Assembly: GCF_007280415.1 (NCBI RefSeq)
Contig: NZ_VKKU01000001.1
Span: forward strand, 434,001 to 498,000
Direction: 5' to 3'
Length of the DNA: 64,000 nt
Origin: Sphingorhabdus contaminans
Lineage (GTDB): Bacteria; Pseudomonadota; Alphaproteobacteria; Sphingomonadales; Sphingomonadaceae
Below are positions 1 to 64,000 of the stretch, piece after piece (within the stretch, counting starts at the first letter, position 1; every line of letters begins with the position of its first letter). The position numbers and the translations under genes were made by a program. The notes under the pieces were generated by a model. The model had not been told where the DNA came from. It was given only the letters and a program-made list of their open reading frames with translations, and made no database searches.

Positions 1-2399
1 TGGTCGACATTGCCTTGGGCATCCTTGACTTTCGTCTTGGTGTATCCAACGCCACCGGTAACGCCAAATCCATCCAGCGCTTCGGTGATGTTGCTGAAGG
101 GCAGGGTAATCGCCAGTTCACCACCATAGAGCTTGCCGCCGCCGGTGTTGAATGACGATTCCAAGCGACCGATCAGAGTTGCCGGCGGCAGACCCGTTGG
201 AAGCGGATAGCCGGCAAAGTCGAACGGGAAGCGGGTCCGGTCGATATAGCTCTTCACATCCTTGTGGAACAGCTGGAGCGAAATCACACCCGACTGACCG
301 AAATATTTTTCGAAGTTCAGGTCAAAGGCGTTGGCGCGATAGGGACGCAACTGCGGGTTACCGCCGTTGCCGTCGATAAAGGGAGCCAAACCTGTGGGGC
401 TGTCTGCCGCGTTGTTGTTGATGCCGTAGGAGACCGCGACGCGCAGGTCATCCAGACGAGGACGTTGGATCTGACGCGATGCGGCAAAACGAATGACGAA
501 ATCGCTGTCAAAGCGCATCGAGAGGTTCAGGCTGGGAAGAATATCCCAATAATTGGCACCCGCGCGAACCGAGCGTGCAACACCGCCGGCAAAAACCGTA
601 CCCGACGATTCCTGATCGGTATGGATAGCCTGTACACCGATATTACCGGTCAAGGTACCGTTGCCCAACTCCTGTTCAATGTCAGCCTGCAGATAGGCTG
701 TCATCAGATCTTCGGTGACGCGGAATGCCTTGGCCGGGATGTCCGGCGAAAGGTTACGGTCGAGAACCAGCGTGCCGTCTGCAATCAGGTCGCGAGCATC
801 ATAGCTGACAATCGGGCCAAGGCCGAGATAGCTGAGATTGGTCGGACGCAGTAGGGCATTGGTGGGGATCGCGAGTTCAAGAGCACCACCACGCAAACGG
901 ACAAGGAATTCGTCCGGAGTCAGGCTCTTGCCACGATCCGTATAGTTCAAGCCGAACTTGATCGCAGAGAAGAAGCCTTCGACTTCCTTCTCAACACCGA
1001 CACGATACTGCTTCAGTTCGTCTTCCACGATACGGTTGTTGTAATAACCGGCCTGAGGAACGACGCCACCGCCCCAGCCCAGTGGGTCGGTCAGGCGAAT
1101 GAGCGCGGGATTGCTATAGTCGAGCGTTGGGTCGAAAACGGTGCCGGACGGACCGGAAACGAAGCTGATCGTATCGGTTGCACCAAGTGCCTGACCGAAT
1201 CCGGTACCCGAATAGCTTTCGATGCTCAGTTCGTTGCGATCAGTCTTGGAATATCCGATATCGATGAACGCTTTCCAGCCGTCTTCGCCGTCATATTCTG
1301 CGTTATAGCCGAACGAATAGAGGTCTGCCTTGCGCTGGAAGATGTCGTTACGGACTACGCCTTGTACGTTGCGGAAGATACCTGAGTCGATCAAACCGTT
1401 GTTCACGGTAAAATCGGCTGGATTCCCGGTGGTGCCGAAAGCGAAGAAACCAAGAGGTAGCTCAATACCGCGTTTGGACTGGTCGTCTTCAAAGTTGGAA
1501 TAGAAACCGTCCAAGGTCATGCGGACAGTATCCGATGCCTGATATTGAAGGGTACCGTTCAGGCCAAGACGCTTCAATTGTGTCGAAGTTACGAACGACT
1601 TCGAACCACCGATCAGGGCAGCATTGGTTGCAGTTCCATTTTGCACAGGGCCTGAAACGCTGTTGTAACCCCAAGCATTGAATTCCTGAAGCTGATAGGG
1701 CTCATCCACATAGGACGCCGACAGTGCGATGCCGATGGTATCGTCGGCAAACTGGTCGATGAAGGTCGCGTTGGCGCGATAGCCATATTTTTTCGAACCG
1801 GCGTTCAAAGCGCCAAGGTCGGCGTAAGTGCCGCGTGCGCCTACAGCGAGGACCGACTTGCCATAGTCAAGCGGGCGGACGGTGCGGATGTCGATTGTGC
1901 CGACAAGACCTTGGCCAACAAGCGATGCGGTAGGCGATTTGTAGACAACGACCTGGTTGACTATTTCCGAAGGATATTGGTCGAATTCGACCGCACGGTT
2001 ATCACCGGTCGAAGTCTGTTCGCGACCGTTCAGCAGTGTTTGCGAAAAGTCAGGACCGAAGCCGCGGATGGAGATATTGTTCGAACGGCCGTTCAAACGC
2101 TGCGACGTTACACCAGGAAGGCGGGCAATCGATTCACCGATCGACGCATCGGGCAGCTTGCCGATGTCTTCTGCCGAGATGGATTCGACGATCTGGTCGT
2201 TGTTCTTCTTTTCATTGACTGCACTTTCAAGTGAAGCGCGGAAGCCCGATACGATGATCGCATCTTCTTCCTCTTCAGCAGGCGCCGCATCTTGAGCGAA
2301 AGCAGGTGCAGCAAAAGCCGCAACAAGTGCAGTGCCGAGTGCAAAGCGGCTCGCACTATGCGCAAATTGGCGCGCAGAATTAAACTGGAACTTGGCCAT
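1..2399 (-). CDS. TonB-dependent receptor, probable sugar (maltose-type) transporter, 3' end outside window
   Basis: The gene starts at the ATG read from 2399 and stays open to the left window edge, so its C-terminal end is missing. The protein opens with a signal peptide ending near APAFAQ, an acidic stretch (EEEE), then a TonB-box-like IIVSGFR segment. A plug domain follows, with EDIGKLPDASIGESIARLPG, NISIRGFG and an LVGQGLVGTIDI segment. The remainder is a beta-barrel rich in Tyr, Asp and Asn. This is the Caulobacter/Xanthomonas-type receptor subfamily, which takes oligosaccharides across the outer membrane using TonB energy. A divergent LacI regulator and an MFS sugar permease follow, the same trio as Caulobacter malA-malI-malY. 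Maltodextrin as substrate is inferred from that resemblance; another disaccharide is possible. Confidence 0.9.
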   Translation of the reverse strand, partial: MAKFQFNSARQFAHSASRFALGTALVAAFAAPAFAQDAAPAEEEEDAIIVSGFRASLESAVNEKKNNDQIVESISAEDIGKLPDASIGESIARLPGVTSQRLNGRSNNISIRGFGPDFSQTLLNGREQTSTGDNRAVEFDQYPSEIVNQVVVYKSPTASLVGQGLVGTIDIRTVRPLDYGKSVLAVGARGTYADLGALNAGSKKYGYRANATFIDQFADDTIGIALSASYVDEPYQLQEFNAWGYNSVSGPVQNGTATNAALIGGSKSFVTSTQLKRLGLNGTLQYQASDTVRMTLDGFYSNFEDDQSKRGIELPLGFFAFGTTGNPADFTVNNGLIDSGIFRNVQGVVRNDIFQRKADLYSFGYNAEYDGEDGWKAFIDIGYSKTDRNELSIESYSGTGFGQALGATDTISFVSGPSGTVFDPTLDYSNPALIRLTDPLGWGGGVVPQAGYYNNRIVEDELKQYRVGVEKEVEGFFSAIKFGLNYTDRGKSLTPDEFLVRLRGGALELAIPTNALLRPTNLSYLGLGPIVSYDARDLIADGTLVLDRNLSPDIPAKAFRVTEDLMTAYLQADIEQELGNGTLTGNIGVQAIHTDQESSGTVFAGGVARSVRAGANYWDILPSLNLSMRFDSDFVIRFAASRQIQRPRLDDLRVAVSYGINNNAADSPTGLAPFIDGNGGNPQLRPYRANAFDLNFEKYFGQSGVISLQLFHKDVKSYIDRTRFPFDFAGYPLPTGLPPATLIGRLESSFNTGGGKLYGGELAITLPFSNITEALDGFGVTGGVGYTKTKVKDAQGNVD

Positions 2400-2538
2400 G
2401 ATTCACTCCCCTAAAAGGCCCCGTCCAATTTCACGGACAGTAACCGGCTACGTTGACGCATCCAGACGCAGGCTCGCATGGATGCATGTATGACCCTGAC
2501 AAAATGCGCCTGACACGGCGGAATGACCAGAAATCCAC

Positions 2539-2546
2539 ATACGTAT
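2539..2546. promoter_or_regulatory. Candidate LacI-family operator (palindrome ATACGTAT)
   Basis: The 8-bp palindrome ATACGTAT lies between the divergent receptor and LacI-type regulator genes. The same palindrome recurs at 3713-3720, in the gap before the permease. LacI-family proteins bind short palindromes with a central CG, and the two copies sit in exactly the gaps this regulator would be expected to control. The assignment is inference: 8 bp is short and I could not count occurrences genome-wide. Confidence 0.4.
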
Positions 2547-2672
2547 TCAGAATATGCATTGGCGGCTGTTGCTGATTTGCAACAGAATCGGAAAAGCGGA
2601 CCTGCTCCCATTGCGTCGCCCAAGCCGTAAGTCTAAGACTGGAAGCAGGAGTTGGAAAGGCGCTGACCGCCA

Positions 2673-3698
2673 ATGGCAGGCAAAGCCACATCATTTGATA
2701 TTGCGCAGCTTGCGGGCGTTTCGCAGCCAACCGTGTCGCGGGCTCTTCGCGGCAGTCCTTCGGTATCCGAACAGACGCGCAAGCGCATTGAAGCGATAGC
2801 GCAGCAACTAAATTATAAGGTCGACAAAAACGCTTCCAATCTTCGCCTGCAGGAAACGCGTACGCTGGCCTTGCTGTTCTTCGAGGATTCAACGCCCGAT
2901 GAAACCGGTATCAATCCCTTCTTTTTGTCGATGCTGGGATCACTCACGCGCACATGTGCGCACAGAGGCTATGATCTGTTGATTTCGTTTCAGCAGCTCT
3001 CATCCAACTGGCATGTCGACTATGAAGACAGCCGCAAAGCCGACGGCATCATATTGCTCGGCTATGGCGACTATGAATTGTACCGCGTAAAGCTGGAACA
3101 ACTGGTGGAGCAGGGGACGCATTTCGTAAGATGGGGATTTGCCCAGGAGGGCCAGCCGGGTACGACGATAGGATGTGACAATTTCCGGGGCGGAATTGAT
3201 GCTGCACGCCATCTGATGCAGCACGGCCGCCGGAAAATCGCCTTCATTGGCGACGCTAGTAGCCATTATCCGGAATTTCAGGATCGCTATCGGGGCTCGT
3301 GCGAAGCGCAAGGGGGGGAGGGTATTATTGCAAACCCCGCGTTGCAGATTGACGCCTTGAATTCGCAAGAGGCCGGCTATGAAGCTGCCAATATCCTGAT
3401 TTCAAGTGGCCAGGAATTTGATGCCATTTTTGCTGCCAGCGACACGATTGCCATCGGTGCGATGAAAGCCCTGCGCGAACATAAGATCGATATTCCGCGC
3501 GATGTCGCCATTGTCGGTTTTGACGATATTCCGGCGGCCAGTCTGACCCATCCACCCCTCACCACCATCCAGCAAAATTACAAGTTGGCCGGTGAAGCGC
3601 TCGTAGATGGCGTACTCAAGCAAATCCGCAACGAACCGGTACCGACAGCTGTTCTTCCTGCAAAACTGATCGTCCGGCAATCCTGCGGTTCGCATTAA
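2673..3698 (+). CDS. LacI-family transcriptional regulator of the sugar locus
   Basis: 341 residues. The N-terminus is a LacI helix-turn-helix ([20 protein letters not shown], about residues 8-27) followed by the hinge helix region ([15 protein letters not shown]). The rest is a periplasmic-binding-protein-like effector domain; its end carries the family motif [22 protein letters not shown]. The gene lies between a divergent TonB receptor and a downstream MFS permease. It probably represses both in the absence of the sugar, as MalI does in Caulobacter. No strong Shine-Dalgarno precedes the ATG (GGAAAGG is about 13 bases away), but the start fits the usual helix-turn-helix position. The effector cannot be read from the sequence. 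Confidence 0.9.
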
Positions 3699-3712
3699 GT
3701 ATCACCTTCCTT

Positions 3713-3720
3713 ATACGTAT
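3713..3720. promoter_or_regulatory. Second copy of the candidate operator ATACGTAT
   Basis: This is the same 8-bp palindrome as at 2539-2546. It lies 15 bases after the regulator stop codon and about 90 bases before the permease start, suggesting the permease has its own regulated promoter. Supported only by the match and its position. Confidence 0.4.
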
Positions 3721-3810
3721 GCGTAGCCCGTGATTGGCCACCCAGCCATTGCGACGCACCGGCGGTTCTGCCAACCTAAGCGCAGAATATAAGTCGGGAG
3801 AGGATTGATC

Positions 3811-5298
3811 GTGGAAAAACCGCGTCAGGGATTTTGGGGTCTGTGGAACATAAGCTTCGGCTTTTTTGGTATCCAGATCGGTTTCGCACTTCAAAATGGA
3901 AATATGTCGCGCATCTTTCAGGCGCTAGGTACAAGTCTGGATGACTTGCCGGCACTATGGATTGCGGCACCGCTGACCGGATTGCTGGTCCAGCCGCTCA
4001 TCGGACATTTCAGTGACCGCACCTGGCTCGGACGTCTCGGTCGTCGCCGGCCCTATTTTCTCGCCGGCGCGTTTCTGGCCGCGCTTTCGCTTTTCGTCAT
4101 GCCATTGTCGGAGGTTCTGCTGGTCGCCGCCGTCATGCTTTGGATCCTCGACGCGTCGCTTAACATATCAATGGAGCCGTTCCGCGCTTTTGTCGGCGAC
4201 ATGCTACGCAAAGATCAGCACACGGCAGGATATGCGGTACAAACTGCGTTCATCGGGGCAGGCGCCGTTGTCGGATCGGTCTTTCCCTATGTGCTCGACA
4301 GTTGGGGCGTCGCCAATGTCGCGCCGATCGGACATATCCCCGATACGGTGAAATACAGCTTTTGGTTTGGTGGACTGGCTCTGTTTGTGGCGGTTTTGTG
4401 GACCGTCTTGACGACGAAAGAATATAGTCCTGCGGAAATGGAAATGTTCGACGGTCCCGCACCTGATAGCGGACTGACCATGCGCGCCTTGGCCTCGCGA
4501 TCCCTTGCCGGCGCGACATTGTGGATTGTGGCAGGTGGGGCCATAACTTTCCTTGTCGCGACTTTGGGACTTGAAAAGGAAGTTTATCTGCTTGGAGCGC
4601 TACTGGCTGGCTATGGGATCGCCAGTCTGATCGCGATCCGCATGGCAAAATCAGGCCGCGACAACAACATCCTGTCCCATATTGTGGGCGATTTTTCCGG
4701 CATGCCCGACATTATGAAAAAGCTTGCGCTGGCGCAGTTTTTCAGTTGGTCAGCCCTGTTTATCATGTGGATATACACCACACCGGTCGTTGCCCAATAT
4801 ATGTTCGGATCGGCTGATCCTGCCAGCGAAGCTTATGGCGACGGTAGCAATTGGGTCGGAACATTATTTGCTATCTACAATGGTGTTGCCGCGCTCGCGG
4901 CGCTCTTGCTGCTTCCTAAAATGGCAGCAAAGTTCGGGAAAGTAAAAACCCACATTGCCTGCCTTGTCGCCGGGTCGGCAGGGTATCTCAGCTTTCTGTT
5001 TATTCGTGACCCCAATTTGCTGATCTTCTCGGAATTGGGAATTGGTATCGCCTGGGCTTCAATTCTGGCTATGCCTTATGCAATATTGGCATCAAGCCTG
5101 CCGCCCAGCAAGATGGGGGTCTATATGGGTTTGTTCAACGTGTTCGTTGTGATTCCGCAGTTACTGGTTGCGACCGTAATGGGCAGCATATTGAAGGCTT
5201 TTTTCCCGACGGAACCTATTTGGACAATGGCCTTTGCCGCAGTTGTCATGCTGTGCGCCGCGCTTGCAATGTTGCGGGTTAAAGAGGTTTCAGACTGA
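3811..5298 (+). CDS. MFS sugar permease (GPH/SLC45-like)
   Basis: About 495 residues with roughly twelve hydrophobic segments. The conserved cytoplasmic loop GRLGRRRPYFLAG, preceded by QPLIGHFSDRTW, identifies the GPH/sucrose-transporter branch of the major facilitator superfamily, which carries disaccharides by proton symport through the inner membrane. I prefer the GTG at 3811 because GGGAGAGG (3796-3803) sits at good distance; an in-frame TTG at 3805 is the alternative. It should complete uptake after the outer-membrane receptor, as MalY does in Caulobacter. The 3' end overlaps the convergent RND gene by 9 bp. Substrate is inferred from context. Confidence 0.88.
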   Translation: MEKPRQGFWGLWNISFGFFGIQIGFALQNGNMSRIFQALGTSLDDLPALWIAAPLTGLLVQPLIGHFSDRTWLGRLGRRRPYFLAGAFLAALSLFVMPLSEVLLVAAVMLWILDASLNISMEPFRAFVGDMLRKDQHTAGYAVQTAFIGAGAVVGSVFPYVLDSWGVANVAPIGHIPDTVKYSFWFGGLALFVAVLWTVLTTKEYSPAEMEMFDGPAPDSGLTMRALASRSLAGATLWIVAGGAITFLVATLGLEKEVYLLGALLAGYGIASLIAIRMAKSGRDNNILSHIVGDFSGMPDIMKKLALAQFFSWSALFIMWIYTTPVVAQYMFGSADPASEAYGDGSNWVGTLFAIYNGVAALAALLLLPKMAAKFGKVKTHIACLVAGSAGYLSFLFIRDPNLLIFSELGIGIAWASILAMPYAILASSLPPSKMGVYMGLFNVFVVIPQLLVATVMGSILKAFFPTEPIWTMAFAAVVMLCAALAMLRVKEVSD

Positions 5299-8200
5299 AC
5301 TGTTTTCCAAGGCCTGCATCTCACTTTCCAGCTTGCGCGTAACAGCCTCGGGCGAACCTGTATAGCGCGCCAGCCGGGCGTATATGATGGGGATCAGAAC
5401 TAGGGTGATTAATGTCGCAAGCGTCACCCCGAACACGATGACGACGCCGATGGCCGAACGGGCCGCGCCACCTGCACCGCTCGCAAGGGCGAGGGGGATT
5501 GTGCCGAATACGGTTGCGATCGATGTCATCAGAATTGGACGAAGACGGCGTGTCGCGGCTTCCTGAACCGCATCGATAATGTCCTTGCCCTCATCACGTA
5601 ACTGGTTCGCAAATTCGACGATCAATATCCCGTTTTTCGCGGCCAGGCCGACAAGCATAACGATCCCGATCTGGCTATAGAGATTGAGGGTGGTGCCGGT
5701 GATCGCCAATCCCACAAGTCCGCCGCCGACAGCCAAGGGTACGGTCGTGATAATCGTCAAGGGATGAACAAAACTTTCGAACTGAGCAGCCAAGACAAGA
5801 TATACGATCACAATGGTTAGCAGGAATATGACAACAATCGAACCGCCGGTTTCTTTATATGCCTGGCTTTCCCCGCGATATCCGATAGCCAGAATTTCCG
5901 GGGACTGCCTTGCTTCCTGTTCCAGAAATGCGAGCGCTTCGCCCATGGTATATCCGGGAGCAAGGCCGCCCGACAGGGTTATCGCCCGCAATTTGTTGAA
6001 ACGGCCAAGATCTTTCGCGCCCGCCGTTTCGCTGTAGCGGACAAGATTGGCGAGCGAGACTAGAGACCCGTCACGCGCACGCACCTGTATCGCGGCCAGA
6101 TTTTCGGGCGATGCCCGGTCCTCGGCGTCAGCTTGCACGATCACGCGGTATTCTTCACCGCGGTCAACATAGGTCGATACGCGGCGCGATCCCAATAATG
6201 TCTGAAGCGCCTGACTGACATCTGCGACGGAAACACCAAGATCGCCTGAACGCGTCGTATCGACCTGGATTTCCATCTGGGGCTTGGTTTCTTTGTAATC
6301 GGAATCCAGATTGACGATACCTGGGTTGTTGCTTGCCGCGGCCAAAAGCCGGTCACGGGCAACGCTGAGCGATTCATAGGTTCCGCCTGCAATGACAAAG
6401 TTCAGCGGTTGGCCTCGGCTACGTCCGATGGATGAACGTGCTGCGGCGTTGCCGCGTACGGCCGGCAATTCGGCGAGGATCTTGTTTATTTGACCGACGA
6501 CGTCATTCGTTGCTTCGGTCCGTTCTTCCCACGGCTTTAAAAAGACAACGAAAGTACCATTGTTAAAATCGTCGCTTGCAGAAAAACCGCCTGGCGTCCG
6601 CTGGATAATCGAACGCACCGTTCCTTTATCCAGAAGATCGAGGACAGGTTTGGACGCATCCAGCATGTAGCGGTCCATTTCGGCAAATCCGGTGCCTTCC
6701 GGAGCCGAAATGTTGACGTTCAGCACGCCGACATCTTCACCCGGTGCAAGTTCGGAATCGAGCAAGGTAAAGCAAAAAGCACCCACCGCCAGAAATGCGC
6801 CGACGCCCAAGAGTGACAGGATGGGCTTGGCAACAACACGCCCGACTGTACGGTGATAGGACTCTTCCAACCGGGTAAACCGGTTATCTACCCATTTGGC
6901 CAAGCGCCCGCGTTCCTGATTCCGGAGCAATTTGGAACAAAGCATCGGCGCAAGACTGAGCGCGACAAAACCCGAGAAAGCAACGGCGGCAATCATGGTT
7001 CCTGCGAGTTCGCGGAACAGCAATCCCGTCTGTCCGGCGAGAAACATTACGGGCACAAAGACCGCGCAGACGACGATCGTTGTAGAGATAACGGCAAAGG
7101 CAACTTGCCGAGTTCCCTGAACCGCCGCAACAAGCGGAGGATCGCCCCTTTCGATCCGGTGGTACACATTTTCCAGAACGACAATGGCATCGTCCACAAC
7201 CAGGCCAATTGCCAGCACCATCGCCAGAAGTGTCAGCAAATTTATGGAAAAGCCGAGCATCCACAGCACAGCGAATGTGGCCAGAAGGCAGATAGGAACT
7301 GTAACGGCTGGTATCAGTGTCGCCCGCCAACTTCCCAGAAACAGGAAGATGACCAGAACAACCAGAAGAGCGGCTTCGGCCAGGGTCTGCCACACGCCGT
7401 CGATCGCGCGGCTAATAAATTGGGAATCGTCCGAGCCGACGGTAATTGTCATGCCCTCGGGCAAAGTTGGCTTTATATCTTCAGCCAGCTTTTTGGCGCT
7501 TTCCGCAACCGCCAATGTGTTCGCACCCGACTGCCGCACTATACCCATGCCCAGTGCCGAATTTCCATTAAGTCGAAATGCCGAATAGGGATTTTCCGCT
7601 CCTTTCTCGACCCGGGCAACATCTCCCAAGCGGACAAGATATCCGTTCTCGCCACGCGCAACGACCAGTTGGCGAAATTGTTCTTCGTCGCCGAACGCAC
7701 GTGTAACGCGCAACGTGATGTTCTGGGCCGCGGACTCCAGTCGCCCGGCCGGCAACTCGACATTCTGGCTACGCAACGCATTTTCAATATCGGCGGGTGT
7801 CAGGCTGAGCGCCGCAAGCCGCTCGGGCTTTAACCATATCCGCATGGACGGGCGGGCTTCGCCGCCGACAAAGACGCGTGCGACACCGTCGATTGCGGAA
7901 AAACGATCAACCAGATTGCGGTCGAGATAATCGCTCAGCTCCAGCCGGGACCAGCCGGGCTTAGAAACCACAAGAAACAAAATAGGAGATGCATCGGCGT
8001 CAACTTTGCGTACCTCAGGTGCGAGCACTTCTTCGGGCAGGTCGTCCACTGCACCGCCTACTCGGTCCCTCACATCGTTCGCGGCACTGTCAACCGAACG
8101 GCCCGGTGCAAATTCGATGGTGATTTGCGATTGCCCGTCGCGTGATCGGGATGTGAGTGTCTGGATACCTTCGATACCGGCCAGCGCATTTTCAAGAACC

Positions 8201-8394
8201 TGCGTCACACGCGTTTCGACCACTGTTGCGGCAGCGCCGGTATAGCTTGTATCTACAGATACAATAGGCGGTTCGGTATCTGGATATTCGCGAACCGGCA
8301 GGCTCATAAAGCCGACGATGCCGACCAGAATCATCAATATTGCCAGAACTGCAGCGAATACCGGGCGCCGGACGGAAATGTCGGAGATTGTCAT
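5290..8394 (-). CDS. RND multidrug efflux inner-membrane transporter (HAE1 family)
   Basis: 1034 residues, the usual length for an AcrB-type pump. TM1 (FAAVLAILMILVGIVGFMSL) is followed by the porter domain, then TM4 with the proton-relay aspartate pair (AIGLVVDDAIVVLENV). A second half contains the conserved TM10 lysine (GLAAKNGILIVEFAN). It exports hydrophobic compounds by proton antiport as a trimer coupled to a periplasmic adaptor and outer-membrane channel. The adaptor gene lies 6 bp upstream; no TolC-like gene is present, so the channel must be encoded elsewhere. The sequence is closest in feel to MdtB/OqxB-type pumps, but the drug profile cannot be inferred. Confidence 0.93.
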   Translation of the reverse strand: MTISDISVRRPVFAAVLAILMILVGIVGFMSLPVREYPDTEPPIVSVDTSYTGAAATVVETRVTQVLENALAGIEGIQTLTSRSRDGQSQITIEFAPGRSVDSAANDVRDRVGGAVDDLPEEVLAPEVRKVDADASPILFLVVSKPGWSRLELSDYLDRNLVDRFSAIDGVARVFVGGEARPSMRIWLKPERLAALSLTPADIENALRSQNVELPAGRLESAAQNITLRVTRAFGDEEQFRQLVVARGENGYLVRLGDVARVEKGAENPYSAFRLNGNSALGMGIVRQSGANTLAVAESAKKLAEDIKPTLPEGMTITVGSDDSQFISRAIDGVWQTLAEAALLVVLVIFLFLGSWRATLIPAVTVPICLLATFAVLWMLGFSINLLTLLAMVLAIGLVVDDAIVVLENVYHRIERGDPPLVAAVQGTRQVAFAVISTTIVVCAVFVPVMFLAGQTGLLFRELAGTMIAAVAFSGFVALSLAPMLCSKLLRNQERGRLAKWVDNRFTRLEESYHRTVGRVVAKPILSLLGVGAFLAVGAFCFTLLDSELAPGEDVGVLNVNISAPEGTGFAEMDRYMLDASKPVLDLLDKGTVRSIIQRTPGGFSASDDFNNGTFVVFLKPWEERTEATNDVVGQINKILAELPAVRGNAAARSSIGRSRGQPLNFVIAGGTYESLSVARDRLLAAASNNPGIVNLDSDYKETKPQMEIQVDTTRSGDLGVSVADVSQALQTLLGSRRVSTYVDRGEEYRVIVQADAEDRASPENLAAIQVRARDGSLVSLANLVRYSETAGAKDLGRFNKLRAITLSGGLAPGYTMGEALAFLEQEARQSPEILAIGYRGESQAYKETGGSIVVIFLLTIVIVYLVLAAQFESFVHPLTIITTVPLAVGGGLVGLAITGTTLNLYSQIGIVMLVGLAAKNGILIVEFANQLRDEGKDIIDAVQEAATRRLRPILMTSIATVFGTIPLALASGAGGAARSAIGVVIVFGVTLATLITLVLIPIIYARLARYTGSPEAVTRKLESEMQALENSSV

Positions 8395-8400
8395 CGGCGG

Positions 8401-9450
8401 CTATTTACGTCCGGATCCGCTTGGGGGTGCCCCATCTGCCTTCTTTAATCGGACTTTGATGCCATCCGACAACTTTACCACGCCTTCGGTGACAATCATA
8501 TCTCCTGCATTCAGTCCGCTTAATATTTCGACCATCTGACCCTGACGCGCGCCTGTCGTGACCGGCATCCGTTTTGCCTTGCCATCTTTGTCGACCGCAT
8601 AAACAAAACTCGCACGGCCTTCCCGGACCAGGGATAGTTCAGGGACTGCAGGAGAGGTTCGCGCATTGGATTCAATTGTGACGCTCATCAACATGCCGGG
8701 TTTCAGCATAGCGTTGCGGTTGGGTAGGGTTGCACGCAATGTCGCGGTCCGGGTTTGCGCATTGACGACCGGGTCAATTGCACTGATTGCTCCGTTGAAC
8801 ATGGCATCCGGATAGGCAGCTGCTTTGGCGGTAATGGTCTGGCCTGTGGCCACGCGCGACAGCATTGTTTCAGGTATCGTGAAATCGAGCTTTATGGACC
8901 CAATATCGCTGATGGTGGCGATTTCATCGCCCGCGCTGACGACAGCGCCTACCGAGATACGACGCAGTGAAGCATAGCCCGAGAAGGGCGCCCTGACGAC
9001 ACGGTCTCCGACGGAAGCACCCGCCTCATTGGCCTGTGCCCTGGCCGCGGCGGCCACGGCAGTCTGGCTATCTAGACTTGCATTAGTTGCAAAACCCCGC
9101 CGGTGCAGCTCCGCGACACGAGCAAGCTGTTGTTCCGCTTCCCGTGCGCGGGCTTGGGCACTGGCCAGAGATGCGGTTTCTTGTCCTTGCGCCAGAACGG
9201 CAAGTGTTTGACCACGCCGGACAAATGAGCCATCGGTAAAGGCAAGTTGAGTTATGCGCTCAGTAACAGGAGCTCGGACGGAAACTTGTTCATTTGCAAA
9301 AGCGTTTCCGACCGCAATATAGCGATCGGCGAAGGGTTGCGCAGAGACCGTGGATGTTGTGACAAGCGGCGCAGGCCGCTCGCGGCGTTCTTCGGATCCG
9401 CCACAAGAGGTCAACAATAATGCAAGCAGTGGGAGAATGCGAATAGACAT
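8401..9450 (-). CDS. RND efflux periplasmic adaptor lipoprotein
   Basis: 349 residues from the ATG read at 9450. This start gives a clean lipoprotein signal (MSIRILPLLALLLTSCGG, lipobox LTSC); the in-frame extension to 9540 adds 30 residues that do not look like an export signal. The order is the HlyD/AcrA one: beta-barrel and lipoyl half-motif (VRAPVTERITQLAFTDGSFV), a short coiled-coil hairpin (about residues 90-140), the second lipoyl half (RVVRAPFSGYASLRRISVGA), then beta-barrel and membrane-proximal domains. It links the downstream RND pump to an outer-membrane channel and is co-transcribed with it. Confidence 0.92.
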   Translation of the reverse strand: MSIRILPLLALLLTSCGGSEERRERPAPLVTTSTVSAQPFADRYIAVGNAFANEQVSVRAPVTERITQLAFTDGSFVRRGQTLAVLAQGQETASLASAQARAREAEQQLARVAELHRRGFATNASLDSQTAVAAAARAQANEAGASVGDRVVRAPFSGYASLRRISVGAVVSAGDEIATISDIGSIKLDFTIPETMLSRVATGQTITAKAAAYPDAMFNGAISAIDPVVNAQTRTATLRATLPNRNAMLKPGMLMSVTIESNARTSPAVPELSLVREGRASFVYAVDKDGKAKRMPVTTGARQGQMVEILSGLNAGDMIVTEGVVKLSDGIKVRLKKADGAPPSGSGRK

Positions 9451-9613
9451 GTTTTTCCGGGGAAGTTTATCGCACCATAAGGCAATATGTTCCCAAGAAC
9501 AGTGCAATCTCGATAAATTTAAATAATCAATCAGACTCAATTTTCACCCACGCTTATTGAAGATGTGGCTAATTGCGGTGCTGAACCAAAATGCCCGTAT
9601 GTGAAGGGAACGC

Positions 9614-10771
9614 ATGATGGATGCCGATATATTTGATCAGTTCATTGACCAGCTCGAGCGTTATGTCCGCGAGCGCCTGATACCGGCCGAAAAGGATATT
9701 CTTGAAACGAATGTCATTCCCGACGCAATCGTCGATGAGATGCGTGAAATGGGATTGTTCGGACTGACCACGCCTGAGGAATATGGCGGGGCAGAAATGT
9801 CCATCGCGCAATATATACGCACCATTCGCACATTGAGCTACGCCGCGCCCTGTTATCGTTCGATTGTATCGATCAATATCGGAATGGTGTGTTCGGCATT
9901 AAAAAATGGCGGAACCGATGCGCAAAAGGCCGAGTGGTTGCCGCGCCTCGCTGCTGGCGAAATTGCTTCCTTCGGGTTGACAGAGCCGGGTTCGGGTTCT
10001 GATTCTGCGGCTATGCAGACCACTGCGGTCAGGTCAGGTAACGGCTGGGTTCTCAATGGCACCAAGCGCTACATTACCAATGCGCCTTCGGCGAAAGTGG
10101 CGCTAATCATGGCGCGGACCAGCAAAGAGGCATTGCCCAAAAACGCACATGTATCGGCCTTTATCGTTCCGATGGATACGCCGGGTGTATCTGTAGGAAG
10201 CTCCGATAAGAAAATGGGGCAGGCTGGCGCGCATATTGCCGACATCATTATGGACGACGTCAAGCTTCCGGCAGATGCACTGTTGGGAAGCGAGGAGGGC
10301 AGAGGATTTGCTCTTGCCATGAAAAGCCTCGACAATGGACGCCTGTCGGTGGGGGCGGCAGCAACGGGCTATGCCCGGCGGGCACTCGACAGCGCGTTGC
10401 GCTATGCCAATGAACGCAAAGCGTTCGGAGAACCAATCGCCAACTTCCAGTTGATCCAGCAAATGTTGGCCGAAAGCGAAATCGAAATTTATGCTGCCGA
10501 GTGCATGCTGGACGACGCGGCACGACGGGCCGATGCTGGGGAGAATGTCTTGCGCAAGGCTGCTGCTGCAAAGGTGTTTGCCAGCGAAATGTGCGGACGC
10601 GTTGTGGACAGGGTCGTGCAGATATATGGCGGGGCAGGATATCTTGCGGAATATGACGCTGAGAGGTTTTTCCGGGATGCGCGTATTTACCGGATATATG
10701 AAGGGACGACGCAAATCCTCCAGCTCCAGATAGCCAAGCATATGCTGCGGGAATGGGCGGCGCAGGCATGA
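9614..10771 (+). CDS. Acyl-CoA dehydrogenase (first of three)
   Basis: 385 residues with the complete acyl-CoA dehydrogenase fold. FAD/substrate motifs: SFGLTEPGSGSD and WVLNGTKRYITNA. In the C-terminal helical domain, QIYGGAGYLAEY and RIYEGTTQILQLQIA supply the FAD-binding segment and the likely catalytic glutamate (YEGT). It oxidises an acyl-CoA to the 2-enoyl-CoA and passes electrons to ETF. AAGGGA stands 5-8 bases before the tandem ATGATG start. It opens a tightly spaced six-gene operon; the next gene starts 3 bases after its stop. Chain length and branching of the substrate are unknown. Confidence 0.92.
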   Translation: MMDADIFDQFIDQLERYVRERLIPAEKDILETNVIPDAIVDEMREMGLFGLTTPEEYGGAEMSIAQYIRTIRTLSYAAPCYRSIVSINIGMVCSALKNGGTDAQKAEWLPRLAAGEIASFGLTEPGSGSDSAAMQTTAVRSGNGWVLNGTKRYITNAPSAKVALIMARTSKEALPKNAHVSAFIVPMDTPGVSVGSSDKKMGQAGAHIADIIMDDVKLPADALLGSEEGRGFALAMKSLDNGRLSVGAAATGYARRALDSALRYANERKAFGEPIANFQLIQQMLAESEIEIYAAECMLDDAARRADAGENVLRKAAAAKVFASEMCGRVVDRVVQIYGGAGYLAEYDAERFFRDARIYRIYEGTTQILQLQIAKHMLREWAAQA

Positions 10772-10774
10772 GCC

Positions 10775-11977
10775 ATGTATAATCTGCTCGGCGACTTATC
10801 GATTATCGAGGCATCCTCGTTCGTGGCATCGCCTACGGCAGGGCTCTACTGCGCACAATTCGGTGCGGAGGTCATTCGGGTCGACCAGATTGGCGGCGGC
10901 CCCGATTACAGGCGATGGCCCGTTACGAATTCAAACGACTCCCTCTATTGGGAGAATCTGAACCGAGCCAAAAAGTCGGTCGCGCTCGACCTTTCCCGGC
11001 CTGAAGGTCGCGAATTGCTGCAGGCTCTGGTGCGCGCAACGGGCCAGTTAATTACCAATTTCCCGGCTGAGGGATTTCTCGGTCATGAATTGTTGGCCAC
11101 GGGACGACCCGATCTGGTGACCGTGCGTATCATGGGATGGTCCGACGGCGCGCCTGCACTGGATTACACCGTGAACAATGCGGTGGGATATCCAATGTTG
11201 ACAGGCGAGGGGCCTGAGCCCGTCAATCATGTATTGCCGGCATGGGATTTGCTGAGCGGTGCCTATGCCGCCTTCGCCATGCTCGCGGCGATCCGGCGTC
11301 GGGAACGGACGGGAGAAGGCAGCGAAGTGCGTATTCCCTTGTCCGATCTCGCCATAGGAACGGTGGCCAATCTTGGCGGGATTGCTGAAGTTCTCTACTC
11401 CCGCGCAAACCGTCCAAGGCTGGGCAACACGGTATACGGATTGTTCGGTCGTGATTTCGTGACAAAAGATGGCGTGCGGACGATGGTGGTCGTCGTCACC
11501 CCAAGGCAGTGGTCCAACCTGCTGACCGCATTAGATTTAGAGGCTGATATCGCCGCGCTGGAAGTTGCAAGAGGGGTAAGTTTCGCCACCGATGACGGTC
11601 TGCGCTATATGCATCGCGATGCCCTCTATCCGCTTTTTGAACGCGCAATCGGCGCACGGGATCATGCCGAGCTGGCGGCCAAATTGGATGCAGCAGGCAT
11701 AGTGCATTCCGCATATAGAACCATGCTGGATGCGGCGCGTGACGACAGGCTCGTTACCAACAATCCCATTTTCAGCCAGTCTGGTTCCAATCCTTCGGGA
11801 TTCACTTATCCAGCCGCCGGGTCCATTGGCACCATCCCGCAAATGTCCCGCAGTGATGCGCGCAGTGCGCCCCGCAACGGAGAGCATAGCGAGGAAATTC
11901 TCTCAGGCAGGTTAGGCTTGCCTTCGGCCGAGATTGCCCGTCTGATCGATTCAGGAATTGTAGGAACTGCAACATGA
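10775..11977 (+). CDS. CoA-transferase family III (CaiB/BaiF type)
   Basis: 400 residues. The N-terminal motif (IIEASSFVASPTAGLYCAQF, then GAEVIRVD) and NLNRAKKSVALDLSRPEGRE are class III hallmarks. Asp158 in PAWDLLSGAYAAFA is at the expected position of the catalytic aspartate that forms the acyl-anhydride. These enzymes move CoA from an acyl-CoA donor to a free acid. In this operon it may activate the carboxylic substrate before oxidation. Its stop overlaps the thiolase start (ATGA, 4 bp), indicating translational coupling. The acid it activates cannot be named. Confidence 0.88.
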   Translation: MYNLLGDLSIIEASSFVASPTAGLYCAQFGAEVIRVDQIGGGPDYRRWPVTNSNDSLYWENLNRAKKSVALDLSRPEGRELLQALVRATGQLITNFPAEGFLGHELLATGRPDLVTVRIMGWSDGAPALDYTVNNAVGYPMLTGEGPEPVNHVLPAWDLLSGAYAAFAMLAAIRRRERTGEGSEVRIPLSDLAIGTVANLGGIAEVLYSRANRPRLGNTVYGLFGRDFVTKDGVRTMVVVVTPRQWSNLLTALDLEADIAALEVARGVSFATDDGLRYMHRDALYPLFERAIGARDHAELAAKLDAAGIVHSAYRTMLDAARDDRLVTNNPIFSQSGSNPSGFTYPAAGSIGTIPQMSRSDARSAPRNGEHSEEILSGRLGLPSAEIARLIDSGIVGTAT

Positions 11978-13185
11978 CATTACGCCGCGCCGCCATCGTA
12001 TCGCCTATCCGAACGCCCGTCGGAAAATTTGGCGGCGCGCTCGCGCCGTTGACCGCGGGGGCATTGGGTGGCCATATTTTAAAGGCGTTGATGGAGCGAA
12101 CCGCCATTGATCCTGCACGCGTCGACGACGTCGTTTTCGCGCAAGGATATGGCAGCGGAGAGGCCCCTTGTATCGGGCACTGGTCGTGGCTAGCGGCTGA
12201 CTTGCCGATCGAAGTGCCCGGATATCAGGTCGACCGACGCTGTGGCTCGGGGCTTCAGGCGATCGTCAACGCGGCCATGATGGTGCAGACAGGCGTCAGC
12301 GATGTCGTCGTTGCCGGCGGTTGTGAAAGCATGTCGAACGTCGAACATTATACCACCGACATCCGTAACGGCGTGCGGGCGGGGAACCTTACCTTGCATG
12401 ACCGGCTAACCCGCGGGCGCCTGATGAGCCAGCCGATAGAACGGTTCGGGATCATCACAGGCATGATCGAAACCGCCGACAATCTTGCGAAAGACTGGAA
12501 CATCGGTCGAGAAGCCTGCGATGCCTACGCCGTCCGGTCACATCAGCGGGCGGCTGCAGCATGGGCGAAGGGACTTTTTGCCGATGAACTGGTCCCTGTC
12601 AGCGTTCCGCAAAAAAGGGGCGATCCTATCCTGTTTGACCGGGACGAAGGCTATCGCGCCGACGCCACAGTTGACACAATGTCCAAACTTCGCCCGCTTG
12701 AAGGCGGTGTTGTGACCGCAGGCAATGCCAGCCAGCAGAATGATGCCGCGGCTGCCTGCCTTATCGTTGCGGAAGACAAGCTGGAAGAATTGGGTCTCGA
12801 ACCTATTGCATGGTTCCATAGCTGGGCTGCTGCCGGATGCGATCCGAGCCGCATGGGTTACGGTCCGGTGCCTGCAACGGAGCGTTTGTTTGCACGTAAT
12901 AGACTATCATGGTCCGATATCGGCCTGATCGAACTGAATGAAGCTTTCGCGCCGCAGGTGCTGGCCTGCCTTAAAGGTTGGGGCTGGAGCGATGATGACA
13001 GTCGGCATGAAATTCTGAATGTTAACGGATCCGGCATTTCACTGGGCCATCCTATAGGCGCAACCGGTGGACGCATCCTCGCCAACCTGACCCGCGAAAT
13101 GCAACGCCGCGATGTGCGATATGGACTTGAAACCATGTGCATCGGCGGTGGGCAGGGCATAGCGGCGGTATTCGAACGCGCATGA
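11974..13185 (+). CDS. Acetyl-CoA acyltransferase (thiolase)
   Basis: 403 residues. All thiolase signatures are present: nucleophilic Cys in DRRCGSGLQAI, VVAGGCESMSN, ELNEAFAPQVLACL, the His motif NVNGSGISLGHPIGATGGR, and the C-terminal Cys in CIGGGQGIAAVFE. It should perform the final thiolytic cleavage of a 3-ketoacyl-CoA made by the other operon enzymes; a biosynthetic condensing role is less likely beside three acyl-CoA dehydrogenases. Overlaps the preceding gene by 4 bp and is followed by a 49-bp gap. Confidence 0.93.
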   Translation: MTLRRAAIVSPIRTPVGKFGGALAPLTAGALGGHILKALMERTAIDPARVDDVVFAQGYGSGEAPCIGHWSWLAADLPIEVPGYQVDRRCGSGLQAIVNAAMMVQTGVSDVVVAGGCESMSNVEHYTTDIRNGVRAGNLTLHDRLTRGRLMSQPIERFGIITGMIETADNLAKDWNIGREACDAYAVRSHQRAAAAWAKGLFADELVPVSVPQKRGDPILFDRDEGYRADATVDTMSKLRPLEGGVVTAGNASQQNDAAAACLIVAEDKLEELGLEPIAWFHSWAAAGCDPSRMGYGPVPATERLFARNRLSWSDIGLIELNEAFAPQVLACLKGWGWSDDDSRHEILNVNGSGISLGHPIGATGGRILANLTREMQRRDVRYGLETMCIGGGQGIAAVFERA

Positions 13186-13234
13186 ACTTGCGGATCAACT
13201 TCGAAAACCCACTTCAGAGTCAGGCACGGTACTG

Positions 13235-14092
13235 ATGGGCCAGTGGGATGCATGGATCGGAAGGATGGAACATCGTCAGGATCATGTGGATCCCGCGCTC
13301 GTTCGGCGTTGGCTGGCGATGCTGGATCGGGACGGATTGCCTGATGACCGGGTGCCGCAAGGGCTTCACTGGTGCTTGTGCACGCCTGAAACAGCAACCG
13401 CCGGGTTAGGTCCCGATGGTCACCCGTTGCGCGATTCCAGCCCGGACAGTTTTCTGCCGCCGGTTCCGTTGCCACGCCGGATGTGGGCGTCGAGCAAGCT
13501 GGAGTTTCTGGCGCCCCTTGCTGCCGGTGAAATCGTCGGGCGCCGTTCGGCGGTCCTTTCAATTTCCGAAAAATCGGGGGGATCGGGACATCTCGTCTTT
13601 GTCGATATCGAACATCTGACTGAAGGCGCCAAAGGGCCTGCGATCCGCGAAGTGCAGACCATAGTCTACCGCGAAGCTGCTTCGTCCGATGCGCCGCGTA
13701 CGCCACCCCCACCGTGCGATACTGTTTTTGATGTTTCGGACTGGACTACCCACCGCACTATTTTGCCGAGCGAGCCGATGCTGTTCCGCTATTCGGCGCT
13801 GACCTTCAACAGCCACCGGATACACTATGATCTTCCCTACGCCCGTGATGTGGAGCGGTATCGCGGGCTGGTCGTCCATGGCCCTTTGACAGCGACATTG
13901 TTGCTCGATCTGGCATCGCAGGAATGGGGCGATAACGCGCTTTCCAGTTTCACCTTTCGCGGATTGACGCCTGCTATTGGGGGCGAGTTGTTGCACCTTG
14001 TGATGCGGGCAGATGGAGAGAATGTGGAATTTGGAGCCTTTGCCGATGACGGCAGGGCAGTTATGGCCGCCACCGCCATCAGGAAAATATGA
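13235..14092 (+). CDS. FAS1-like/MaoC-type dehydratase, similar to mesaconyl-C4-CoA hydratase
   Basis: 285 residues with two hot-dog halves. The N-terminal half matches the FAS1-like dehydratase domain (PLPRRMWASSKLEFLAPLAAGE, then SAVLSISEKSGGSG). The C-terminal half carries the hydratase-2-like core FRYSALTFNSHRIHYDLPYA with LVVHGPLTATLLLDL. Such proteins hydrate or dehydrate enoyl-CoA esters. In an operon with no crotonase-type enoyl-CoA hydratase, it probably supplies the hydration step. Its stop is one base before the next ATG. The exact substrate is unknown. Confidence 0.82.
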   Translation: MGQWDAWIGRMEHRQDHVDPALVRRWLAMLDRDGLPDDRVPQGLHWCLCTPETATAGLGPDGHPLRDSSPDSFLPPVPLPRRMWASSKLEFLAPLAAGEIVGRRSAVLSISEKSGGSGHLVFVDIEHLTEGAKGPAIREVQTIVYREAASSDAPRTPPPPCDTVFDVSDWTTHRTILPSEPMLFRYSALTFNSHRIHYDLPYARDVERYRGLVVHGPLTATLLLDLASQEWGDNALSSFTFRGLTPAIGGELLHLVMRADGENVEFGAFADDGRAVMAATAIRKI

Positions 14093-14093
14093 G

Positions 14094-15251
14094 ATGACCG
14101 AAAGTACAGATATAAGCGAGATTCGCCGGGCCGTGCAGGCATTGTGCGCGGAATTTCCCGGAAGTTATTGGCAAGATAAGGATCGTGATCGCGCCTATCC
14201 GGGCGAGTTTGTCGACGCGCTGACACGCTCGGGATTTCTCGCTGCGCTTATCCCCGAAGAGTTTGGCGGTTCAGGGCTTTCGCTGGATGCAGCGGCGGTC
14301 ATCATGGAGGAAATCCAGGCAGCAGGATGTAATGGCGCATCTGCGCATGCGCAGATGTATATCATGAACACCCTGCTGAAATATGGAAGCGACGCGCAAA
14401 AACGCGAATATCTACCGGGTATAGCTAACGGCACATTACGCCTTCAGGCCTTTGGCGTTTCGGAACCGACCAGCGGAACGGACACACTTAGCCTTCGAAC
14501 GTTCGCGTTCCGCGATGGCGACAGTTATGTAGTCAACGGACAGAAGATTTGGACAAGCAGGGCCGAACATTCCGACCTCATGCTCCTTCTTGCCCGCACC
14601 ACATCGAAAGAGGATGCGGCAAGCAAAACCGAAGGTCTGTCCATCTTCCTTGTCGACATGCGCGAGGTTGTAGGGAAGGGGATGACGATCAAGCCGATCC
14701 GCACGATGATGAACCATTCCACGACGGAAGTTTTCTTCGATGATATGCGGATCCCGGCAACCGCGCTGATAGGTGAAGAGGGAAAAGGGTTTCGCTACAT
14801 TCTTTCAGGAATGAATGCGGAGCGCATCCTGATCGCAGCCGAATGTATTGGCGACGCCAAATGGTTCATCAAAAAGGCGACCGAATATGCCAAAGACCGT
14901 CAGGTGTTCGGACGTGCCATTGGCCAGAACCAGGGCGTGCAATTTCCGATAGCACGCTGTTACGCGCAAATGTGTGCGGCCGAGTTGATGGTCCATCATG
15001 CGGCCAGAACCTATGACGAGGGTGGTAATCCGGGTGCCGAAGCCAATATGGCAAAAATGCTGGCGTCGGAGGCAAGCTGGGCCGCGGCTGATATGTGCGT
15101 GCAGACTTTTGGTGGTTTCGGCTTTGCCGAAGAATATGATGTGGAGCGCAAATTTCGCGAGGCACGCCTCTATACGGTTGCACCCATCAGCACGAACCTC
15201 ATCCTCAGCTATCTCGCCGAACATGTATTGGGTCTGCCCCGTAGCTATTAA
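14094..15251 (+). CDS. Acyl-CoA dehydrogenase (second of three)
   Basis: 385 residues from the ATG at 14094, one base after the previous stop; an in-frame start upstream at 14013 would lie deep inside the previous gene and is not preferred. Motifs: FGVSEPTSGTDT, YVVNGQKIWTSRA, QTFGGFGFAEEYDVERKFREARLY. The end (VAPISTNLILSYLAEHVLG) replaces the YEGT glutamate motif of the first paralogue with APIST, so the catalytic base may lie elsewhere or the substrate class differs. The paralogues therefore probably act on different acyl-CoAs of one pathway. Confidence 0.9.
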   Translation: MTESTDISEIRRAVQALCAEFPGSYWQDKDRDRAYPGEFVDALTRSGFLAALIPEEFGGSGLSLDAAAVIMEEIQAAGCNGASAHAQMYIMNTLLKYGSDAQKREYLPGIANGTLRLQAFGVSEPTSGTDTLSLRTFAFRDGDSYVVNGQKIWTSRAEHSDLMLLLARTTSKEDAASKTEGLSIFLVDMREVVGKGMTIKPIRTMMNHSTTEVFFDDMRIPATALIGEEGKGFRYILSGMNAERILIAAECIGDAKWFIKKATEYAKDRQVFGRAIGQNQGVQFPIARCYAQMCAAELMVHHAARTYDEGGNPGAEANMAKMLASEASWAAADMCVQTFGGFGFAEEYDVERKFREARLYTVAPISTNLILSYLAEHVLGLPRSY

Positions 15252-15269
15252 ACAAAGGATCATGCGGAC

Positions 15270-16436
15270 ATGAATTTCGAATTAGCCGAAGAGCACCGGA
15301 TGCTGAAAGATCTGGTCCGCAAATTTGTGGATTCGCAACTGGTTCCGTTGGAAAGCGATGTCGTTGCCCGCGAAAGCTCTGGCAAAGGTAGTTATCTGAC
15401 AAAGGATGAGCAGGCCAAGGTAGATGCGGTGTCTCGCGATCTGGGACTCTGGGGTCTCGATGCGCCGGAAGAAGTCGGGGGCATGAACCTGCCCATGGTT
15501 GCCATGGTCGGCGTGGGCGAAGAATTGGGACGTACGGCGACGCCTTATACCCTGCCGCCCGATTCCCCGAATTTGCGCATGATGATGGCCGCCGCGGATG
15601 AAAGGCAGCGCGAACACTATCTGGCGCCCTATGTGCGTGGTGAAACTATTTCGGCGATTGGCATATCGGAACCGGGTGCCGGCGCCGATCCGCAATTGAT
15701 GAAAACGACTGCGGTGCAGGATGGCGACGACTGGGTGATCAACGGCCGTAAAATATGGATCACCAAAGCCGACGAAGCGGATTTCACCATATTGATGGCT
15801 GTGACCGACAAGCAACCCAATGGCCGGAACGGCATGTCGGCATTTCTGGTGGACCGCGACACGCCGGGCTTCAATGTCTTGCGTAAAATTCCGATGATCG
15901 ACGGAACGGCGACCTATGAAATTGCACTGGATGACTGCCGTGTCCCAGGCTGGAAACTTTTGGGCAAAAGGGGGCAGGGATTTCTTCCCATGCAAATCCG
16001 CCTTGGCACACGGCGTATCGAAATGGCGTCATGGTCCATCGGCATGGCGCAGCGGGCACTGGACATGATGGTCGAATACGCACCGCAGCGCGTGACATTT
16101 GGCAAACCGCTATCGTCAAGGCAGACCGTCCAGAACTGGGTATCGGACGCGGCGACGAAGATCCACGCAATGCGCCTCATGACTTATGACTGCGCCTGGA
16201 AAATCGACGAAGGACGCGACACCCGGCTCGAAATTTCGATGATCAAATCCTTTTGCACCGAATCCGCTTATGAAATTGTGGACCACGCGATGCAGATGTT
16301 TGGTGGCATGGGAATGACCCGCGAATTGCCGCTCTACCTGATGTCAAACAAACTGCGCACCATGCGGATCTACGACGGCCCCAGCGAAATCCACAATTGG
16401 GTCGTGGCACGGGATTTGTTGGCAACACGGGAATGA
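15270..16436 (+). CDS. Acyl-CoA dehydrogenase (third of three)
   Basis: 388 residues. FAD/substrate segments: AIGISEPGAGADPQLMKT and WVINGRKIWITKADEAD. The C-terminal domain has MQMFGGMGMTRELPLY and ends RIYDGPSEIHNWVVARDLL, where YDGPSE replaces the YEGT found in the first enzyme; it resembles longer-chain or branched-substrate members with a glutamate elsewhere. AAAGGA precedes the start. It is the last gene of the operon; the next gene is convergent, 28 bp away. Confidence 0.9.
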   Translation: MNFELAEEHRMLKDLVRKFVDSQLVPLESDVVARESSGKGSYLTKDEQAKVDAVSRDLGLWGLDAPEEVGGMNLPMVAMVGVGEELGRTATPYTLPPDSPNLRMMMAAADERQREHYLAPYVRGETISAIGISEPGAGADPQLMKTTAVQDGDDWVINGRKIWITKADEADFTILMAVTDKQPNGRNGMSAFLVDRDTPGFNVLRKIPMIDGTATYEIALDDCRVPGWKLLGKRGQGFLPMQIRLGTRRIEMASWSIGMAQRALDMMVEYAPQRVTFGKPLSSRQTVQNWVSDAATKIHAMRLMTYDCAWKIDEGRDTRLEISMIKSFCTESAYEIVDHAMQMFGGMGMTRELPLYLMSNKLRTMRIYDGPSEIHNWVVARDLLATRE

Positions 16437-16464
16437 GGTCTTTGTGCGATAAAGGGAGAGGGGC

Positions 16465-17736
16465 TTAGGATTTGGGTGCCTCGATAATGTCATTCGTGGA
16501 TTGAACTTCGTTCCTTTGCTGTCTCGACACTGCCAAACCTAATCCGAACGCCGAAAGCGCGCTCATCATCAATATACCCGAGGCGACTCCGTCGAGCTGC
16601 CACATGGTGATCAGAAAATGCATCGTAGAAATCACGAGAATGAGGGGAACTGCCCGTAACAGAAATGGTGTGATCGCTTTGTGCCGGGCAACCAGCAACG
16701 ATTCCCAATTAGCCGCCAATAGTTCAAGCGCGCCGGCAAAGGCCAGAATCACCATGGCCGTGTGCACGAACACAAACTCGGGTCCGGCAAGAGCACGGAT
16801 CGCCCATTCACCGCCCCAATAAGCAACTGGTATGGCGATCGCACCCGTCATCAGACAAAGGAGCGTGATTTTGTTCGATAGGACAATAGCAGCATCTTTT
16901 GTGCGTACGAATTCGGGATAAATGGCGCGCGATAGCGCTTCACCCAGTTGCACCAGAGCTTGCCCCAATTGCGAAGCAACCCGGTATCCACCAGCCAAGG
17001 CTGCGCCACCCAAAGCACCGACGAGCAGGATCATGCACTGCTTTGAAATGACAGCCAGCGTGCGAGACAGGCTAGTGCCAAGAATGAACTGCCAAACGTC
17101 GGGGTGTTGTTCCGGCAAGTGTTTTAAGCTGATGTCTTGCAGTCCAATGGTCACGTAACGGGCGGAATATTTCCAGAAAGCCGCTGCACAAGCTAGTTCG
17201 GCAACTCCCCATGCGATCACAAAGCCGATTACATTCGGTGCAAAAACGGTAGCAAGTACCGCGCCAATAGCTCGAGTCACAGGCAATACCGCGTCTGCCT
17301 TGGCTGCAAGATCATAGCGCTCATAAAGCCGCAAGACACCTGTGGGCGTGGACCTAATAGACATTATTGTAACGGCACATAGGCCGAAGGTTGGCCAGAA
17401 AAGCGTATCGGGCAAGGGCAACCAGTAACCCGCCAGAGCGGCCAGACCCCAAGACAGAATGACGCCGACAAGAATGCTTGAGAGATCAAGTGCAAGTGCA
17501 AATCCAGTGGCGGTTCGCGCCGCAGCCGATTCAACTCCCCATCGAACGACTGCTTGCCAGCCGTTGAAGCTTACAAAACCGGCCAAAGCCTGTGCCAGTA
17601 CAACGATGAGAGTAAAGTAGCCGAAGTTTTCGAGGCCCAATGTCCTCGTCGTCAATGCAAGATAGACGAGACTGAGCAAAGCATTAATGCCACGGCTTGC
17701 AAGCAGCCATCCTAGGTTTCGGAATATTGTTTCCAC
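16465..17736 (-). CDS. Polysaccharide-type flippase (MOP superfamily)
   Basis: 423 residues with about twelve hydrophobic helices. The N-terminus LGWLLASRGINALLSLVYLALTTRTLG matches Wzx/PST flippases (typical TR.LG.E.fG motif). These proteins move lipid-linked glycans or similar polar lipids across the inner membrane. It lies 10 bp downstream of the PLP-enzyme gene on the same strand and is probably co-transcribed with it. No glycosyltransferase or polymerase is adjacent, unusual for a Wzx, so the cargo may not be a conventional O-antigen or capsule unit. Confidence 0.8.
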   Translation of the reverse strand: METIFRNLGWLLASRGINALLSLVYLALTTRTLGLENFGYFTLIVVLAQALAGFVSFNGWQAVVRWGVESAAARTATGFALALDLSSILVGVILSWGLAALAGYWLPLPDTLFWPTFGLCAVTIMSIRSTPTGVLRLYERYDLAAKADAVLPVTRAIGAVLATVFAPNVIGFVIAWGVAELACAAAFWKYSARYVTIGLQDISLKHLPEQHPDVWQFILGTSLSRTLAVISKQCMILLVGALGGAALAGGYRVASQLGQALVQLGEALSRAIYPEFVRTKDAAIVLSNKITLLCLMTGAIAIPVAYWGGEWAIRALAGPEFVFVHTAMVILAFAGALELLAANWESLLVARHKAITPFLLRAVPLILVISTMHFLITMWQLDGVASGILMMSALSAFGLGLAVSRQQRNEVQSTNDIIEAPKS

Positions 17737-17746
17737 GCAATAATAT

Positions 17747-19177
17747 TCAGGCGACCCCGGGTCGGGCTGCTGCCTCCAGAACGTCTGCTATACGCGCCAT
17801 ATCATTTTCCAACCTTTGGTCCAGTTTTTCAGATGACAGGTCCGAAAGTTCGACGATTAAAGGCATTGATAAGCTAATTCTTAAGGTGCCCGCCCACTCG
17901 CCACTTGGAAACTTCCGACATTTGACTGGCTGACCAAGTCGTAGTCCGCGTGCAGAAAGAACGCGGCACCATCGTTGTGCGGTCGCAAAATCGGGTTGGC
18001 CGTGACACCGGGAAAGGTCAAGTGTCGCCAGTGTAGACTGGTGCAGAGCGGGGCCATCCAGAGCGGGCAAGACAAGATCTGCATCAAGCCTGCTTAACAA
18101 TTTGTGTACCGCGTTGCCGAATGCATTGATCACTCTGTTGCGGTCTTCATGGGGCAAGAGTCGGTATCTTTCCATTTCGAATAGCGCAGCTTCGACACGC
18201 AAAATCAGCCCCGGATTTGTCCCACCGGGCAAATGTTCTGCGCATTGCCAGGCAACTGGCCATTCTGCCCGGCGGAACAATTTGGATAGACCTTTAGCCA
18301 GATTGCGGTGCGGCGCTTCGCGGGATGGGACAAGAAGAAAGCCCGAGAAAGGAGGGCCTCCGACAAATTTGGATCCCGACAACATGACCATAGCGCCCCT
18401 GTCAAGATAGGCTCGGACCGCCCCCGGTTCCAGGCGGCATTGGCAGGCATCAACAACTATTGAAATAGAGTTTCCGAAACAGGCGTGTAATTGGTCGAGA
18501 TCGTCGAGATCGGGCAGGATCAAGCCAGTTTTAGATCCGTGCACGGTATGCACAAGCAGATGGCGCCCACTACTGATTTGTTGCTCACCAATCGCCTTTA
18601 GGTGCGCTGTAATGGTGGCGCTGTCAAAGGGTTGGCCGTGTTCATCGCGGATAGGTAGATTGATGAGATCGGTGTCTTCGAAGCCTTTGACATAGGAACC
18701 CTTCTGTACAAAAGATTCCAAAGCGGTCTCGTTGGCAAAAAATTGTCCGGCGGCAGCAAAAACACAGCCGCTTCCTACTTCGTCCTGTCCGAGCAAGATG
18801 TTGGCGACCCGCTTGCCAGACAATGCATTTGCCAGTGCGAGTGCAACAAATTCAAGGTCGGTGCCGGACGGCGCGAAAATGACATCGACATCATTTTCCA
18901 GACCCCATACATCGCGTAACCTGCGTCGCTGAGCCTCCAATGTCTGAGTGTAGAACGCAGGGTCCGAAAGAGCGCCCGCCGGCGCCCGCGAAACAAATTT
19001 TTCCAGATGGCCGAAAGCCGAAAGAGAGATGTCGTTCGCTGTAGATGAAGCATAACCCAGAGTGGCGCGGGGGTAGGGTGATGCGCCATAGCGATTAGTG
19101 TTTTGTCCGGTCGGCACCAATATGCGGCTGTCGCCACCGGAAGTCAGCATCAACGATAGAAATGGTTCGTTGTTCAT
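17747..19177 (-). CDS. Fold-type I PLP-dependent enzyme of unknown reaction
   Basis: 476 residues. PLP-site elements are visible: a phosphate-loop-like APSGTDLE (about 102-109), the pyridine-N aspartate in VVDACQCR (Asp243) and the Schiff-base lysine in MLSGSKFVGGPPFSG (Lys270). The layout is that of class V aminotransferase relatives. The N-terminal segment (TSGGDSRI.....NRYG.SPYPR, then ASSTAND) is distinctive and I do not tie it to a characterised enzyme. It is divergent from an ATP-grasp ligase and nucleotidyltransferase and precedes a flippase. It could supply or process an amino group on a precursor that the cluster activates and exports; that role is inference. Confidence 0.75.
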   Translation of the reverse strand: MNNEPFLSLMLTSGGDSRILVPTGQNTNRYGASPYPRATLGYASSTANDISLSAFGHLEKFVSRAPAGALSDPAFYTQTLEAQRRRLRDVWGLENDVDVIFAPSGTDLEFVALALANALSGKRVANILLGQDEVGSGCVFAAAGQFFANETALESFVQKGSYVKGFEDTDLINLPIRDEHGQPFDSATITAHLKAIGEQQISSGRHLLVHTVHGSKTGLILPDLDDLDQLHACFGNSISIVVDACQCRLEPGAVRAYLDRGAMVMLSGSKFVGGPPFSGFLLVPSREAPHRNLAKGLSKLFRRAEWPVAWQCAEHLPGGTNPGLILRVEAALFEMERYRLLPHEDRNRVINAFGNAVHKLLSRLDADLVLPALDGPALHQSTLATLDLSRCHGQPDFATAQRWCRVLSARGLRLGQPVKCRKFPSGEWAGTLRISLSMPLIVELSDLSSEKLDQRLENDMARIADVLEAAARPGVA

Positions 19178-19290
19178 TGGACAATTCCATTGTGGATTTG
19201 CGCCAAACTAACAGTCAAATGCGACCGGCATGTTACAAGCATGCGTTCTATTCACGGTAGTGTCATATTGCTGGGCGATAATATGTCATC

Positions 19291-20331
19291 ATGCAGATAC
19301 TACGTTTTGGCGACCGTCGCATTTCACGCATTCCCGAAGAGACCCTCCGGCGTATCCGGATATTGTTCGTGGCAAAACACGTGTTTTGGCAGGGTGGGTT
19401 GCATCACGAAGATGGAAATCATGCCCTCTATCACCGCGAAATTAGAGAGGTTTTAGAAAGCCTTGGCCTCAACCTGCAACTAGCGGATAGCTATGAAGCG
19501 CTGTTCGCCGACCCGGGTTGTGATTTTGTATTTCCGCTTCTCAATCGCGGTGGTTTCCTGAATTCTGAAATGCTTTTGCCTCTGCTAACGACGCGACTGG
19601 GCATTCCGTTCTTGGGTGCCAGCCCGATTTTACGCGGCCTGTCAGATGACAAACATTTGACAAAATTGGAGGCACAGGCCCGGGGAGTGCCCACGGCACC
19701 ATGGGCCATTTACCGTCGAGGTGCTCCCATTATCCATGATCCTTGTCCTCGGGCTGAAAGGCTGGTCATCAAGCCCAACGCATCCTCCGCAAGCTGGGGT
19801 GTACGCGACGCAACCAACTGGAATGAAACGCGTATCGCAATCGAAGAGATCCAAAGTGAAGGCCATGACGCGCTGGTCGAACCATTTCTGGATGGAAGCG
19901 ATGTGGAGGTTCCCGTGATCCATTGCGGCGGCCTGCCGACGATTATGCCAATGATGCTGTTCGAGCAGACTGACCCGAGCCATCTTCGAACCTATCAGGA
20001 GAAAAGGGATTTGGTGGAACGGGAGCAAAAATACCGGTTGGTCCCGTTCGAAGGCAGCGAATGGGCACCCAAAATCGCCGAATATACTAAGATGATGGCC
20101 GGTATATTCTTTCCCTTTGATTATGGCCGCTTTGAATTCCGGCTGGATGAACGAAGCGGCAAATTGCATATGTTGGAAGTCAATCTTAACTGCAATTTAT
20201 GGTCGCAAAAGGTTTTCGGGAAATCGGCCGAACTTGCCGGTTGGAGCCATGCCGACCTAATTGAGACAATCCTGTGCGAGAGCCTGATGCGGCAGGGTTT
20301 GATTGCCCACACTGAGGCTGTTGCAGCCTGA
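19291..20331 (+). CDS. ATP-grasp ligase related to D-alanine-D-alanine ligase
   Basis: 346 residues. After an N-terminal Rossmann-like region (ILFVAKHVFWQGG), ATP-grasp elements appear in order: ERLVIKPNASSASWGV (Lys161 and glycine-containing loop), ALVEPFLDGSDVEV (about 194-207), then the metal-binding end YGRFEFRLDERSG and MLEVNLNCNLW (Glu and Asn of the ExN motif near 296-298). Such enzymes join a carboxylate to an amine through an acyl-phosphate. It is not a standard Ddl, and no cell-wall genes are nearby. It forms an operon with the nucleotidyltransferase 21 bp downstream. No good Shine-Dalgarno precedes the ATG. Confidence 0.78.
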   Translation: MQILRFGDRRISRIPEETLRRIRILFVAKHVFWQGGLHHEDGNHALYHREIREVLESLGLNLQLADSYEALFADPGCDFVFPLLNRGGFLNSEMLLPLLTTRLGIPFLGASPILRGLSDDKHLTKLEAQARGVPTAPWAIYRRGAPIIHDPCPRAERLVIKPNASSASWGVRDATNWNETRIAIEEIQSEGHDALVEPFLDGSDVEVPVIHCGGLPTIMPMMLFEQTDPSHLRTYQEKRDLVEREQKYRLVPFEGSEWAPKIAEYTKMMAGIFFPFDYGRFEFRLDERSGKLHMLEVNLNCNLWSQKVFGKSAELAGWSHADLIETILCESLMRQGLIAHTEAVAA

Positions 20332-20352
20332 AAAATCTCCTGAAGGACCAAT

Positions 20353-21141
20353 ATGCCCCATGTTCGCGTTATAGTGCTTGCTGCCCAAAGAAATGGGCAG
20401 GTCGATCCGCTCGCGGTACGATTTGGCACGAGCCACAAATGCGTGGTTCCCTTGCACGGCGAAGCTCTGATCATCCATGTGTTACGGACCTTGTCGGTAC
20501 ATCCCGACGTCGAAACTGTGATGGTTTCCATAGAAACTGAAATGTTTCAGTCGATTGCCGACATTGCCGCAAACTATGGAGTAACCGCCGACAAAATCCA
20601 TTTCTGTGCCGCCGCCGATAATATTGCGGACAGCGTACGGAACGCGGCCGAGGGCCACCAAGGCCCATTGATAGTAACGACCGCCGACAATGCGCTTTTG
20701 AAGGCTGCTTCAATCAACGCGATGGTCGGTGCGCTGCAAAGCCATGACGTTGCGATCGCCATGGCAACCCGTGAAGCTGTGCTCGCCGCCCACCCGGAAG
20801 GGCAGCGCCGATTTTATCGTTTTAAGGACGGAGAATTCTCCAACTGTAACCTTTATGGCCTGCGCGATGTATCCGCCCTGAAAGCTGCGGAGTTCTTCCG
20901 TGGGGGTGGGCAATTTGCCAAGAAGGCAAGCCGTATTGTTCAAGCATTCGGGCTGATCAATTTGCTCTTACTCCGCCTACGTCTGGTAAGCCTTCCGACA
21001 GGGCTCGACCGGATTGCACGGCGTATCGGAATGACTATAGCTCCGGTGATACTTCGCGATGGAACGCAGGCCATTGATGTCGACAATGATCGTACTTACG
21101 CGATTGTCGAACATCTGATGGCACAGCAACACGCCGCCTAA
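20353..21141 (+). CDS. MobA-like nucleotidyltransferase (GT-A fold), substrate unknown
   Basis: 262 residues. The N-terminal nucleotide-binding region reads VIVLAAQRNGQVDPLA, then SHKCVVPLHGEALIIHVL; it keeps the lysine and VP-G-P pattern of the family but lacks the canonical GxGxR glycine loop. TADN (110-113) provides the metal-binding aspartate. An amphipathic or hydrophobic stretch at about 195-225 (LINLLLLRLRLVSLP) may associate with the membrane. Relatives load CMP or other nucleotides onto phosphorylated headgroups or sugars. It likely activates the product or precursor of the neighbouring ATP-grasp and PLP enzymes. Specificity cannot be read. Confidence 0.75.
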   Translation: MPHVRVIVLAAQRNGQVDPLAVRFGTSHKCVVPLHGEALIIHVLRTLSVHPDVETVMVSIETEMFQSIADIAANYGVTADKIHFCAAADNIADSVRNAAEGHQGPLIVTTADNALLKAASINAMVGALQSHDVAIAMATREAVLAAHPEGQRRFYRFKDGEFSNCNLYGLRDVSALKAAEFFRGGGQFAKKASRIVQAFGLINLLLLRLRLVSLPTGLDRIARRIGMTIAPVILRDGTQAIDVDNDRTYAIVEHLMAQQHAA

Positions 21142-21147
21142 CCGCAC

Positions 21148-22482
21148 CTATTTTAGCGGCGCAACCTCTGCATCCGGAAGCGGAACGCCCAGCCATTTTG
21201 CCAAGGTCGGCGCGATCGCCCGCATGTCTACTTCGCCAATATTGTGTCCTTTGGGGATATTTTTGCCCATCATCATGAATGACGAACGCATCAGCGGACT
21301 GGTCGGAAAATAGCCATGCGTTCCTTTGCCCGGGGATCGCGATAGCAAAGGGGCATCCTTACCCTTGAAGCCACCGCCATAAGCGTTGGAAGCAAAGCTG
21401 ACGTAGAAACTCGCCTGCGGATTGCCACCCATTTTTGCGATATCCGTTTTGTTCGCAATGGCAGCGATTCCGTTTGCTGGATCTGCTTTCAGCTTTTCGA
21501 GCACTGCCAACACGCGCGCTGTCAGAGCAGTGTCTTCGGGCCGTGCCAGCACGATGGCGGACGAACCGCCTGAGTTCCAGGGACTTGCTTCCCATTTTGA
21601 AATCTTGCCATTGGCATCGAGGGTAATCAGCCCGGCATCGATAAAGGCCCGATACAGATTGACCTCGGTGTCTACCTTGGAAAAACCATGGTCCGAGACG
21701 ACGGCGATGATGCTGTCGGGCAGGGCTTCCAGTTGGACGGAAACCAGTTTTCCAACAATGGCATCAATCCGCTCCAGCACCGCATGTGCCGCAGCGGTGT
21801 CGGGGCCTTTTTCATGCTGCTCATGATCGAGCGCCGTAAAATAGAGCGTAGTGAAATAAGGCTTCTGTCGCTTGATAAGGGCTGCCCCAAATGCACCCCG
21901 GTTCTCATCAGCCTCGATGCTCTCGTCTATTCCGGCGGCATATGTCCCGAGATCCGCCTCAAGCCCCTCCAGCAGTCCGGGTGTCGCCAGCGCTTTTATC
22001 AGCTTGGCGTCATCGCCATGACCAGTGCGCCAAATTTGCGGAATATTCCACGTTATGCCGGCCGTCTTAACACTTACCGGCCAATGCACATTTGCCGTAG
22101 AATATCCAGCCTTGTGGACCGCGTCCCAAAGGGTAGGGACATTGAAATCGCTGGCATACCAGTACCATCCAGTCTGGTTGATCTGCATAGGATCAAAGCT
22201 CGTATTACCTATAATGCCATGTTCTGAAGGACTCACGCCGGTCAACAAGGTTGCATGGCTTGGGTAGGTGACGGTCGGTAGCACCCCTTTTACGCCGCTG
22301 GCATATGTGCCCTCGGTGACGAAGCGCTTCAAATTCGGAATATCTAGACCGCGCTGTTCGGCGTCGATAACATCAGCGGGCTGCAGCCCGTCAATCGAAA
22401 TCAGCAACACTGGTTCGGCCAATGATGCCGATGGCAGCGCGCCCAATGTGAGCGCGCTGCCGATCAACCATCTCGTCTTCAT
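21148..22482 (-). CDS. Exported nucleotide pyrophosphatase/phosphodiesterase (NPP family)
   Basis: 444 residues with a signal peptide (ends near SASLA, about residue 22). Alkaline-phosphatase-superfamily metal and catalytic residues are visible: Asp31 in ISIDGLQP, nucleophile Thr72 in PTVTYPSHATLLTG, then DHEQHEKGPD, VSDHGFSKVD and GTHGYFP. NPP enzymes hydrolyse phosphodiester and pyrophosphate bonds of nucleotides or lipid headgroups in the periplasm. The start overlaps the stop of the upstream TonB receptor by one base (TGATG), so the two are translationally coupled. PhoB-type repeats lie upstream of that receptor, supporting a role in releasing phosphate from organic sources. Confidence 0.9.
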   Translation of the reverse strand: MKTRWLIGSALTLGALPSASLAEPVLLISIDGLQPADVIDAEQRGLDIPNLKRFVTEGTYASGVKGVLPTVTYPSHATLLTGVSPSEHGIIGNTSFDPMQINQTGWYWYASDFNVPTLWDAVHKAGYSTANVHWPVSVKTAGITWNIPQIWRTGHGDDAKLIKALATPGLLEGLEADLGTYAAGIDESIEADENRGAFGAALIKRQKPYFTTLYFTALDHEQHEKGPDTAAAHAVLERIDAIVGKLVSVQLEALPDSIIAVVSDHGFSKVDTEVNLYRAFIDAGLITLDANGKISKWEASPWNSGGSSAIVLARPEDTALTARVLAVLEKLKADPANGIAAIANKTDIAKMGGNPQASFYVSFASNAYGGGFKGKDAPLLSRSPGKGTHGYFPTSPLMRSSFMMMGKNIPKGHNIGEVDMRAIAPTLAKWLGVPLPDAEVAPLK

Positions 22483-24695
22483 CAGAAACCGACCTTGACC
22501 GTGGCAAAGAATTGCTGCGGTGCGCCCGCGAGCAATGTCTGGTTGTCGCCGCTATTTCCAAAACCATTGGAGCCTATGGTCGACACATATTTTTTGTCGA
22601 GCAGATTGGTAGCATTCAACTGCAACTCAATCGGCGACCGCATGCCCATGTCGAAGCGATAGCCGATGGTGGCATCAACAAGCACGCGGCTGGAAACCGA
22701 GCGATCGTTAAGGTAGTTGAAGTAACGCTTACTCATATAGTTTGCGCCGATACGACCAAAAAAGCTGTCGCTATCATAGGCAATTTCACCACGAAGCAAA
22801 TGCTTTGGCGTATCGACCACATCCTTGCCTTTGGTCGGGATGATCGCGGTCGGGGTCACCACGTCGTCCCGATAGGAGGCATCGGTGTAACTATAGGATG
22901 CAAACAGCGTCAAACCTCCGCCGAGACGCAAGTCACCTGCTGCTTCAAAACCTATCGAACGAACCGAGCCTACATTCTGCAAGATCGCTGGATTACCAAC
23001 GATACCGGCACCAGTCTGCACACCAAGCAGTCGGTTGCGGAAGTTGACATAATAGACGCCAATTACACCGTTGAAGACACTGTCGTTATAGCGGGCACCC
23101 AATTCATAGGTGTCCGACTCTTCCGGTTTCAACCCGCGTGCAATCAACGCGTTGAAGCCAGCCTGCGTGGTGGAGAAGGGACCACTGGTCGCGGATGAAA
23201 CGAAAGCGCGAGTTACTTGGGTAAAGCCCCCGAAGATTTCTGCGTTGTCGGTGAGTTTATAGGCAACGCCGGCATGGGGTTGGAACCAGTCCCGGGATTT
23301 GATCTTTCCGGCCGCCAAAGCACCCTGTACCCGCGGATCGGCCTCATTATTTACTTGAAAGCCCTTCCAACCGAGATTGATGGTCAGATCGCCAAGGCTG
23401 ATTTTGTCCTGCACATAATATTGCAGTGTGTCCGTGTTGAAGTCGAACAACCATTGGGTGAAGAAGGGGTTGCGCTGAAACTTGGTGTGGTCCCGACCCG
23501 GCGTTGTGAGGCTCTCATAGGCGTAGAAGCGGCGAGCCTGTGTAAAGTCATTATGCTCATACCAACCGCCGACCGTAATCTCATGGTCGCCTACTTGCGC
23601 ATTTAGCGAACTGAAGACGCCACCGCGTTGGATGTCATATTCGGTGGTACGGATCGACATTGGTACGCCGTTCGGACTGGGAACATAAGGTGTGCCCCAT
23701 GTGCCCTGACCCGTATTATCATGATAATAGGCCTTGATTTTGAAGGTCACGCCATCGCCGAGGGGAGCTGACAGTCCGTAAGATGCAAGCGTGTCCTTGC
23801 GCAGACCCGACGCATCATAATAGCTGTCGTCAAGATTGTTGATCGGTGCTGCGAAGATACCCTGCGCGGCGCGGATTGCCGTTGCATAGTCCGGAAAATA
23901 ATTGTCGTGGTCGTAGCCAAGTCGCGCAATCATTTCCAGGGACAGGTCCTGGTAATCCTGCTCTGCACGATCGGAATAGGCAAAATAGGCATCGAATTCA
24001 GCTACACCAACTGGGATGATCGCCTTTGCATTGATCTGCCAGTTGCGCTGGTCGCCACCACCTTTCCATTTTTCGGCATTGTGATACACGCCTGAAATGA
24101 ACCCGCGGATGCCGTCGGCTTCACCAAAATTGACCCGGCCAAAACCGCGAACGGTGTTTTCGGAACCATAGGTCAGGTTAGCATCTACGCCAAAACCATC
24201 GCTCGGGTCAGCAGAGAAAAACTCGAGTGTACCACCAAGATTGTTGGTCGCTTGGGTGCCGATGGAACCGGAGCCTTGGGAAACTCGGGTAACTCCGATA
24301 TTTTCGGAAATGATGGCACGACCGATGTGGAGGCCGTTGTTGTTGCCGTATGTCGAGTCACCTAAAGGGATACCGTCAAGTGTGTAGCCCAGCTGGTTCT
24401 GGTTAAAACCGCGGATGGAGACACGGCTGGACCATTCATAGGTGCCGAACGGATCCGCCGATTGGAAGTTTACGCTGGGCAGTTTCTCAATTGCCTTTAG
24501 CGGGCTGGTCCCTGGGGCGAGAATCAGGAGTTCCTTACTGCTGATCTCCTGAACCTGCCGGGTCTCGCCTTGGCCGAAAACGACAATTTCGTCGTCTGTT
24601 GCCTCGGTATCCGCAGGCAAATTCGCCTGTTGCGCCATTGCGGGAGAAGCAATGAGGGCCGCACTCGCCAAAAGCATTGAAGTAAATGTACGCAT
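22482..24695 (-). CDS. TonB-dependent receptor coupled to the phosphodiesterase
   Basis: 737 residues. Signal peptide (ends near SPAMAQ), a TonB-box-like DEIVVFGQG, then a plug domain (SPLKAIEKLPSVNFQSADPF, SIRGFNQNQLGYTLDGIPLG, STYGNNNGLHIGR) and a 22-strand-type barrel ending in the usual terminal phenylalanine (TVKVGF). It imports a bulky substrate through the outer membrane. It is the first gene of a two-gene operon with an exported NPP phosphodiesterase, and PhoB-box-like repeats lie 92-176 bp upstream. I infer a phosphorylated or phosphodiester-containing substrate; the compound is unknown. Confidence 0.92.
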   Translation of the reverse strand: MRTFTSMLLASAALIASPAMAQQANLPADTEATDDEIVVFGQGETRQVQEISSKELLILAPGTSPLKAIEKLPSVNFQSADPFGTYEWSSRVSIRGFNQNQLGYTLDGIPLGDSTYGNNNGLHIGRAIISENIGVTRVSQGSGSIGTQATNNLGGTLEFFSADPSDGFGVDANLTYGSENTVRGFGRVNFGEADGIRGFISGVYHNAEKWKGGGDQRNWQINAKAIIPVGVAEFDAYFAYSDRAEQDYQDLSLEMIARLGYDHDNYFPDYATAIRAAQGIFAAPINNLDDSYYDASGLRKDTLASYGLSAPLGDGVTFKIKAYYHDNTGQGTWGTPYVPSPNGVPMSIRTTEYDIQRGGVFSSLNAQVGDHEITVGGWYEHNDFTQARRFYAYESLTTPGRDHTKFQRNPFFTQWLFDFNTDTLQYYVQDKISLGDLTINLGWKGFQVNNEADPRVQGALAAGKIKSRDWFQPHAGVAYKLTDNAEIFGGFTQVTRAFVSSATSGPFSTTQAGFNALIARGLKPEESDTYELGARYNDSVFNGVIGVYYVNFRNRLLGVQTGAGIVGNPAILQNVGSVRSIGFEAAGDLRLGGGLTLFASYSYTDASYRDDVVTPTAIIPTKGKDVVDTPKHLLRGEIAYDSDSFFGRIGANYMSKRYFNYLNDRSVSSRVLVDATIGYRFDMGMRSPIELQLNATNLLDKKYVSTIGSNGFGNSGDNQTLLAGAPQQFFATVKVGF

Positions 24696-24786
24696 TATTT
24701 TTTCCTTCCCTGAGATCGTTTGCGGTCTGCGAAATAGGGTCGGTCGATTGCGCTTTGATGCCGATATGCATTCAGTTTGATAGATG

Positions 24787-24808
24787 TTTCACGACAGCAA
24801 TGTGACAG
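24787..24808 (-). promoter_or_regulatory. Candidate Pho box, two 11-bp repeats, facing the TonB receptor operon
   Basis: Read on the minus strand: CTGTCACATTG followed directly by CTGTCGTGAAA, two 11-bp units with the PhoB core TGTC. The box lies 92 bp before the receptor start, leaving room for a -10 and leader. PhoB binds tandem 11-bp repeats of the CTGTCATAWAW type; this is a match by eye, not a scored one. Confidence 0.6.
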
Positions 24809-24838
24809 CCATCAATCATCTCGTCGGGCCCAACGACG

Positions 24839-24871
24839 AAAAATGACAGAAATATTACAATTTTATTGCAT
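24839..24871 (-). promoter_or_regulatory. Candidate Pho box, three 11-bp repeats, minus orientation
   Basis: Minus-strand units in order: ATGCAATAAAA, TTGTAATATTT, CTGTCATTTTT. They keep exact 11-bp phase and the NTG(T/C)(C/A)A core. Together with the mirrored plus-strand array at 24874-24906 they create a perfect 16-bp inverted repeat (24844-24859 with 24886-24901, TGACAGAAATATTACA). Confidence 0.6.
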
Positions 24872-24873
24872 TA

Positions 24874-24906
24874 ATGTCATATAACTGTAATATTTCTGTC
24901 AGGATT
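24874..24906 (+). promoter_or_regulatory. Candidate Pho box, three 11-bp repeats, facing the TPR-like gene
   Basis: Plus-strand units in order: ATGTCATATAA, CTGTAATATTT, CTGTCAGGATT, in exact 11-bp phase, the first two very close to the PhoB consensus. The array ends only 13 bases before the ATG at 24920, so a promoter activated from it would give a very short leader; alternatively this half serves the opposite operon. Which direction it drives is not decided by sequence. Confidence 0.6.
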
Positions 24907-24919
24907 GAGGAGATTAGTC

Positions 24920-25300
24920 ATGAAAACTCTATTTATCAGCGCTTTGGTTTTGGCCGGCATGAGTGGAGTCGCGCATGCACAACCCGCGGCAAATGGTGAA
25001 GTAAGCTATCCAAAGGGTTCGATTGGTTATGATGCCTTGATTGCGGGCGATAATGAGCGCGCGATTTCGCAGATTTTGTCGAACGAACGGGTAAGTCGCC
25101 ATGACCCAGCGAAACTTATCAATTTGGGTCAGGCCTATGCACGTACCGGTCGCATTGCCGAAGCTGCCGATCTTTTCTCGACGGCACTGCAAAGCCGCGA
25201 AGAGGTCGACCTGGTTCTGGCCGACGGACGAGTCATTAACTCGAAAGAGGCAGCGCGACTTGCCCTGACAGGATTGCAGACGAAACTCGCCTCTCGTTAA
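24920..25300 (+). CDS. Small secreted TPR-like protein
   Basis: 126 residues. The ATG at 24920 has GAGGA 8 bases upstream and gives a clean signal peptide (MKTLFISALVLAGMSGVAHA, cut before QPAANG). The mature part is about 106 residues and mostly helical; INLGQAYARTGRIAEAADLF fits one tetratricopeptide repeat, with a second half-repeat before it (GYDALIAGDNERAISQIL). Probably periplasmic and a protein-protein adaptor. It lies immediately after PhoB-type repeats and is closed by a terminator at 25345, so it is monocistronic. Its partner is unknown. Confidence 0.8.
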   Translation: MKTLFISALVLAGMSGVAHAQPAANGEVSYPKGSIGYDALIAGDNERAISQILSNERVSRHDPAKLINLGQAYARTGRIAEAADLFSTALQSREEVDLVLADGRVINSKEAARLALTGLQTKLASR

Positions 25301-25344
25301 TTACACATCCTTTGCAAGGGTGCTGAAGGGCACTTTTGATAAAT

Positions 25345-25372
25345 GGGCGGGTTGGTTTGACCCGCCCTTTTT
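25345..25372 (+). terminator. Rho-independent terminator after the TPR-like gene
   Basis: Perfect 8-bp stem GGGCGGGT / ACCCGCCC around a 7-base loop, followed by five T residues (25368-25372). Confidence 0.9.
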
Positions 25373-25421
25373 ACATGCGCAGAAAAATAAATGCTGCGCC
25401 GCACCACATGATTCTGCGGAT

Positions 25422-25435
25422 GTCACAAAAGTGAC
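25422..25435. promoter_or_regulatory. Inverted repeat GTCAC-AAAA-GTGAC upstream of the lipoprotein gene
   Basis: A perfect 5-bp inverted repeat with a 4-bp spacer, 155 bp before the lipoprotein start. It could be an operator for a dimeric regulator or a degenerate PhoB site (TGTCACAAAA, then TGACCAAAAT, in near 11-bp phase). The palindrome reading is the stronger one. Confidence 0.35.
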
Positions 25436-25590
25436 CAAAATGATTCTCTCAATTGTAATGCGATAACCACAGCCCCGTCACAGGCGGCTTCTATCCGCAT
25501 GCTCGACAACGGGTGGGGCCTCTGTTGATTCGTCGCTGGTCCGTTGCATGCGCCTGAGTACAGGCATTTTATTTGTTGCGGAGAATCAGA

Positions 25591-27162
25591 ATGTTAGATC
25601 CAAAATTGCGTGGCATTATATATGCAACTGCGGCTGCTGCCCTTGTTGCCGGTTGCGGCGCAGACGATATCGCTTCGCCGGGCACCGGCGGAAATATTAC
25701 AATTAACAATCCGGCGCCTCCGCCACCCCCGCCGCCTCCGCCACCACCTCCGGCGGCTGTGACGCCCGCTGGTGGCTGTCCCACGATCGCGGATGCTCAG
25801 GGTCTGACGGATTCCGGTACGATCACCGGGCCTACAGGAACTTATCGCGTCTGCACATTGCCGGCGCGCATCAATACGACAAGCACATTGCCCAAGATTA
25901 CCGGCGTGCTTTATCGTTTGGGTGGCCGCGTTGACGTAGGTACGGACCAAGGTCCTGCTTCAACGAACAACGTCGTAACCTTAAACATTGAACCCGGCGT
26001 CATCGTTTTTGGCGGCACCGGCGTATCCTGGTTGAACGTGAATCGCGGAAACCGCCTGAACGCCGTGGGTACGGCAGCTTTGCCGATCATCTTTACCAGC
26101 CGTGACAATGTGCTTGGCTTGAACACTGACAGCTCAATAGGCCAATGGGGCGGCGTCGTTCTGAACGGACGTGCGCCAATCACCGATTGCGCAGCACCTG
26201 CGGCAACACCGGGTACAGTAGCGTGCGAACGCCAAGTTGAAGGCGCCGTTGATCCGGCACTTTATGGCGGCGCAAACAGTGCGGATAACAGCGGTCGTCT
26301 AAGCTATGTTCAAATCCGGTATTCGGGCTTTGTGCTCTCGGGTAACTCGGAATTGCAATCTTTGACGACGGGCGGAACCGGCACAGGTACCGTCTTGGAT
26401 CATATCCAGTCATTCAACAGCTCGGACGATGGTGCTGAGTTCTTCGGCGGTAACGTCAACATGAAATATTTCGTGTCGATTGGCGCGGATGACGACAATC
26501 TTGATACCGACACGGGTGTTAAGGCGAACTTCCAATATGTTCTCGCCGTCCAGCGCCAAGGTGCGGGTGACTCAATGATCGAGGCGGACTCGGACAACGC
26601 ACTAGACGGGAACATCCCGCGCCAGAATACGCGTCTTGCTAACTTCACCTTCATTCAACGCAGTAATACCGGTAACTTGGCTGCGATCCTTTTGCGCGGT
26701 GGCACGGACTACACGCTGGCCAATGGCGTGATCGTCAGCCCGAACACGTCCTGCTTGCGTATCAGCCGTCCGCAGACAATTTCCGCAACGGTAGACGCGG
26801 CAATAGATGAAGCGGGTGCACCTGTTATCCGTTCCGTCGTTGCGCAATGCGGAACGCCTGCATTCGTAGGTTCGAATGGTGTAACCGAAGCTCAGGTTTC
26901 TGCCATCTTCGGATCGGGAAGCAACAATAACAACAGCGCATTCACACCGACATTGACGTCGCTGTTCATCAACGGCGCAAACGAGACCGCAGTGGGTGCG
27001 TTTAACGCCAGCACACTGAGCGCATTTTTCGATGCGACGTCTTATGTAGGCGCCGTGCGCGATGCTAACGATACCTGGTATGCCGGCTGGACCTGCAACA
27101 GCGGGACAGCAAATCTCGGAACCAGCACATCGGGTCTCTGCACCTCCTTGCCGACCTTCTAA
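25591..27162 (+). CDS. Putative surface/exported lipoprotein with polyproline linker and beta-helix-like domain
   Basis: 523 residues from the ATG at 25591, with GGAGA in place. The signal ends in a lipobox (ALVAGC, Cys22). A flexible segment and a run of twelve to thirteen prolines (about 43-53) follow, then a domain rich in Gly, Asn, Thr and Val with repeating short strands (GRLSYVQIRYSG, VLDHIQSFNSSDDGAEFFGG, MKYFVSIGADDDNLDTD), suggesting a right-handed beta-helix. Asp-rich turns (DDDNLDTDTG) could bind calcium. I do not recognise a catalytic motif. It sits between candidate Pho boxes, a TonB receptor and a type II secretion operon, so a secreted or surface-displayed substrate-binding protein is plausible, not shown. 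Confidence 0.7.
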   Translation: MLDPKLRGIIYATAAAALVAGCGADDIASPGTGGNITINNPAPPPPPPPPPPPPAAVTPAGGCPTIADAQGLTDSGTITGPTGTYRVCTLPARINTTSTLPKITGVLYRLGGRVDVGTDQGPASTNNVVTLNIEPGVIVFGGTGVSWLNVNRGNRLNAVGTAALPIIFTSRDNVLGLNTDSSIGQWGGVVLNGRAPITDCAAPAATPGTVACERQVEGAVDPALYGGANSADNSGRLSYVQIRYSGFVLSGNSELQSLTTGGTGTGTVLDHIQSFNSSDDGAEFFGGNVNMKYFVSIGADDDNLDTDTGVKANFQYVLAVQRQGAGDSMIEADSDNALDGNIPRQNTRLANFTFIQRSNTGNLAAILLRGGTDYTLANGVIVSPNTSCLRISRPQTISATVDAAIDEAGAPVIRSVVAQCGTPAFVGSNGVTEAQVSAIFGSGSNNNNSAFTPTLTSLFINGANETAVGAFNASTLSAFFDATSYVGAVRDANDTWYAGWTCNSGTANLGTSTSGLCTSLPTF

Positions 27163-27179
27163 GAGGCGGCACGATATTG

Positions 27180-27217
27180 GGTGGGGTGCACGTTTGACCG
27201 CGCACCCCACCTTTTTT
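27180..27217 (+). terminator. Rho-independent terminator between lipoprotein and TonB receptor genes
   Basis: Perfect 10-bp stem GGTGGGGTGC / GCACCCCACC with a 12-base loop and six T residues (27212-27217). It lies only 24 bases before the next ATG, so the receptor either has a promoter overlapping it or depends on read-through; the second case would make it an attenuator setting lipoprotein-to-receptor ratio. Confidence 0.88.
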
Positions 27218-27240
27218 GAATGAAAAATAAGGGATAGTTT

Positions 27241-29961
27241 ATGTTGAAGCCATTGGGGGCCATCAGCCTGTTGCTTTTGACGTCAGCGCTCGTTTCGCCG
27301 TCTTTGGCATTCGCGCAAGATGCTGAACAAACGCCAACCGAAACCACAGCCGAGCCACAAGAAACAGAAGCAAATAGCGAGCAGGTGCCCGCTGATCCTG
27401 CTGCCGACGCTGGTGCTACGGAAGAGGAGCAGGTTGACGTTTCCATCCCTGGTGGTGAAGAAATTGTTGTGCGAGGTTACCTTGACCGCAACATTTCGAA
27501 AAATGCGCCGCAAGTTGTTTCGGTTCTTTCTAGCGCCGACATTGAGCGTACTGGCGAAGGTGATATTGCCGGGGCGCTGGCCCGCGTAACCGGCCTTAGC
27601 GTCGTCGGAAATGGCTTCGTTTATGTGCGCGGCCTTGGAGATCGCTATTCACTGGCGTTGCTCAATGGCTCGCCGCTTCCAAGTCCGGAACCGCTGAAAC
27701 GCGTTGTTCCGCTTGACCTTTTTCCGACCAGTGTGATCGCCTCTTCGCTGGTCCAAAAAACCTATTCCGCCAATTTCCCTGGTGAATTTGGGGGCGGGGT
27801 CATCAATCTCACCACTAAAGCCATCCCTCGCGAAACGTTCCTGACTATTGGCGGTGATCTGAGCATCAATGGTGAGACCACGAACCAGTTAGGCTATACT
27901 TATTATGGCAGCTCGCAGGACTGGAGCGGGTTCGACAATGGAAATCGTGACCTTAAGCCTGCGCTGGCGGCCTATCTTGCCAGTGGAGAGCGGATAAGCG
28001 CTGGCAATGTCAATACGCAAGCAATTGCCGGACAACTGGTCACAGGCCGAAACGCCGTAATACAGCGGAACCGCAATCTTCCGCCGAATGGCTCCGCATC
28101 CATTACCGGGGGCACCAATTTCGATATTGGCGATGATGCTACGATGGGTATCATTTTCAACGCCGGCTACAGTAACAAATGGCGCACACGCGACACCATT
28201 CAGCAAACTGCGTCGACCCTTGATCTCTCCCAGAAAGAGCTCGATTTCCAAAAAGTGATTACCGACAACCGTATCGTCGTAAACGGACTTGTCGGTTTTG
28301 GTATCGAAGCAGGTGATCAAAAAGTCCGCTGGACCAATCTGTTTATCCGCGACACGCTGAAGCAGGCCCGTCTGGGCGTAGGTACACGCCAGACCACATC
28401 GCCGACCGCGACACTGATGCAACAGGATACAGCATGGTTTGAACGCCAGTTGGTGGACTCGCAGCTTGTGGGTGAGTTCAAGCTTTCGCCGGACGTCAAC
28501 CTGAACTTCCGCGTCGCCTATGCCAATTCAAAGCGGGAAGCTCCCGATGAATTCAGCTTCGAGTATTTTCGGAGCAACATCGCTACCGATCCTTTCGGCC
28601 AGCAGTTTATCAACCGACTGAACAATGGGCAGCAGGGTAGTGCGGAAGTCAGCTATTCCTATCTGAATGAGGATTTGTGGGCAGGTGGTCTTGATTTGTC
28701 GGTCAAGGTGACGCCTGACATCACCGCAACCGTGGGATATGCATATTCGGACACCACTCGCCGTACCGAACGTCGCGATTTCCAGTTTACGGCACCGGCG
28801 ACATTCCCGACAGCTGTCGCGCTGTTCCGGCCAGATTTCCTGTTGCAGCCTGACGTCATCAATTTCTACAACATCGCTTTGATCGATACGAACGAAGCCA
28901 ATCCGGTATTTGATGCGCGCTTGTTAAACAATGCCGGCTACGGACAGATCCAGGCATTCATTACACCTGAAATCAGTCTGAACATCGGTGTCCGATATGA
29001 AACGGCGAAACAGACTGTCGTTCCTGTCCAGGTTTTTAACACACCCACCGCTTCGCTTGCATCGACCAGTCTGAATAAGAGTTACTGGCTGCCGGCTGCG
29101 ACGCTGACGTGGGATATAACCGATCAAATGAAATTGCGCCTGAGCGGTTCGAAGACCATTGCGCGGCCCCAGTTTCGCGAGTTGATCTTCCAAAATTACT
29201 ACGACACCGATTCAAACCGTCTGTTCCGTGGTAATCCGCTGCTGACCGACAGCCAATTGTACAATGCGGAAGCGCGCTACGAATGGTATTTTGATCGTGA
29301 CCAGCGTTTAACCGTGGCCGGATTTTTCAAACGGATCGACAAACCGATCGAATCCTTTTCGAGCTTCGACGATAACTCGGTCATCACCAGCTTCGCCAAC
29401 GCCCCCAAGGCAGATCTTTACGGTGCGGAAATCGAAACTCAGAAATATTTCGATCTATCGGGTATTGGTGACAAAGGTTTCTTTTCGACACGCCGTGCGG
29501 TCATAATCGCGAACTATACCTACACCAAATCTAAGATCAACGTGAAGCCGGGAGACACGGTCGCCGTGTTCAACTCTTCTTCCACCAATGCTCTGGACTT
29601 TTTTACCAATGGGTCGCCATTGACCGGACAGTCTGATCATCTCGTAAACCTGCAGTTCGGCCTTGAGGATACCGAGCGCCTGTCGCAGCAAACCATCCTG
29701 CTGACTTATGCGACGGAGCGGGTCACGAGCCGCGGTGCATCGGGACAACCGGATATCAAGGAGAAACCCGGCTTTCAGCTCGATTTTGTCGCGCGCGAAG
29801 GCTTTACCTTTGCCGGCAAAGAAGCAGAGTTGAAATTCGAAGTTCGCAACCTGACAAACACTAAATATCAGGAGTTTCAGGAAAGCGGCGATAACAAGAT
29901 CTTCTATAACCGCTACCGCCAGGGGATCAGTGCCTCGATTGGTGTGGAGATCAATTTCTAA
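27241..29961 (+). CDS. Large TonB-dependent receptor next to the lipoprotein
   Basis: 906 residues. Signal peptide (LVSPSLAFAQ) is followed by an unusually long acidic, Glu/Pro/Thr-rich linker (about 26-70), a TonB-box-like EEIVVRGY, a plug (SADIERTGEGDIAGALARVT, FVYVRGLGDRYSLALLNG, NFPGEFGGGVINLTTK) and a barrel ending in terminal phenylalanine (SIGVEINF). The pairing of a surface-type lipoprotein gene with a TonB receptor recalls SusD/SusC logic, though neither protein is of the Bacteroidetes families. Substrate unknown; location in a Pho-box-flanked block suggests a phosphorus compound. Confidence 0.9.
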   Translation: MLKPLGAISLLLLTSALVSPSLAFAQDAEQTPTETTAEPQETEANSEQVPADPAADAGATEEEQVDVSIPGGEEIVVRGYLDRNISKNAPQVVSVLSSADIERTGEGDIAGALARVTGLSVVGNGFVYVRGLGDRYSLALLNGSPLPSPEPLKRVVPLDLFPTSVIASSLVQKTYSANFPGEFGGGVINLTTKAIPRETFLTIGGDLSINGETTNQLGYTYYGSSQDWSGFDNGNRDLKPALAAYLASGERISAGNVNTQAIAGQLVTGRNAVIQRNRNLPPNGSASITGGTNFDIGDDATMGIIFNAGYSNKWRTRDTIQQTASTLDLSQKELDFQKVITDNRIVVNGLVGFGIEAGDQKVRWTNLFIRDTLKQARLGVGTRQTTSPTATLMQQDTAWFERQLVDSQLVGEFKLSPDVNLNFRVAYANSKREAPDEFSFEYFRSNIATDPFGQQFINRLNNGQQGSAEVSYSYLNEDLWAGGLDLSVKVTPDITATVGYAYSDTTRRTERRDFQFTAPATFPTAVALFRPDFLLQPDVINFYNIALIDTNEANPVFDARLLNNAGYGQIQAFITPEISLNIGVRYETAKQTVVPVQVFNTPTASLASTSLNKSYWLPAATLTWDITDQMKLRLSGSKTIARPQFRELIFQNYYDTDSNRLFRGNPLLTDSQLYNAEARYEWYFDRDQRLTVAGFFKRIDKPIESFSSFDDNSVITSFANAPKADLYGAEIETQKYFDLSGIGDKGFFSTRRAVIIANYTYTKSKINVKPGDTVAVFNSSSTNALDFFTNGSPLTGQSDHLVNLQFGLEDTERLSQQTILLTYATERVTSRGASGQPDIKEKPGFQLDFVAREGFTFAGKEAELKFEVRNLTNTKYQEFQESGDNKIFYNRYRQGISASIGVEINF

Positions 29962-29984
29962 TCTATTCAAGGCCCCCTGACTCG

Positions 29985-30021
29985 CGGCAGCACGTCCTGT
30001 GATGTGCTGCCGTTATTTTTT
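29985..30021 (+). terminator. Rho-independent terminator before the type II secretion operon
   Basis: Perfect 9-bp stem CGGCAGCAC / GTGCTGCCG with a 10-base loop, followed by a T-rich tail (TTATTTTTT). It separates the TonB receptor transcript from gspC and rules out the in-frame GTG/ATG at 29999-30002 as the gspC start, since those codons lie inside the hairpin. Confidence 0.88.
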
Positions 30022-30061
30022 CGGTCGCATCGCGCAGACCGGAGCAAGCGGTACTTTCCGG

Positions 30062-30105
30062 CGGTCATTAAACTGTCACTTTAGCGTCATTCGCGAGTCA
30101 CAGCA
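30062..30105 (+). promoter_or_regulatory. Candidate Pho box array, four 11-bp repeats, upstream of gspC
   Basis: Four consecutive units in perfect 11-bp phase: CGGTCATTAAA, CTGTCACTTTA, GCGTCATTCGC, GAGTCACAGCA. All share GTCA(T/C) at the same position. PhoB binds such tandem half-sites. The array lies 47 bases before the GTG start of gspC and is followed by no other gene, so it should control the whole secretion operon. Match made by eye. Confidence 0.7.
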
Positions 30106-30151
30106 CCGCCTTAGTTCCGCATTTGATTGTACAGAATCATCGGGGGAAAGT

Positions 30152-30982
30152 GTGGCGTTTTTGCTGGCAGATCGACTTAAGTTGCGCCCGCGCCGGTTCG
30201 CATCGATTTCGGCAGCAACGGTGCTAATCGGTTTGTTGGCATTGCTCGCTGCGGTCCAGTTTGCCCGGTTGGTCTGGTTTATTGTCACTCCTGTCGGAAC
30301 GCTTGGCGACTGGCGGATGCAGACGGTCAATATTGTGCCGCCGTCGGCACGCGCATCGTTATTCGCAGGCTTTGATCCCTTTTTTCGAAATGACCAGACG
30401 ACGGCAGGTGCCGATAATGTGACGTCGCTCAACCTGACCCTGTACGGCATACGCGCCAATGAAAGTTCGGGCGGAGGATCGGCGATTATTGCCGGTGAAG
30501 ATGGCGTGCAGCGTAGCTACGCTGTGGGTGAAGAAGTTACCCCCGGCGTTACACTTGATGCCGTTGCTTTCGACCATGTCATTTTGTCGCGCGGCGGTGT
30601 GAAGGAATCCCTGTATCTGGACCAGTCGGTTCCGGCGGAAACAGTCAATCCTTCAGGGACCGCTTCGGCCCCTGTCATGCCGTCCTCTCCGTCTTCCACA
30701 GGTGCCGCCCTGAACGCCGCTACTTTGCAAAAATCTATCGGTTTCGCTCCGCGCAACGAAGGTGGGCGAATTACCGGCCTTGTCCTTCAACCGCGCGATG
30801 ACGGCACGATGCTGCGTCTTGCCGGATTTCAAGATGGAGATGTCGTTGTTGCAGTAAACGGACGACCTGTTTCTTCGGCCGCTGATGTTGCTGCCCAATT
30901 CCGACCCGGATCTCGCCTCAGCGTTGATGTTGAACGCGGCGGGGCCAAGGTACCTATTTCGATAAATTTGGAACAACCGTGA
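30152..30982 (+). CDS. gspC: Type II secretion protein C
   Basis: 276 residues from the GTG at 30152, which has GGGGGA just upstream. One N-terminal membrane helix (SAATVLIGLLALLAAVQFARLVWF) is followed by the homology region (NLTLYGIRANESSGGGSAIIAGEDGVQRSYAVGEE, given here in two parts around residue 100) and a C-terminal PDZ-like domain (RLAGFQDGDVVVAVNGRPVSS). GspC links the inner-membrane platform to the GspD secretin and helps select substrates. Overlaps gspD by 4 bp (GTGA). Confidence 0.9.
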   Translation: MAFLLADRLKLRPRRFASISAATVLIGLLALLAAVQFARLVWFIVTPVGTLGDWRMQTVNIVPPSARASLFAGFDPFFRNDQTTAGADNVTSLNLTLYGIRANESSGGGSAIIAGEDGVQRSYAVGEEVTPGVTLDAVAFDHVILSRGGVKESLYLDQSVPAETVNPSGTASAPVMPSSPSSTGAALNAATLQKSIGFAPRNEGGRITGLVLQPRDDGTMLRLAGFQDGDVVVAVNGRPVSSAADVAAQFRPGSRLSVDVERGGAKVPISINLEQP

Positions 30983-33168
30983 ACCCTAAACTTCCCCTTT
31001 GGCTGGTGTGCGCAGCCTTGATTTTTGCCGAGCCACTTGCTGCGCAACATACATTGAATGTCCGCGACGCTGACATTCGCGCCTTTGTTCAGGATGCAGC
31101 ACGTGTCACGGGACAGACGTTCATCGTGGACGGGCGCGTGACGGGCAAGGTTTCCGTCGTCACCGATCGCCCGCTTTCGCGGTCCGAATATTTTGAAGTG
31201 TTCCTGTCAACGTTACGCGCCAACGGTCTCGTTGCCATTCCGATGCGCGGCGGGGGATATCGTGTTCAACCATCTGAGGGCGCGGCTACACAACCAAGCC
31301 GCGTGGGCAGCAAGACTGCCGCTCCCAGCCAGTTCGTCACCGAGGTATTCCGCTTGCGATCCATCGACGCCACCACTGCCGTTGAAACACTCCGTCCGCT
31401 GGTCAGCCGCGAAGGGTCGATAACGGCCAACCGGAATGCCAACAGCCTTGTCGTAGCGGATTATGCAGACAATTTACGTCGTATCCGGGAGCTGGTCCGC
31501 CAGATTGACCGTGACTCCGCCGCCACGCAGATTGTGACATTGGACAATGCGGGAGCGCGCGAAATTGCGTTGGCTTTGCAAGGCTTGGCTGGGCAGGGTG
31601 GCGGTGAGGGCGGACGTCCACCGGTCACGGTTGCTGCGATCGACAGCAGTAACGCAATAGCGCTTCGGGGCGATCCGACATCGGTTGCCCGTTTTGCAGC
31701 CATGGCCAAGCAGTTGGATGCGCGTGCGCAGTCCGGCGCGGAAATTCGCGTTTACCGTCTTGAACATGCAAATGCGGAGACTTTGCTGGAAACGGTCCAG
31801 TCTTTAATCGGCGGGCAAAAGGGCGTCGATCCCGTTGCCGATATCCCGCCAGTGGCTGCACCCGCTGGTGCTGCCAGTGCACCCGTATCGGTACCGAGCC
31901 CTGTAACTTCTGTCTCATCAGCAAATGGCATGAACGGAATAGGGGGCAGGGGCCCCGTTGTGGTGACCCGCTATGAAGGCGCAAATGCACTGATCGTGGC
32001 CGCCAATCCGGAAATGCAACGAATGCTGGGTGAGTTGATCCGCCAACTGGATACGCGTCCGGAACAAGTTCTGGTTGAAGCTATCGTCGTCGAAATCGGC
32101 AACGATGCGGCGAAGAAGCTCGGTGTCCAGTTTCTTGTCGGCGGAGAGAATTTGCCCTTCGCCGCAACCAATTATTCCAATGCGACGCCCAATATCCTGA
32201 CCATTGCCGGTGCTATCGGTGCCGAGGAACTGACCCGGACCACAACGACAGTCAACGGCAACACAACGACCACGTCGACCAACAGCGCGCTGGGCGACAG
32301 CTTGCAGGAAGCAGCCGCAGCTTCGATTTTGAGCGCGACCGGCGGATTTGGCGGATTTGCTCTGGATATCGGGAAGAACGCGGTTTTCGGTACAATCATC
32401 AATGCCATTGCCGCTGACACCGAATCCAACTTGCTCGCCACGCCTCACATTGTCACTTTGAACAACCAAAAAGCGAAGTTTTTGGTGGGACAGGAAGTTC
32501 CTGTCAGCACGGGCGAACAACTTTCTGCCAACTTCGAAAACGCTTTCCGCACCGTGCAGCGGCAGGAAGTCGGCATCAAATTGGAAGTGACACCGCAGGT
32601 GAATTCCCAAGGTGATGTAAAGCTTTTCCTCAAACAGGAAGTGTCAAGCGTTGCAGGCCCCGTATCCTCCCGATCAAGCGACCTTATCCTGAACAAGCGT
32701 GAATTCGAAACCACATTGACCGTAGGCGATGGCCAGTTGCTTGCGATCGGGGGGCTGTTGAATGACGACGAAAGGCGGACGATCGAACGAATCCCGCTTT
32801 TGAGCGATATTCCCCTGATCGGCGAATTGTTCAAATCACGCAGCCGTAGCCGCAGCAAAACTAACCTCATGGTCTTCATTCGTCCGACCATTTTGCGCAG
32901 CAAGGCGGACGGTGACCGGCTTACCGCACGGCGTTATGACTATGTCCGGGGGATGCAACTGGCCCGCAATCCGGACATCGAACCGAGCATCGATGATCTT
33001 TTGCGCGATTATATGGGCGCTGTTCCGCCTATCGCTCCGGAAGCCGGACCGAATGATGTTGTCGTGGGCGCGACCAATGTTCTGGAACGGCCCACGAGCA
33101 ATGGTGCGCTTCAGCCTGCCGACATTCCACCCAGCAACATCATCCAGACGGACGGGGACGGCCGATGA
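30979..33168 (+). CDS. gspD: Type II secretion secretin
   Basis: 729 residues. Signal peptide (ends near PLAAQ), an N0 domain (LNVRDADIRAFVQDAARVTG), N1-N3 ring-building repeats (TEVFRLRSIDATTAVETLRP, IRVYRLEHANAETLLETVQS, LGELIRQLDTRPEQVLVEAI), and the secretin core (LATPHIVTLNNQKAKFLVGQ, EVPVSTGEQ, GIKLEVTPQVN, LAIGGLLNDDE, PLIGELFKS). It forms the outer-membrane channel as a large oligomer. A Ser/Ala/Pro-rich insert (about 290-315) separates N domains. No pilotin gene is seen in the operon. Starts with GTG inside gspC and overlaps gspE by 4 bp. Confidence 0.95.
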   Translation: MNPKLPLWLVCAALIFAEPLAAQHTLNVRDADIRAFVQDAARVTGQTFIVDGRVTGKVSVVTDRPLSRSEYFEVFLSTLRANGLVAIPMRGGGYRVQPSEGAATQPSRVGSKTAAPSQFVTEVFRLRSIDATTAVETLRPLVSREGSITANRNANSLVVADYADNLRRIRELVRQIDRDSAATQIVTLDNAGAREIALALQGLAGQGGGEGGRPPVTVAAIDSSNAIALRGDPTSVARFAAMAKQLDARAQSGAEIRVYRLEHANAETLLETVQSLIGGQKGVDPVADIPPVAAPAGAASAPVSVPSPVTSVSSANGMNGIGGRGPVVVTRYEGANALIVAANPEMQRMLGELIRQLDTRPEQVLVEAIVVEIGNDAAKKLGVQFLVGGENLPFAATNYSNATPNILTIAGAIGAEELTRTTTTVNGNTTTTSTNSALGDSLQEAAAASILSATGGFGGFALDIGKNAVFGTIINAIAADTESNLLATPHIVTLNNQKAKFLVGQEVPVSTGEQLSANFENAFRTVQRQEVGIKLEVTPQVNSQGDVKLFLKQEVSSVAGPVSSRSSDLILNKREFETTLTVGDGQLLAIGGLLNDDERRTIERIPLLSDIPLIGELFKSRSRSRSKTNLMVFIRPTILRSKADGDRLTARRYDYVRGMQLARNPDIEPSIDDLLRDYMGAVPPIAPEAGPNDVVVGATNVLERPTSNGALQPADIPPSNIIQTDGDGR

Positions 33169-34721
33169 TCATACGGCGTGGCGATGCAGACCCAGCAGAC
33201 ATGGCAGAGACCGTGTCAGACGAGGTAGTGGAAAATGCTGTACGCGCTCCCTTGATCGATATTCCCTATGCCTTTGCAAAAACCCATGGCGTCGTGTTGC
33301 GCCACCAGGTTGATGACCGACTGGTTGTGGCGATGCGAGAGGGGGCGGACCCTCTGATGCTGCTGGAAGTCCGGCGTTATCTGTCGATGCCTTTTGATGT
33401 CGAGATATGCGATAACAGTACTTTCGACCGCCACTTGTCAGATCATTATGCGATGGACGGCTCCGCCGCCGCTATGGCCGGTTCTATCGGTATGGGCGAC
33501 ACGGATTTGCTATCCGACATGTTACCCAGTGCCGATGACCTTCTCGACAGTGCGGATGATGCTCCGGTAATTCGTCTAATCAACGGGATCATTGCGGAAG
33601 CCGTGCGGCAGGGTGTTTCGGACATCCACATCGAGCCTTATGAAACAGGCCTTGTTATCCGGATGCGGGCCGACGGGGTGTTACAGGAACGGTTGCGTCT
33701 GCCGGCCAATGTTGCCCCGGTCGTCGTCAGCCGGATCAAGGTAATGGCCCGTCTTGATATCGCCGAACGTCGCATACCACAGGACGGCCGGATCGGCCTG
33801 ACATTGGGCGGTAAGCTCATTGATGTGCGTGTTTCTACGCTTCCCAGCCGGGTGGGCGAGCGCGTAGTGATGCGTATTCTGGACAAGGAAAATACCGGCA
33901 TATCTCTCGATGTATTGGGCATGTCCGACGACACACTCAAAATATTGCAGGAAGCTCTTGCGGAACCGAATGGAATCATTCTGGTCACCGGGCCGACAGG
34001 GTCGGGCAAAACCACCACATTATATGCTGGGTTGAAGAGCCTGAACGACGGCACCCGCAACATTTTGACTGTCGAAGATCCCGTAGAATATGCCATTGAC
34101 GGAGTTGGCCAGACGCAGGTCAATTCCAAGGTGGGCATGACATTTGCCGCCGGACTACGTGCGATTTTGCGCCAAGATCCGGATGTCGTGATGGTGGGCG
34201 AAATTCGCGATCGGGAAACGGCCGACATAGCGGTGCAGGCGGCACTGACAGGGCATCTGGTATTGACAACCGTGCACACTAATGACGCGATTGGTGCAAT
34301 TACGCGGATGCGGGACATGAAAGTGGAACCGTTCCTGCTGGCATCGACGTTGCGCGCGGTCATTGCACAACGGCTTGTCCGGCGGCTTTGTCCGTCTTGT
34401 CGCCAGACGGTCCAAGCGGATGGGAATGCAGCATCGTTACTCGGCTTCGACCAGGGGACTGCCGTTTTCAAGGCTGTGGGATGTCCGCAATGTAGTAATA
34501 CCGGATATCAGGGTCGCATTGGCGTGTTCGAAGCGGTCCGGGTCGACGAAACAATCCGCCGTTTGATCAACGATGGTGGTGACGAGGCAATTCTGGCGCG
34601 TCATGCGTTTGTGAACCAACCTAATTTAAGCGCTGCGGCGCGCAAGCTGGTGCGTGCCGGACTTACTACGCCGCAAGAAGCTATACGCATTTCCCGCCGC
34701 GAAGACATTGACGATGCCTGA
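33165..34721 (+). CDS. gspE: Type II secretion ATPase
   Basis: 518 residues. The N-terminal domain is followed by the hexameric ATPase core: Walker A GPTGSGKTTT (about 277-286), Asp box (NILTVEDPVEYAIDGVGQTQ), Walker B and His box (DPDVVMVGEIRDRETADIAV, LTTVHTNDAIGAI). A tetracysteine zinc site (CPSC and CPQC, about residues 407 and 443) is typical of GspE. It powers pseudopilus growth from the cytoplasmic face. Its stop overlaps the gspF start by 8 bp. Confidence 0.96.
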   Translation: MIIRRGDADPADMAETVSDEVVENAVRAPLIDIPYAFAKTHGVVLRHQVDDRLVVAMREGADPLMLLEVRRYLSMPFDVEICDNSTFDRHLSDHYAMDGSAAAMAGSIGMGDTDLLSDMLPSADDLLDSADDAPVIRLINGIIAEAVRQGVSDIHIEPYETGLVIRMRADGVLQERLRLPANVAPVVVSRIKVMARLDIAERRIPQDGRIGLTLGGKLIDVRVSTLPSRVGERVVMRILDKENTGISLDVLGMSDDTLKILQEALAEPNGIILVTGPTGSGKTTTLYAGLKSLNDGTRNILTVEDPVEYAIDGVGQTQVNSKVGMTFAAGLRAILRQDPDVVMVGEIRDRETADIAVQAALTGHLVLTTVHTNDAIGAITRMRDMKVEPFLLASTLRAVIAQRLVRRLCPSCRQTVQADGNAASLLGFDQGTAVFKAVGCPQCSNTGYQGRIGVFEAVRVDETIRRLINDGGDEAILARHAFVNQPNLSAAARKLVRAGLTTPQEAIRISRREDIDDA

Positions 34722-35928
34722 ATTTGCCTATCAGGTTATCGACACTTTAGGTCGGGACATCAAAGGTAAAATCCATGCTGCCGACGATGAAGCAGCGCGG
34801 GCGGCGCTTGCGAAAAAGAGCTATTATGTCGTTAAACTTGATAGTGCTGCGGCTCGACAATCTGTACTTACTGGTTTGCAACGGCGTCGGAGACGTCTGT
34901 CGACCAAACAACTCACCTTATTCACCCGGCAATTTTCGTCCCTGATCCAGGTTAGCCCACTTGAAGAAGCTATCCGTACCATCAGCCGGCAGAGCGAGCA
35001 GGCCCATGTACGCGATATTCTCGGAAACGTGCACACAGGTGTCGTGGAAGGCCAACGGCTTTCCGAGGCGATGCGCCGCGAAGCGTCAAGTTTCCCGGCG
35101 CTCTATCGCGCCATGATCGCAGCGGGCGAGGGAGCAGGGACCCTGTCGCTGATTTCCGAACGACTTGCGTCCTTGCTGGAGCGGCAGGCTGAAATGCGCG
35201 GCAAGATCATCGGGGCCTTGGCCTATCCAGCGGTACTTTCGCTTGTGGCGATTTTAGTCGTGATGGGCTTGATGGTCTCGGTCGTTCCCCGTGTCGTGGA
35301 GCAATTCGACAATGTCGATCAACAACTGCCCCTGCTGACACGCATCGTCATCGGCCTTTCAACATTTTTGGCAAGCTATTGGTGGGTGTTGCTCCTTGTT
35401 ATCATGGCGTTTGCTATGCTGTTTTGGCGGGCGTTGCAGCAACCGCAATTCCGGTTGTTCGTTGATCGGAACGTGCTTGCAATTCCGGTAATCGGCAAAT
35501 TGCTCCGTAATCTCCATGCTGCCCGAATGGCGCGTACCCTGTCGACTATGGTCGCCAGCCGTTTGCCCCTTTTGGAAGGCTTGCGTTTGACAGGCGGGAC
35601 AATCCGTAACAAACTTTTGCTGCAGGCGAACGACGATATTGTCGAAGCGGTACGCAGCGGTGGCAGCCTTTCGGGCGCCATGCGCGCCAGCGGCGTGTTC
35701 CCGCCCTTGCTTGTCTATCTGACCGCCAGCGGAGAAAGTGCGGGACAGCTTGAGCTGATGCTGGAAAGGGCATCGGAATATCTGGAGCGGGAATTCGACA
35801 ATTTCACGAGTGCCGCACTCTCCCTTCTTGAACCGCTTATCATCGTTGCCATGGGCGGCGTGGTGGCGATCATCATTCTGGCAATTTTATTGCCCATTCT
35901 CCAACTTCAAAATCTCACGGGAATATAG
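34714..35928 (+). CDS. gspF: Type II secretion inner-membrane platform protein
   Basis: 404 residues from the ATG at 34714 (MPEFAYQVIDTLGRDIKGK), the normal GspF N-terminus; an in-frame start 60 bases upstream lies inside gspE and is not needed. Two homologous cytoplasmic helical domains (LTLFTRQFSSLIQVSPLEEA, ARTLSTMVASRLPLLEGLRL) flank three membrane helices (VLSLVAILVVMGLMVSVVP, WWVLLLVIMAFAMLF, PLIIVAMGGVVAIIILAILL). It connects the GspE ATPase to pseudopilin assembly. Confidence 0.95.
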   Translation: MPEFAYQVIDTLGRDIKGKIHAADDEAARAALAKKSYYVVKLDSAAARQSVLTGLQRRRRRLSTKQLTLFTRQFSSLIQVSPLEEAIRTISRQSEQAHVRDILGNVHTGVVEGQRLSEAMRREASSFPALYRAMIAAGEGAGTLSLISERLASLLERQAEMRGKIIGALAYPAVLSLVAILVVMGLMVSVVPRVVEQFDNVDQQLPLLTRIVIGLSTFLASYWWVLLLVIMAFAMLFWRALQQPQFRLFVDRNVLAIPVIGKLLRNLHAARMARTLSTMVASRLPLLEGLRLTGGTIRNKLLLQANDDIVEAVRSGGSLSGAMRASGVFPPLLVYLTASGESAGQLELMLERASEYLEREFDNFTSAALSLLEPLIIVAMGGVVAIIILAILLPILQLQNLTGI

Positions 35929-35930
35929 AA

Positions 35931-36407
35931 ATGTTGCGCATCTTGTTTCACCTTTTCACCGATCTGGAACGTGCACCGATTGAATTCCGACGTTCGCGAC
36001 CAAAGTCCGAGCGAAATGGTTTCACCCTTGTCGAAATGATGGTGACACTTTTCATCCTGGCCTTGCTGACCACCATCGTCGCCATCAATGTTTTGCCCAA
36101 TCAGGACAAGGCAATGGTCCAAAAGGCGAAGGCGGATATCGCGGTTTTGGGGCAGGCGATGGAGACGTACCGCCTCGACAATCTGACTTATCCTGACGCT
36201 GGCACAGGGTTGCAGGCTCTCGTGAACCCTCCTTCAACGGCGGGTGGCCGGACTGAGGGCTATATCAAAAAATTGCCAAATGACCCGTGGAACCGCCCCT
36301 ATCAATACACTGTTCCCGGCCGGAACGGGGCGTTCGACATTTACTCGCTGGGTGCAGATGGCGCGCCCGGCGGCGAGAATGAAAATGCGGATATCTACGG
36401 CGAATAG
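35931..36407 (+). CDS. gspG: Type II secretion major pseudopilin, with an unusually long leader
   Basis: 158 residues. The prepilin motif RNG-FTLVEMMV with Glu at mature position 5 is followed by the hydrophobic spine and the GspG core (YRLDNLTYPDAGTGLQALVN, LPNDPWNRPYQYTVPG, FDIYSLGADGAPGGENENAD, whose Asp residues form the calcium site). The leader before Gly is about 30 residues, against roughly 6-10 usually; no nearer ATG, GTG or good TTG with a ribosome site exists, so the long leader seems real. It builds the pseudopilus that pushes substrates through GspD. Confidence 0.94.
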   Translation: MLRILFHLFTDLERAPIEFRRSRPKSERNGFTLVEMMVTLFILALLTTIVAINVLPNQDKAMVQKAKADIAVLGQAMETYRLDNLTYPDAGTGLQALVNPPSTAGGRTEGYIKKLPNDPWNRPYQYTVPGRNGAFDIYSLGADGAPGGENENADIYGE

Positions 36408-36873
36408 GCCAGCTTCCACATCCAAACCCGCAGTAAGCGAGCGTGGCTTTACTCTGGTTGAACTGATGGTTGTATTGTTCATCATCGGCGTGGCGAGTGC
36501 TGCGGTCGTGATGACAGCGCGAACCACGGAACGCGGTGCCCGCGACGAAGCCGAGCAATTGGCGGCGCGCCTTGCCGCGTTGCGCGACCAATCGATTTTA
36601 CAGTCGACACCGATGGCTTTTTCAATCCGGCCATCAGGCTACTCTTTCGAAGCACGGACAGATGGAGCGTGGGGGCCATTGCAGGAAAAACCCTTTGTCA
36701 GCCAGAAATGGGCGCGCGGAACAAGCGCATCTATTGGAGGTGCGCGTCAGCTGCGAGTGGCCTTTGACAGCACCGGCTTGCCATCCAGCAGCGCGGAAAT
36801 CGGCGTCAAACGGGGCGACAAGGTGGTCGTCGTCAACCTGTCCGCAACGGGAGACGTACGTGTCGCGCGTTAA
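36385..36873 (+). CDS. gspH: Type II secretion minor pseudopilin H
   Basis: 162 residues from the ATG at 36385, which overlaps the end of gspG; an ATG two codons upstream (36379) is an alternative. Prepilin motif SERG-FTLVELMVVLFIIG with Glu5. The globular part (GARDEAEQLAARLAALRDQS, SFEARTDGAWGPL, LRVAFDSTGLPSS) fits GspH. It is a minor component of the pseudopilus tip or shaft. Confidence 0.88.
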   Translation: MRISTANRPASTSKPAVSERGFTLVELMVVLFIIGVASAAVVMTARTTERGARDEAEQLAARLAALRDQSILQSTPMAFSIRPSGYSFEARTDGAWGPLQEKPFVSQKWARGTSASIGGARQLRVAFDSTGLPSSSAEIGVKRGDKVVVVNLSATGDVRVAR

Positions 36874-37246
36874 TTTGCCCATTGTCCGCGACGGATTCAC
36901 GTTGCTTGAAATCATGGTTGCGCTTGCCATCTTCAGCCTGGCTGCGCTGGCAATGGTGCGGCTGCAGGGATATTCGGTCCGGTCGACGTCGCAACTGGGC
37001 GAAAGTGGTCTGGCGTGGCAGGTCGCGCGCAATGTGGCGGTCGAGATTTTATCCAGTCCATCCGTTCCGACATTGGGTGAAACGGGCGGAGAGGAACTTA
37101 ACGGCGGGCAAAACTGGCGTTGGACCGCGACGACAAAAAGAACGGATGATGCGCGATTGGTGCTTGTCGACATTCAGGTGTCCGGCACCGGAATTGCAGC
37201 GGCGCGTAAGGCACAATTGACCATAGCGCGACCGGTAGAGCAATGA
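36860..37246 (+). CDS. gspI: Type II secretion minor pseudopilin I
   Basis: 128 residues from the GTG at 36860, chosen because GGGAG lies 6 bases upstream and the leader (VSRVNLPIVRDG) is then 12 residues. The prepilin motif is RDG-FTLLEIMVALAIFSLAAL. The mature body with WQVARNVAVEILSSP and WRWTATTKRTDD is GspI-like. It nucleates the pseudopilus tip with GspJ and GspK. It overlaps gspH by 14 bp and gspJ by 4 bp. Confidence 0.88.
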   Translation: MSRVNLPIVRDGFTLLEIMVALAIFSLAALAMVRLQGYSVRSTSQLGESGLAWQVARNVAVEILSSPSVPTLGETGGEELNGGQNWRWTATTKRTDDARLVLVDIQVSGTGIAAARKAQLTIARPVEQ

Positions 37247-37887
37247 AGAAGGTAAGGACTTCCGAAGCGGGTTTCACGCTGGTGGAACTGCTTGTGGCCT
37301 TGGCCATTTTTTCACTGCTGTCACTAGCAGGGGTGATGCTGCTGCGGTCCGGAAGCGATACACAACTTGCTGTCAAAGACCGCTTGGATGAGCTTTCGCG
37401 CGGCAACCGTCTGCACAATAATGTTGAGGGAGATCTGGCCCAGGCGATTTCCCGTTCGGTTCGTGACCCTGCCGGTGCTTCGATCCCCGCATTTGTCGAA
37501 GAAAGCGGCGATGTTCCCGGCATGTTGTTCGGCTTCGTTCGGGCCGGCTGGTCCAATCTGGATGAAGCGCCACGGCCTGCTTTGCAAAGGGTGGCCTATG
37601 TACTCGACAAGAATAGCCTGAAGCGCTTGAGCTGGCCGATGCTCGACGGTGCAGCACCGTCGGATGCCACTGTCATTGTCGACAATGTGGTTTCTGCACA
37701 AGTCCGGTTCCGTGACGATCGAGGGGAATGGCGGAATGACTGGACTGCGGTCGATGCCGACGCACTTCCACGGGCTGTTGAGTTGCGCATCGCGGTTGCG
37801 GGTAAGTCCGAACAACGGATGCTTTTTCTGGTGGGGCCGCAAAACAGGATCAAACCGGCCGAAACGGATGAGGGTTTGGACGGATGA
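37243..37887 (+). CDS. gspJ: Type II secretion minor pseudopilin J
   Basis: 214 residues. Prepilin motif SEAG-FTLVELLVALAIFSLLSL with Glu5, followed by a globular domain (LDELSRGNRLHNNVEGDLAQ, GMLFGFVRAGWSNLDEAPRP, RVAYVLDKNSLKRLSWPMLD) that fits GspJ. It is part of the tip complex with GspI and GspK. Overlaps both neighbours by 4 bp (ATGA). Confidence 0.9.
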   Translation: MKKVRTSEAGFTLVELLVALAIFSLLSLAGVMLLRSGSDTQLAVKDRLDELSRGNRLHNNVEGDLAQAISRSVRDPAGASIPAFVEESGDVPGMLFGFVRAGWSNLDEAPRPALQRVAYVLDKNSLKRLSWPMLDGAAPSDATVIVDNVVSAQVRFRDDRGEWRNDWTAVDADALPRAVELRIAVAGKSEQRMLFLVGPQNRIKPAETDEGLDG

Positions 37888-38870
37888 TTAGTACCGCTCC
37901 ATCGGAACGCGGTGCTGCACTGTTGTCGGTGTTGCTGATGGTAGCCATCCTGACGGTGATTGCCGCGACGACGCTTGATCGCCTCGCCATTGCCACAAAG
38001 CTTTCCGGCAACGGCAATAGCCTTACCCAGGCCCGTATGTTCAGTTACGCCGTTGAAAATCTGGCAAGCACCCGCATCGAAGATCTGCTGGCCCGCGATG
38101 CCGCACAGACAACGCTTGAAGGAAATTGGCTCGGCAAGGAACAGGTTCTTCCCGTACCTGTCGGTGCGGCTTCGGCAACGGTGCGCGATGGGGCCAATTG
38201 TTTCAACCTCAATAGTCTGGTGTCGGAAACAGAGGGACGATATTCGCCTAACTCCATCGGTCAGGAACAGATGGTTTCCCTGATGGTCGTTCTCGGTATC
38301 AATGAAAGCACTGCGCGGCCGGTTGCGGCAGCCGCGACGGATTGGGTGGATAGCGACAGCATCCCGTCGACCAATGGGGCCGAAGACGATAGCTACCGGT
38401 CGGCCGTTACACCCTATCGGACAGCGAACCGCCTGTTTGCGCATCCGTCGGAATTGCGTGCCGTAAAGGGCGTGACTCCTGCTCTTTATGCCAAGCTTCG
38501 GGGATGGATTTGTGCCTTGCCTGAGGCCCGTCTTTCGCCGCTGAATGTAAATACTTTGCTGCCTGAACAGGCGCCTTTGCTGGCAATGCTCTTTCCGCCC
38601 GGACAGTTTAGTCCGGTCACTGCACGCAGCTATCTCGCCAAGCGCCCCGCAAGCGGTTATGGCAGCCTCATTCGATTCTGGGGGGCACCCGAAATGGCGT
38701 CAATCGAGGCGTCTTCTCCGGTCCAAGGGCAAGTGAAACTGACTAGCACCTATTTCCTGTTACGCACGAAAGTGTCGCTCGGTGAGCTGATACTGGAAGG
38801 GGAGTCTATGCTCGCCGCCACGTCCGGGCAGGTCCGCCTGATTTGGCGCAGTTGGGGGGAACAGGCATGA
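37884..38870 (+). CDS. gspK: Type II secretion minor pseudopilin K
   Basis: 328 residues. N-terminal helix ERG-AALLSVLLMVAILTVIA lacks Glu5, as GspK proteins do. The large globular domain contains GANCFNLNSLV, an SAM-like repeat region (LFAHPSELRAVKGVTPALYA) and LSPLNVNTLLPEQAPLLAML. It caps the pseudopilus. Overlaps gspJ and gspL by 4 bp each. Confidence 0.92.
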   Translation: MISTAPSERGAALLSVLLMVAILTVIAATTLDRLAIATKLSGNGNSLTQARMFSYAVENLASTRIEDLLARDAAQTTLEGNWLGKEQVLPVPVGAASATVRDGANCFNLNSLVSETEGRYSPNSIGQEQMVSLMVVLGINESTARPVAAAATDWVDSDSIPSTNGAEDDSYRSAVTPYRTANRLFAHPSELRAVKGVTPALYAKLRGWICALPEARLSPLNVNTLLPEQAPLLAMLFPPGQFSPVTARSYLAKRPASGYGSLIRFWGAPEMASIEASSPVQGQVKLTSTYFLLRTKVSLGELILEGESMLAATSGQVRLIWRSWGEQA

Positions 38871-39952
38871 CTCTGCTCGTTACATTCCTTCCCAACATGA
38901 ACCAGACCGACCCTCTGATATGGAGATTATCGGATTCGCTATGGTCCGAGCCACAGCGGCTTTCGGAGTATATCCCGGAGACGGACGATGACCGGATTGT
39001 CGCTATCGTAGGAGCAGAAGCGGCCCGAACAACGTGGTTTTCTTTACCCGATCTGACGGCCCGACAGGCAGAGGGCGTAGCCAAAGTCCGCGTTCTGGAA
39101 CAATCCCTGGGTGCAGTGCATGTGGTGGCCCGTCATGTCGACGGGGATGAAGTGGTCACAGCAACGATTGACCCGACCATTTTGGAAACGGGCCTCGAAA
39201 TATTGAAGGCTCGCGGGCTGGACCCTGATGTTATCATTCCCTTCGGGTTGCTTCTGCCGTCTGACCCGGCGCATGTTTTGCGGGCAGAGCTGGGCGGCAA
39301 CATTGTTTTGCGCGGAAACCAGTTTATAATTCCTGACGAGCCGGCTTTCCGCAAAATGTTTGTGGGCGATGCTCCCATATTGGATATGGAAAGCACCGCA
39401 CTGCATCAAGCATTGCAGGTAGCAAGCGTGAATCCGGCACTCAACTTTCGCGAAGGAGCATTTGCCAAACGCGAACCCCGCGTCATTGCCACTCCGAACC
39501 AGCGCAAATGGATTTTCCTGCTGTCCGGTTTTTGCATAGCGGCGACACTCCTTTTGGGTGTGGCGACCTATGCGAAATATAGCCTTGCGACATCCGCCGA
39601 AAATGAAAGGGCACTGGTTGCGGCGCAGCGGATCAACCCTGCCATTTCGGATATCACCCAAGCAGAGGCGCAGCTTTCCTCTGCGTTGCAGCAAAAAGGT
39701 TTGGCAGAAGGCCGCTTCACGCCGCTGTCCGCCGGTCTGTGGCGCGCGGTGCAAACGTCGCCAAATGTGTCGGTACGTGAACTCCGTTTCGCACGTGACG
39801 GAATTCTGATTGTAGTTCTTTCGGCTCCTGATGCGGGAAGCATCAACAAGGTACTGATCGCCATACAACGCGATGGTTTCCGCGTTACGGCCACATCGCG
39901 GCAAGACTCAACTGGCGCAACCTTGGTAGATCTGACCGTGAGGATGCCATGA
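38867..39952 (+). CDS. gspL: Type II secretion protein L
   Basis: 361 residues from the ATG overlapping the gspK stop. A cytoplasmic actin-like domain (about 1-200) that binds GspE, one membrane helix (WIFLLSGFCIAATLLLGVAT, about 206-226), and a periplasmic ferredoxin-like domain ending ATLVDLTVRMP. Length and order fit GspL. It anchors the ATPase to the inner-membrane platform together with GspM. Confidence 0.88.
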   Translation: MTLLVTFLPNMNQTDPLIWRLSDSLWSEPQRLSEYIPETDDDRIVAIVGAEAARTTWFSLPDLTARQAEGVAKVRVLEQSLGAVHVVARHVDGDEVVTATIDPTILETGLEILKARGLDPDVIIPFGLLLPSDPAHVLRAELGGNIVLRGNQFIIPDEPAFRKMFVGDAPILDMESTALHQALQVASVNPALNFREGAFAKREPRVIATPNQRKWIFLLSGFCIAATLLLGVATYAKYSLATSAENERALVAAQRINPAISDITQAEAQLSSALQQKGLAEGRFTPLSAGLWRAVQTSPNVSVRELRFARDGILIVVLSAPDAGSINKVLIAIQRDGFRVTATSRQDSTGATLVDLTVRMP

Positions 39953-40428
39953 TGGACAAAATGAAAACATGGTATTCTGGGCTGAGCAACCGGGAGCGTA
40001 TCCTGGTGTCGGTTGCAGGAGCGCTGACCGCTGTTGTCATCCTGCTTTTCGGAATTTTGCTACCAACCCTGTCGGCGCTACAGCAGGCCGAAAGCGGTCT
40101 GGATGAGGCTGTTCAGCGGCGTGGCCGGATTGAAGCCGCTGTTGCTGCCGCTGCATTGCAAAAGCCATCTGCTGCGTTGCCTCAGCAAGCTGACATTGAT
40201 CTCGTAGTGACGCAAGGTGCCGCCGAGAAAGGTTTCGACCTTTTGAAGTCGGCAAATTCTGTTCCCGGACAAGCCAATTTCCGCATTGATCAGGCCCGCG
40301 CGCCAGCGCTGCTGGCATGGCTGAGCGAGCTTGAATCGCAGGGCATCTTTGTATCCAGCATTACATTGCGAAGCGCGGCCAATGGCAGTGTTTCGGTAGA
40401 CGCCCAATTGCGACGGGCCGCCCGATGA
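39949..40428 (+). CDS. gspM: Type II secretion protein M
   Basis: 159 residues. A short cytoplasmic start (MKTWYSGLSNRERILVSVAG) leads into one membrane helix (ALTAVVILLFGILLPTLSAL), a coiled-coil segment, and a small periplasmic domain (LLAWLSELESQGIFVSSITL). This is the usual GspM layout; it dimerises with GspL. Overlaps gspL and gspN by 4 bp. Confidence 0.88.
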   Translation: MMDKMKTWYSGLSNRERILVSVAGALTAVVILLFGILLPTLSALQQAESGLDEAVQRRGRIEAAVAAAALQKPSAALPQQADIDLVVTQGAAEKGFDLLKSANSVPGQANFRIDQARAPALLAWLSELESQGIFVSSITLRSAANGSVSVDAQLRRAAR

Positions 40429-41123
40429 CCCGTCGATCCTACACAATCGCTGCTGCTTTGCTCCTGCTTGTTGCATTCGGCGCCTTCATTCCGCTGCGCA
40501 CTGTTGTCAGTGGTGACCAGATTACAGCCCGCAAAGTCGAAGGCATCATCTGGGATGGATCGATCCGGGACCTGCGTCTTAACAAAGTACCCATTGGCGA
40601 TGTGAACGCACGCGTGAAAATTCTGCCTCTCCTGCTCGGACGCGTTGAAATCGCATTATCGCGGGGCGACGCACCATTTGCCCCCGGAATAAACGGTTCG
40701 GTCACAAAGCGCTTTGGCGGCATCTCCATCGACAGGTTCAACGCAACTCTACCGATCGGGGCTCTGTTCGAACCGCTGCCTGTCGAAGATATTATCTTGC
40801 AGGATTTTTCTGCGCGGTTTTCAGGTGGCCGCTGTGCCGAAGCGAGCGGCGGGATCCGAATGACTTTGACTAAAGCAATTCCGGGGCTCGATCTGTCAAA
40901 TGGCTTGCTTGCCAAGCCTCGGTGTGATCGAGGTCAACTGTTGATCCCGTTGCTCAGCCAGTCGGCGACCGAGCATGTCGATATCCGGTTATCTGCGGAC
41001 GGCAGCTATAGCGTGATAATCTTGCTTGAAGGCGACAATAGCGAGAATGCCGGGACCCTCTCGCTCGCAGGCTTCCGGAAAAGCGCGCGCGGTTTCCAGA
41101 TGACCAAAAGAGGTCGGCTCTGA
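40425..41123 (+). CDS. gspN: Type II secretion protein N
   Basis: 232 residues. N-terminal membrane anchor (YTIAAALLLLVAFGAFIPLR) followed by a beta-rich periplasmic domain with GIIWDGSIRDLRL and LLGRVEIALSRGDAPF, and a C-terminal half containing a Cys pair around the GRCAEASGGIRM segment and LAKPRCDRGQLLIPL. Position after gspM and the overall pattern identify GspN, an accessory component not present in every T2SS. Confidence 0.82.
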   Translation: MTRRSYTIAAALLLLVAFGAFIPLRTVVSGDQITARKVEGIIWDGSIRDLRLNKVPIGDVNARVKILPLLLGRVEIALSRGDAPFAPGINGSVTKRFGGISIDRFNATLPIGALFEPLPVEDIILQDFSARFSGGRCAEASGGIRMTLTKAIPGLDLSNGLLAKPRCDRGQLLIPLLSQSATEHVDIRLSADGSYSVIILLEGDNSENAGTLSLAGFRKSARGFQMTKRGRL

Positions 41124-41140
41124 CGGCGATCCAACTCACG

Positions 41141-41887
41141 GTGGAACAGGGGCTTTCCGGTTTGCCGCTATGGTTTGTGCTCGCATGTCTCGCAACATTG
41201 GGCGCAATCTGGGGCAGTTTCGCAGGGGCATTATGTCGCCGTTGGCCAGAGGGCAGGAGCATAACCAGCGGCCGTTCCCACTGCGATAGCTGCGGCGCAC
41301 AGATCGCCGCTTTCGATCTGATACCCATTTTGTCCTTTTTGGCTTTAAAAGGGAAATGTCGTAACTGTAGATCGCGCTTTACTGTCGGAACCGAATTTGC
41401 CGGCCTGTGCATCGGCGCGTTTACCGCCTTGTGGTTCCCCCCTGCGCAAGCATTCGCTGCTGCCATCTTCGGATGGTTCCTGCTTCCTCTGGCTATCCTT
41501 GATTACCGGCATTTGTGGCTGCCAAACGCATTGCTGTTTCTACTGCTGTTAGGAGCGGCTATATTCGCTCCTCTACTGATCAGCGATATCACTTGGACGG
41601 ACCGATTGATCGGAGGCATTGCCGGCTTTGCAACACTGGAAGCTCTTCGGCAGCTCTACCATGTTATCCGCCGAAAAGAGGGTATGGGTGCCGGTGACCC
41701 CAAATTGCTCAGTGTTCTCGGTGTTTGGCTTGGGTGGCAATTGCTACCGCTGACCGTGTTGGTCGCGAGTTTTGTGGGTCTTGCGGTCGCCTTGCTATCG
41801 TCACACCGGAACGAAAGTGAGCCGTTGGAATATCCGCTGGGGACATTCCTGGCGTTTGCTGCCTTTATTGTCGTGTGCTTGCCCTGA
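41141..41887 (+). CDS. gspO: Prepilin peptidase (type IV leader peptidase)
   Basis: 248 residues. Two CxxC pairs (CDSCGAQ, CRNCRSRF) form the zinc-binding loop; the aspartate protease residues are in ILDYRHLWLPNALL and GMGAGDPKLLSVLGVWLG (GxGD). Six or more membrane helices. It cleaves the leader of GspG-K after Gly and N-methylates the new N-terminus. The GTG at 41141 is the first standard start after gspN, without a clear Shine-Dalgarno; a CTG overlapping the gspN stop is possible. It closes the operon. The convergent tRNA-Lys follows. Confidence 0.92.
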   Translation: MEQGLSGLPLWFVLACLATLGAIWGSFAGALCRRWPEGRSITSGRSHCDSCGAQIAAFDLIPILSFLALKGKCRNCRSRFTVGTEFAGLCIGAFTALWFPPAQAFAAAIFGWFLLPLAILDYRHLWLPNALLFLLLLGAAIFAPLLISDITWTDRLIGGIAGFATLEALRQLYHVIRRKEGMGAGDPKLLSVLGVWLGWQLLPLTVLVASFVGLAVALLSSHRNESEPLEYPLGTFLAFAAFIVVCLP

Positions 41888-41930
41888 CCATTCGGTTGCG
41901 GCCAGGTCGGTTGTCTGCGCCATTGAAAAA

Positions 41931-42006
41931 TGGTGAGCCCTGCTGGATTCGAACCAGCGACCTACTGATTAAAAGTCAGTTGCTCTACCGACTGAGCTAA
42001 GGGCCC
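41931..42006 (-). tRNA. tRNA-Lys (anticodon TTT)
   Basis: 76 nt including an encoded CCA. Acceptor stem GGGCCCT pairs with AGGGCTC; the D arm (TAGCTCAGTCGGTAGAGCA), the anticodon loop CTTTTAA with anticodon TTT, and the T arm (GCTGGTTCGAATCCAGC) are all intact. Confidence 0.97.
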
Positions 42007-42056
42007 GGACCAAAACCGGGATACCGGTTTGAACGAGAGCGCTCCCCCTAATGGCG

Positions 42057-42563
42057 CTAGACTGCGCGGTCAAGCCGCTTTGGACGGTTAAATCGTGTTT
42101 GTAGCTGTCTTATTGTCAGACCTGTGACGGGGTCGCGCCAGTCGGGTGCAATCATTGCCGCCGGCGTAAGGACAAAATTGCGGGTGCGGAGCGCCGGATG
42201 CGGTATCGACAGATGCGGGTGGCTCTCCGCCCAAATGCCTTCGGACCATAGAAGTATGTCGAGATCGAGCGTTCGTGCCTGCCATGGCTGTCCACGTCGG
42301 GTACGGCCGAAATGTATTTCAATCTCCTGCAATCGCCGGAGCAGGGCAGGCGGGACAAGCGGAGTTGCCACAACAGCCGCCGCATTTGCATATTGCCGCC
42401 GCGACGGCCCCAAGGGCGCACTCGCGACTATGGCTGACTGCGCAAACACGTCAATGTCATCCATTTCGAGCGCCGCAATAGCCTGATCGAGGATCTGCTG
42501 CGGGCGACCGACATGGGGAAGTGGCTGGTTCGATCCCAGACCAATGAGGTAGAGATAGGTCAG
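42057..42563 (-). CDS. folK: 6-hydroxymethyl-7,8-dihydropterin pyrophosphokinase, apparent CTG start
   Basis: 168 residues if read from the CTG at 42563. The pterin-binding N-terminus YLIGLGSNQPLPHVGRP needs this upstream region; the first in-frame ATG (42464) comes after 33 codons and would delete it. No ATG, GTG or TTG exists between the upstream stop and that motif. GAGGA lies 8 bases before the CTG, which follows the aguB stop by one base. Downstream motifs GRTRRGQPWQARTLDLDILL and SIPHPALRTRNFVL are complete. The enzyme transfers pyrophosphate from ATP to hydroxymethyl-dihydropterin in folate synthesis. The start codon is inference; the gene identity is firm. Confidence 0.85.
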   Translation of the reverse strand: MTYLYLIGLGSNQPLPHVGRPQQILDQAIAALEMDDIDVFAQSAIVASAPLGPSRRQYANAAAVVATPLVPPALLRRLQEIEIHFGRTRRGQPWQARTLDLDILLWSEGIWAESHPHLSIPHPALRTRNFVLTPAAMIAPDWRDPVTGLTIRQLQTRFNRPKRLDRAV

Positions 42564-42564
42564 A

Positions 42565-43434
42565 CTAAATATCCTCTACCAGCCGGCCATAGAGTTGCGG
42601 TCGGCGATCGCGGAAAAAGCCCATGCTCGCGCGATGGGCGCGGGCCTGATCGAGATCGAATGTGGCCACCAATATTCCGGTTTCGGCGTCGTCCAGATCG
42701 GAAACGATGTCGCCCCATTCATTGGTAATAAAACTGGTTCCATAAAACTTCTGGGGGCCAAGGCCATGATCGTTCTCGCTGCCGATCCGGTTAGCGGCGA
42801 TCACCGGCATGCAGTTGCTGACGGCATGGCCCACCATGGCGCGCCGCCACATGTGGCGCGTGTCGAGCGTTGCATCCTGAGGCTCCGCCCCGATGGCGGT
42901 GGGGTAGAACAGCAGCTCAGCACCCATCAGGGCCATCGCCCGTGCGCATTCTGGATACCATTGGTCCCAGCATATACCGACGCCGATGCGGGTGCCGAAC
43001 ACGTCCCAGACTTTAAATCCCGTATTGCCGGGGCGGAAATAATATTTTTCCTGATAGCCAGGACCATCGGGGATGTGGCTTTTGCGATAGGTACCAACAA
43101 TCTGGCCATCGCTGTCGATCATTGCGAGCGTGTTATAGAAATGCGCGCCATCGCGTTCAAAAAAGCTGGTGGGGATTGTAACGCCCAGTTGTTTTGCAAG
43201 TTTTGCCATCGCCTGCACCGACGGATGTTCCATGGTCGGGCGGGCGAGGGCGAAATGTGCTTCGTCCTGCGTCTTGCAGAAATAAGGGCCCGAAAAAAGC
43301 TCCGGCGGAAGAATGATCTGCGCGCCCGCTGCCGCAGCCTGACTCACAAGATCAGATACGGCGTCTATATTTGTCGCCTCGTCTCCCGCGAGAGGAAGTT
43401 GCAAGGCCGCAACGGTAATGGAGCGCGCAGTCAT
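42565..43434 (-). CDS. aguB: N-carbamoylputrescine amidase
   Basis: 289 residues of the nitrilase superfamily with the Glu-Lys-Cys triad: Glu in ILPPELFSGPYFC, Lys in YRKSHIPDGPGYQEKYYF, Cys in GVGICWDQWYPECARAM. The SHIPDGPGYQEKYYF and CWDQWYPE segments are characteristic of AguB. It hydrolyses N-carbamoylputrescine to putrescine, completing the agmatine route begun by AguA, encoded two genes upstream on the same strand. folK follows one base after its stop. Confidence 0.94.
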   Translation of the reverse strand: MTARSITVAALQLPLAGDEATNIDAVSDLVSQAAAAGAQIILPPELFSGPYFCKTQDEAHFALARPTMEHPSVQAMAKLAKQLGVTIPTSFFERDGAHFYNTLAMIDSDGQIVGTYRKSHIPDGPGYQEKYYFRPGNTGFKVWDVFGTRIGVGICWDQWYPECARAMALMGAELLFYPTAIGAEPQDATLDTRHMWRRAMVGHAVSNCMPVIAANRIGSENDHGLGPQKFYGTSFITNEWGDIVSDLDDAETGILVATFDLDQARAHRASMGFFRDRRPQLYGRLVEDI

Positions 43435-43440
43435 GGGATG

Positions 43441-44304
43441 TCAGGGCCGCTTTTTGAACAGGAGCGTCATACGATCGGATTCGCCAATGGCTTCATATTT
43501 TGCCTTGTCGGTTTCGCCTTTGGCAAGGCGCGGGGGCAGGGTCCAGACGCCGTCCGGCCAATTGGCCTCGTCCTTTGGATTGGCGTTTACTTCGCTTTTC
43601 CCGACCAGTTCAAAGCCGTTGATTTCCATGAATTTGATAACATCGGCTTCGCGCAGATATCCGTTCTTACCATCGGCATAGCTATAGGGAGCGTCCGCTT
43701 TTGCACGGTGCTGTTCGATGCCCAGAAGACCATCGTCCTTCAGCAGATCCCGCATGGCCTTGATCTCGGCGTCCGCGATATTCCAGCGCTGCATGTTATG
43801 TAGCATGCGCATGACGAGGATACGGTCGAACGTACCCTTTGCGCCTTCAGGAATTTCGCTCAGAGAAAAGGCGCTGAAGTCGGTCGCGGGGCGGCCGGAA
43901 ACGGCAGCCACATCGGCGGGGAACTTCGCAATTCCGGCCTTGATGCCTTCTTTGGCAGTGTCGCTGAAATGGGTTTTTGTGCCGAAGAACAGCCCGACAT
44001 ATTTGCCCTTTTCATCGACATAGCGGCCCAGAATGCGCGACACCCACTCGCCACCCGGGGCGTATTCGCCGATGACATGGTCGGGATGAAGCCGGAAGAA
44101 TTCGAACGTTTCCGCCGGATGGCGATATTTGTCGCGCTTTGAATCTTCGGCGCGCGCCGGATCGGCCAATATCTTTGCCATGCGCGCCTGATGCGCCTTG
44201 TGCATCTTGTCATGTTCGGCCTTGCTCATGCCCTTATGGTCGTCGGCATAAGAGGGAACAGTCAGCGCCGTGACGGCGAGGGCGAAAAGAAGGGACTTTT
44301 TCAT
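43441..44304 (-). CDS. Exported methyltransferase-like protein (COG4798-like)
   Basis: 287 residues with a clear signal peptide (MKKSLLFALAVTALTVPSYA). After a charged helical segment (KAEHDKMHKAHQARMAKIL), the SAM-methyltransferase-like motif I appears as IGEYAPGGEWVSRILGRYV, then ILVMRMLHNMQRW and GIEQHRAKADAPYSYADGKN. Such periplasmic predicted methyltransferases are known in alphaproteobacteria, but S-adenosylmethionine is not thought to occur in the periplasm, so its true activity is open. It lies 6 bp upstream of aguB and 64 bp downstream of aguA. Confidence 0.8.
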   Translation of the reverse strand: MKKSLLFALAVTALTVPSYADDHKGMSKAEHDKMHKAHQARMAKILADPARAEDSKRDKYRHPAETFEFFRLHPDHVIGEYAPGGEWVSRILGRYVDEKGKYVGLFFGTKTHFSDTAKEGIKAGIAKFPADVAAVSGRPATDFSAFSLSEIPEGAKGTFDRILVMRMLHNMQRWNIADAEIKAMRDLLKDDGLLGIEQHRAKADAPYSYADGKNGYLREADVIKFMEINGFELVGKSEVNANPKDEANWPDGVWTLPPRLAKGETDKAKYEAIGESDRMTLLFKKRP

Positions 44305-44368
44305 GGGGGATTCCTCTCTGTTTAACTGTGCTTGTATATGGGTCGAAAGGTATCAAAAGCCAATACAG

Positions 44369-45349
44369 CTAAATTGGCACCTGCTGGCTGGAACAATGGA
44401 AGCTGCCGCCACCGGTCAGCACGGCATCGGCGGGTAGGCCGACAATTTTGTGGCGGGGAAACAGGCTTTCAAGTTGAGCCAGGGCTGTATCGTCGTAACG
44501 GCTGCCATAGGTGGGAACAACAACCACGCTGTTGCCGATATAGAAATTCATGTAGCTCGCAGGAACGGCTTCGCCATATTGTTCAAACCGCCCGACTGAG
44601 GGCAGGAGGGTGACCTGGCATCCGAAGTCCTCCGCCGCTTTGCGGGCGGCAGCATAGACGGCGCTATTGGGGTCGTCCGCATCGCGTGCTTCGGGAATGA
44701 CCAGATGATTTGGTCCAACGAAACGTGCAAGATTGTCGACATGTCCGTCCGTATGGTCATTGGCAAGGCCATCGCCCAGCCAGAGCAGGCGCTCGATTCC
44801 GAGATCGCTGCGCAATCGCGCCTCGATCTGCGCCTTGTCCAGTTCCGGATTGCGGTTGGGGTTCAATAGGCAGTCGATAGTGGTAACGGCGCGGCCCTCG
44901 CCATCTACATCGATGGAGCCGCCTTCCAAAACCCAGTCGCAGGGCGTGACCGTCAAGCCAGCGGCCTTTGCCAGCGTCCTGCCGATATCCTGGTCGCCAT
45001 CGAAATTGAAACGGTTGCCCCAGCCGTTAAAGCCGAAATCCCGCGCGATCCGGCCATTGCCTTCGCCGACGATGATGCAACCTGTGTCGCGGAGCCAGAC
45101 GTCGCCGATATGGCGTTCCTCAACGATGACGCCGGGGGCGGCCAGTTCACGGGCGACCTTCGCCGCATCGGCATTGCCGGCGATCAGATATACGGTCTCG
45201 CCCTTACCACCATCGTGTACGGCATTGGCAAAGGCGGCAATCTGTTTTTGCGCGGCTGCAAAGGGTTCCTCCCAATGGCCCCAGAAGCTGGGAAAACCGA
45301 TCCAGACGCGTTCATGCGGTGCCCATTCGGCGGGCATTCTCAAGGACAT
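44369..45349 (-). CDS. aguA: Agmatine deiminase
   Basis: 326 residues. Guanidine-modifying-enzyme motifs are present: MPAEWAPHERVWIGFPS, ERHIGDVWLRDTG, WVLEGGSIDVDGEG, the His/Asp motif ANDHTDGHVDNLARF and the catalytic Cys near the end (GGGSFHCSSQQVP). It converts agmatine to N-carbamoylputrescine and ammonia in the cytoplasm. With aguB it gives arginine-derived putrescine; the ast arginine-catabolism genes lie 15 kb away in the same window. Confidence 0.95.
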   Translation of the reverse strand: MSLRMPAEWAPHERVWIGFPSFWGHWEEPFAAAQKQIAAFANAVHDGGKGETVYLIAGNADAAKVARELAAPGVIVEERHIGDVWLRDTGCIIVGEGNGRIARDFGFNGWGNRFNFDGDQDIGRTLAKAAGLTVTPCDWVLEGGSIDVDGEGRAVTTIDCLLNPNRNPELDKAQIEARLRSDLGIERLLWLGDGLANDHTDGHVDNLARFVGPNHLVIPEARDADDPNSAVYAAARKAAEDFGCQVTLLPSVGRFEQYGEAVPASYMNFYIGNSVVVVPTYGSRYDDTALAQLESLFPRHKIVGLPADAVLTGGGSFHCSSQQVPI

Positions 45350-45355
45350 GGAAAC

Positions 45356-47035
45356 TTATTTCCCTTCGCGGCTTTTGTCGCGAATGGCGCGGAATTCGTC
45401 GCCTTCATTCCAGTTGGGCCAGGCATCGGTCATCGCGAGCATCCGTCCGACGCGATAGTAAAGGCGAAGATCGGCCATCACGCCGGACCAGTCCCAGGAC
45501 TCGTCATATTCGTCGCCGGGGGCATGGTAGCGGTTTTTCTCATAATCTTCGGCGGCCGCTTTTGCGGCTTCCTTGCCACCCTTCACCAGATCATCGCCAC
45601 CTTCAAAATAGACCATCGGAACGCCCAGCTTGGCAAAGCTGAAATGGTCGGACCGGTAGTAGAAGCCCTTTTCAGGCGTCGGTTCCATTTCAGGTGTACG
45701 TCCTTCTGCCTTTGCGGCGGCGTTAAGATAGTCATCGAGCTGCGATTTGCCTTTGCCGATAACGGTCAGGTTTTTCGCAGGGCCAGCCATGGAGAAAGCA
45801 TCCATGTTAACGCCACCGACCGTCTGGCTCAGCGGATAGATCGGGTTTTCGGCATAATATTTGGAACCCAGCAGACCCGATTCTTCGGCCGTCACCGCAA
45901 GAAACACGATGCTCCGGTCAGGTGCGCCAGCTTTTTTGAAGCCTTCGGCCAAGGCGACCAGAGCTGCGGTGCCCGTGGCATTGTCGACCGCGCCATTGCA
46001 GATATCGTCCCCATCGGCTGCCGCGGTGCACCGGCCCAGATGGTCCCAATGCGCGGTATATAGGACATATTCCTCGGGCCGCTTGGCGCCTTTCAGGACA
46101 CCGACAACATTCTTGCTCGCCTTGCGCGCGATGTCATTATCGAAGCTCAACGACGCCTTCAGGCCCAAGGGAACGGCCTTGAACCCCTTCTTCTTTGCGG
46201 CTGCCATTTGCTTATCGAGATCCTGTCCGGCGGCTTCGAAGATTTCCCGCGCCACATCTTTCTGGATCCAGCCATTGGCGGCTGTCTGGCTTGCGCCTGC
46301 ATCTTTGGACTGGGCCAGGAACTGTGTGCCGGTCCAGCTTGAATTGACGACATTCCAGCCATATGCGGCAGGCGCGTCATCGTGAATGATGAGCGCAGCT
46401 GCAGCACCCTGCCGGGCGGCTTCCTCAAATTTATAGGTCCAGCGGCCATAATAGGTCATCGCCTTACCGCCGAAATCGCCTTTCAGATCGGTGGCGTCGA
46501 AATCGGGGTCGTTGACCATGATGACCACGGTCTTGCCTTTGACATCCAGCCCTTCGTAATCGTTCCAGCCCTTTTCAGGCGCGACGATGCCATGCCCGAC
46601 GAATATCATTTCGCTCTGGTCAATCTTTGTCTTGGGCGTTTCGCGATAGCTGCCGACAACAAATTCACTGCCATAGGCGAAGGACATAGCCTTCCCGCTC
46701 TTGTCCGCAATGCTCAGCGCCGAGACATTTTTAGCAGTAATTTCGACCAGAGGTACGTCCTGGGTCCAGCTTCCGTTGTTTCCGGGCTCAAGTCCTGCTT
46801 TTTTGAACCGGTCGATCAGGTAGGCAACTGTCTTTTCCTCACCCGCCGAACCCGGCGCACGACCTTCGTAGCTGTCGAGCGACAGTTCCTTGACCACATC
46901 CTTCATAGTCTGTTCGGACAGTTCCGGAACCTCAACCTGAGGCAGCGCCGCGCTGTCCACAGTCTTATCGTCCATCTGTTTACAGGCGGACGTGAGGGCA
47001 AGTGCCGAAGCGAGGGCGAGCGTAAGGAAACGCAT
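45356..47035 (-). CDS. M28-family aminopeptidase lipoprotein with PA domain
   Basis: 559 residues from the ATG at 47035, preceded by GGAGA; the in-frame extension to 47203 lacks an export signal and is rejected. Lipoprotein signal MRFLTLALASALALTSAC. A protease-associated domain occupies about 130-280. Zinc-site motifs follow: YTAHWDHLGRC, GAVDNATGTAALVALAE, AVTAEESGLLGSKYY, and the last His in YYRSDHFSFAKLGVPMVY. It probably trims N-terminal residues from peptides in the periplasm or at the outer membrane. It lies 6 bp downstream of aguA in reading order reversed, i.e. its stop is before the aguA start region. Confidence 0.9.
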   Translation of the reverse strand: MRFLTLALASALALTSACKQMDDKTVDSAALPQVEVPELSEQTMKDVVKELSLDSYEGRAPGSAGEEKTVAYLIDRFKKAGLEPGNNGSWTQDVPLVEITAKNVSALSIADKSGKAMSFAYGSEFVVGSYRETPKTKIDQSEMIFVGHGIVAPEKGWNDYEGLDVKGKTVVIMVNDPDFDATDLKGDFGGKAMTYYGRWTYKFEEAARQGAAAALIIHDDAPAAYGWNVVNSSWTGTQFLAQSKDAGASQTAANGWIQKDVAREIFEAAGQDLDKQMAAAKKKGFKAVPLGLKASLSFDNDIARKASKNVVGVLKGAKRPEEYVLYTAHWDHLGRCTAAADGDDICNGAVDNATGTAALVALAEGFKKAGAPDRSIVFLAVTAEESGLLGSKYYAENPIYPLSQTVGGVNMDAFSMAGPAKNLTVIGKGKSQLDDYLNAAAKAEGRTPEMEPTPEKGFYYRSDHFSFAKLGVPMVYFEGGDDLVKGGKEAAKAAAEDYEKNRYHAPGDEYDESWDWSGVMADLRLYYRVGRMLAMTDAWPNWNEGDEFRAIRDKSREGK

Positions 47036-47252
47036 GATATTCTCCAGAAGGGAAAAGTTGTTGCCGCGCCTTCTGCCAGAGGCTGTCTCTCGCCTCAAAT
47101 GAAAAAGCGGTTTCCTTCGAAATGGAACGGAAATCCGCGCTGTTCTGCCACGTTGCCGGAGGAATCCATTATTTCCAAGCATTTCAACGCTTTTGGCTTG
47201 CAACCCGATTTCTTGGGATTACCCATCATGTAAACGGAAGTGGGGGGCTTCG

Positions 47253-49214
47253 ATGCTGAGACAATTTTTCCTTTTTACCGCTTTATCCATGTCCACCGTT
47301 GCGGTGGCGCAGGACAAAGCCGCCTTGGACTTTGGTGCGCGTGAAGGCGTGGCAGACGTCTCGCTTTCCCCCGACGGCACGAAGATTGCCTATATCATAC
47401 CGGACAAAGGGCAGGGCAGTCGCCTGTTTACCGTGGATATTGCCAATGGCGGTAAATCCGTTCCGGCGCTGTCCGCAACGGGAGATCCCGAACGGCTTTC
47501 CTATTGTGAATGGGTGTCAAATGCGCGCCTTATCTGTCTGGTTTCAATGGTTCTTCGGGAAGCTGGTGAACCCGTTTCGGTCAGCCGTCTCGTCGCGGTA
47601 AACTCCGACGGAACCGAACTGAAACTGGTTTCCATGCGGCAGGGATATAATGCGGAACGCTTTTCCTATTTCGGTGGCAGTCTGATTGACCTGCTGCCTA
47701 CAGAGGATGGCGCGGTGCTGCTTGGCCGGGAATATGTGCCCGAAGGCCGCACCGGATCGCTGATTTCAAAATCGGACGAAGGCTATGGCGTCGACAGGGT
47801 CGATACCAAGACATTGGCCGCCAAATCTGTCGTGCGTCCGACACGACTGGCCAACGAATATATCAGCGACGGCACCGGAGCGGTTCGCATCATGGGGGTT
47901 ATGAAAACCGACGCCGGATATGATAGCGGCGTGCGGCGCTATGTTTACCGTCCGGCCGGGCAAACGGGTTGGCAGGCGCTGAGTGAATATGACAACACCA
48001 CAGGCACCGGCTTTAATCCCTATGCAGTCGACCCCGTCGAAAACGCGGCTTATGGTTTTGAGAAATATGAAGGGCGTTTTGCGCTTTACAAGGTGAAGCT
48101 GGACGAGAGCCTTGCAAAGACGCTGGTCTTCAACCGCCCGGATGTCGATGTCGACAATCTTATAACCCTGGGCCGCAAAAAGCGGGTCATTGGGGTCAGC
48201 TTCGCCACGGAAAAACGGCAAGCCGTCTATTTCGATCCGGCTTTTAAAAAACTGGGTTCTTCCTTGTCCAAGGCACTGCCAAACGCAGCATTGATCCACT
48301 TTGGCGGGATGAGCGCCGACGAACAGAAACTGATTGTCTGGGCGGGTAGCGACACCAATCCGGGGCAATATTATTATTTCGACAAGGCGACCAATGCGGT
48401 CAGCCCGCTGTTTGCAAGTCGCCCCGAATTGGAGGGCTACAAGCTGGCGCCGGTCAAGGCAGTCAATATCAAGGTGGGCGATGGCACTCTGGTTCCCGGT
48501 TATCTGACGTTGCCTGTCGGCGTGGAGGCCAAAGGGCTGCCCGCAATCATTATGCCGCATGGCGGGCCGAGTTCACGCGATGAATGGGGATTTGACTGGC
48601 TGGCGTAATATTTTGCAAATCAGGGCTTCGCGGTGCTCCAGCCCAATTATCGCGGGTCGGCCGGTTATGGCGATGGCTGGTATCAGGAAAATGGCTTCCA
48701 ATCCTGGAAAACCGCCATTTCGGATGTGAACGACAGCGGCCGCTGGCTGGTTTCCGAAGGTATCGCAGCACCGGATAAACTTGCAATTGTAGGCTGGTCT
48801 TACGGCGGATATGCGGCGCTCCAGTCGGCGGTGCTGGACCCACAGCTATTCAAGGCAATTGTCGCCGTCGCGCCGGTGACCGACCTTGCAAAGCTGAAGG
48901 AAGAAAGCCGCGGCTATATGAGTTTCCGTATTGATCGAGATTTTATCGGTTCCGGGCCGCATATAACCGAAGGGTCGCCTGCGCGGAATGCGGCCAAGAT
49001 CAAGGCGCCGGTGTTGCTTTTCCACGGCGCTCTTGACCGGAATGTCGGTGTCCACCAGTCAGAATTCATGGCGGATCAATTGCGCGAAGCCGGAAATCCC
49101 GCCGAACTGGTGCTTTACAAAAAGCTCGACCATTATCTCGAGGATAGTAGCGTTCGGGCCGAACTGCTTCAGAAAAGCTCCACCTTTTTGAAGGACAAGA
49201 TGCAGATCAAATAA
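47253..49214 (+). pseudogene. S9 prolyl-oligopeptidase-family peptidase interrupted by one in-frame TAA
   Basis: The reading frame opens with a signal peptide (MLRQFFLFTALSMSTVAVAQ) and runs through a beta-propeller-like domain to a TAA at 48606-48608, giving 451 residues. The same frame then continues without further stops to 49214. The junction reads FDWLA-stop-YFANQGFAVLQPNYRGS; relatives carry Gln or a similar residue there, so CAA to TAA is the simplest change. All catalytic residues come after the stop: Ser in GWSYGGYAAL, Asp in FHGALDRNVG, His in KLDHYLED. The first piece alone cannot be active. The rest of the sequence is well kept, so the change is recent, a sequencing error, or read through. 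Confidence 0.88.
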
Positions 49215-49235
49215 GGTTCACACCGCCGGTGACGA

Positions 49236-50204
49236 TCAGGAAGCGGACGGCGGCTGCCGGGGCACTGGCGGACGGAAATGCGGCTTGCGCCAGGGCGGGT
49301 TGGGAATCTCGCCCGCCACCTGCTCAACGCCGTTAAGATAGCCGAAATAGGATGCAATCAGCCGGTCTTGCGGTTCGGTTATCGCGTTGCGGCCGTGCAT
49401 GAAACGGCTGTTGTCTAGGATCAATATGTCCCCCGGTTGCCAGTCGACGGCAAAGGTGATCGGCCGTGCCGCTGCGGCGATAGCCTCCACAATCCAGTCT
49501 GGTATCCTGTTGCCGTCATCGAAAAGGGGGATGCGGTCATTGTGCAGGTAATAGCGCGCAAAAAGCAGGAAGTTACCAAAGGCAGCTTCGTTGCTGAGCA
49601 GCGTGCGGTGGATGGCCGGGTGCCAGAAATAGCGGACAACGGCATTATCAAACCGGCGAAAACGATAGGGGCAGTGTGCTGGTGGATTCGCCAGCGCTAC
49701 ATCATCGGGTTGTGCTGTTCCCAACCAGTAATTCAAAATATCGGGTCCGGCCGGCTGAATGTATAACAGCGCCCGGTTTTCGAGAGCCGACAGCACATTT
49801 TGCGGCAGGCGTTTCAGAAGTTCGACACCATCGCAATAGGTTGTTTCCCCGCCACTTTGCGGTGCATCGATACAGTGGAAAAAACACATATCGGGTTTCC
49901 ACGGTTCGCGAGACAATTCGGGGTGCAGGGGAAAGGGTTCACTGCCCAGATTGACGGACTGGATATTGTTGTCGCCATCCAGAACCAGCCGGTTCGGACT
50001 TTCGTTGAAAACCGACACCGCGCAAAAACGTTTCGCAAAGGCATTGAACGAGGCGAGATCGGGCGCGAAACCCCTGACCAGCACAGCGGTTGTGCGGAGT
50101 CTTTCAAGGATATCGGGCGCGTTGATCGTATCGAGACTTTCACCAACCGCGGCCTGTACCAAGCTTAGGGGTCTGTCCGGATAGGGGGTCGAAAATTCGG
50201 GCAT
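49236..50204 (-). CDS. TauD/TfdA-like Fe(II)/2-oxoglutarate dioxygenase
   Basis: 322 residues. The fold is recognisable from FPLHPELSREPWKPDMCFFH (first metal ligands as H-x-E rather than the common H-x-D), GGETTYCDGVELLKRLP, and the distal His and 2-oxoglutarate Arg region ILDNSRFMHGRNAITEPQDR. H-x-E triads occur in clavaminate-synthase-type members. It would hydroxylate or cleave a small molecule in the cytoplasm. It is divergent from a sulfotransferase-like gene with a 77-bp gap, suggesting a shared function. The substrate is unknown. Confidence 0.8.
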   Translation of the reverse strand: MPEFSTPYPDRPLSLVQAAVGESLDTINAPDILERLRTTAVLVRGFAPDLASFNAFAKRFCAVSVFNESPNRLVLDGDNNIQSVNLGSEPFPLHPELSREPWKPDMCFFHCIDAPQSGGETTYCDGVELLKRLPQNVLSALENRALLYIQPAGPDILNYWLGTAQPDDVALANPPAHCPYRFRRFDNAVVRYFWHPAIHRTLLSNEAAFGNFLLFARYYLHNDRIPLFDDGNRIPDWIVEAIAAAARPITFAVDWQPGDILILDNSRFMHGRNAITEPQDRLIASYFGYLNGVEQVAGEIPNPPWRKPHFRPPVPRQPPSAS

Positions 50205-50281
50205 AGGTCCCAGGGTTGTTGCAAAGGGCGATGTTCAAATCCTGTGTAGGCGAGTGGGGCGTAGATTGCTACATCGCAGCT

Positions 50282-51322
50282 ATGGAACGGATAACGCTAC
50301 CGGATTTGCTCACGAACCCCGATTTTTATCTGTTCGGAACCGAAAATGATGTGGCCATTTTTCTGGCCATGAACCGGCAGAGTTACGAACGGTCGATATT
50401 CTTTGACGGCAGGATTGCGCCCGTTTCGGAACAAGCGATTCCCGTGGCGCTTCAGCCCTTGCTGGCGGCGTTACCCGCCACTCCCGCTTCGCCCCCGCAC
50501 ATTGGCTGGATTTTTCATATGGCCCATACAGGGTCTACATTGCTGGCACGGGCGCTCGATCTGCCAGGACGGAATTTGGTGATACGCGAGCCTGTCTTAC
50601 TACGATCTTTAGGCATTGAGGCGGGACCTTTGCATCAAAGCGGCAAGGGCACTGCGCATTGGTCGCAAAAGCTCCAACTGGCGCTGCATATGCTCGACCG
50701 CCGTTATGCACCCGACCAGCCTGTGCTGGTCAAGGCCAATGTCCCTGTCAATCGCATCATTCCGGACCTGCTCGAACGGTCGCCTTATCAGAAAGCCGTG
50801 TTTCTGCATTTTGGACTGGAGGATTATCTTGCCGCCATATTGCGGGGGCCAAACCACCGAAAGTGGGTGGAGCATATCTACACCGAGCTTCAGCTTGCAG
50901 ATGCTCCAGATGCGCAGACGGTTATGAATATCGGCGAAAAGGCGGCGGCGCTTTGGCTTTACCAGATCGACATCTACGCCCGGATGCTTGCACAGAACAA
51001 GGATCTGCGCAGTCTGGATGCCAACATCCTGTTTGACGATCCGTTGGAAAGTGTGCGTGCGGCGGCGGCCTATTTCGGATGCCCGATGGACACTGAAGAA
51101 GCCGGGAATATCGTCGCAGGGCCCTTGTTTTCGACCTATTCCAAAAATCCCGGTGCCGCCTTTGACAATGCGGCGCGCAAAAAGCGTCTGGCGCTTGCAC
51201 AGACGGAGATTTCAGAACAGCTGATGGCCGCCAGGCACTGGGTCGAAAGGAACCCGGCAGCAAAAGCCTTGCCGGTGCGGTTGGGGCAGGCGCTGTGCGG
51301 CGAAAATGGATCGCTTCTCTGA
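50282..51322 (+). CDS. Sulfotransferase-like P-loop protein
   Basis: 346 residues from the ATG at 50282; an in-frame start at 50216 is possible but adds an unlikely segment. The P-loop-like HMAHTGSTLLAR (79-90) resembles the PAPS 5'-phosphosulfate loop, and LVIREPVLLRS and AVFLHFGLEDYLAAIL follow. It looks like the sulfotransferase-related proteins often found next to Fe(II)/2OG dioxygenases in proteobacteria. Activity on a small molecule or a protein is not predictable. Divergent partner: the TauD-like gene. Confidence 0.65.
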   Translation: MERITLPDLLTNPDFYLFGTENDVAIFLAMNRQSYERSIFFDGRIAPVSEQAIPVALQPLLAALPATPASPPHIGWIFHMAHTGSTLLARALDLPGRNLVIREPVLLRSLGIEAGPLHQSGKGTAHWSQKLQLALHMLDRRYAPDQPVLVKANVPVNRIIPDLLERSPYQKAVFLHFGLEDYLAAILRGPNHRKWVEHIYTELQLADAPDAQTVMNIGEKAAALWLYQIDIYARMLAQNKDLRSLDANILFDDPLESVRAAAAYFGCPMDTEEAGNIVAGPLFSTYSKNPGAAFDNAARKKRLALAQTEISEQLMAARHWVERNPAAKALPVRLGQALCGENGSLL

Positions 51323-51343
51323 CCTTGCGATCCCGGTCCAAAC

Positions 51344-51370
51344 AAAAAAGGCGGCCCCGCAGGACCGCCT
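51344..51370 (-). terminator. Rho-independent terminator of rpsD
   Basis: Read on the minus strand: stem AGGCGGTCC / GGGCCGCCT (one G-T pair) with a 4-base loop, followed by six T residues. It lies 23 bases after the rpsD stop. The plus-strand sulfotransferase-like gene ends just before it, so it may serve both. Confidence 0.85.
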
Positions 51371-51392
51371 CTTTGTTGGCTGAAAACCGGAA

Positions 51393-52007
51393 TTAGCGCG
51401 AATAGAATTCGACGACCAGATTCGGTTCCATTTTTACAGGGTAAGGTACTTCGTCAAGCGTCGGAACGCGCGCGAAGGTTACCTTGTCGTTGCCGTCAAC
51501 AGCAACATATTCCGGAATGTCACGCTCGGCGAGGCCTTGTGCTTCGATGACCAGAGCCATTTCCTTCGCCTTGTTGCCGAGGCTGATGACGCTGCCGACG
51601 TCAACCTGGCGGCTGGCGATGTTGCACTTCACGCCATTGACGCGGATGTGGCCATGGCTGACGAGCTGGCGAGCCGCAAAGATCGTCGGCGCGAATTTTG
51701 CACGGTAGACGATCATGTCGAGACGACGCTCGAGCAGACCGATCAGGTTCTGCGAGGTATCGCCCTTCATGCGGTTGGCTTCCTGATAAGCGCGCTTGAA
51801 CTGCTTTTCAGTGATATCGCCATAATAGCCCTTCAGCTTCTGCTTGGCGCGCAGCTGAATGCCATAGTCGGACAGCTTGCCTTTGCGGCGCTGACCGTGC
51901 TGGCCGGGGCCATATTCACGCTTGTTGACAGGTGATTTGGGGCGACCCCAGATATTTTCACCCATCCGGCGGTCAAGTTTATACTTCGAGCTTGTACGCT
52001 TCGACAT
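51393..52007 (-). CDS. rpsD: 30S ribosomal protein S4
   Basis: 204 residues, the normal alphaproteobacterial length. N-terminus [20 protein letters not shown], the [20 protein letters not shown] segment, and the S4 RNA-binding domain ([34 protein letters not shown]) are all present. It binds 16S rRNA early in small-subunit assembly. Monocistronic here, with its own terminator. Confidence 0.98.
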
Positions 52008-52186
52008 TTACAGTCTCCAATTTGCTAACAACGATGTTCCCGGTACCGCGCGACACATGCTGGATGGGCCGGACACCTGCTTCACCGGGGTGCAGGGTCA
52101 ATTGCGAAGGCGCGCCTATGGCGGCAAAGCGCCTGATTGTCAACATCGCGCTCGACTTTATTGCCGCAGCTTTCTAAGGCGCGGCC

Positions 52187-52504
52187 ATGTCCGAAATCGA
52201 ACCGAGCGTAGACCCGCAAAATTGCAGAAACATGACCGAAGTCCGGGCCGGGGTCGACGCCGTCGACCGCGCGCTGGTTGCACTTCTGGCCCGGCGCTTT
52301 GGCTATATGGATGCCGCCGCGCGTATCAAAACCGACCGTGCCGCGGTCCGCGACGAAGCGCGCAAGGCAGAGGTGCTGGCCAATGTGCAAAAAGCGGCTC
52401 AGGCGGCGGGATTGCCGGAAGAGCCGCTTGTGCAACTTTGGGATCAGCTGGTGGAAAGCTCGATCGCGTATGAATTCGCCAAATGGGATGCCAGCCGTAG
52501 CTGA
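52187..52504 (+). CDS. Chorismate mutase (AroQ class)
   Basis: 105 residues, all helical. VRAGVDAVDRALVALLARRF, KTDRAAVRDEARKAEVLANV and LVQLWDQLVESSIAYE match the AroQ fold, with the active-site Arg and Lys in helix 1-2. It converts chorismate to prephenate for Phe and Tyr synthesis. The ATG at 52187 has AAGGCG upstream; an ATG at 52232 would also include the full domain. Divergent from rpsD. Confidence 0.9.
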   Translation: MSEIEPSVDPQNCRNMTEVRAGVDAVDRALVALLARRFGYMDAAARIKTDRAAVRDEARKAEVLANVQKAAQAAGLPEEPLVQLWDQLVESSIAYEFAKWDASRS

Positions 52505-52771
52505 TTAGCCTCCGGTCGGGAATTGCGGCGGCTGGGTTGTGCCCTGTGCGCCTTTGACCGAAAGTTCGGCGGCATATTCAGCCTGTTCCCACTGTTCCTT
52601 TGTCTTGCACTGGCGCTTGCCGATACGGCTGCCGGTCATGTCGACGTTTTTGCAGATTTTCTTGGGCTTGGGCTTTGCCGTTTCAGTAGCGGCCGCGCCA
52701 TCTGCTGCAGGGGCGGTATCGCTTGCGCCCGAGGCAAGCAGCAGTATGGACAAAAGTGCGGTAGTTAGCAT
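52505..52771 (-). CDS. Small exported protein with a conserved Cys pair
   Basis: 88 residues from the ATG at 52771 (GGAG 8 bases upstream). Signal peptide (MLTTALLSILLLASGA), an Ala/Lys/Pro-rich linker, then KKICKNVDMTGSRIGKRQCK followed by TKEQW. Two Cys residues 14 apart probably form a disulfide; the C...TGSR...C.T..EW pattern recurs in small sphingomonad secreted proteins in my recollection. Function unknown. Its stop abuts the convergent chorismate mutase stop. Confidence 0.75.
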   Translation of the reverse strand: MLTTALLSILLLASGASDTAPAADGAAATETAKPKPKKICKNVDMTGSRIGKRQCKTKEQWEQAEYAAELSVKGAQGTTQPPQFPTGG

Positions 52772-52836
52772 GTTGGGGGTCTCCAATATTCGAATAAGCA
52801 GAAACCTTATCGAAGCCGGAGCCGACCGCCAAGCGG

Positions 52837-53559
52837 CTATTTTTCTGTTCGTCGATTTCTTGTGAGCGTGGTCAAAACGCCACGCAAGGTCCGCACCTCC
52901 AGCGCATTCCACGCCGGTTTGGTGAGCAGGTTGCGCAATGTCCGGCGGGTCACAGGAGCACGGTCCTCCGGACGGAAATAGCCGAGCGGCTCCAGCATAT
53001 CGTCCAGTTGCTGAATGAGGCCGTCCAGTTCAAACTGCGTCGCGGGCGGGTCCAGTTCGGTTTTGGGCGGGCTGGCGAGCTTTTGCGTCTTTGACCATTC
53101 ATAGGCGCACAGGATAACCGCCTGCGCCAGATTCAGCGATCCGAATTCCGGATTGATGGGAACCGTGATGATCGCGCGCGCCACCGTAACCTCGTCGCTG
53201 TCGAGGCCGGAGCGTTCGGCGCCGAACAGGATCGCGCTGCGACCACTATTGCCGAGTACTTCCTGCGCAGCTGCTTCGGGGGTGATGACGGGTTTGGTCA
53301 CGCCGCGTTTGCGAACGGTTGTGGCGTAGATATGGCTGATATCGGCAGTCGCCTCGGCCAGCGTGTCATACACCTGTGCATTAGCGAGCACGATGTCGGC
53401 GCCGGATGCCGCGGGACCCGCTGCCGGGTTGGGCCAACCATCGCGCGGTGCCACCAGACGCATCTCGGTCAGGCCGAAGTTGAGCATGGCCCGCGCAGCC
53501 TTGCCGATATTTTCGCCCAGTTGCGGACGAACGAGGATGATAATGGGCGGCGAGCTCAT
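52837..53559 (-). CDS. trmJ: tRNA/rRNA methyltransferase of the SPOUT family, TrmJ-type
   Basis: 240 residues. N-terminus [20 protein letters not shown] with [11 protein letters not shown], then [15 protein letters not shown] and the knot motif [20 protein letters not shown] are typical of TrmJ, which 2'-O-methylates position 32 of several tRNAs using SAM. The C-terminal extension (about 160-240) is TrmJ-like. Overlaps nrdR by 4 bp. Confidence 0.92.
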
Positions 53560-54017
53560 TTCTTCGCCGCTTCGACCACGCTCCCGGCGAATTCTTCGAA
53601 ATCCTTGGCTTCGCTGAAATCCTTATAGACCGAGGCAAAGCGGATATAAGCGACGCTATCGAGCGCCTTCAGGCCCGCCATCACAAATTCGCCGATGCGT
53701 TTGGACTCGATCTCGCTTTCGCCCAGCGTTTCCAACTGCCGCTGGATGCCTGAAGCCAGTTTTTCAATCTGGCTCGCGTCCACAGGCCGCTTGCGGCAGG
53801 CGACGGAAAGCGAGCGCTCCAGCTTTTCCCGTTCAAATGGTTCGCGTTTGCCCTCGGACTTGACGACGGTCAGTTCGCGCAGCTGGATACGTTCGAATGT
53901 CGTAAACCGGCCGCCACATGCCTCGCACTGGCGACGGCGACGGATGGCGCTATTGTCTTCCGTCGGCCGGCTGTCCTTGACCTGGCTGTCGTCATGTCCG
54001 CAAAATGGGCAACGCAT
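53556..54017 (-). CDS. nrdR: Transcriptional repressor of ribonucleotide reductase genes
   Basis: 153 residues. The zinc ribbon begins [20 protein letters not shown] and continues [20 protein letters not shown]; the ATP-cone follows ([20 protein letters not shown]). NrdR senses dATP/ATP and represses nrd operons. Position between glyA and trmJ matches the common alphaproteobacterial order. Confidence 0.97.
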
Positions 54018-54368
54018 CTATTTCTGATTTTCCTGATTTTTCTTTTTATTTACATGCCGGTAGGCGACAATGCCAGCCCCGATCAACGCACCTGTGGCCA
54101 GTCCGATCGGTGCAATCACCGCTGCTGCAGCGCCGATGGCGGCACCGCCGGCGACTTTCTTGACGGTATCCTGATCGGCGAGATGCTTGCCTGTGTGATA
54201 CGCGTCCTTGGTCGCGCCCCACAATTCGTCCGCAGCTTCGCCGACATAATGCCGGGCCTGGTTCGGAAAGCTTTCCGCCGCGCGCTGTTCCGGCGTTTTG
54301 GCGCCGCAATGCGGGCAGAATTTCGCGCCGTCCTGATACTCACCGTCGCATTCGTTGCAATATCCCAT
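54018..54368 (-). CDS. Zinc-ribbon membrane-associated small protein
   Basis: 116 residues from the ATG at 54368 (AAGGG upstream; a TTG two codons earlier is possible). N-terminal zinc ribbon CNECDGEYQDGAKFCPHCG, a charged middle, and a C-terminal glycine/alanine-rich hydrophobic segment (VAGGAAIGAAAAVIAPIGLA, TGALIGAGIVAY) that could span the membrane once or as a hairpin. Its stop abuts the nrdR start. No known function. Confidence 0.75.
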   Translation of the reverse strand: MGYCNECDGEYQDGAKFCPHCGAKTPEQRAAESFPNQARHYVGEAADELWGATKDAYHTGKHLADQDTVKKVAGGAAIGAAAAVIAPIGLATGALIGAGIVAYRHVNKKKNQENQK

Positions 54369-54415
54369 GGTCAATTTCCCTTCTGTGTATTAGATGGGTA
54401 AGTCACCTATATAGT

Positions 54416-55729
54416 TCAAGAGGGATAGATTGGAAAGCGCTTGCACAAGGCTTCCGCTTCGGCCTTCACCCGTGCTTCGATCTGGCCGTCACCGGCTTCG
54501 CCATTTTTGCGCAGACCTTCGACCACATCGGCAATCATCCGGCCGATTTCCCGGAATTCTGCCGGACCAAAGCCGCGCGTCGTTCCCGCAGGTGTTCCGA
54601 GGCGCAGGCCGGAGGTCAGGGTGGCCTTTTCCGTGTCGAACGGGATATTGTTCTTGTTGCAGGTGATTGAAGCGCGATCGAGTGCATGTTCGGCATGCTT
54701 GCCCTTTGCATCCTTGGGACGCAGGTCAACGAGCATCGAATGGTTGTCGGTTCCGCCCGACACGATGTCGAGGCCCTGTTCCTGCAAGCTGGCGGCCAGC
54801 GCCTTTGCGTTTTCGACAACGCTTGCGGCATAGGTCTTGAATTCGGGCTTCATCGCTTCGGCAAAGCATACAGCCTTGGCGGCAATGACATGCATCAGCG
54901 GGCCGCCCTGCAGCCCCGGGAAAATCGCGGAATTCAATTTCTTCGCCAGAGCTTCGTCGTTGGACAGGATCACGCCCGAACGCGGACCGCGCAGCGATTT
55001 GTGGGTGGTTGTCGTCACGATATGCGCATGCGGAATGGGTGAGGGGTGGGCGCCGCCCGCCACAAGACCCGAGATATGCGACATATCGACCAGCAAGGTT
55101 GCCCCGATTTCATCGGCGATGGCACGGAAACCGGCCCAATCCCAAATTCGCGAATAGGCGGTGCCGCCAGCGATGATCAGCTTGGGCTTGTTCTCGCGGG
55201 CAATCCGCGCGACTTCGTCCATGTCGATGATCTGGTCTTCACGGCGCACGCCATAGGGGATGGGGTTAAACCATTTGCCCGACAGGTTGACGGGCGAACC
55301 GTGGGTCAGGTGACCACCGGCCGCAAGGTCGAGGCCCATGAAGCTGTCACCGGGGTTCAGCAGTGCAAGGAAAACAGCCTGGTTCATCTGGCTGCCGCTA
55401 TTGGGCTGCACATTCGCAAAATTGCATCCGAACAATTTCTTGGCGCGTTCGATGGCGATCGTCTCGATCTCGTCGACATATTCGCAGCCGCCATAGTAGC
55501 GTTTGCCCGGATAGCCTTCAGCATATTTGTTGGTCAAAATCGAACCAGTCGCCTCCAGAACGGCGCGCGACGTGATATTTTCCGATGCAATCAGCTCGAT
55601 CTTGTCTTGCTGACGGCCAAGCTCCTTTGCAATCCAGCCCGAGATTTCGGGATCCGCCTCGGCAAGGCCGCGGGTGAAAAAGCCGTCGGGCTGTACATTG
55701 CTCAGATCATTGGCGGGATGGCTGCTCAT
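54416..55729 (-). CDS. glyA: Serine hydroxymethyltransferase
   Basis: 437 residues. Motifs: [60 protein letters not shown] with the PLP lysine in [13 protein letters not shown]. It interconverts serine and glycine and loads methylene-tetrahydrofolate. The start overlaps the rpiB stop by 4 bp. Confidence 0.98.
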
Positions 55730-56184
55730 GCTGATTCCTTCGCATTTTGCGGGTTGGACAATTTATCGACGCGACGCTGGTGGCGATCGCCGCCAAATTC
55801 CGTCGCAAGAAAACGGTCGACGCAGGCTTTCGCCATTTCAACGCCAATCAGGCGTGCGCCCATCGCGATAACATTTGCGTCATTATGTTCGCGGGCCAAT
55901 TGCGCCGAGAGTGGCTCGGACACGAGCGCGGCGCGGGCGGCCGGGTTGCGGTTTACGGCGATCGAGATGCCAATGCCCGATCCGCACAGAGCAATGCCAC
56001 GCTCTGCAGAGCCATCGGCAATCGCGGCGGCGAGTTTATAGCCATAGTCGGGATAATCGACCGAGCTTTCGTCATGCGGGCCAAGGTCCGTAATCTCATG
56101 GCCCTGTTCGCGCACATAGGCGACCAGCGCGGATTTCAGCGCGAGGGCGGCATGGTCGGAGGCAATGGCGATACGCATGGGCAT
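55726..56184 (-). CDS. rpiB: Ribose-5-phosphate isomerase B
   Basis: 152 residues. [38 protein letters not shown] and [20 protein letters not shown] match RpiB, including the active-site Cys and the anion-binding glycine loop; [20 protein letters not shown] closes the domain. Interconverts ribose-5-phosphate and ribulose-5-phosphate. First gene of the rpiB-glyA pair. Confidence 0.96.
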
Positions 56185-56298
56185 ATCCTTCGCGGGCGTG
56201 GGGACTCGTCAATGGCGTCCCTCTAAGCGAGGGACAGCCAAAACGCTATGGCGAATTTGCCCGATTGTGCAGCTTTTCCACGGGCTTTATGGGGGGAT

Positions 56299-56499
56299 AT
56301 GCTCAACGCCATACTCTCGCTCGCCATGATCGCCGCTTTTTTGCTTCTCATCGGGGCGTGGAAGCGTTGGCGGCGTGATGGATTCAGCCAGCAAATGTGG
56401 CTGATGGTCGCGGCGGCTCTGGTGATTTTTGCCAATATCGCAATCTGGGTCGTGCCCGATGAAAAGGGCAACAGCCTGGTGACGGGCGAAGTGAAATAA
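56299..56499 (+). CDS. Small two-helix membrane protein
   Basis: 66 residues from the ATG at 56299, directly after GGGGGGA; an ATG at 56248 lacks a ribosome site. Helices at about 2-18 (LNAILSLAMIAAFLLLIGAW) and 32-50 (MWLMVAAALVIFANIAIWVV) flank a basic loop (KRWRRDG). No recognised family. Likely an inner-membrane protein of unknown role. Confidence 0.65.
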   Translation: MLNAILSLAMIAAFLLLIGAWKRWRRDGFSQQMWLMVAAALVIFANIAIWVVPDEKGNSLVTGEVK

Positions 56500-56528
56500 A
56501 ACCCCGCCTGACGCTTAACAGACCAAAT

Positions 56529-57185
56529 TCACTTGATGGGTGAATTGGGGTCCAGACGGAAATCCAGATAATTGTTCACCGAAGCCATCAGCATATCCAT
56601 TTCATTTTCGTAGAAATGGTTGGCGCGGGGAATTTCGTCATGGTGGATTGTGATGTGGCGCTGGGTCCGCAACTTGTCGACCAGCTTCTGCACCGCATTG
56701 GGGTTCACAACCTCGTCCTGCGCGCCCTGAATGATAATGCCTGAAGACGGGCAGGGGGCGAGGAAGCTGAAATCATACATGTTGGATGGCGGCGAAACCG
56801 AGATGAATCCACGGATTTCAGGGCGACGCATCAGCAACTGCATGCCGATCCACGCGCCGAAGCTGAACCCTGCGATCCAGGTTGTGGATGCTTCGGGATG
56901 GAAGCTTTGTACCCAGTCGAGCGCCGATGCGGCATCGGACAACTCGCCAATGCCATTGTCAAATTCGCCTTCGCTGCGACCGACGCCGCGGAAGTTGAAG
57001 CGTAATACGGCAAAGCCGCGGGCCACGAAGGTCTTGTACAAGGCCTGCGTGATACGGTCGTTCATCGTGCCGCCTGCCTGCGGATGCGGATGCAGGATCA
57101 TCGCAACCGGCGCACGCGGACGTGGCGGGGGCGAGAAACGGGCTTCGAGACGGCCTTCGGGACCTGGAATAGCAATGGCAGGCAT
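56529..57185 (-). CDS. Alpha/beta hydrolase
   Basis: 218 residues from the ATG at 57185. Oxyanion region ILHPHPQAGGTMNDRITQAL, FNFRGVGRSEGEFDNGIGEL, the nucleophile elbow AGFSFGAWIGMQLL (Ser in GFSFG), and the acid/His part GAQDEVVNPNAVQKLVDKL and IPRANHFYENEMD. It fits the dienelactone-hydrolase-like YpfH/CocE-related group. It is divergent from the cysteine desulfurase pair; similar hydrolases sit beside Fe-S genes in relatives. Substrate unknown. Confidence 0.85.
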   Translation of the reverse strand: MPAIAIPGPEGRLEARFSPPPRPRAPVAMILHPHPQAGGTMNDRITQALYKTFVARGFAVLRFNFRGVGRSEGEFDNGIGELSDAASALDWVQSFHPEASTTWIAGFSFGAWIGMQLLMRRPEIRGFISVSPPSNMYDFSFLAPCPSSGIIIQGAQDEVVNPNAVQKLVDKLRTQRHITIHHDEIPRANHFYENEMDMLMASVNNYLDFRLDPNSPIK

Positions 57186-57290
57186 CTGTTTTTTCGATTC
57201 TATATTTAAGTGCCGCGCAGCAACCGATTGTTCGGGCTTTGCAGGAAGTTGAAGCGCTATATAGAAGCAGTCACGATTTTCGCAACTGTC

Positions 57291-58340
57291 ATGGAACAAA
57301 TGACCCAAAGCCCGCGCATATATCTCGACCACGCCGCCACGACGCCACTGCTCCCGGCGGTACGCGAAGCCATGGCCGACGCGATGGAACGGTGGGCCAA
57401 TCCATCGTCCCCCCATAGCGAGGGCAGAGCGGCGCGCGCTGCACTCGAAGATGCACGGGCGCGGATAAATGCCGCGCTGGGCTGGGATGGCGAACTGATC
57501 CTGACAAGTGGTGCCAGCGAAGCCATAGCACTCGCCCTGCGGGGACAGGATGCCGTGGCAAGCGCGGTTGAGCATGATGCGGTGCTGGCCGTGGCTGGAA
57601 AAACGCGCCTGCCGGTCAACGCGGACGGCTATGTGGAGGCATCCGCGATTCAGGCCGCCGCCCGCTATGCGGTGCAGTCGGTCAACAATGAAACCGGTGT
57701 GATCCAGCCGCTGCCCGACATTCTGGCGGCGGTCCGTGCCGTTGGCGGGACATTATTCACCGATTGCTCGCAAAGCGCCGGAAAATTGCCTTTGCCAGAG
57801 GCGGACCTGATTGCGATTTCCGCGCATAAACTGGGCGGGCCGCCAGGTGTCGGGGCCTTGCTGACCCGCAATTTGGGGCTTTTGCAACCCACCGGCGGAC
57901 AGGAACAGGGCTATCGCCGGGGCACAGAAAACCTTCCCGCGGCGATCGGTCTGGCCGCTGCGTTGGAAGCCCGATTTGCATGGCTGGCCGAAGCTGCGCG
58001 TCTGCGGGCCGTTCTGGATGCTGCGGTGCGCGAGGCCGGGGGAATTATAGTTGCCGATGCGAGCAATCGGCTTGCGACCATTGCCAGTTACCAGATGCCG
58101 GGTGCGGCGGCATCGAGCCAATTGATCAGCTTCGATATGGCAGGAATCGCCGTGTCGGCAGGTAGCGCCTGTTCTTCGGGTACGCTGAAAACCAGCCATG
58201 TGCTGGGTGCGATGGGCTGGGATGAAAAGGCGGCCTCGCAAGTCATTAGGGTTAGCTTCGGCCCCGAAACCAATGCAGCCCATATCGAACGCTTTATCGA
58301 CGTGTGGCGCGGAATATTTGCGCGGGCAAAGGCGGCATGA
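57291..58340 (+). CDS. Cysteine desulfurase, first of a tandem pair
   Basis: 349 residues from the ATG at 57291 (an ATG at 57300 is also possible). Class V aminotransferase fold of the NifS/IscS type: IYLDHAATTPLLPAVREAMA, VNNETGVIQPLPDILAAVRA, the PLP Lys in AISAHKLGGPPGVGALL, and the catalytic Cys loop SAGSACSSGTLKTSHVL. It takes sulfur from cysteine as a persulfide for Fe-S clusters or other sulfur compounds. It overlaps the second desulfurase by 4 bp. Confidence 0.9.
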   Translation: MEQMTQSPRIYLDHAATTPLLPAVREAMADAMERWANPSSPHSEGRAARAALEDARARINAALGWDGELILTSGASEAIALALRGQDAVASAVEHDAVLAVAGKTRLPVNADGYVEASAIQAAARYAVQSVNNETGVIQPLPDILAAVRAVGGTLFTDCSQSAGKLPLPEADLIAISAHKLGGPPGVGALLTRNLGLLQPTGGQEQGYRRGTENLPAAIGLAAALEARFAWLAEAARLRAVLDAAVREAGGIIVADASNRLATIASYQMPGAAASSQLISFDMAGIAVSAGSACSSGTLKTSHVLGAMGWDEKAASQVIRVSFGPETNAAHIERFIDVWRGIFARAKAA

Positions 58341-59383
58341 TCTACCTCGATTATCAGGCCACAACGCCACTGGCTCCCGAGGCCTTCGCGGCGATGGAGC
58401 CCTGGTTGAAAGAGGGCTTCTGGAACCCGCACAGCGCCCATGCCGGTGGACGCAAAGCGGCCGCGGCGGTGGAAGTGGCGCGCGATCAGATCGCCGCCTT
58501 GCTCCCTAAAGGGGGACGGGTGATTTTTACCAGCGGTGCAACCGAGGCGCTCAACCTCGCCATCAAAGGCTGTGGATTGCCGGTTGCGGCGCTTGCAACC
58601 GAACATGCGGCGGTGCTGGATTGCGTGGCCCATCTGGGCGGGGCGGTTGTGCCGGTCGGGTCAGACGGACGCGCGGGCTTTGGTGATCTGGGGCAGGGCC
58701 TGTTTGCGGCCATGCTCGTCAACAATGAGGTGGGAACTATCCAGCCAGTCGCGGAATTGGCAGACCAGTGCCATCTGCAGGGCGGCCTGCTGCTGTGCGA
58801 TGCGGTGCAGGCCTTTGGCCGGATGCCCATCCCGGACGGGCCGGACATGATTGCCGTGTCCGCACACAAGATTCACGGACCCAAGGGCATCGGTGCCCTT
58901 TGGGTGCGCGACGGGATTGAACTTGTGCCGCTCATGCATGGCGGGGGTCAGGAACAGGGGCTTCGCTCGGGAACATTGTCGCCCGCCTTATGCGCGGGTT
59001 TCGGCGCGGCCGCCGCGCTGGCTGCGCGGCACATGGAACAGGATGCCGCACATGTTGCGCAATTATGGGACCGTGCCCTTGCGGCATTTGCCGACTGGAC
59101 GGTGAACGGTTCCACGACCCATCGTTACCGGGGTAATCTCAACATACGCCGTGACGGGGTGGACGTGGGTCGCCTGATGTCCGAATGCCGCGACATTGCC
59201 TTTTCCGCCGGTTCGGCTTGCGCCAGCGGGTCCGGCCGGCCAAGCCATGTCCTGTCCGCGCTCGGACTGTCCCAAACACAGGCAAAATCATCGATAAGGC
59301 TGGGTTTTGGGCGCTATACGACGCTTGCGGAAATTGATATTGCTGCCGAAGCAATCAACCGTGCAGCAGGGGCGATGATATGA
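58337..59383 (+). CDS. Cysteine desulfurase, second of a tandem pair
   Basis: 348 residues starting at the ATG that overlaps the previous stop. Motifs parallel the first: IYLDYQATTPLAPEAFAAME, FTSGATEALNLAIKG, VNNEVGTIQPVAELAD, PLP Lys in AVSAHKIHGPKGIGALW, Cys in SAGSACASGSGRPSHVL. It is closer to canonical IscS/NifS in these segments than the first copy. Its stop overlaps the ferredoxin start by 4 bp. Confidence 0.93.
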   Translation: MIYLDYQATTPLAPEAFAAMEPWLKEGFWNPHSAHAGGRKAAAAVEVARDQIAALLPKGGRVIFTSGATEALNLAIKGCGLPVAALATEHAAVLDCVAHLGGAVVPVGSDGRAGFGDLGQGLFAAMLVNNEVGTIQPVAELADQCHLQGGLLLCDAVQAFGRMPIPDGPDMIAVSAHKIHGPKGIGALWVRDGIELVPLMHGGGQEQGLRSGTLSPALCAGFGAAAALAARHMEQDAAHVAQLWDRALAAFADWTVNGSTTHRYRGNLNIRRDGVDVGRLMSECRDIAFSAGSACASGSGRPSHVLSALGLSQTQAKSSIRLGFGRYTTLAEIDIAAEAINRAAGAMI

Positions 59384-59712
59384 TCAAAATTACCTTCATC
59401 AACGCCGAAGGTGAAGCACATGAGGTTGAGGCCGAAACCGGCATTGGGTTGCTGGAGGTCGCACAGGGTGCCGGAATGCCCTTGGAAGGAACCTGCGAAG
59501 GCCAGATGGCCTGCTCGACCTGCCATGTGATTGTGGACAAGGCATGGTTCGACAAACTGCCGCCTGCCGTCGAAGATGAAGAAGACATGCTCGACCTTGC
59601 CAGCGGCGCACGGCGCACCAGCCGCTTGTCCTGCCAGATCCTGTTGACCGACGAACTGGACGGCCTTGTCGTGCGCATACCGGCGGAAAGCCGGAATATG
59701 CAGGGCGTTTAA
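59380..59712 (+). CDS. fdx: [2Fe-2S] ferredoxin
   Basis: 110 residues. The adrenodoxin-type cluster-binding Cys set is CEGQMACSTCH with the fourth Cys in RRTSRLSCQILLTDEL. It is an electron donor probably serving Fe-S cluster assembly, as expected for a gene coupled to cysteine desulfurases. No scaffold (IscU) or HscA/B gene is adjacent. Confidence 0.92.
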   Translation: MIKITFINAEGEAHEVEAETGIGLLEVAQGAGMPLEGTCEGQMACSTCHVIVDKAWFDKLPPAVEDEEDMLDLASGARRTSRLSCQILLTDELDGLVVRIPAESRNMQGV

Positions 59713-59756
59713 CGCTCTTCACTTCCCATTCACGAAACAGCGCCTATATAGGTCGG

Positions 59757-60095
59757 TGCCGGGTTCGCCCGGCTATGGCAATAAATTGCGATGTGCAATA
59801 GATGCAGCGGACCCGGGGGCGGTACCCGGCAGCTCCACCATATCTCCCGGTTTACCGGGCGTTCTGACGGGGCTGAACTAGGATCGACGTGCGTTGAAAA
59901 GCATTGTTTTTGCCCGGCATGAATAAGCCGTGAAATGGTTCAAAACTCATAAGTGCCAACGATAACGAAGCACTTGCTCTCGCAGCATAATTTTGGGCCT
60001 CACGGTCTGAAATTATCCTAAAAGAACGCGGCCGGACCGGCCGGGCAACAGAAAGGTTACAGCGGCCCCCCGGAGCCGGGCAACAGAATCCGGGG
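59757..60095 (+). ncRNA. ssrA: tmRNA gene, permuted two-piece form
   Basis: This is the only stretch above 300 bases without a protein gene. The acceptor piece comes first, ending in a T-arm (CCGGG-GGCGGTA-CCCGG) and GCAGCTCCACCA at 59840. A 28-base intervening segment with a CCCGG/CCGGG hairpin follows. The coding piece starts at 59869 with GGGGCTG, which pairs with CAGCTCC of the acceptor end. The tag frame at 59955-59990 encodes ANDNEALALAA and TAA. Two copies of CCGGGCAACAGAA in the 3' part fit pseudoknot arms; a stem CCCCGGA/TCCGGGG (60068-60095) ends the gene. A TATATA -10 is at 59745-59750, so the 5' end is approximate. It rescues stalled ribosomes with SmpB. Confidence 0.92.
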
Positions 60096-60105
60096 ACTTT
60101 TCCTT

Positions 60106-60330
60106 TCAGTCGACGCCAAATGCCTTGTGCAGCTCAATCGCCTCCAGCATCTTGGATGCGGCGATAAATACGGCGACGGTGCACAGCACAAAGAACATCT
60201 TGCCGACATTGCCGGGATATTGGACCATATAGTCCTTCCCCCGCTCGGCTGCGCCCAGACCGAGCGCGTAGGTGATCAGGAAGACCTCCAATTTGGTCTT
60301 TATGGTGAACAGGCGGGCGATCTTTTTCAT
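60106..60330 (-). CDS. Small membrane protein with two helices
   Basis: 74 residues from the ATG at 60330. A basic start (MKKIARLFTIKTK) leads into EVFLITYALGLGAAERG and a second helix MFFVLCTVAVFIAASKMLEA. The N-terminal KKIARLFTIKTKLEVFLITY pattern suggests an inner-membrane protein. No known family. It follows ssrA convergently and lies downstream of astB, separated from it by 94 bases. Confidence 0.65.
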   Translation of the reverse strand: MKKIARLFTIKTKLEVFLITYALGLGAAERGKDYMVQYPGNVGKMFFVLCTVAVFIAASKMLEAIELHKAFGVD

Positions 60331-60424
60331 AGTTAAGAAAATAAACTGCAATGCCCGTGCCAGTTCAGCAATTGCGGGCATTGCAATGGTTAACGCCGGC
60401 GCCAATTGTAAAGGATTTCGACGC

Positions 60425-61678
60425 CTAGCGCAGTTCCGCCAGCCCGCAGGCATCGAGCAACGCCTCGCGCGCCTTGCGGACGGTCGAAACCAGTGCCGGA
60501 TCACCCAGTTGGGCAGGCGCGATCGTCTCTGGCCAGTGCGCGGCGATAATCCCGGCAATCCGGTCCAGTTTGGCCTCGTCCGCCATGAAGCGCGGGTCGA
60601 CCGTGGCGGGGTCGCATGCCACGCGCAGACGCAGACATGCCGGGCCGCCTCCATTGGCCATGGATTGGCGCACATCGACGGGGATCAGCGTGCGGATCGG
60701 GCCATTGCCCGCAACCATTTCGTTCAGCCAGCCCCAGACCCGGCTGTTTTCCTGCGCCTCACTGGGAAGGATAAGCGCCATGCCACCATCGGGCAGGGTC
60801 ACAAGCTGTGCATTGAACAAATAGCTCTGGATCGCGTCGGCGAGCGATACGCGGTCGGCAGGGACAATCACAATCTCCGCCTCGGGCATCAGCCTTTTGA
60901 TATCGGCATAGGTTTCTTTTGGATATTCAAAGGCCTGTTCATGGGTGAACAGGACGCGCTCATTCGCGACGGCAACGACGTCATTGTGGAAGGCGCCTGC
61001 GGCAATGGCCGTTTCCGACTGCTGCACGAACAGCGTCTTTGCCGGGTCCAGCCGGTGGGCGCGGGCGATGGCTTTTGACGATTCCACATGCTGCCGCGCG
61101 GGGAAGGGGCCGCCCGCCTTGCCATAGACAAATATCTCGATACCCGCCTCGCCATGCGATGGGCAGAGGCGCATGAAATTGGCTGCGCCTTCATCGCCAT
61201 AGGGTGGCGGCACGGGGCCGTGGACGGTGAAGTGCCTTTCGTCGGCAAAGGCGATGCGCAACTGAGCAAGGGTACCGGTCCATTCGTGGCTGCGGTGCGC
61301 CATGGTCAGCAGGTTCGCCGCCGACAGATGGCATTTGCCATCGGCCGTATCGGGCGCAGGCGACACCGTCGCGGCATTGGCGGCCCACATGGCCGAGGCG
61401 GAGAAGGCCGCCGCGCGGATATGCGGCTCTGCACTTTCCATGTCGGTCGCCAGCCCTGAAAGCCAGGCGGTGTTCGGCCGGTCGAGCGGCATGAAAAAGC
61501 CCTGCGGCAGGCCGAGCCGCAGATTTGCGCGCATTTTCTCAACGCCCTGCAATGCCGCCGCACGCGGTTCCGATACTGCGCCTGCATTATTGGCCGAGGC
61601 GATGTTGCCAAGGCTGAGGCCCGCATAATTGTGGCTGGGGCCAATGATGCCGTCAAAGTTGATTTCCGCGAATGCCAT
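60425..61678 (-). CDS. astB: N-succinylarginine dihydrolase
   Basis: 417 residues. N-terminus EINFDGIIGPSHNYAGLSLG, then FMPLDRPNTAWLSGLATDME, AATVSPAPDTADGKCHLSAA and TIVDPRFMADEAKLDRI-like tail, plus the substrate motif ANGGGPACLRLRVAC with the catalytic Cys. It converts succinylarginine to succinylornithine, CO2 and ammonia. Second step of the arginine succinyltransferase pathway, 3 bases after astA. Confidence 0.95.
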   Translation of the reverse strand: MAFAEINFDGIIGPSHNYAGLSLGNIASANNAGAVSEPRAAALQGVEKMRANLRLGLPQGFFMPLDRPNTAWLSGLATDMESAEPHIRAAAFSASAMWAANAATVSPAPDTADGKCHLSAANLLTMAHRSHEWTGTLAQLRIAFADERHFTVHGPVPPPYGDEGAANFMRLCPSHGEAGIEIFVYGKAGGPFPARQHVESSKAIARAHRLDPAKTLFVQQSETAIAAGAFHNDVVAVANERVLFTHEQAFEYPKETYADIKRLMPEAEIVIVPADRVSLADAIQSYLFNAQLVTLPDGGMALILPSEAQENSRVWGWLNEMVAGNGPIRTLIPVDVRQSMANGGGPACLRLRVACDPATVDPRFMADEAKLDRIAGIIAAHWPETIAPAQLGDPALVSTVRKAREALLDACGLAELR

Positions 61679-61681
61679 GTC

Positions 61682-62713
61682 TTACCACCTTGGAACAAAT
61701 GTGACGGTTTCACCCGCCGAAAGCTTCAGCGCTTTTGCGCTTTCGGGATCAAGGATGACCGTGTCGCCATCTTCCTGCACCCAGCCATAGGTCGCGGCAA
61801 ATCTGTCGAGGCGGCCGCTGCTGACCAGCATCTTCTCGCCTTCCTTATGGTCGCCCAGCCGGTCGCTGATCTCGCCGACGATTGCATCTCGTGCCTCACG
61901 CACGCTGCGGATCTGATCGGTGCGGGCGGTCATGGTCGGGCCACCGTCGAAGATGTCGACATAATTTTCCCAGGCAAATCCTTCATTTTCCAGCATCCGC
62001 ATGGCCGCCCGTCCCGAAGGATGGGGAACGCCAATCACCGATTTGGCATTTTCGGGAAGCATCGCGATATAGACGGGATGTTTCGGCATCAGGTCGGCGA
62101 TGAACTGGTTGCCGAACTTTGCGTTGAATTCGTCCGCTTCCTGAAAGCTCATGCCAAAAAAGCGGCCCGCAACGCCGTCCCAGAAGGGCGAGCCGCCAGC
62201 CTCGTCGATTACCCCGCGCAGTTCGGCGATTGTCCGGTCGGCAAAGCGCGCGCGGTGGTTGCGGATAAACAGATAGCGGCTGCGCGCGATCAGCATGCCA
62301 AGGCCGCCCGCGCGTTCGCCGGGATGTAGGAACAGGCCGCCCACTTCGGTGGTTCCTTCCAGATCGGTCGACAGGTTCAGAATGTCGGCACGGAATGTCC
62401 GGCCCAGTTCTTCGCTATGCTGGGTCAATGCACCGATACGGTAGCTGTAAAAAGGCCATTTCTGCCCGACATAGCCGAAAATCTGGCAGGTCCCGCGCAC
62501 TTCGCCGGTCGCGGTATTTTGCAGGACAAATACATAAAGGTCATCACTGACGCCGTCCTCGGTCCGGCTGAAACCTGCAACCGAACGCTCCAGCTTTGCG
62601 GTCAGCGCCTTGCGATCGGGCGGCAGGTTGGTGAACCCGCCGCCGGTCCGTTTGGCCATTTCATAGATTGGTTGCAAATCGTCCATATTTGCCGGACGGA
62701 TAATGAAGGTCAT
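61682..62713 (-). CDS. astA: Arginine N-succinyltransferase
   Basis: 343 residues. N-terminus MTFIIRPANMDDLQPIYEMA, TGGGFTNLPPDRKALTAKLE, EVGGLFLHPGERAGGLGMLI, YLFIRNHRARFADRTIAELR and MPKHPVYIAMLPENAKSVIG are typical AstA segments. It transfers succinyl from succinyl-CoA to arginine. The start overlaps the upstream M20 hydrolase stop by 4 bp, so the three genes form one operon. Confidence 0.95.
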   Translation of the reverse strand: MTFIIRPANMDDLQPIYEMAKRTGGGFTNLPPDRKALTAKLERSVAGFSRTEDGVSDDLYVFVLQNTATGEVRGTCQIFGYVGQKWPFYSYRIGALTQHSEELGRTFRADILNLSTDLEGTTEVGGLFLHPGERAGGLGMLIARSRYLFIRNHRARFADRTIAELRGVIDEAGGSPFWDGVAGRFFGMSFQEADEFNAKFGNQFIADLMPKHPVYIAMLPENAKSVIGVPHPSGRAAMRMLENEGFAWENYVDIFDGGPTMTARTDQIRSVREARDAIVGEISDRLGDHKEGEKMLVSSGRLDRFAATYGWVQEDGDTVILDPESAKALKLSAGETVTFVPRW

Positions 62714-63918
62714 AAGGCTCCCTTTTTGGCGATACGCAATATGGTCAAGGCGGACAGACGCGCGCGCTCGACCAGACTTTCGGTAATCAGAAATTCATCG
62801 GCACTGTGAATTGCCCCACCGCGCACGCCCATGGTGTCGATCACGGGGATGCCGCAGGCGGCGATATTATTGCCGTCGCACACACCGCCGCTCGCTTTCC
62901 AGGCAATAGCGAGACCGAGGTCGGCCCCGCATTGTTTGACCAGATCGAACAATTTTGCGGCCCCTGCATCAATGGGCTTGGGCGGGCGGCCAAAGCTGCC
63001 GTGCAGATGGGCATGCACATCATGCTCCCGCTCGACATCAGCGATCAGGGTGCGCAGGGCCTGATCAGTTTCCTCGACAATTTGCGGCGTCATCGGCCGG
63101 AAATTGACGCGCAGTATGGCGTGGTCGGGCACGACATTATTGGGGCTGCCCCCTTCGATCCGTGCCGGATTGACGTTTAGGCCGGGACGGGTGAGGGCCT
63201 TTAGCCGCAGCGCGAGGTCGGCAGCCGCCAGCAGGGCATTCCGGCCATCTTGCGGATTGCGTCCGGCATGTGCGCTTTTGCCGGTAAAGATGATGGAAAA
63301 ATTCCCGCTGCCCCCACGTTCGCCCGCCAATGTTCCGTCGGGCAGGGCAGGTTCGTAGGTGAGTGCCGCGGTCTTTCCCTTGGCAAGCGCGGCAATCAGC
63401 GGCGCTGAAGAGGGTGATCCCACTTCTTCATCGCTGTTGATCATAACCTGATAGCCGACATTCGCAAATTCAGGCGCCGTTTCTGCGGCGGCAAGGGCGG
63501 CCAGCATGACGGCAATACCACCTTTCATGTCGGCAACGCCAGGTCCGTTCAACACGCCATCTTCAAGCCAGCGCTGTTCCTGAAAGCTGTGGTCGGCGGG
63601 GAATACGGTGTCCATATGGCCGGTAAAGAGCAACTGTACAGCGGCGTCGGGACGGACAGTGACGACCAGATGGCGGCCATGTTCGACATTTTCGACGACC
63701 CCGTCGGCACGTACCTTTTCAACCGGAACAGGTTCGCGCAATTCGATGGTTCCGGGAAGAATCGCAAAGGCGTCGGCCAGCATGTCGGCGGTCGCTTTCA
63801 ACCCTGCAAGGTTGCCGGAACCGCTGTTAACGGCGGCCCATTGCTGCACCTGGGACAGCATCGGGTCGTGCGTGATCCGTTCAAGCGCAGCGCGTTCGGT
63901 GAAAGCCAGATTTTGCAT
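62710..63918 (-). CDS. M20-family metallohydrolase in the ast operon
   Basis: 402 residues. Zinc-site motifs: LFTGHMDTVFP, GPGVADMKGGIAVMLAA, MINSDEEVGSPSSAPLI, and the late His in GGAIHSADEFLITE. A dimerisation domain (SIIFTGKSAHAGRNPQDGRN) sits in the middle. Relatives include carboxypeptidase G2 and ArgE/DapE. It lies upstream of astA and astB; astC, astD and astE are not in the window. It could replace the succinylglutamate desuccinylase AstE, which is itself a zinc enzyme of a different family. That role is inference from position. Confidence 0.88.
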   Translation of the reverse strand: MQNLAFTERAALERITHDPMLSQVQQWAAVNSGSGNLAGLKATADMLADAFAILPGTIELREPVPVEKVRADGVVENVEHGRHLVVTVRPDAAVQLLFTGHMDTVFPADHSFQEQRWLEDGVLNGPGVADMKGGIAVMLAALAAAETAPEFANVGYQVMINSDEEVGSPSSAPLIAALAKGKTAALTYEPALPDGTLAGERGGSGNFSIIFTGKSAHAGRNPQDGRNALLAAADLALRLKALTRPGLNVNPARIEGGSPNNVVPDHAILRVNFRPMTPQIVEETDQALRTLIADVEREHDVHAHLHGSFGRPPKPIDAGAAKLFDLVKQCGADLGLAIAWKASGGVCDGNNIAACGIPVIDTMGVRGGAIHSADEFLITESLVERARLSALTILRIAKKGAL

Positions 63919-64000
63919 CCATCGCCTTTAGCCGCGCGCAATGCGAAGCGCCACCCCTAGCGAAATGCAACATGCGCCTTGGACGCCGACATTATCCCAA

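Follow-up and report, generated by a model that had tools for sequence, protein, structure and literature searches.

What signal turns on the type II secretion system (T2SS) of sphingomonads, for which the literature we found describes no inducer? In Sphingorhabdus contaminans, a sequence-only reading had picked out four tandem PhoB-type repeats in front of a complete T2SS operon, proposed that gspC–gspO is a phosphate-starvation gene set, and suggested PhoB weight-matrix scoring and comparison of orthologous gspC upstream regions as checks. We followed up this proposal in the same 64,000-nucleotide stretch of DNA (the window), in the whole genome and in related genomes.

The gspC array and the operon behind it

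The region upstream of gspC holds four gapless 11-bp units in perfect phase on the plus strand (30062–30105), with a terminator on one side and gspC on the other, as had been read from the sequence. The predicted PhoB half-sites are unit 1 (CGGTCATTAAA, 30062–30072), unit 2 (CTGTCACTTTA, 30073–30083), unit 3 (GCGTCATTCGC, 30084–30094) and unit 4 (GAGTCACAGCA, 30095–30105). With a matrix trained on pstS promoters, the overlapping dimers at 30062–30079, 30073–30090 and 30084–30101 score 20.0, 19.4 and 12.1 bits, units 3 and 4 scoring lower than the leading dimers. These tandem half-sites fit the PhoB consensus, as in Pho regulon promoters, and share with canonical pstS and phoA Pho boxes the 11-bp direct repeats, the GTCA core and a count of two or more units, differing in that three to four units are present here and the minimal canonical box has two. 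The -10-like element TTAGTT (30111–30116, plus strand) begins 16 nt past the first base of unit 4; in phoA, a weak -10 lies about 16–17 nt past the start of the final Pho-box unit, and the pstS promoters of Sphingomonadaceae, by our computation, carry a weak -10 spaced from the last unit as in the gspC promoter.

On the upstream side, the preceding TonB-receptor operon ends in an intrinsic terminator (29985–30021, plus strand) with perfect 8-bp arms (GGCAGCAC/GTGCTGCC) followed by TTATTTTTT, so that gspC would depend on its own promoter. Downstream, gspC starts at a GTG codon at 30152 preceded by GGGGGAAA, and the alignment of relatives begins at GspC residue 1.

The operon behind the repeats is a complete gspC–gspO set on the plus strand, and Pfam and TIGR models bear out its description as a full T2SS. 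It comprises gspC with T2SSC and PDZ domains (30152–30982; Pfam PF11356, 8e-26), the gspD secretin (30979–33168; TIGR02517, 3e-165) and the gspE ATPase (33165–34721; TIGR02533, 1e-192), the latter two above cut-off, and gspF, whose open frame spans 34654–35928 and matches TIGR02120 above cut-off (1e-134) from residue 24, the true start probably lying near 34720. These are followed by gspG, H, I, J, K, L and M (35931–40428; Pfam T2SSG, GspH, T2SSI, T2SSJ, T2SSK, GspL_C and T2SSM) and by gspN and the prepilin peptidase gene gspO (40425–41887; Pfam T2SSN and Peptidase_A24). GspL falls slightly under the GspL_C cut-off and exceeds that of TIGR01709 (GspL); the GspC model TIGR01713 is too divergent for a class-wide search. 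The genome contains a single gspD-type T2SS over cut-off.

PhoB reference sites and conservation among relatives

The PhoB matrix was trained on pstS upstream regions of 29 other Sphingomonadaceae genomes, with gsp promoters and the S. contaminans genome left out; a first matrix, built from 16 pstS sites before re-training on the 29, was used for the shuffle tests. All but one of the training regions (28 of 29) yield a site of at least 16 bits, the exception giving a weak site at its edge, and pstS boxes mostly score 16–26 bits. The held-out pstS box of S. contaminans scores 25.8 bits, and the two leading dimers of the gspC array lie within the pstS range, far above random sequence. With the first matrix, the best two-unit score of the 190-bp intergenic region was matched in 3 of 20,000 dinucleotide shuffles and the four-unit in-phase score of 30.4 in none of 20,000 (shuffle maximum 14.7), and no four-unit site elsewhere in the window, on either strand, scored as high as the gspC array.

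Comparison of orthologous promoters likewise bore out the repeats, which are kept in register. We collected 80 related loci from Sphingorhabdus, Sphingopyxis, Sphingobium, Blastomonas and other genera, giving 78 usable gspC upstream regions with the window included; a site of at least 14 bits occurs on the coding strand in 63 of these 78 regions, which are non-independent samples, and on the reverse strand in none. Under the same test, random segments of these loci are positive in 2.65% of cases, real sites among them, column-permuted matrices average 0.24 positives per 78, and dinucleotide shuffles give 0.22 per 78 with the first matrix. Upstream of two genes internal to their operons, that for the 906-residue TonB-dependent receptor TBDR906 and gspO, 0 of 71 and 0 of 67 regions are positive.

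When the 66 relatives are anchored on their best dimer, extra units appear at +22 in 61 of 66 (unit 3) and at +33 in 36 of 66 (unit 4, whose GTCAC is conserved in the close clade), and other offsets are almost empty; units 3 and 4 thus keep phase among relatives while lying outside the best-scoring dimer. The -10-like element shares this phase: 61 of 74 YTAR occurrences in the relatives' gspC promoters, and 11 of 13 in pstS promoters, fall at offset 5 mod 11 from the units, the fixed spacing from last half-site to -10 seen in Pho promoters, where the -35 box is replaced. The GTCA columns reach 1.81 bits among 20 close relatives, compared with 0.40 over the preceding 60 bp, and conservation in the promoter region is mainly that of the array, the -10-like element and the ribosome-binding stretch.

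S. contaminans also encodes the corresponding regulators. Its PhoB scores 338.8 bits against a cut-off of 296.2, and the kinase adjoining pstS has PhoR as its best model at 296.8 bits, under the curated cut-off of 334.2. The genes lie in a region ordered phoR-pstS-pstC...phoB, and the pstS promoter has the same type of box as gspC.

Neighbouring Pho boxes and a possible island

The array described by the sequence-only reading stands as a genuine Pho-like site, although as one among several Pho-box promoters of a larger locus and not as a single site. Intergenic region 24696–24919 carries predicted Pho boxes on both strands. A triple box on the plus strand (ATGTCATATAA CTGTAATATTT CTGTCAG, 24874–24902; 21.6 and 12.0 bits) faces an operon of TPR, ElpS-like and TonB-receptor genes; on the minus strand, a three-unit box (24843–24871; 16.4 and 12.3 bits) and a second box (24791–24808; 14.4 bits) face a TonB-receptor/phosphodiesterase operon. 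Boxes of at least 14 bits recur in relatives, upstream of the TPR gene in 39 of 58 loci and of the divergent TonB receptor in 13 of 17. They also recur upstream of the ElpS-like gene in 31 of 71 loci, the window's own site there being weak (about 25420–25437). A separate 13.7-bit Pho-like site on the minus strand at 19646–19663 lies within a 346-aa open frame and is probably due to chance.

On the minus strand, the divergent operon encodes a TonB-dependent receptor of 737 aa (22482–24695; PF00593, 8e-41) and a type I phosphodiesterase/nucleotide pyrophosphatase-like enzyme (21148–22482; PF01663, 1.3e-43), predicted to be secreted from an N-terminal signal peptide recognised by eye. On the plus strand, the first gene past the 24874 box encodes a small exported protein with weak matches to TPR-like repeats (24920–25300) and is retained in the island in most relatives. 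It is followed by a gene for an ElpS-like surface lipoprotein (25591–27162) with a lipobox (LVAGC), a proline-rich linker and an all-beta domain, and, between this gene and gspC, by the gene for TBDR906 (27241–29961; PF00593, 1.9e-23; synteny). Despite being conserved in Sphingomonadaceae, with its place before TBDR906 kept, the lipoprotein has no match among Pfam or NCBIfam models. AlphaFold2 gives a confident, mostly beta model (pLDDT 86); a PDB sequence search with the family found no match, and a fold search of the model against the PDB gave weak matches to parallel beta-helices, with no E value at or below 0.001.

With strong boxes at 24791–24902 between the two divergent operons, 21148–41887 looks like a Pho island. 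Judged by its genes, for a phosphodiesterase, a lipoprotein, two TonB receptors and one secretion machine, the island may serve to release phosphorus compounds and take them up.

Across the 3.29-Mb genome, a three-unit pattern occurs at four places: both strands of 24843–24902, gspC and pstS; the pattern was devised after these sites were known, so it ranks them and is no proof. A strict two-unit pattern is not enriched genome-wide over its reversed control (6 versus 6 matches); three of its six matches are pstS, the TPR promoter and gspC. The other two-unit matches examined lie mostly within genes or face no gene, and, one possible target aside, no further clear Pho promoter was found among them. 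That possible target is a gene for a Gcw_chp-domain protein, with a 20.4-bit single Pho box (CTGTGATGTAATTGTCAC; G000:C1:1068104–1068121, minus strand, locus L126) some 217 bp upstream.

Probable phosphate control of type II secretion

A comparable locus is known from Caulobacter crescentus, where elpS (cc0170), a TonB receptor gene (cc0171) and gspC-N are adjacent and ElpS is produced and released under phosphate starvation; the authors of that 2010 work pointed out the same elpS-TBDR-gspC arrangement in Sphingomonas alaskensis, and reported cc0171 as unchanged with medium and gspE/gspL as up only 1.7-fold in poor medium (PMC2996285). According to a 2024 study, the PhoB regulon of Caulobacter includes its T2SS, TonB receptors and a nucleotide pyrophosphatase (PMC11208175). 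S. contaminans shares the order of lipoprotein, TonB receptor and gspC onward, and a surface lipoprotein and TonB receptor directly precede gspC in the window and in most of the 80 Sphingomonadaceae loci. The window's lipoprotein is likened to Caulobacter ElpS by lipobox and position, and its fold matches are weakly beta-helix-like. The loci differ in the strand of gspO, which is that of the preceding gspN in S. contaminans and the opposite one in Caulobacter, and in that S. contaminans has in addition the divergent phosphodiesterase/TonB-receptor operon and the TPR gene.

The Hxc system of Pseudomonas aeruginosa is another T2SS turned on by phosphate limitation, and is a second, specialised system for a phosphatase. 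Its likeness to the S. contaminans system is the phosphate switch, predicted here, and the difference is that the latter is the sole gspD-type T2SS over cut-off in its genome. We searched the open-access literature and found no sphingomonad T2SS described as PhoB-controlled, in agreement with the sequence-only reading, which knew of no described case. Since the syntenic T2SS of Caulobacter is published as PhoB-dependent (PMC11208175), a PhoB-controlled T2SS appears new for Sphingomonadaceae and of a kind already known.

Matrix scores, conserved register, the genome's own PhoB and its pstS box together support the proposed Pho control of gspC–gspO on computational grounds. In a textbook PhoB activator promoter, direct repeats take the place of the -35 box and the -10 is poor. 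We consider it very probable that 30062–30105 is an array of four PhoB half-sites that serves as the activator portion of the gspC promoter, from which PhoB~P would drive gspC–gspO transcription; given this layout and the upstream terminator, gspC–gspO would form a separate operon. When phosphate is scarce, PhoR would phosphorylate PhoB, and PhoB~P would line up head to tail over the direct repeats along one DNA face, with the final half-site standing in for a -35 box just ahead of the weak TTAGTT and allowing PhoB to bring in sigma-70 RNA polymerase. The T2SS is thus probably made when phosphate runs short. Points that weigh against this reading are the lower scores of units 3 and 4, the non-independence of the relatives, the scarcity of the box outside the family and, in Caulobacter, the unchanged cc0171 and the modest rise of gspE/gspL (PMC2996285). 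The boxes at 24791–24902 may act likewise for the phosphodiesterase and its TonB receptor, and for the TPR protein, the ElpS-like lipoprotein and the second receptor; the secreted and surface proteins would liberate phosphate or phospho-compounds for import by the TonB receptors. We infer direct PhoB control of gspC, and likewise PhoB binding, induction and the secretion substrates.

It is unlikely, if worth weighing, that the box is real but minor, with the operon mainly constitutive and PhoB providing a small boost. Against this, the later study counts the Caulobacter T2SS as robustly PhoB-dependent (PMC11208175). Promoter conservation also centres on these repeats, the -10-like element and the ribosome-binding stretch, and the terminator restricts read-through from upstream. 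We give very little credence to the idea that another OmpR-family response regulator, one that recognises similar 11-bp direct repeats, reads the array and that the operon answers another signal: related regulators use similar spacing, and five more regulators in the genome match the PhoB model nearly full length, below cut-off. However, the matrix derives from pstS promoters, the defining PhoB target, unit phase and -10 spacing equal those of pstS promoters, the adjoining boxes point towards genes for a phosphodiesterase and receptors of the kind usual in Pho regulons, and the Caulobacter T2SS is PhoB-controlled (PMC11208175). Single GTCAY words are common, but a chance arrangement of them can be dismissed on the four-unit shuffle result and on the conservation of the array in register across about 60 relatives, which already refutes it.

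The coupling of a predicted PhoB promoter and an ElpS/TonB pair to the T2SS is common without being universal. Among 25 sampled alphaproteobacterial T2SS loci outside Sphingomonadaceae, a box near gspD/gspC was found in one only (G208, from another family), where a good box lies about 210 bp before gspD and two ElpS-like genes and a TonB receptor adjoin. The site at this locus (L245, G208:C3, 3734–3762, minus strand) is a three-unit Pho box directly before the gspD operon, and the ElpS-like genes are in tandem. Within the family, G071 has its T2SS and ElpS/TonB pair apart in the genome, both without good boxes, and G042 has an ElpS/TonB pair with boxes and no gspD-type T2SS found. At the latter locus (L251, G042:C1:1960000–1971000), boxes near 6538–6739 and 7279 lie between the ElpS-like/TonB-receptor pair and a TPR gene. 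The single case outside the family and the lack of a box in G071 argue that the gspC Pho box is lineage-specific, and G042 suggests that Pho control of the ElpS-like/TonB pair may occur independently of a T2SS.

Extending PhoB control of gspC to the family, we see roughly even chances that most Sphingomonadaceae carrying this T2SS use it as a machine dedicated to phosphate starvation. A three- to four-unit PhoB array would act as its main promoter, the T2SS would share one scavenging island with separately PhoB-controlled operons for the ElpS-like lipoprotein, TonB receptors and, in some genera, a phosphodiesterase, and its cargo would serve mainly phosphorus acquisition. Low-phosphate habitats in water, on leaves and in soil commonly harbour sphingomonads. 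A conserved PhoB promoter would tell when their T2SS is built and predicts phosphorus-scavenging enzymes and surface lipoproteins as its cargo; phosphate starvation would then be a simple condition for finding T2SS substrates in Sphingomonadaceae, and the link between phosphate and T2SS in Caulobacter would extend to a second large alphaproteobacterial family.
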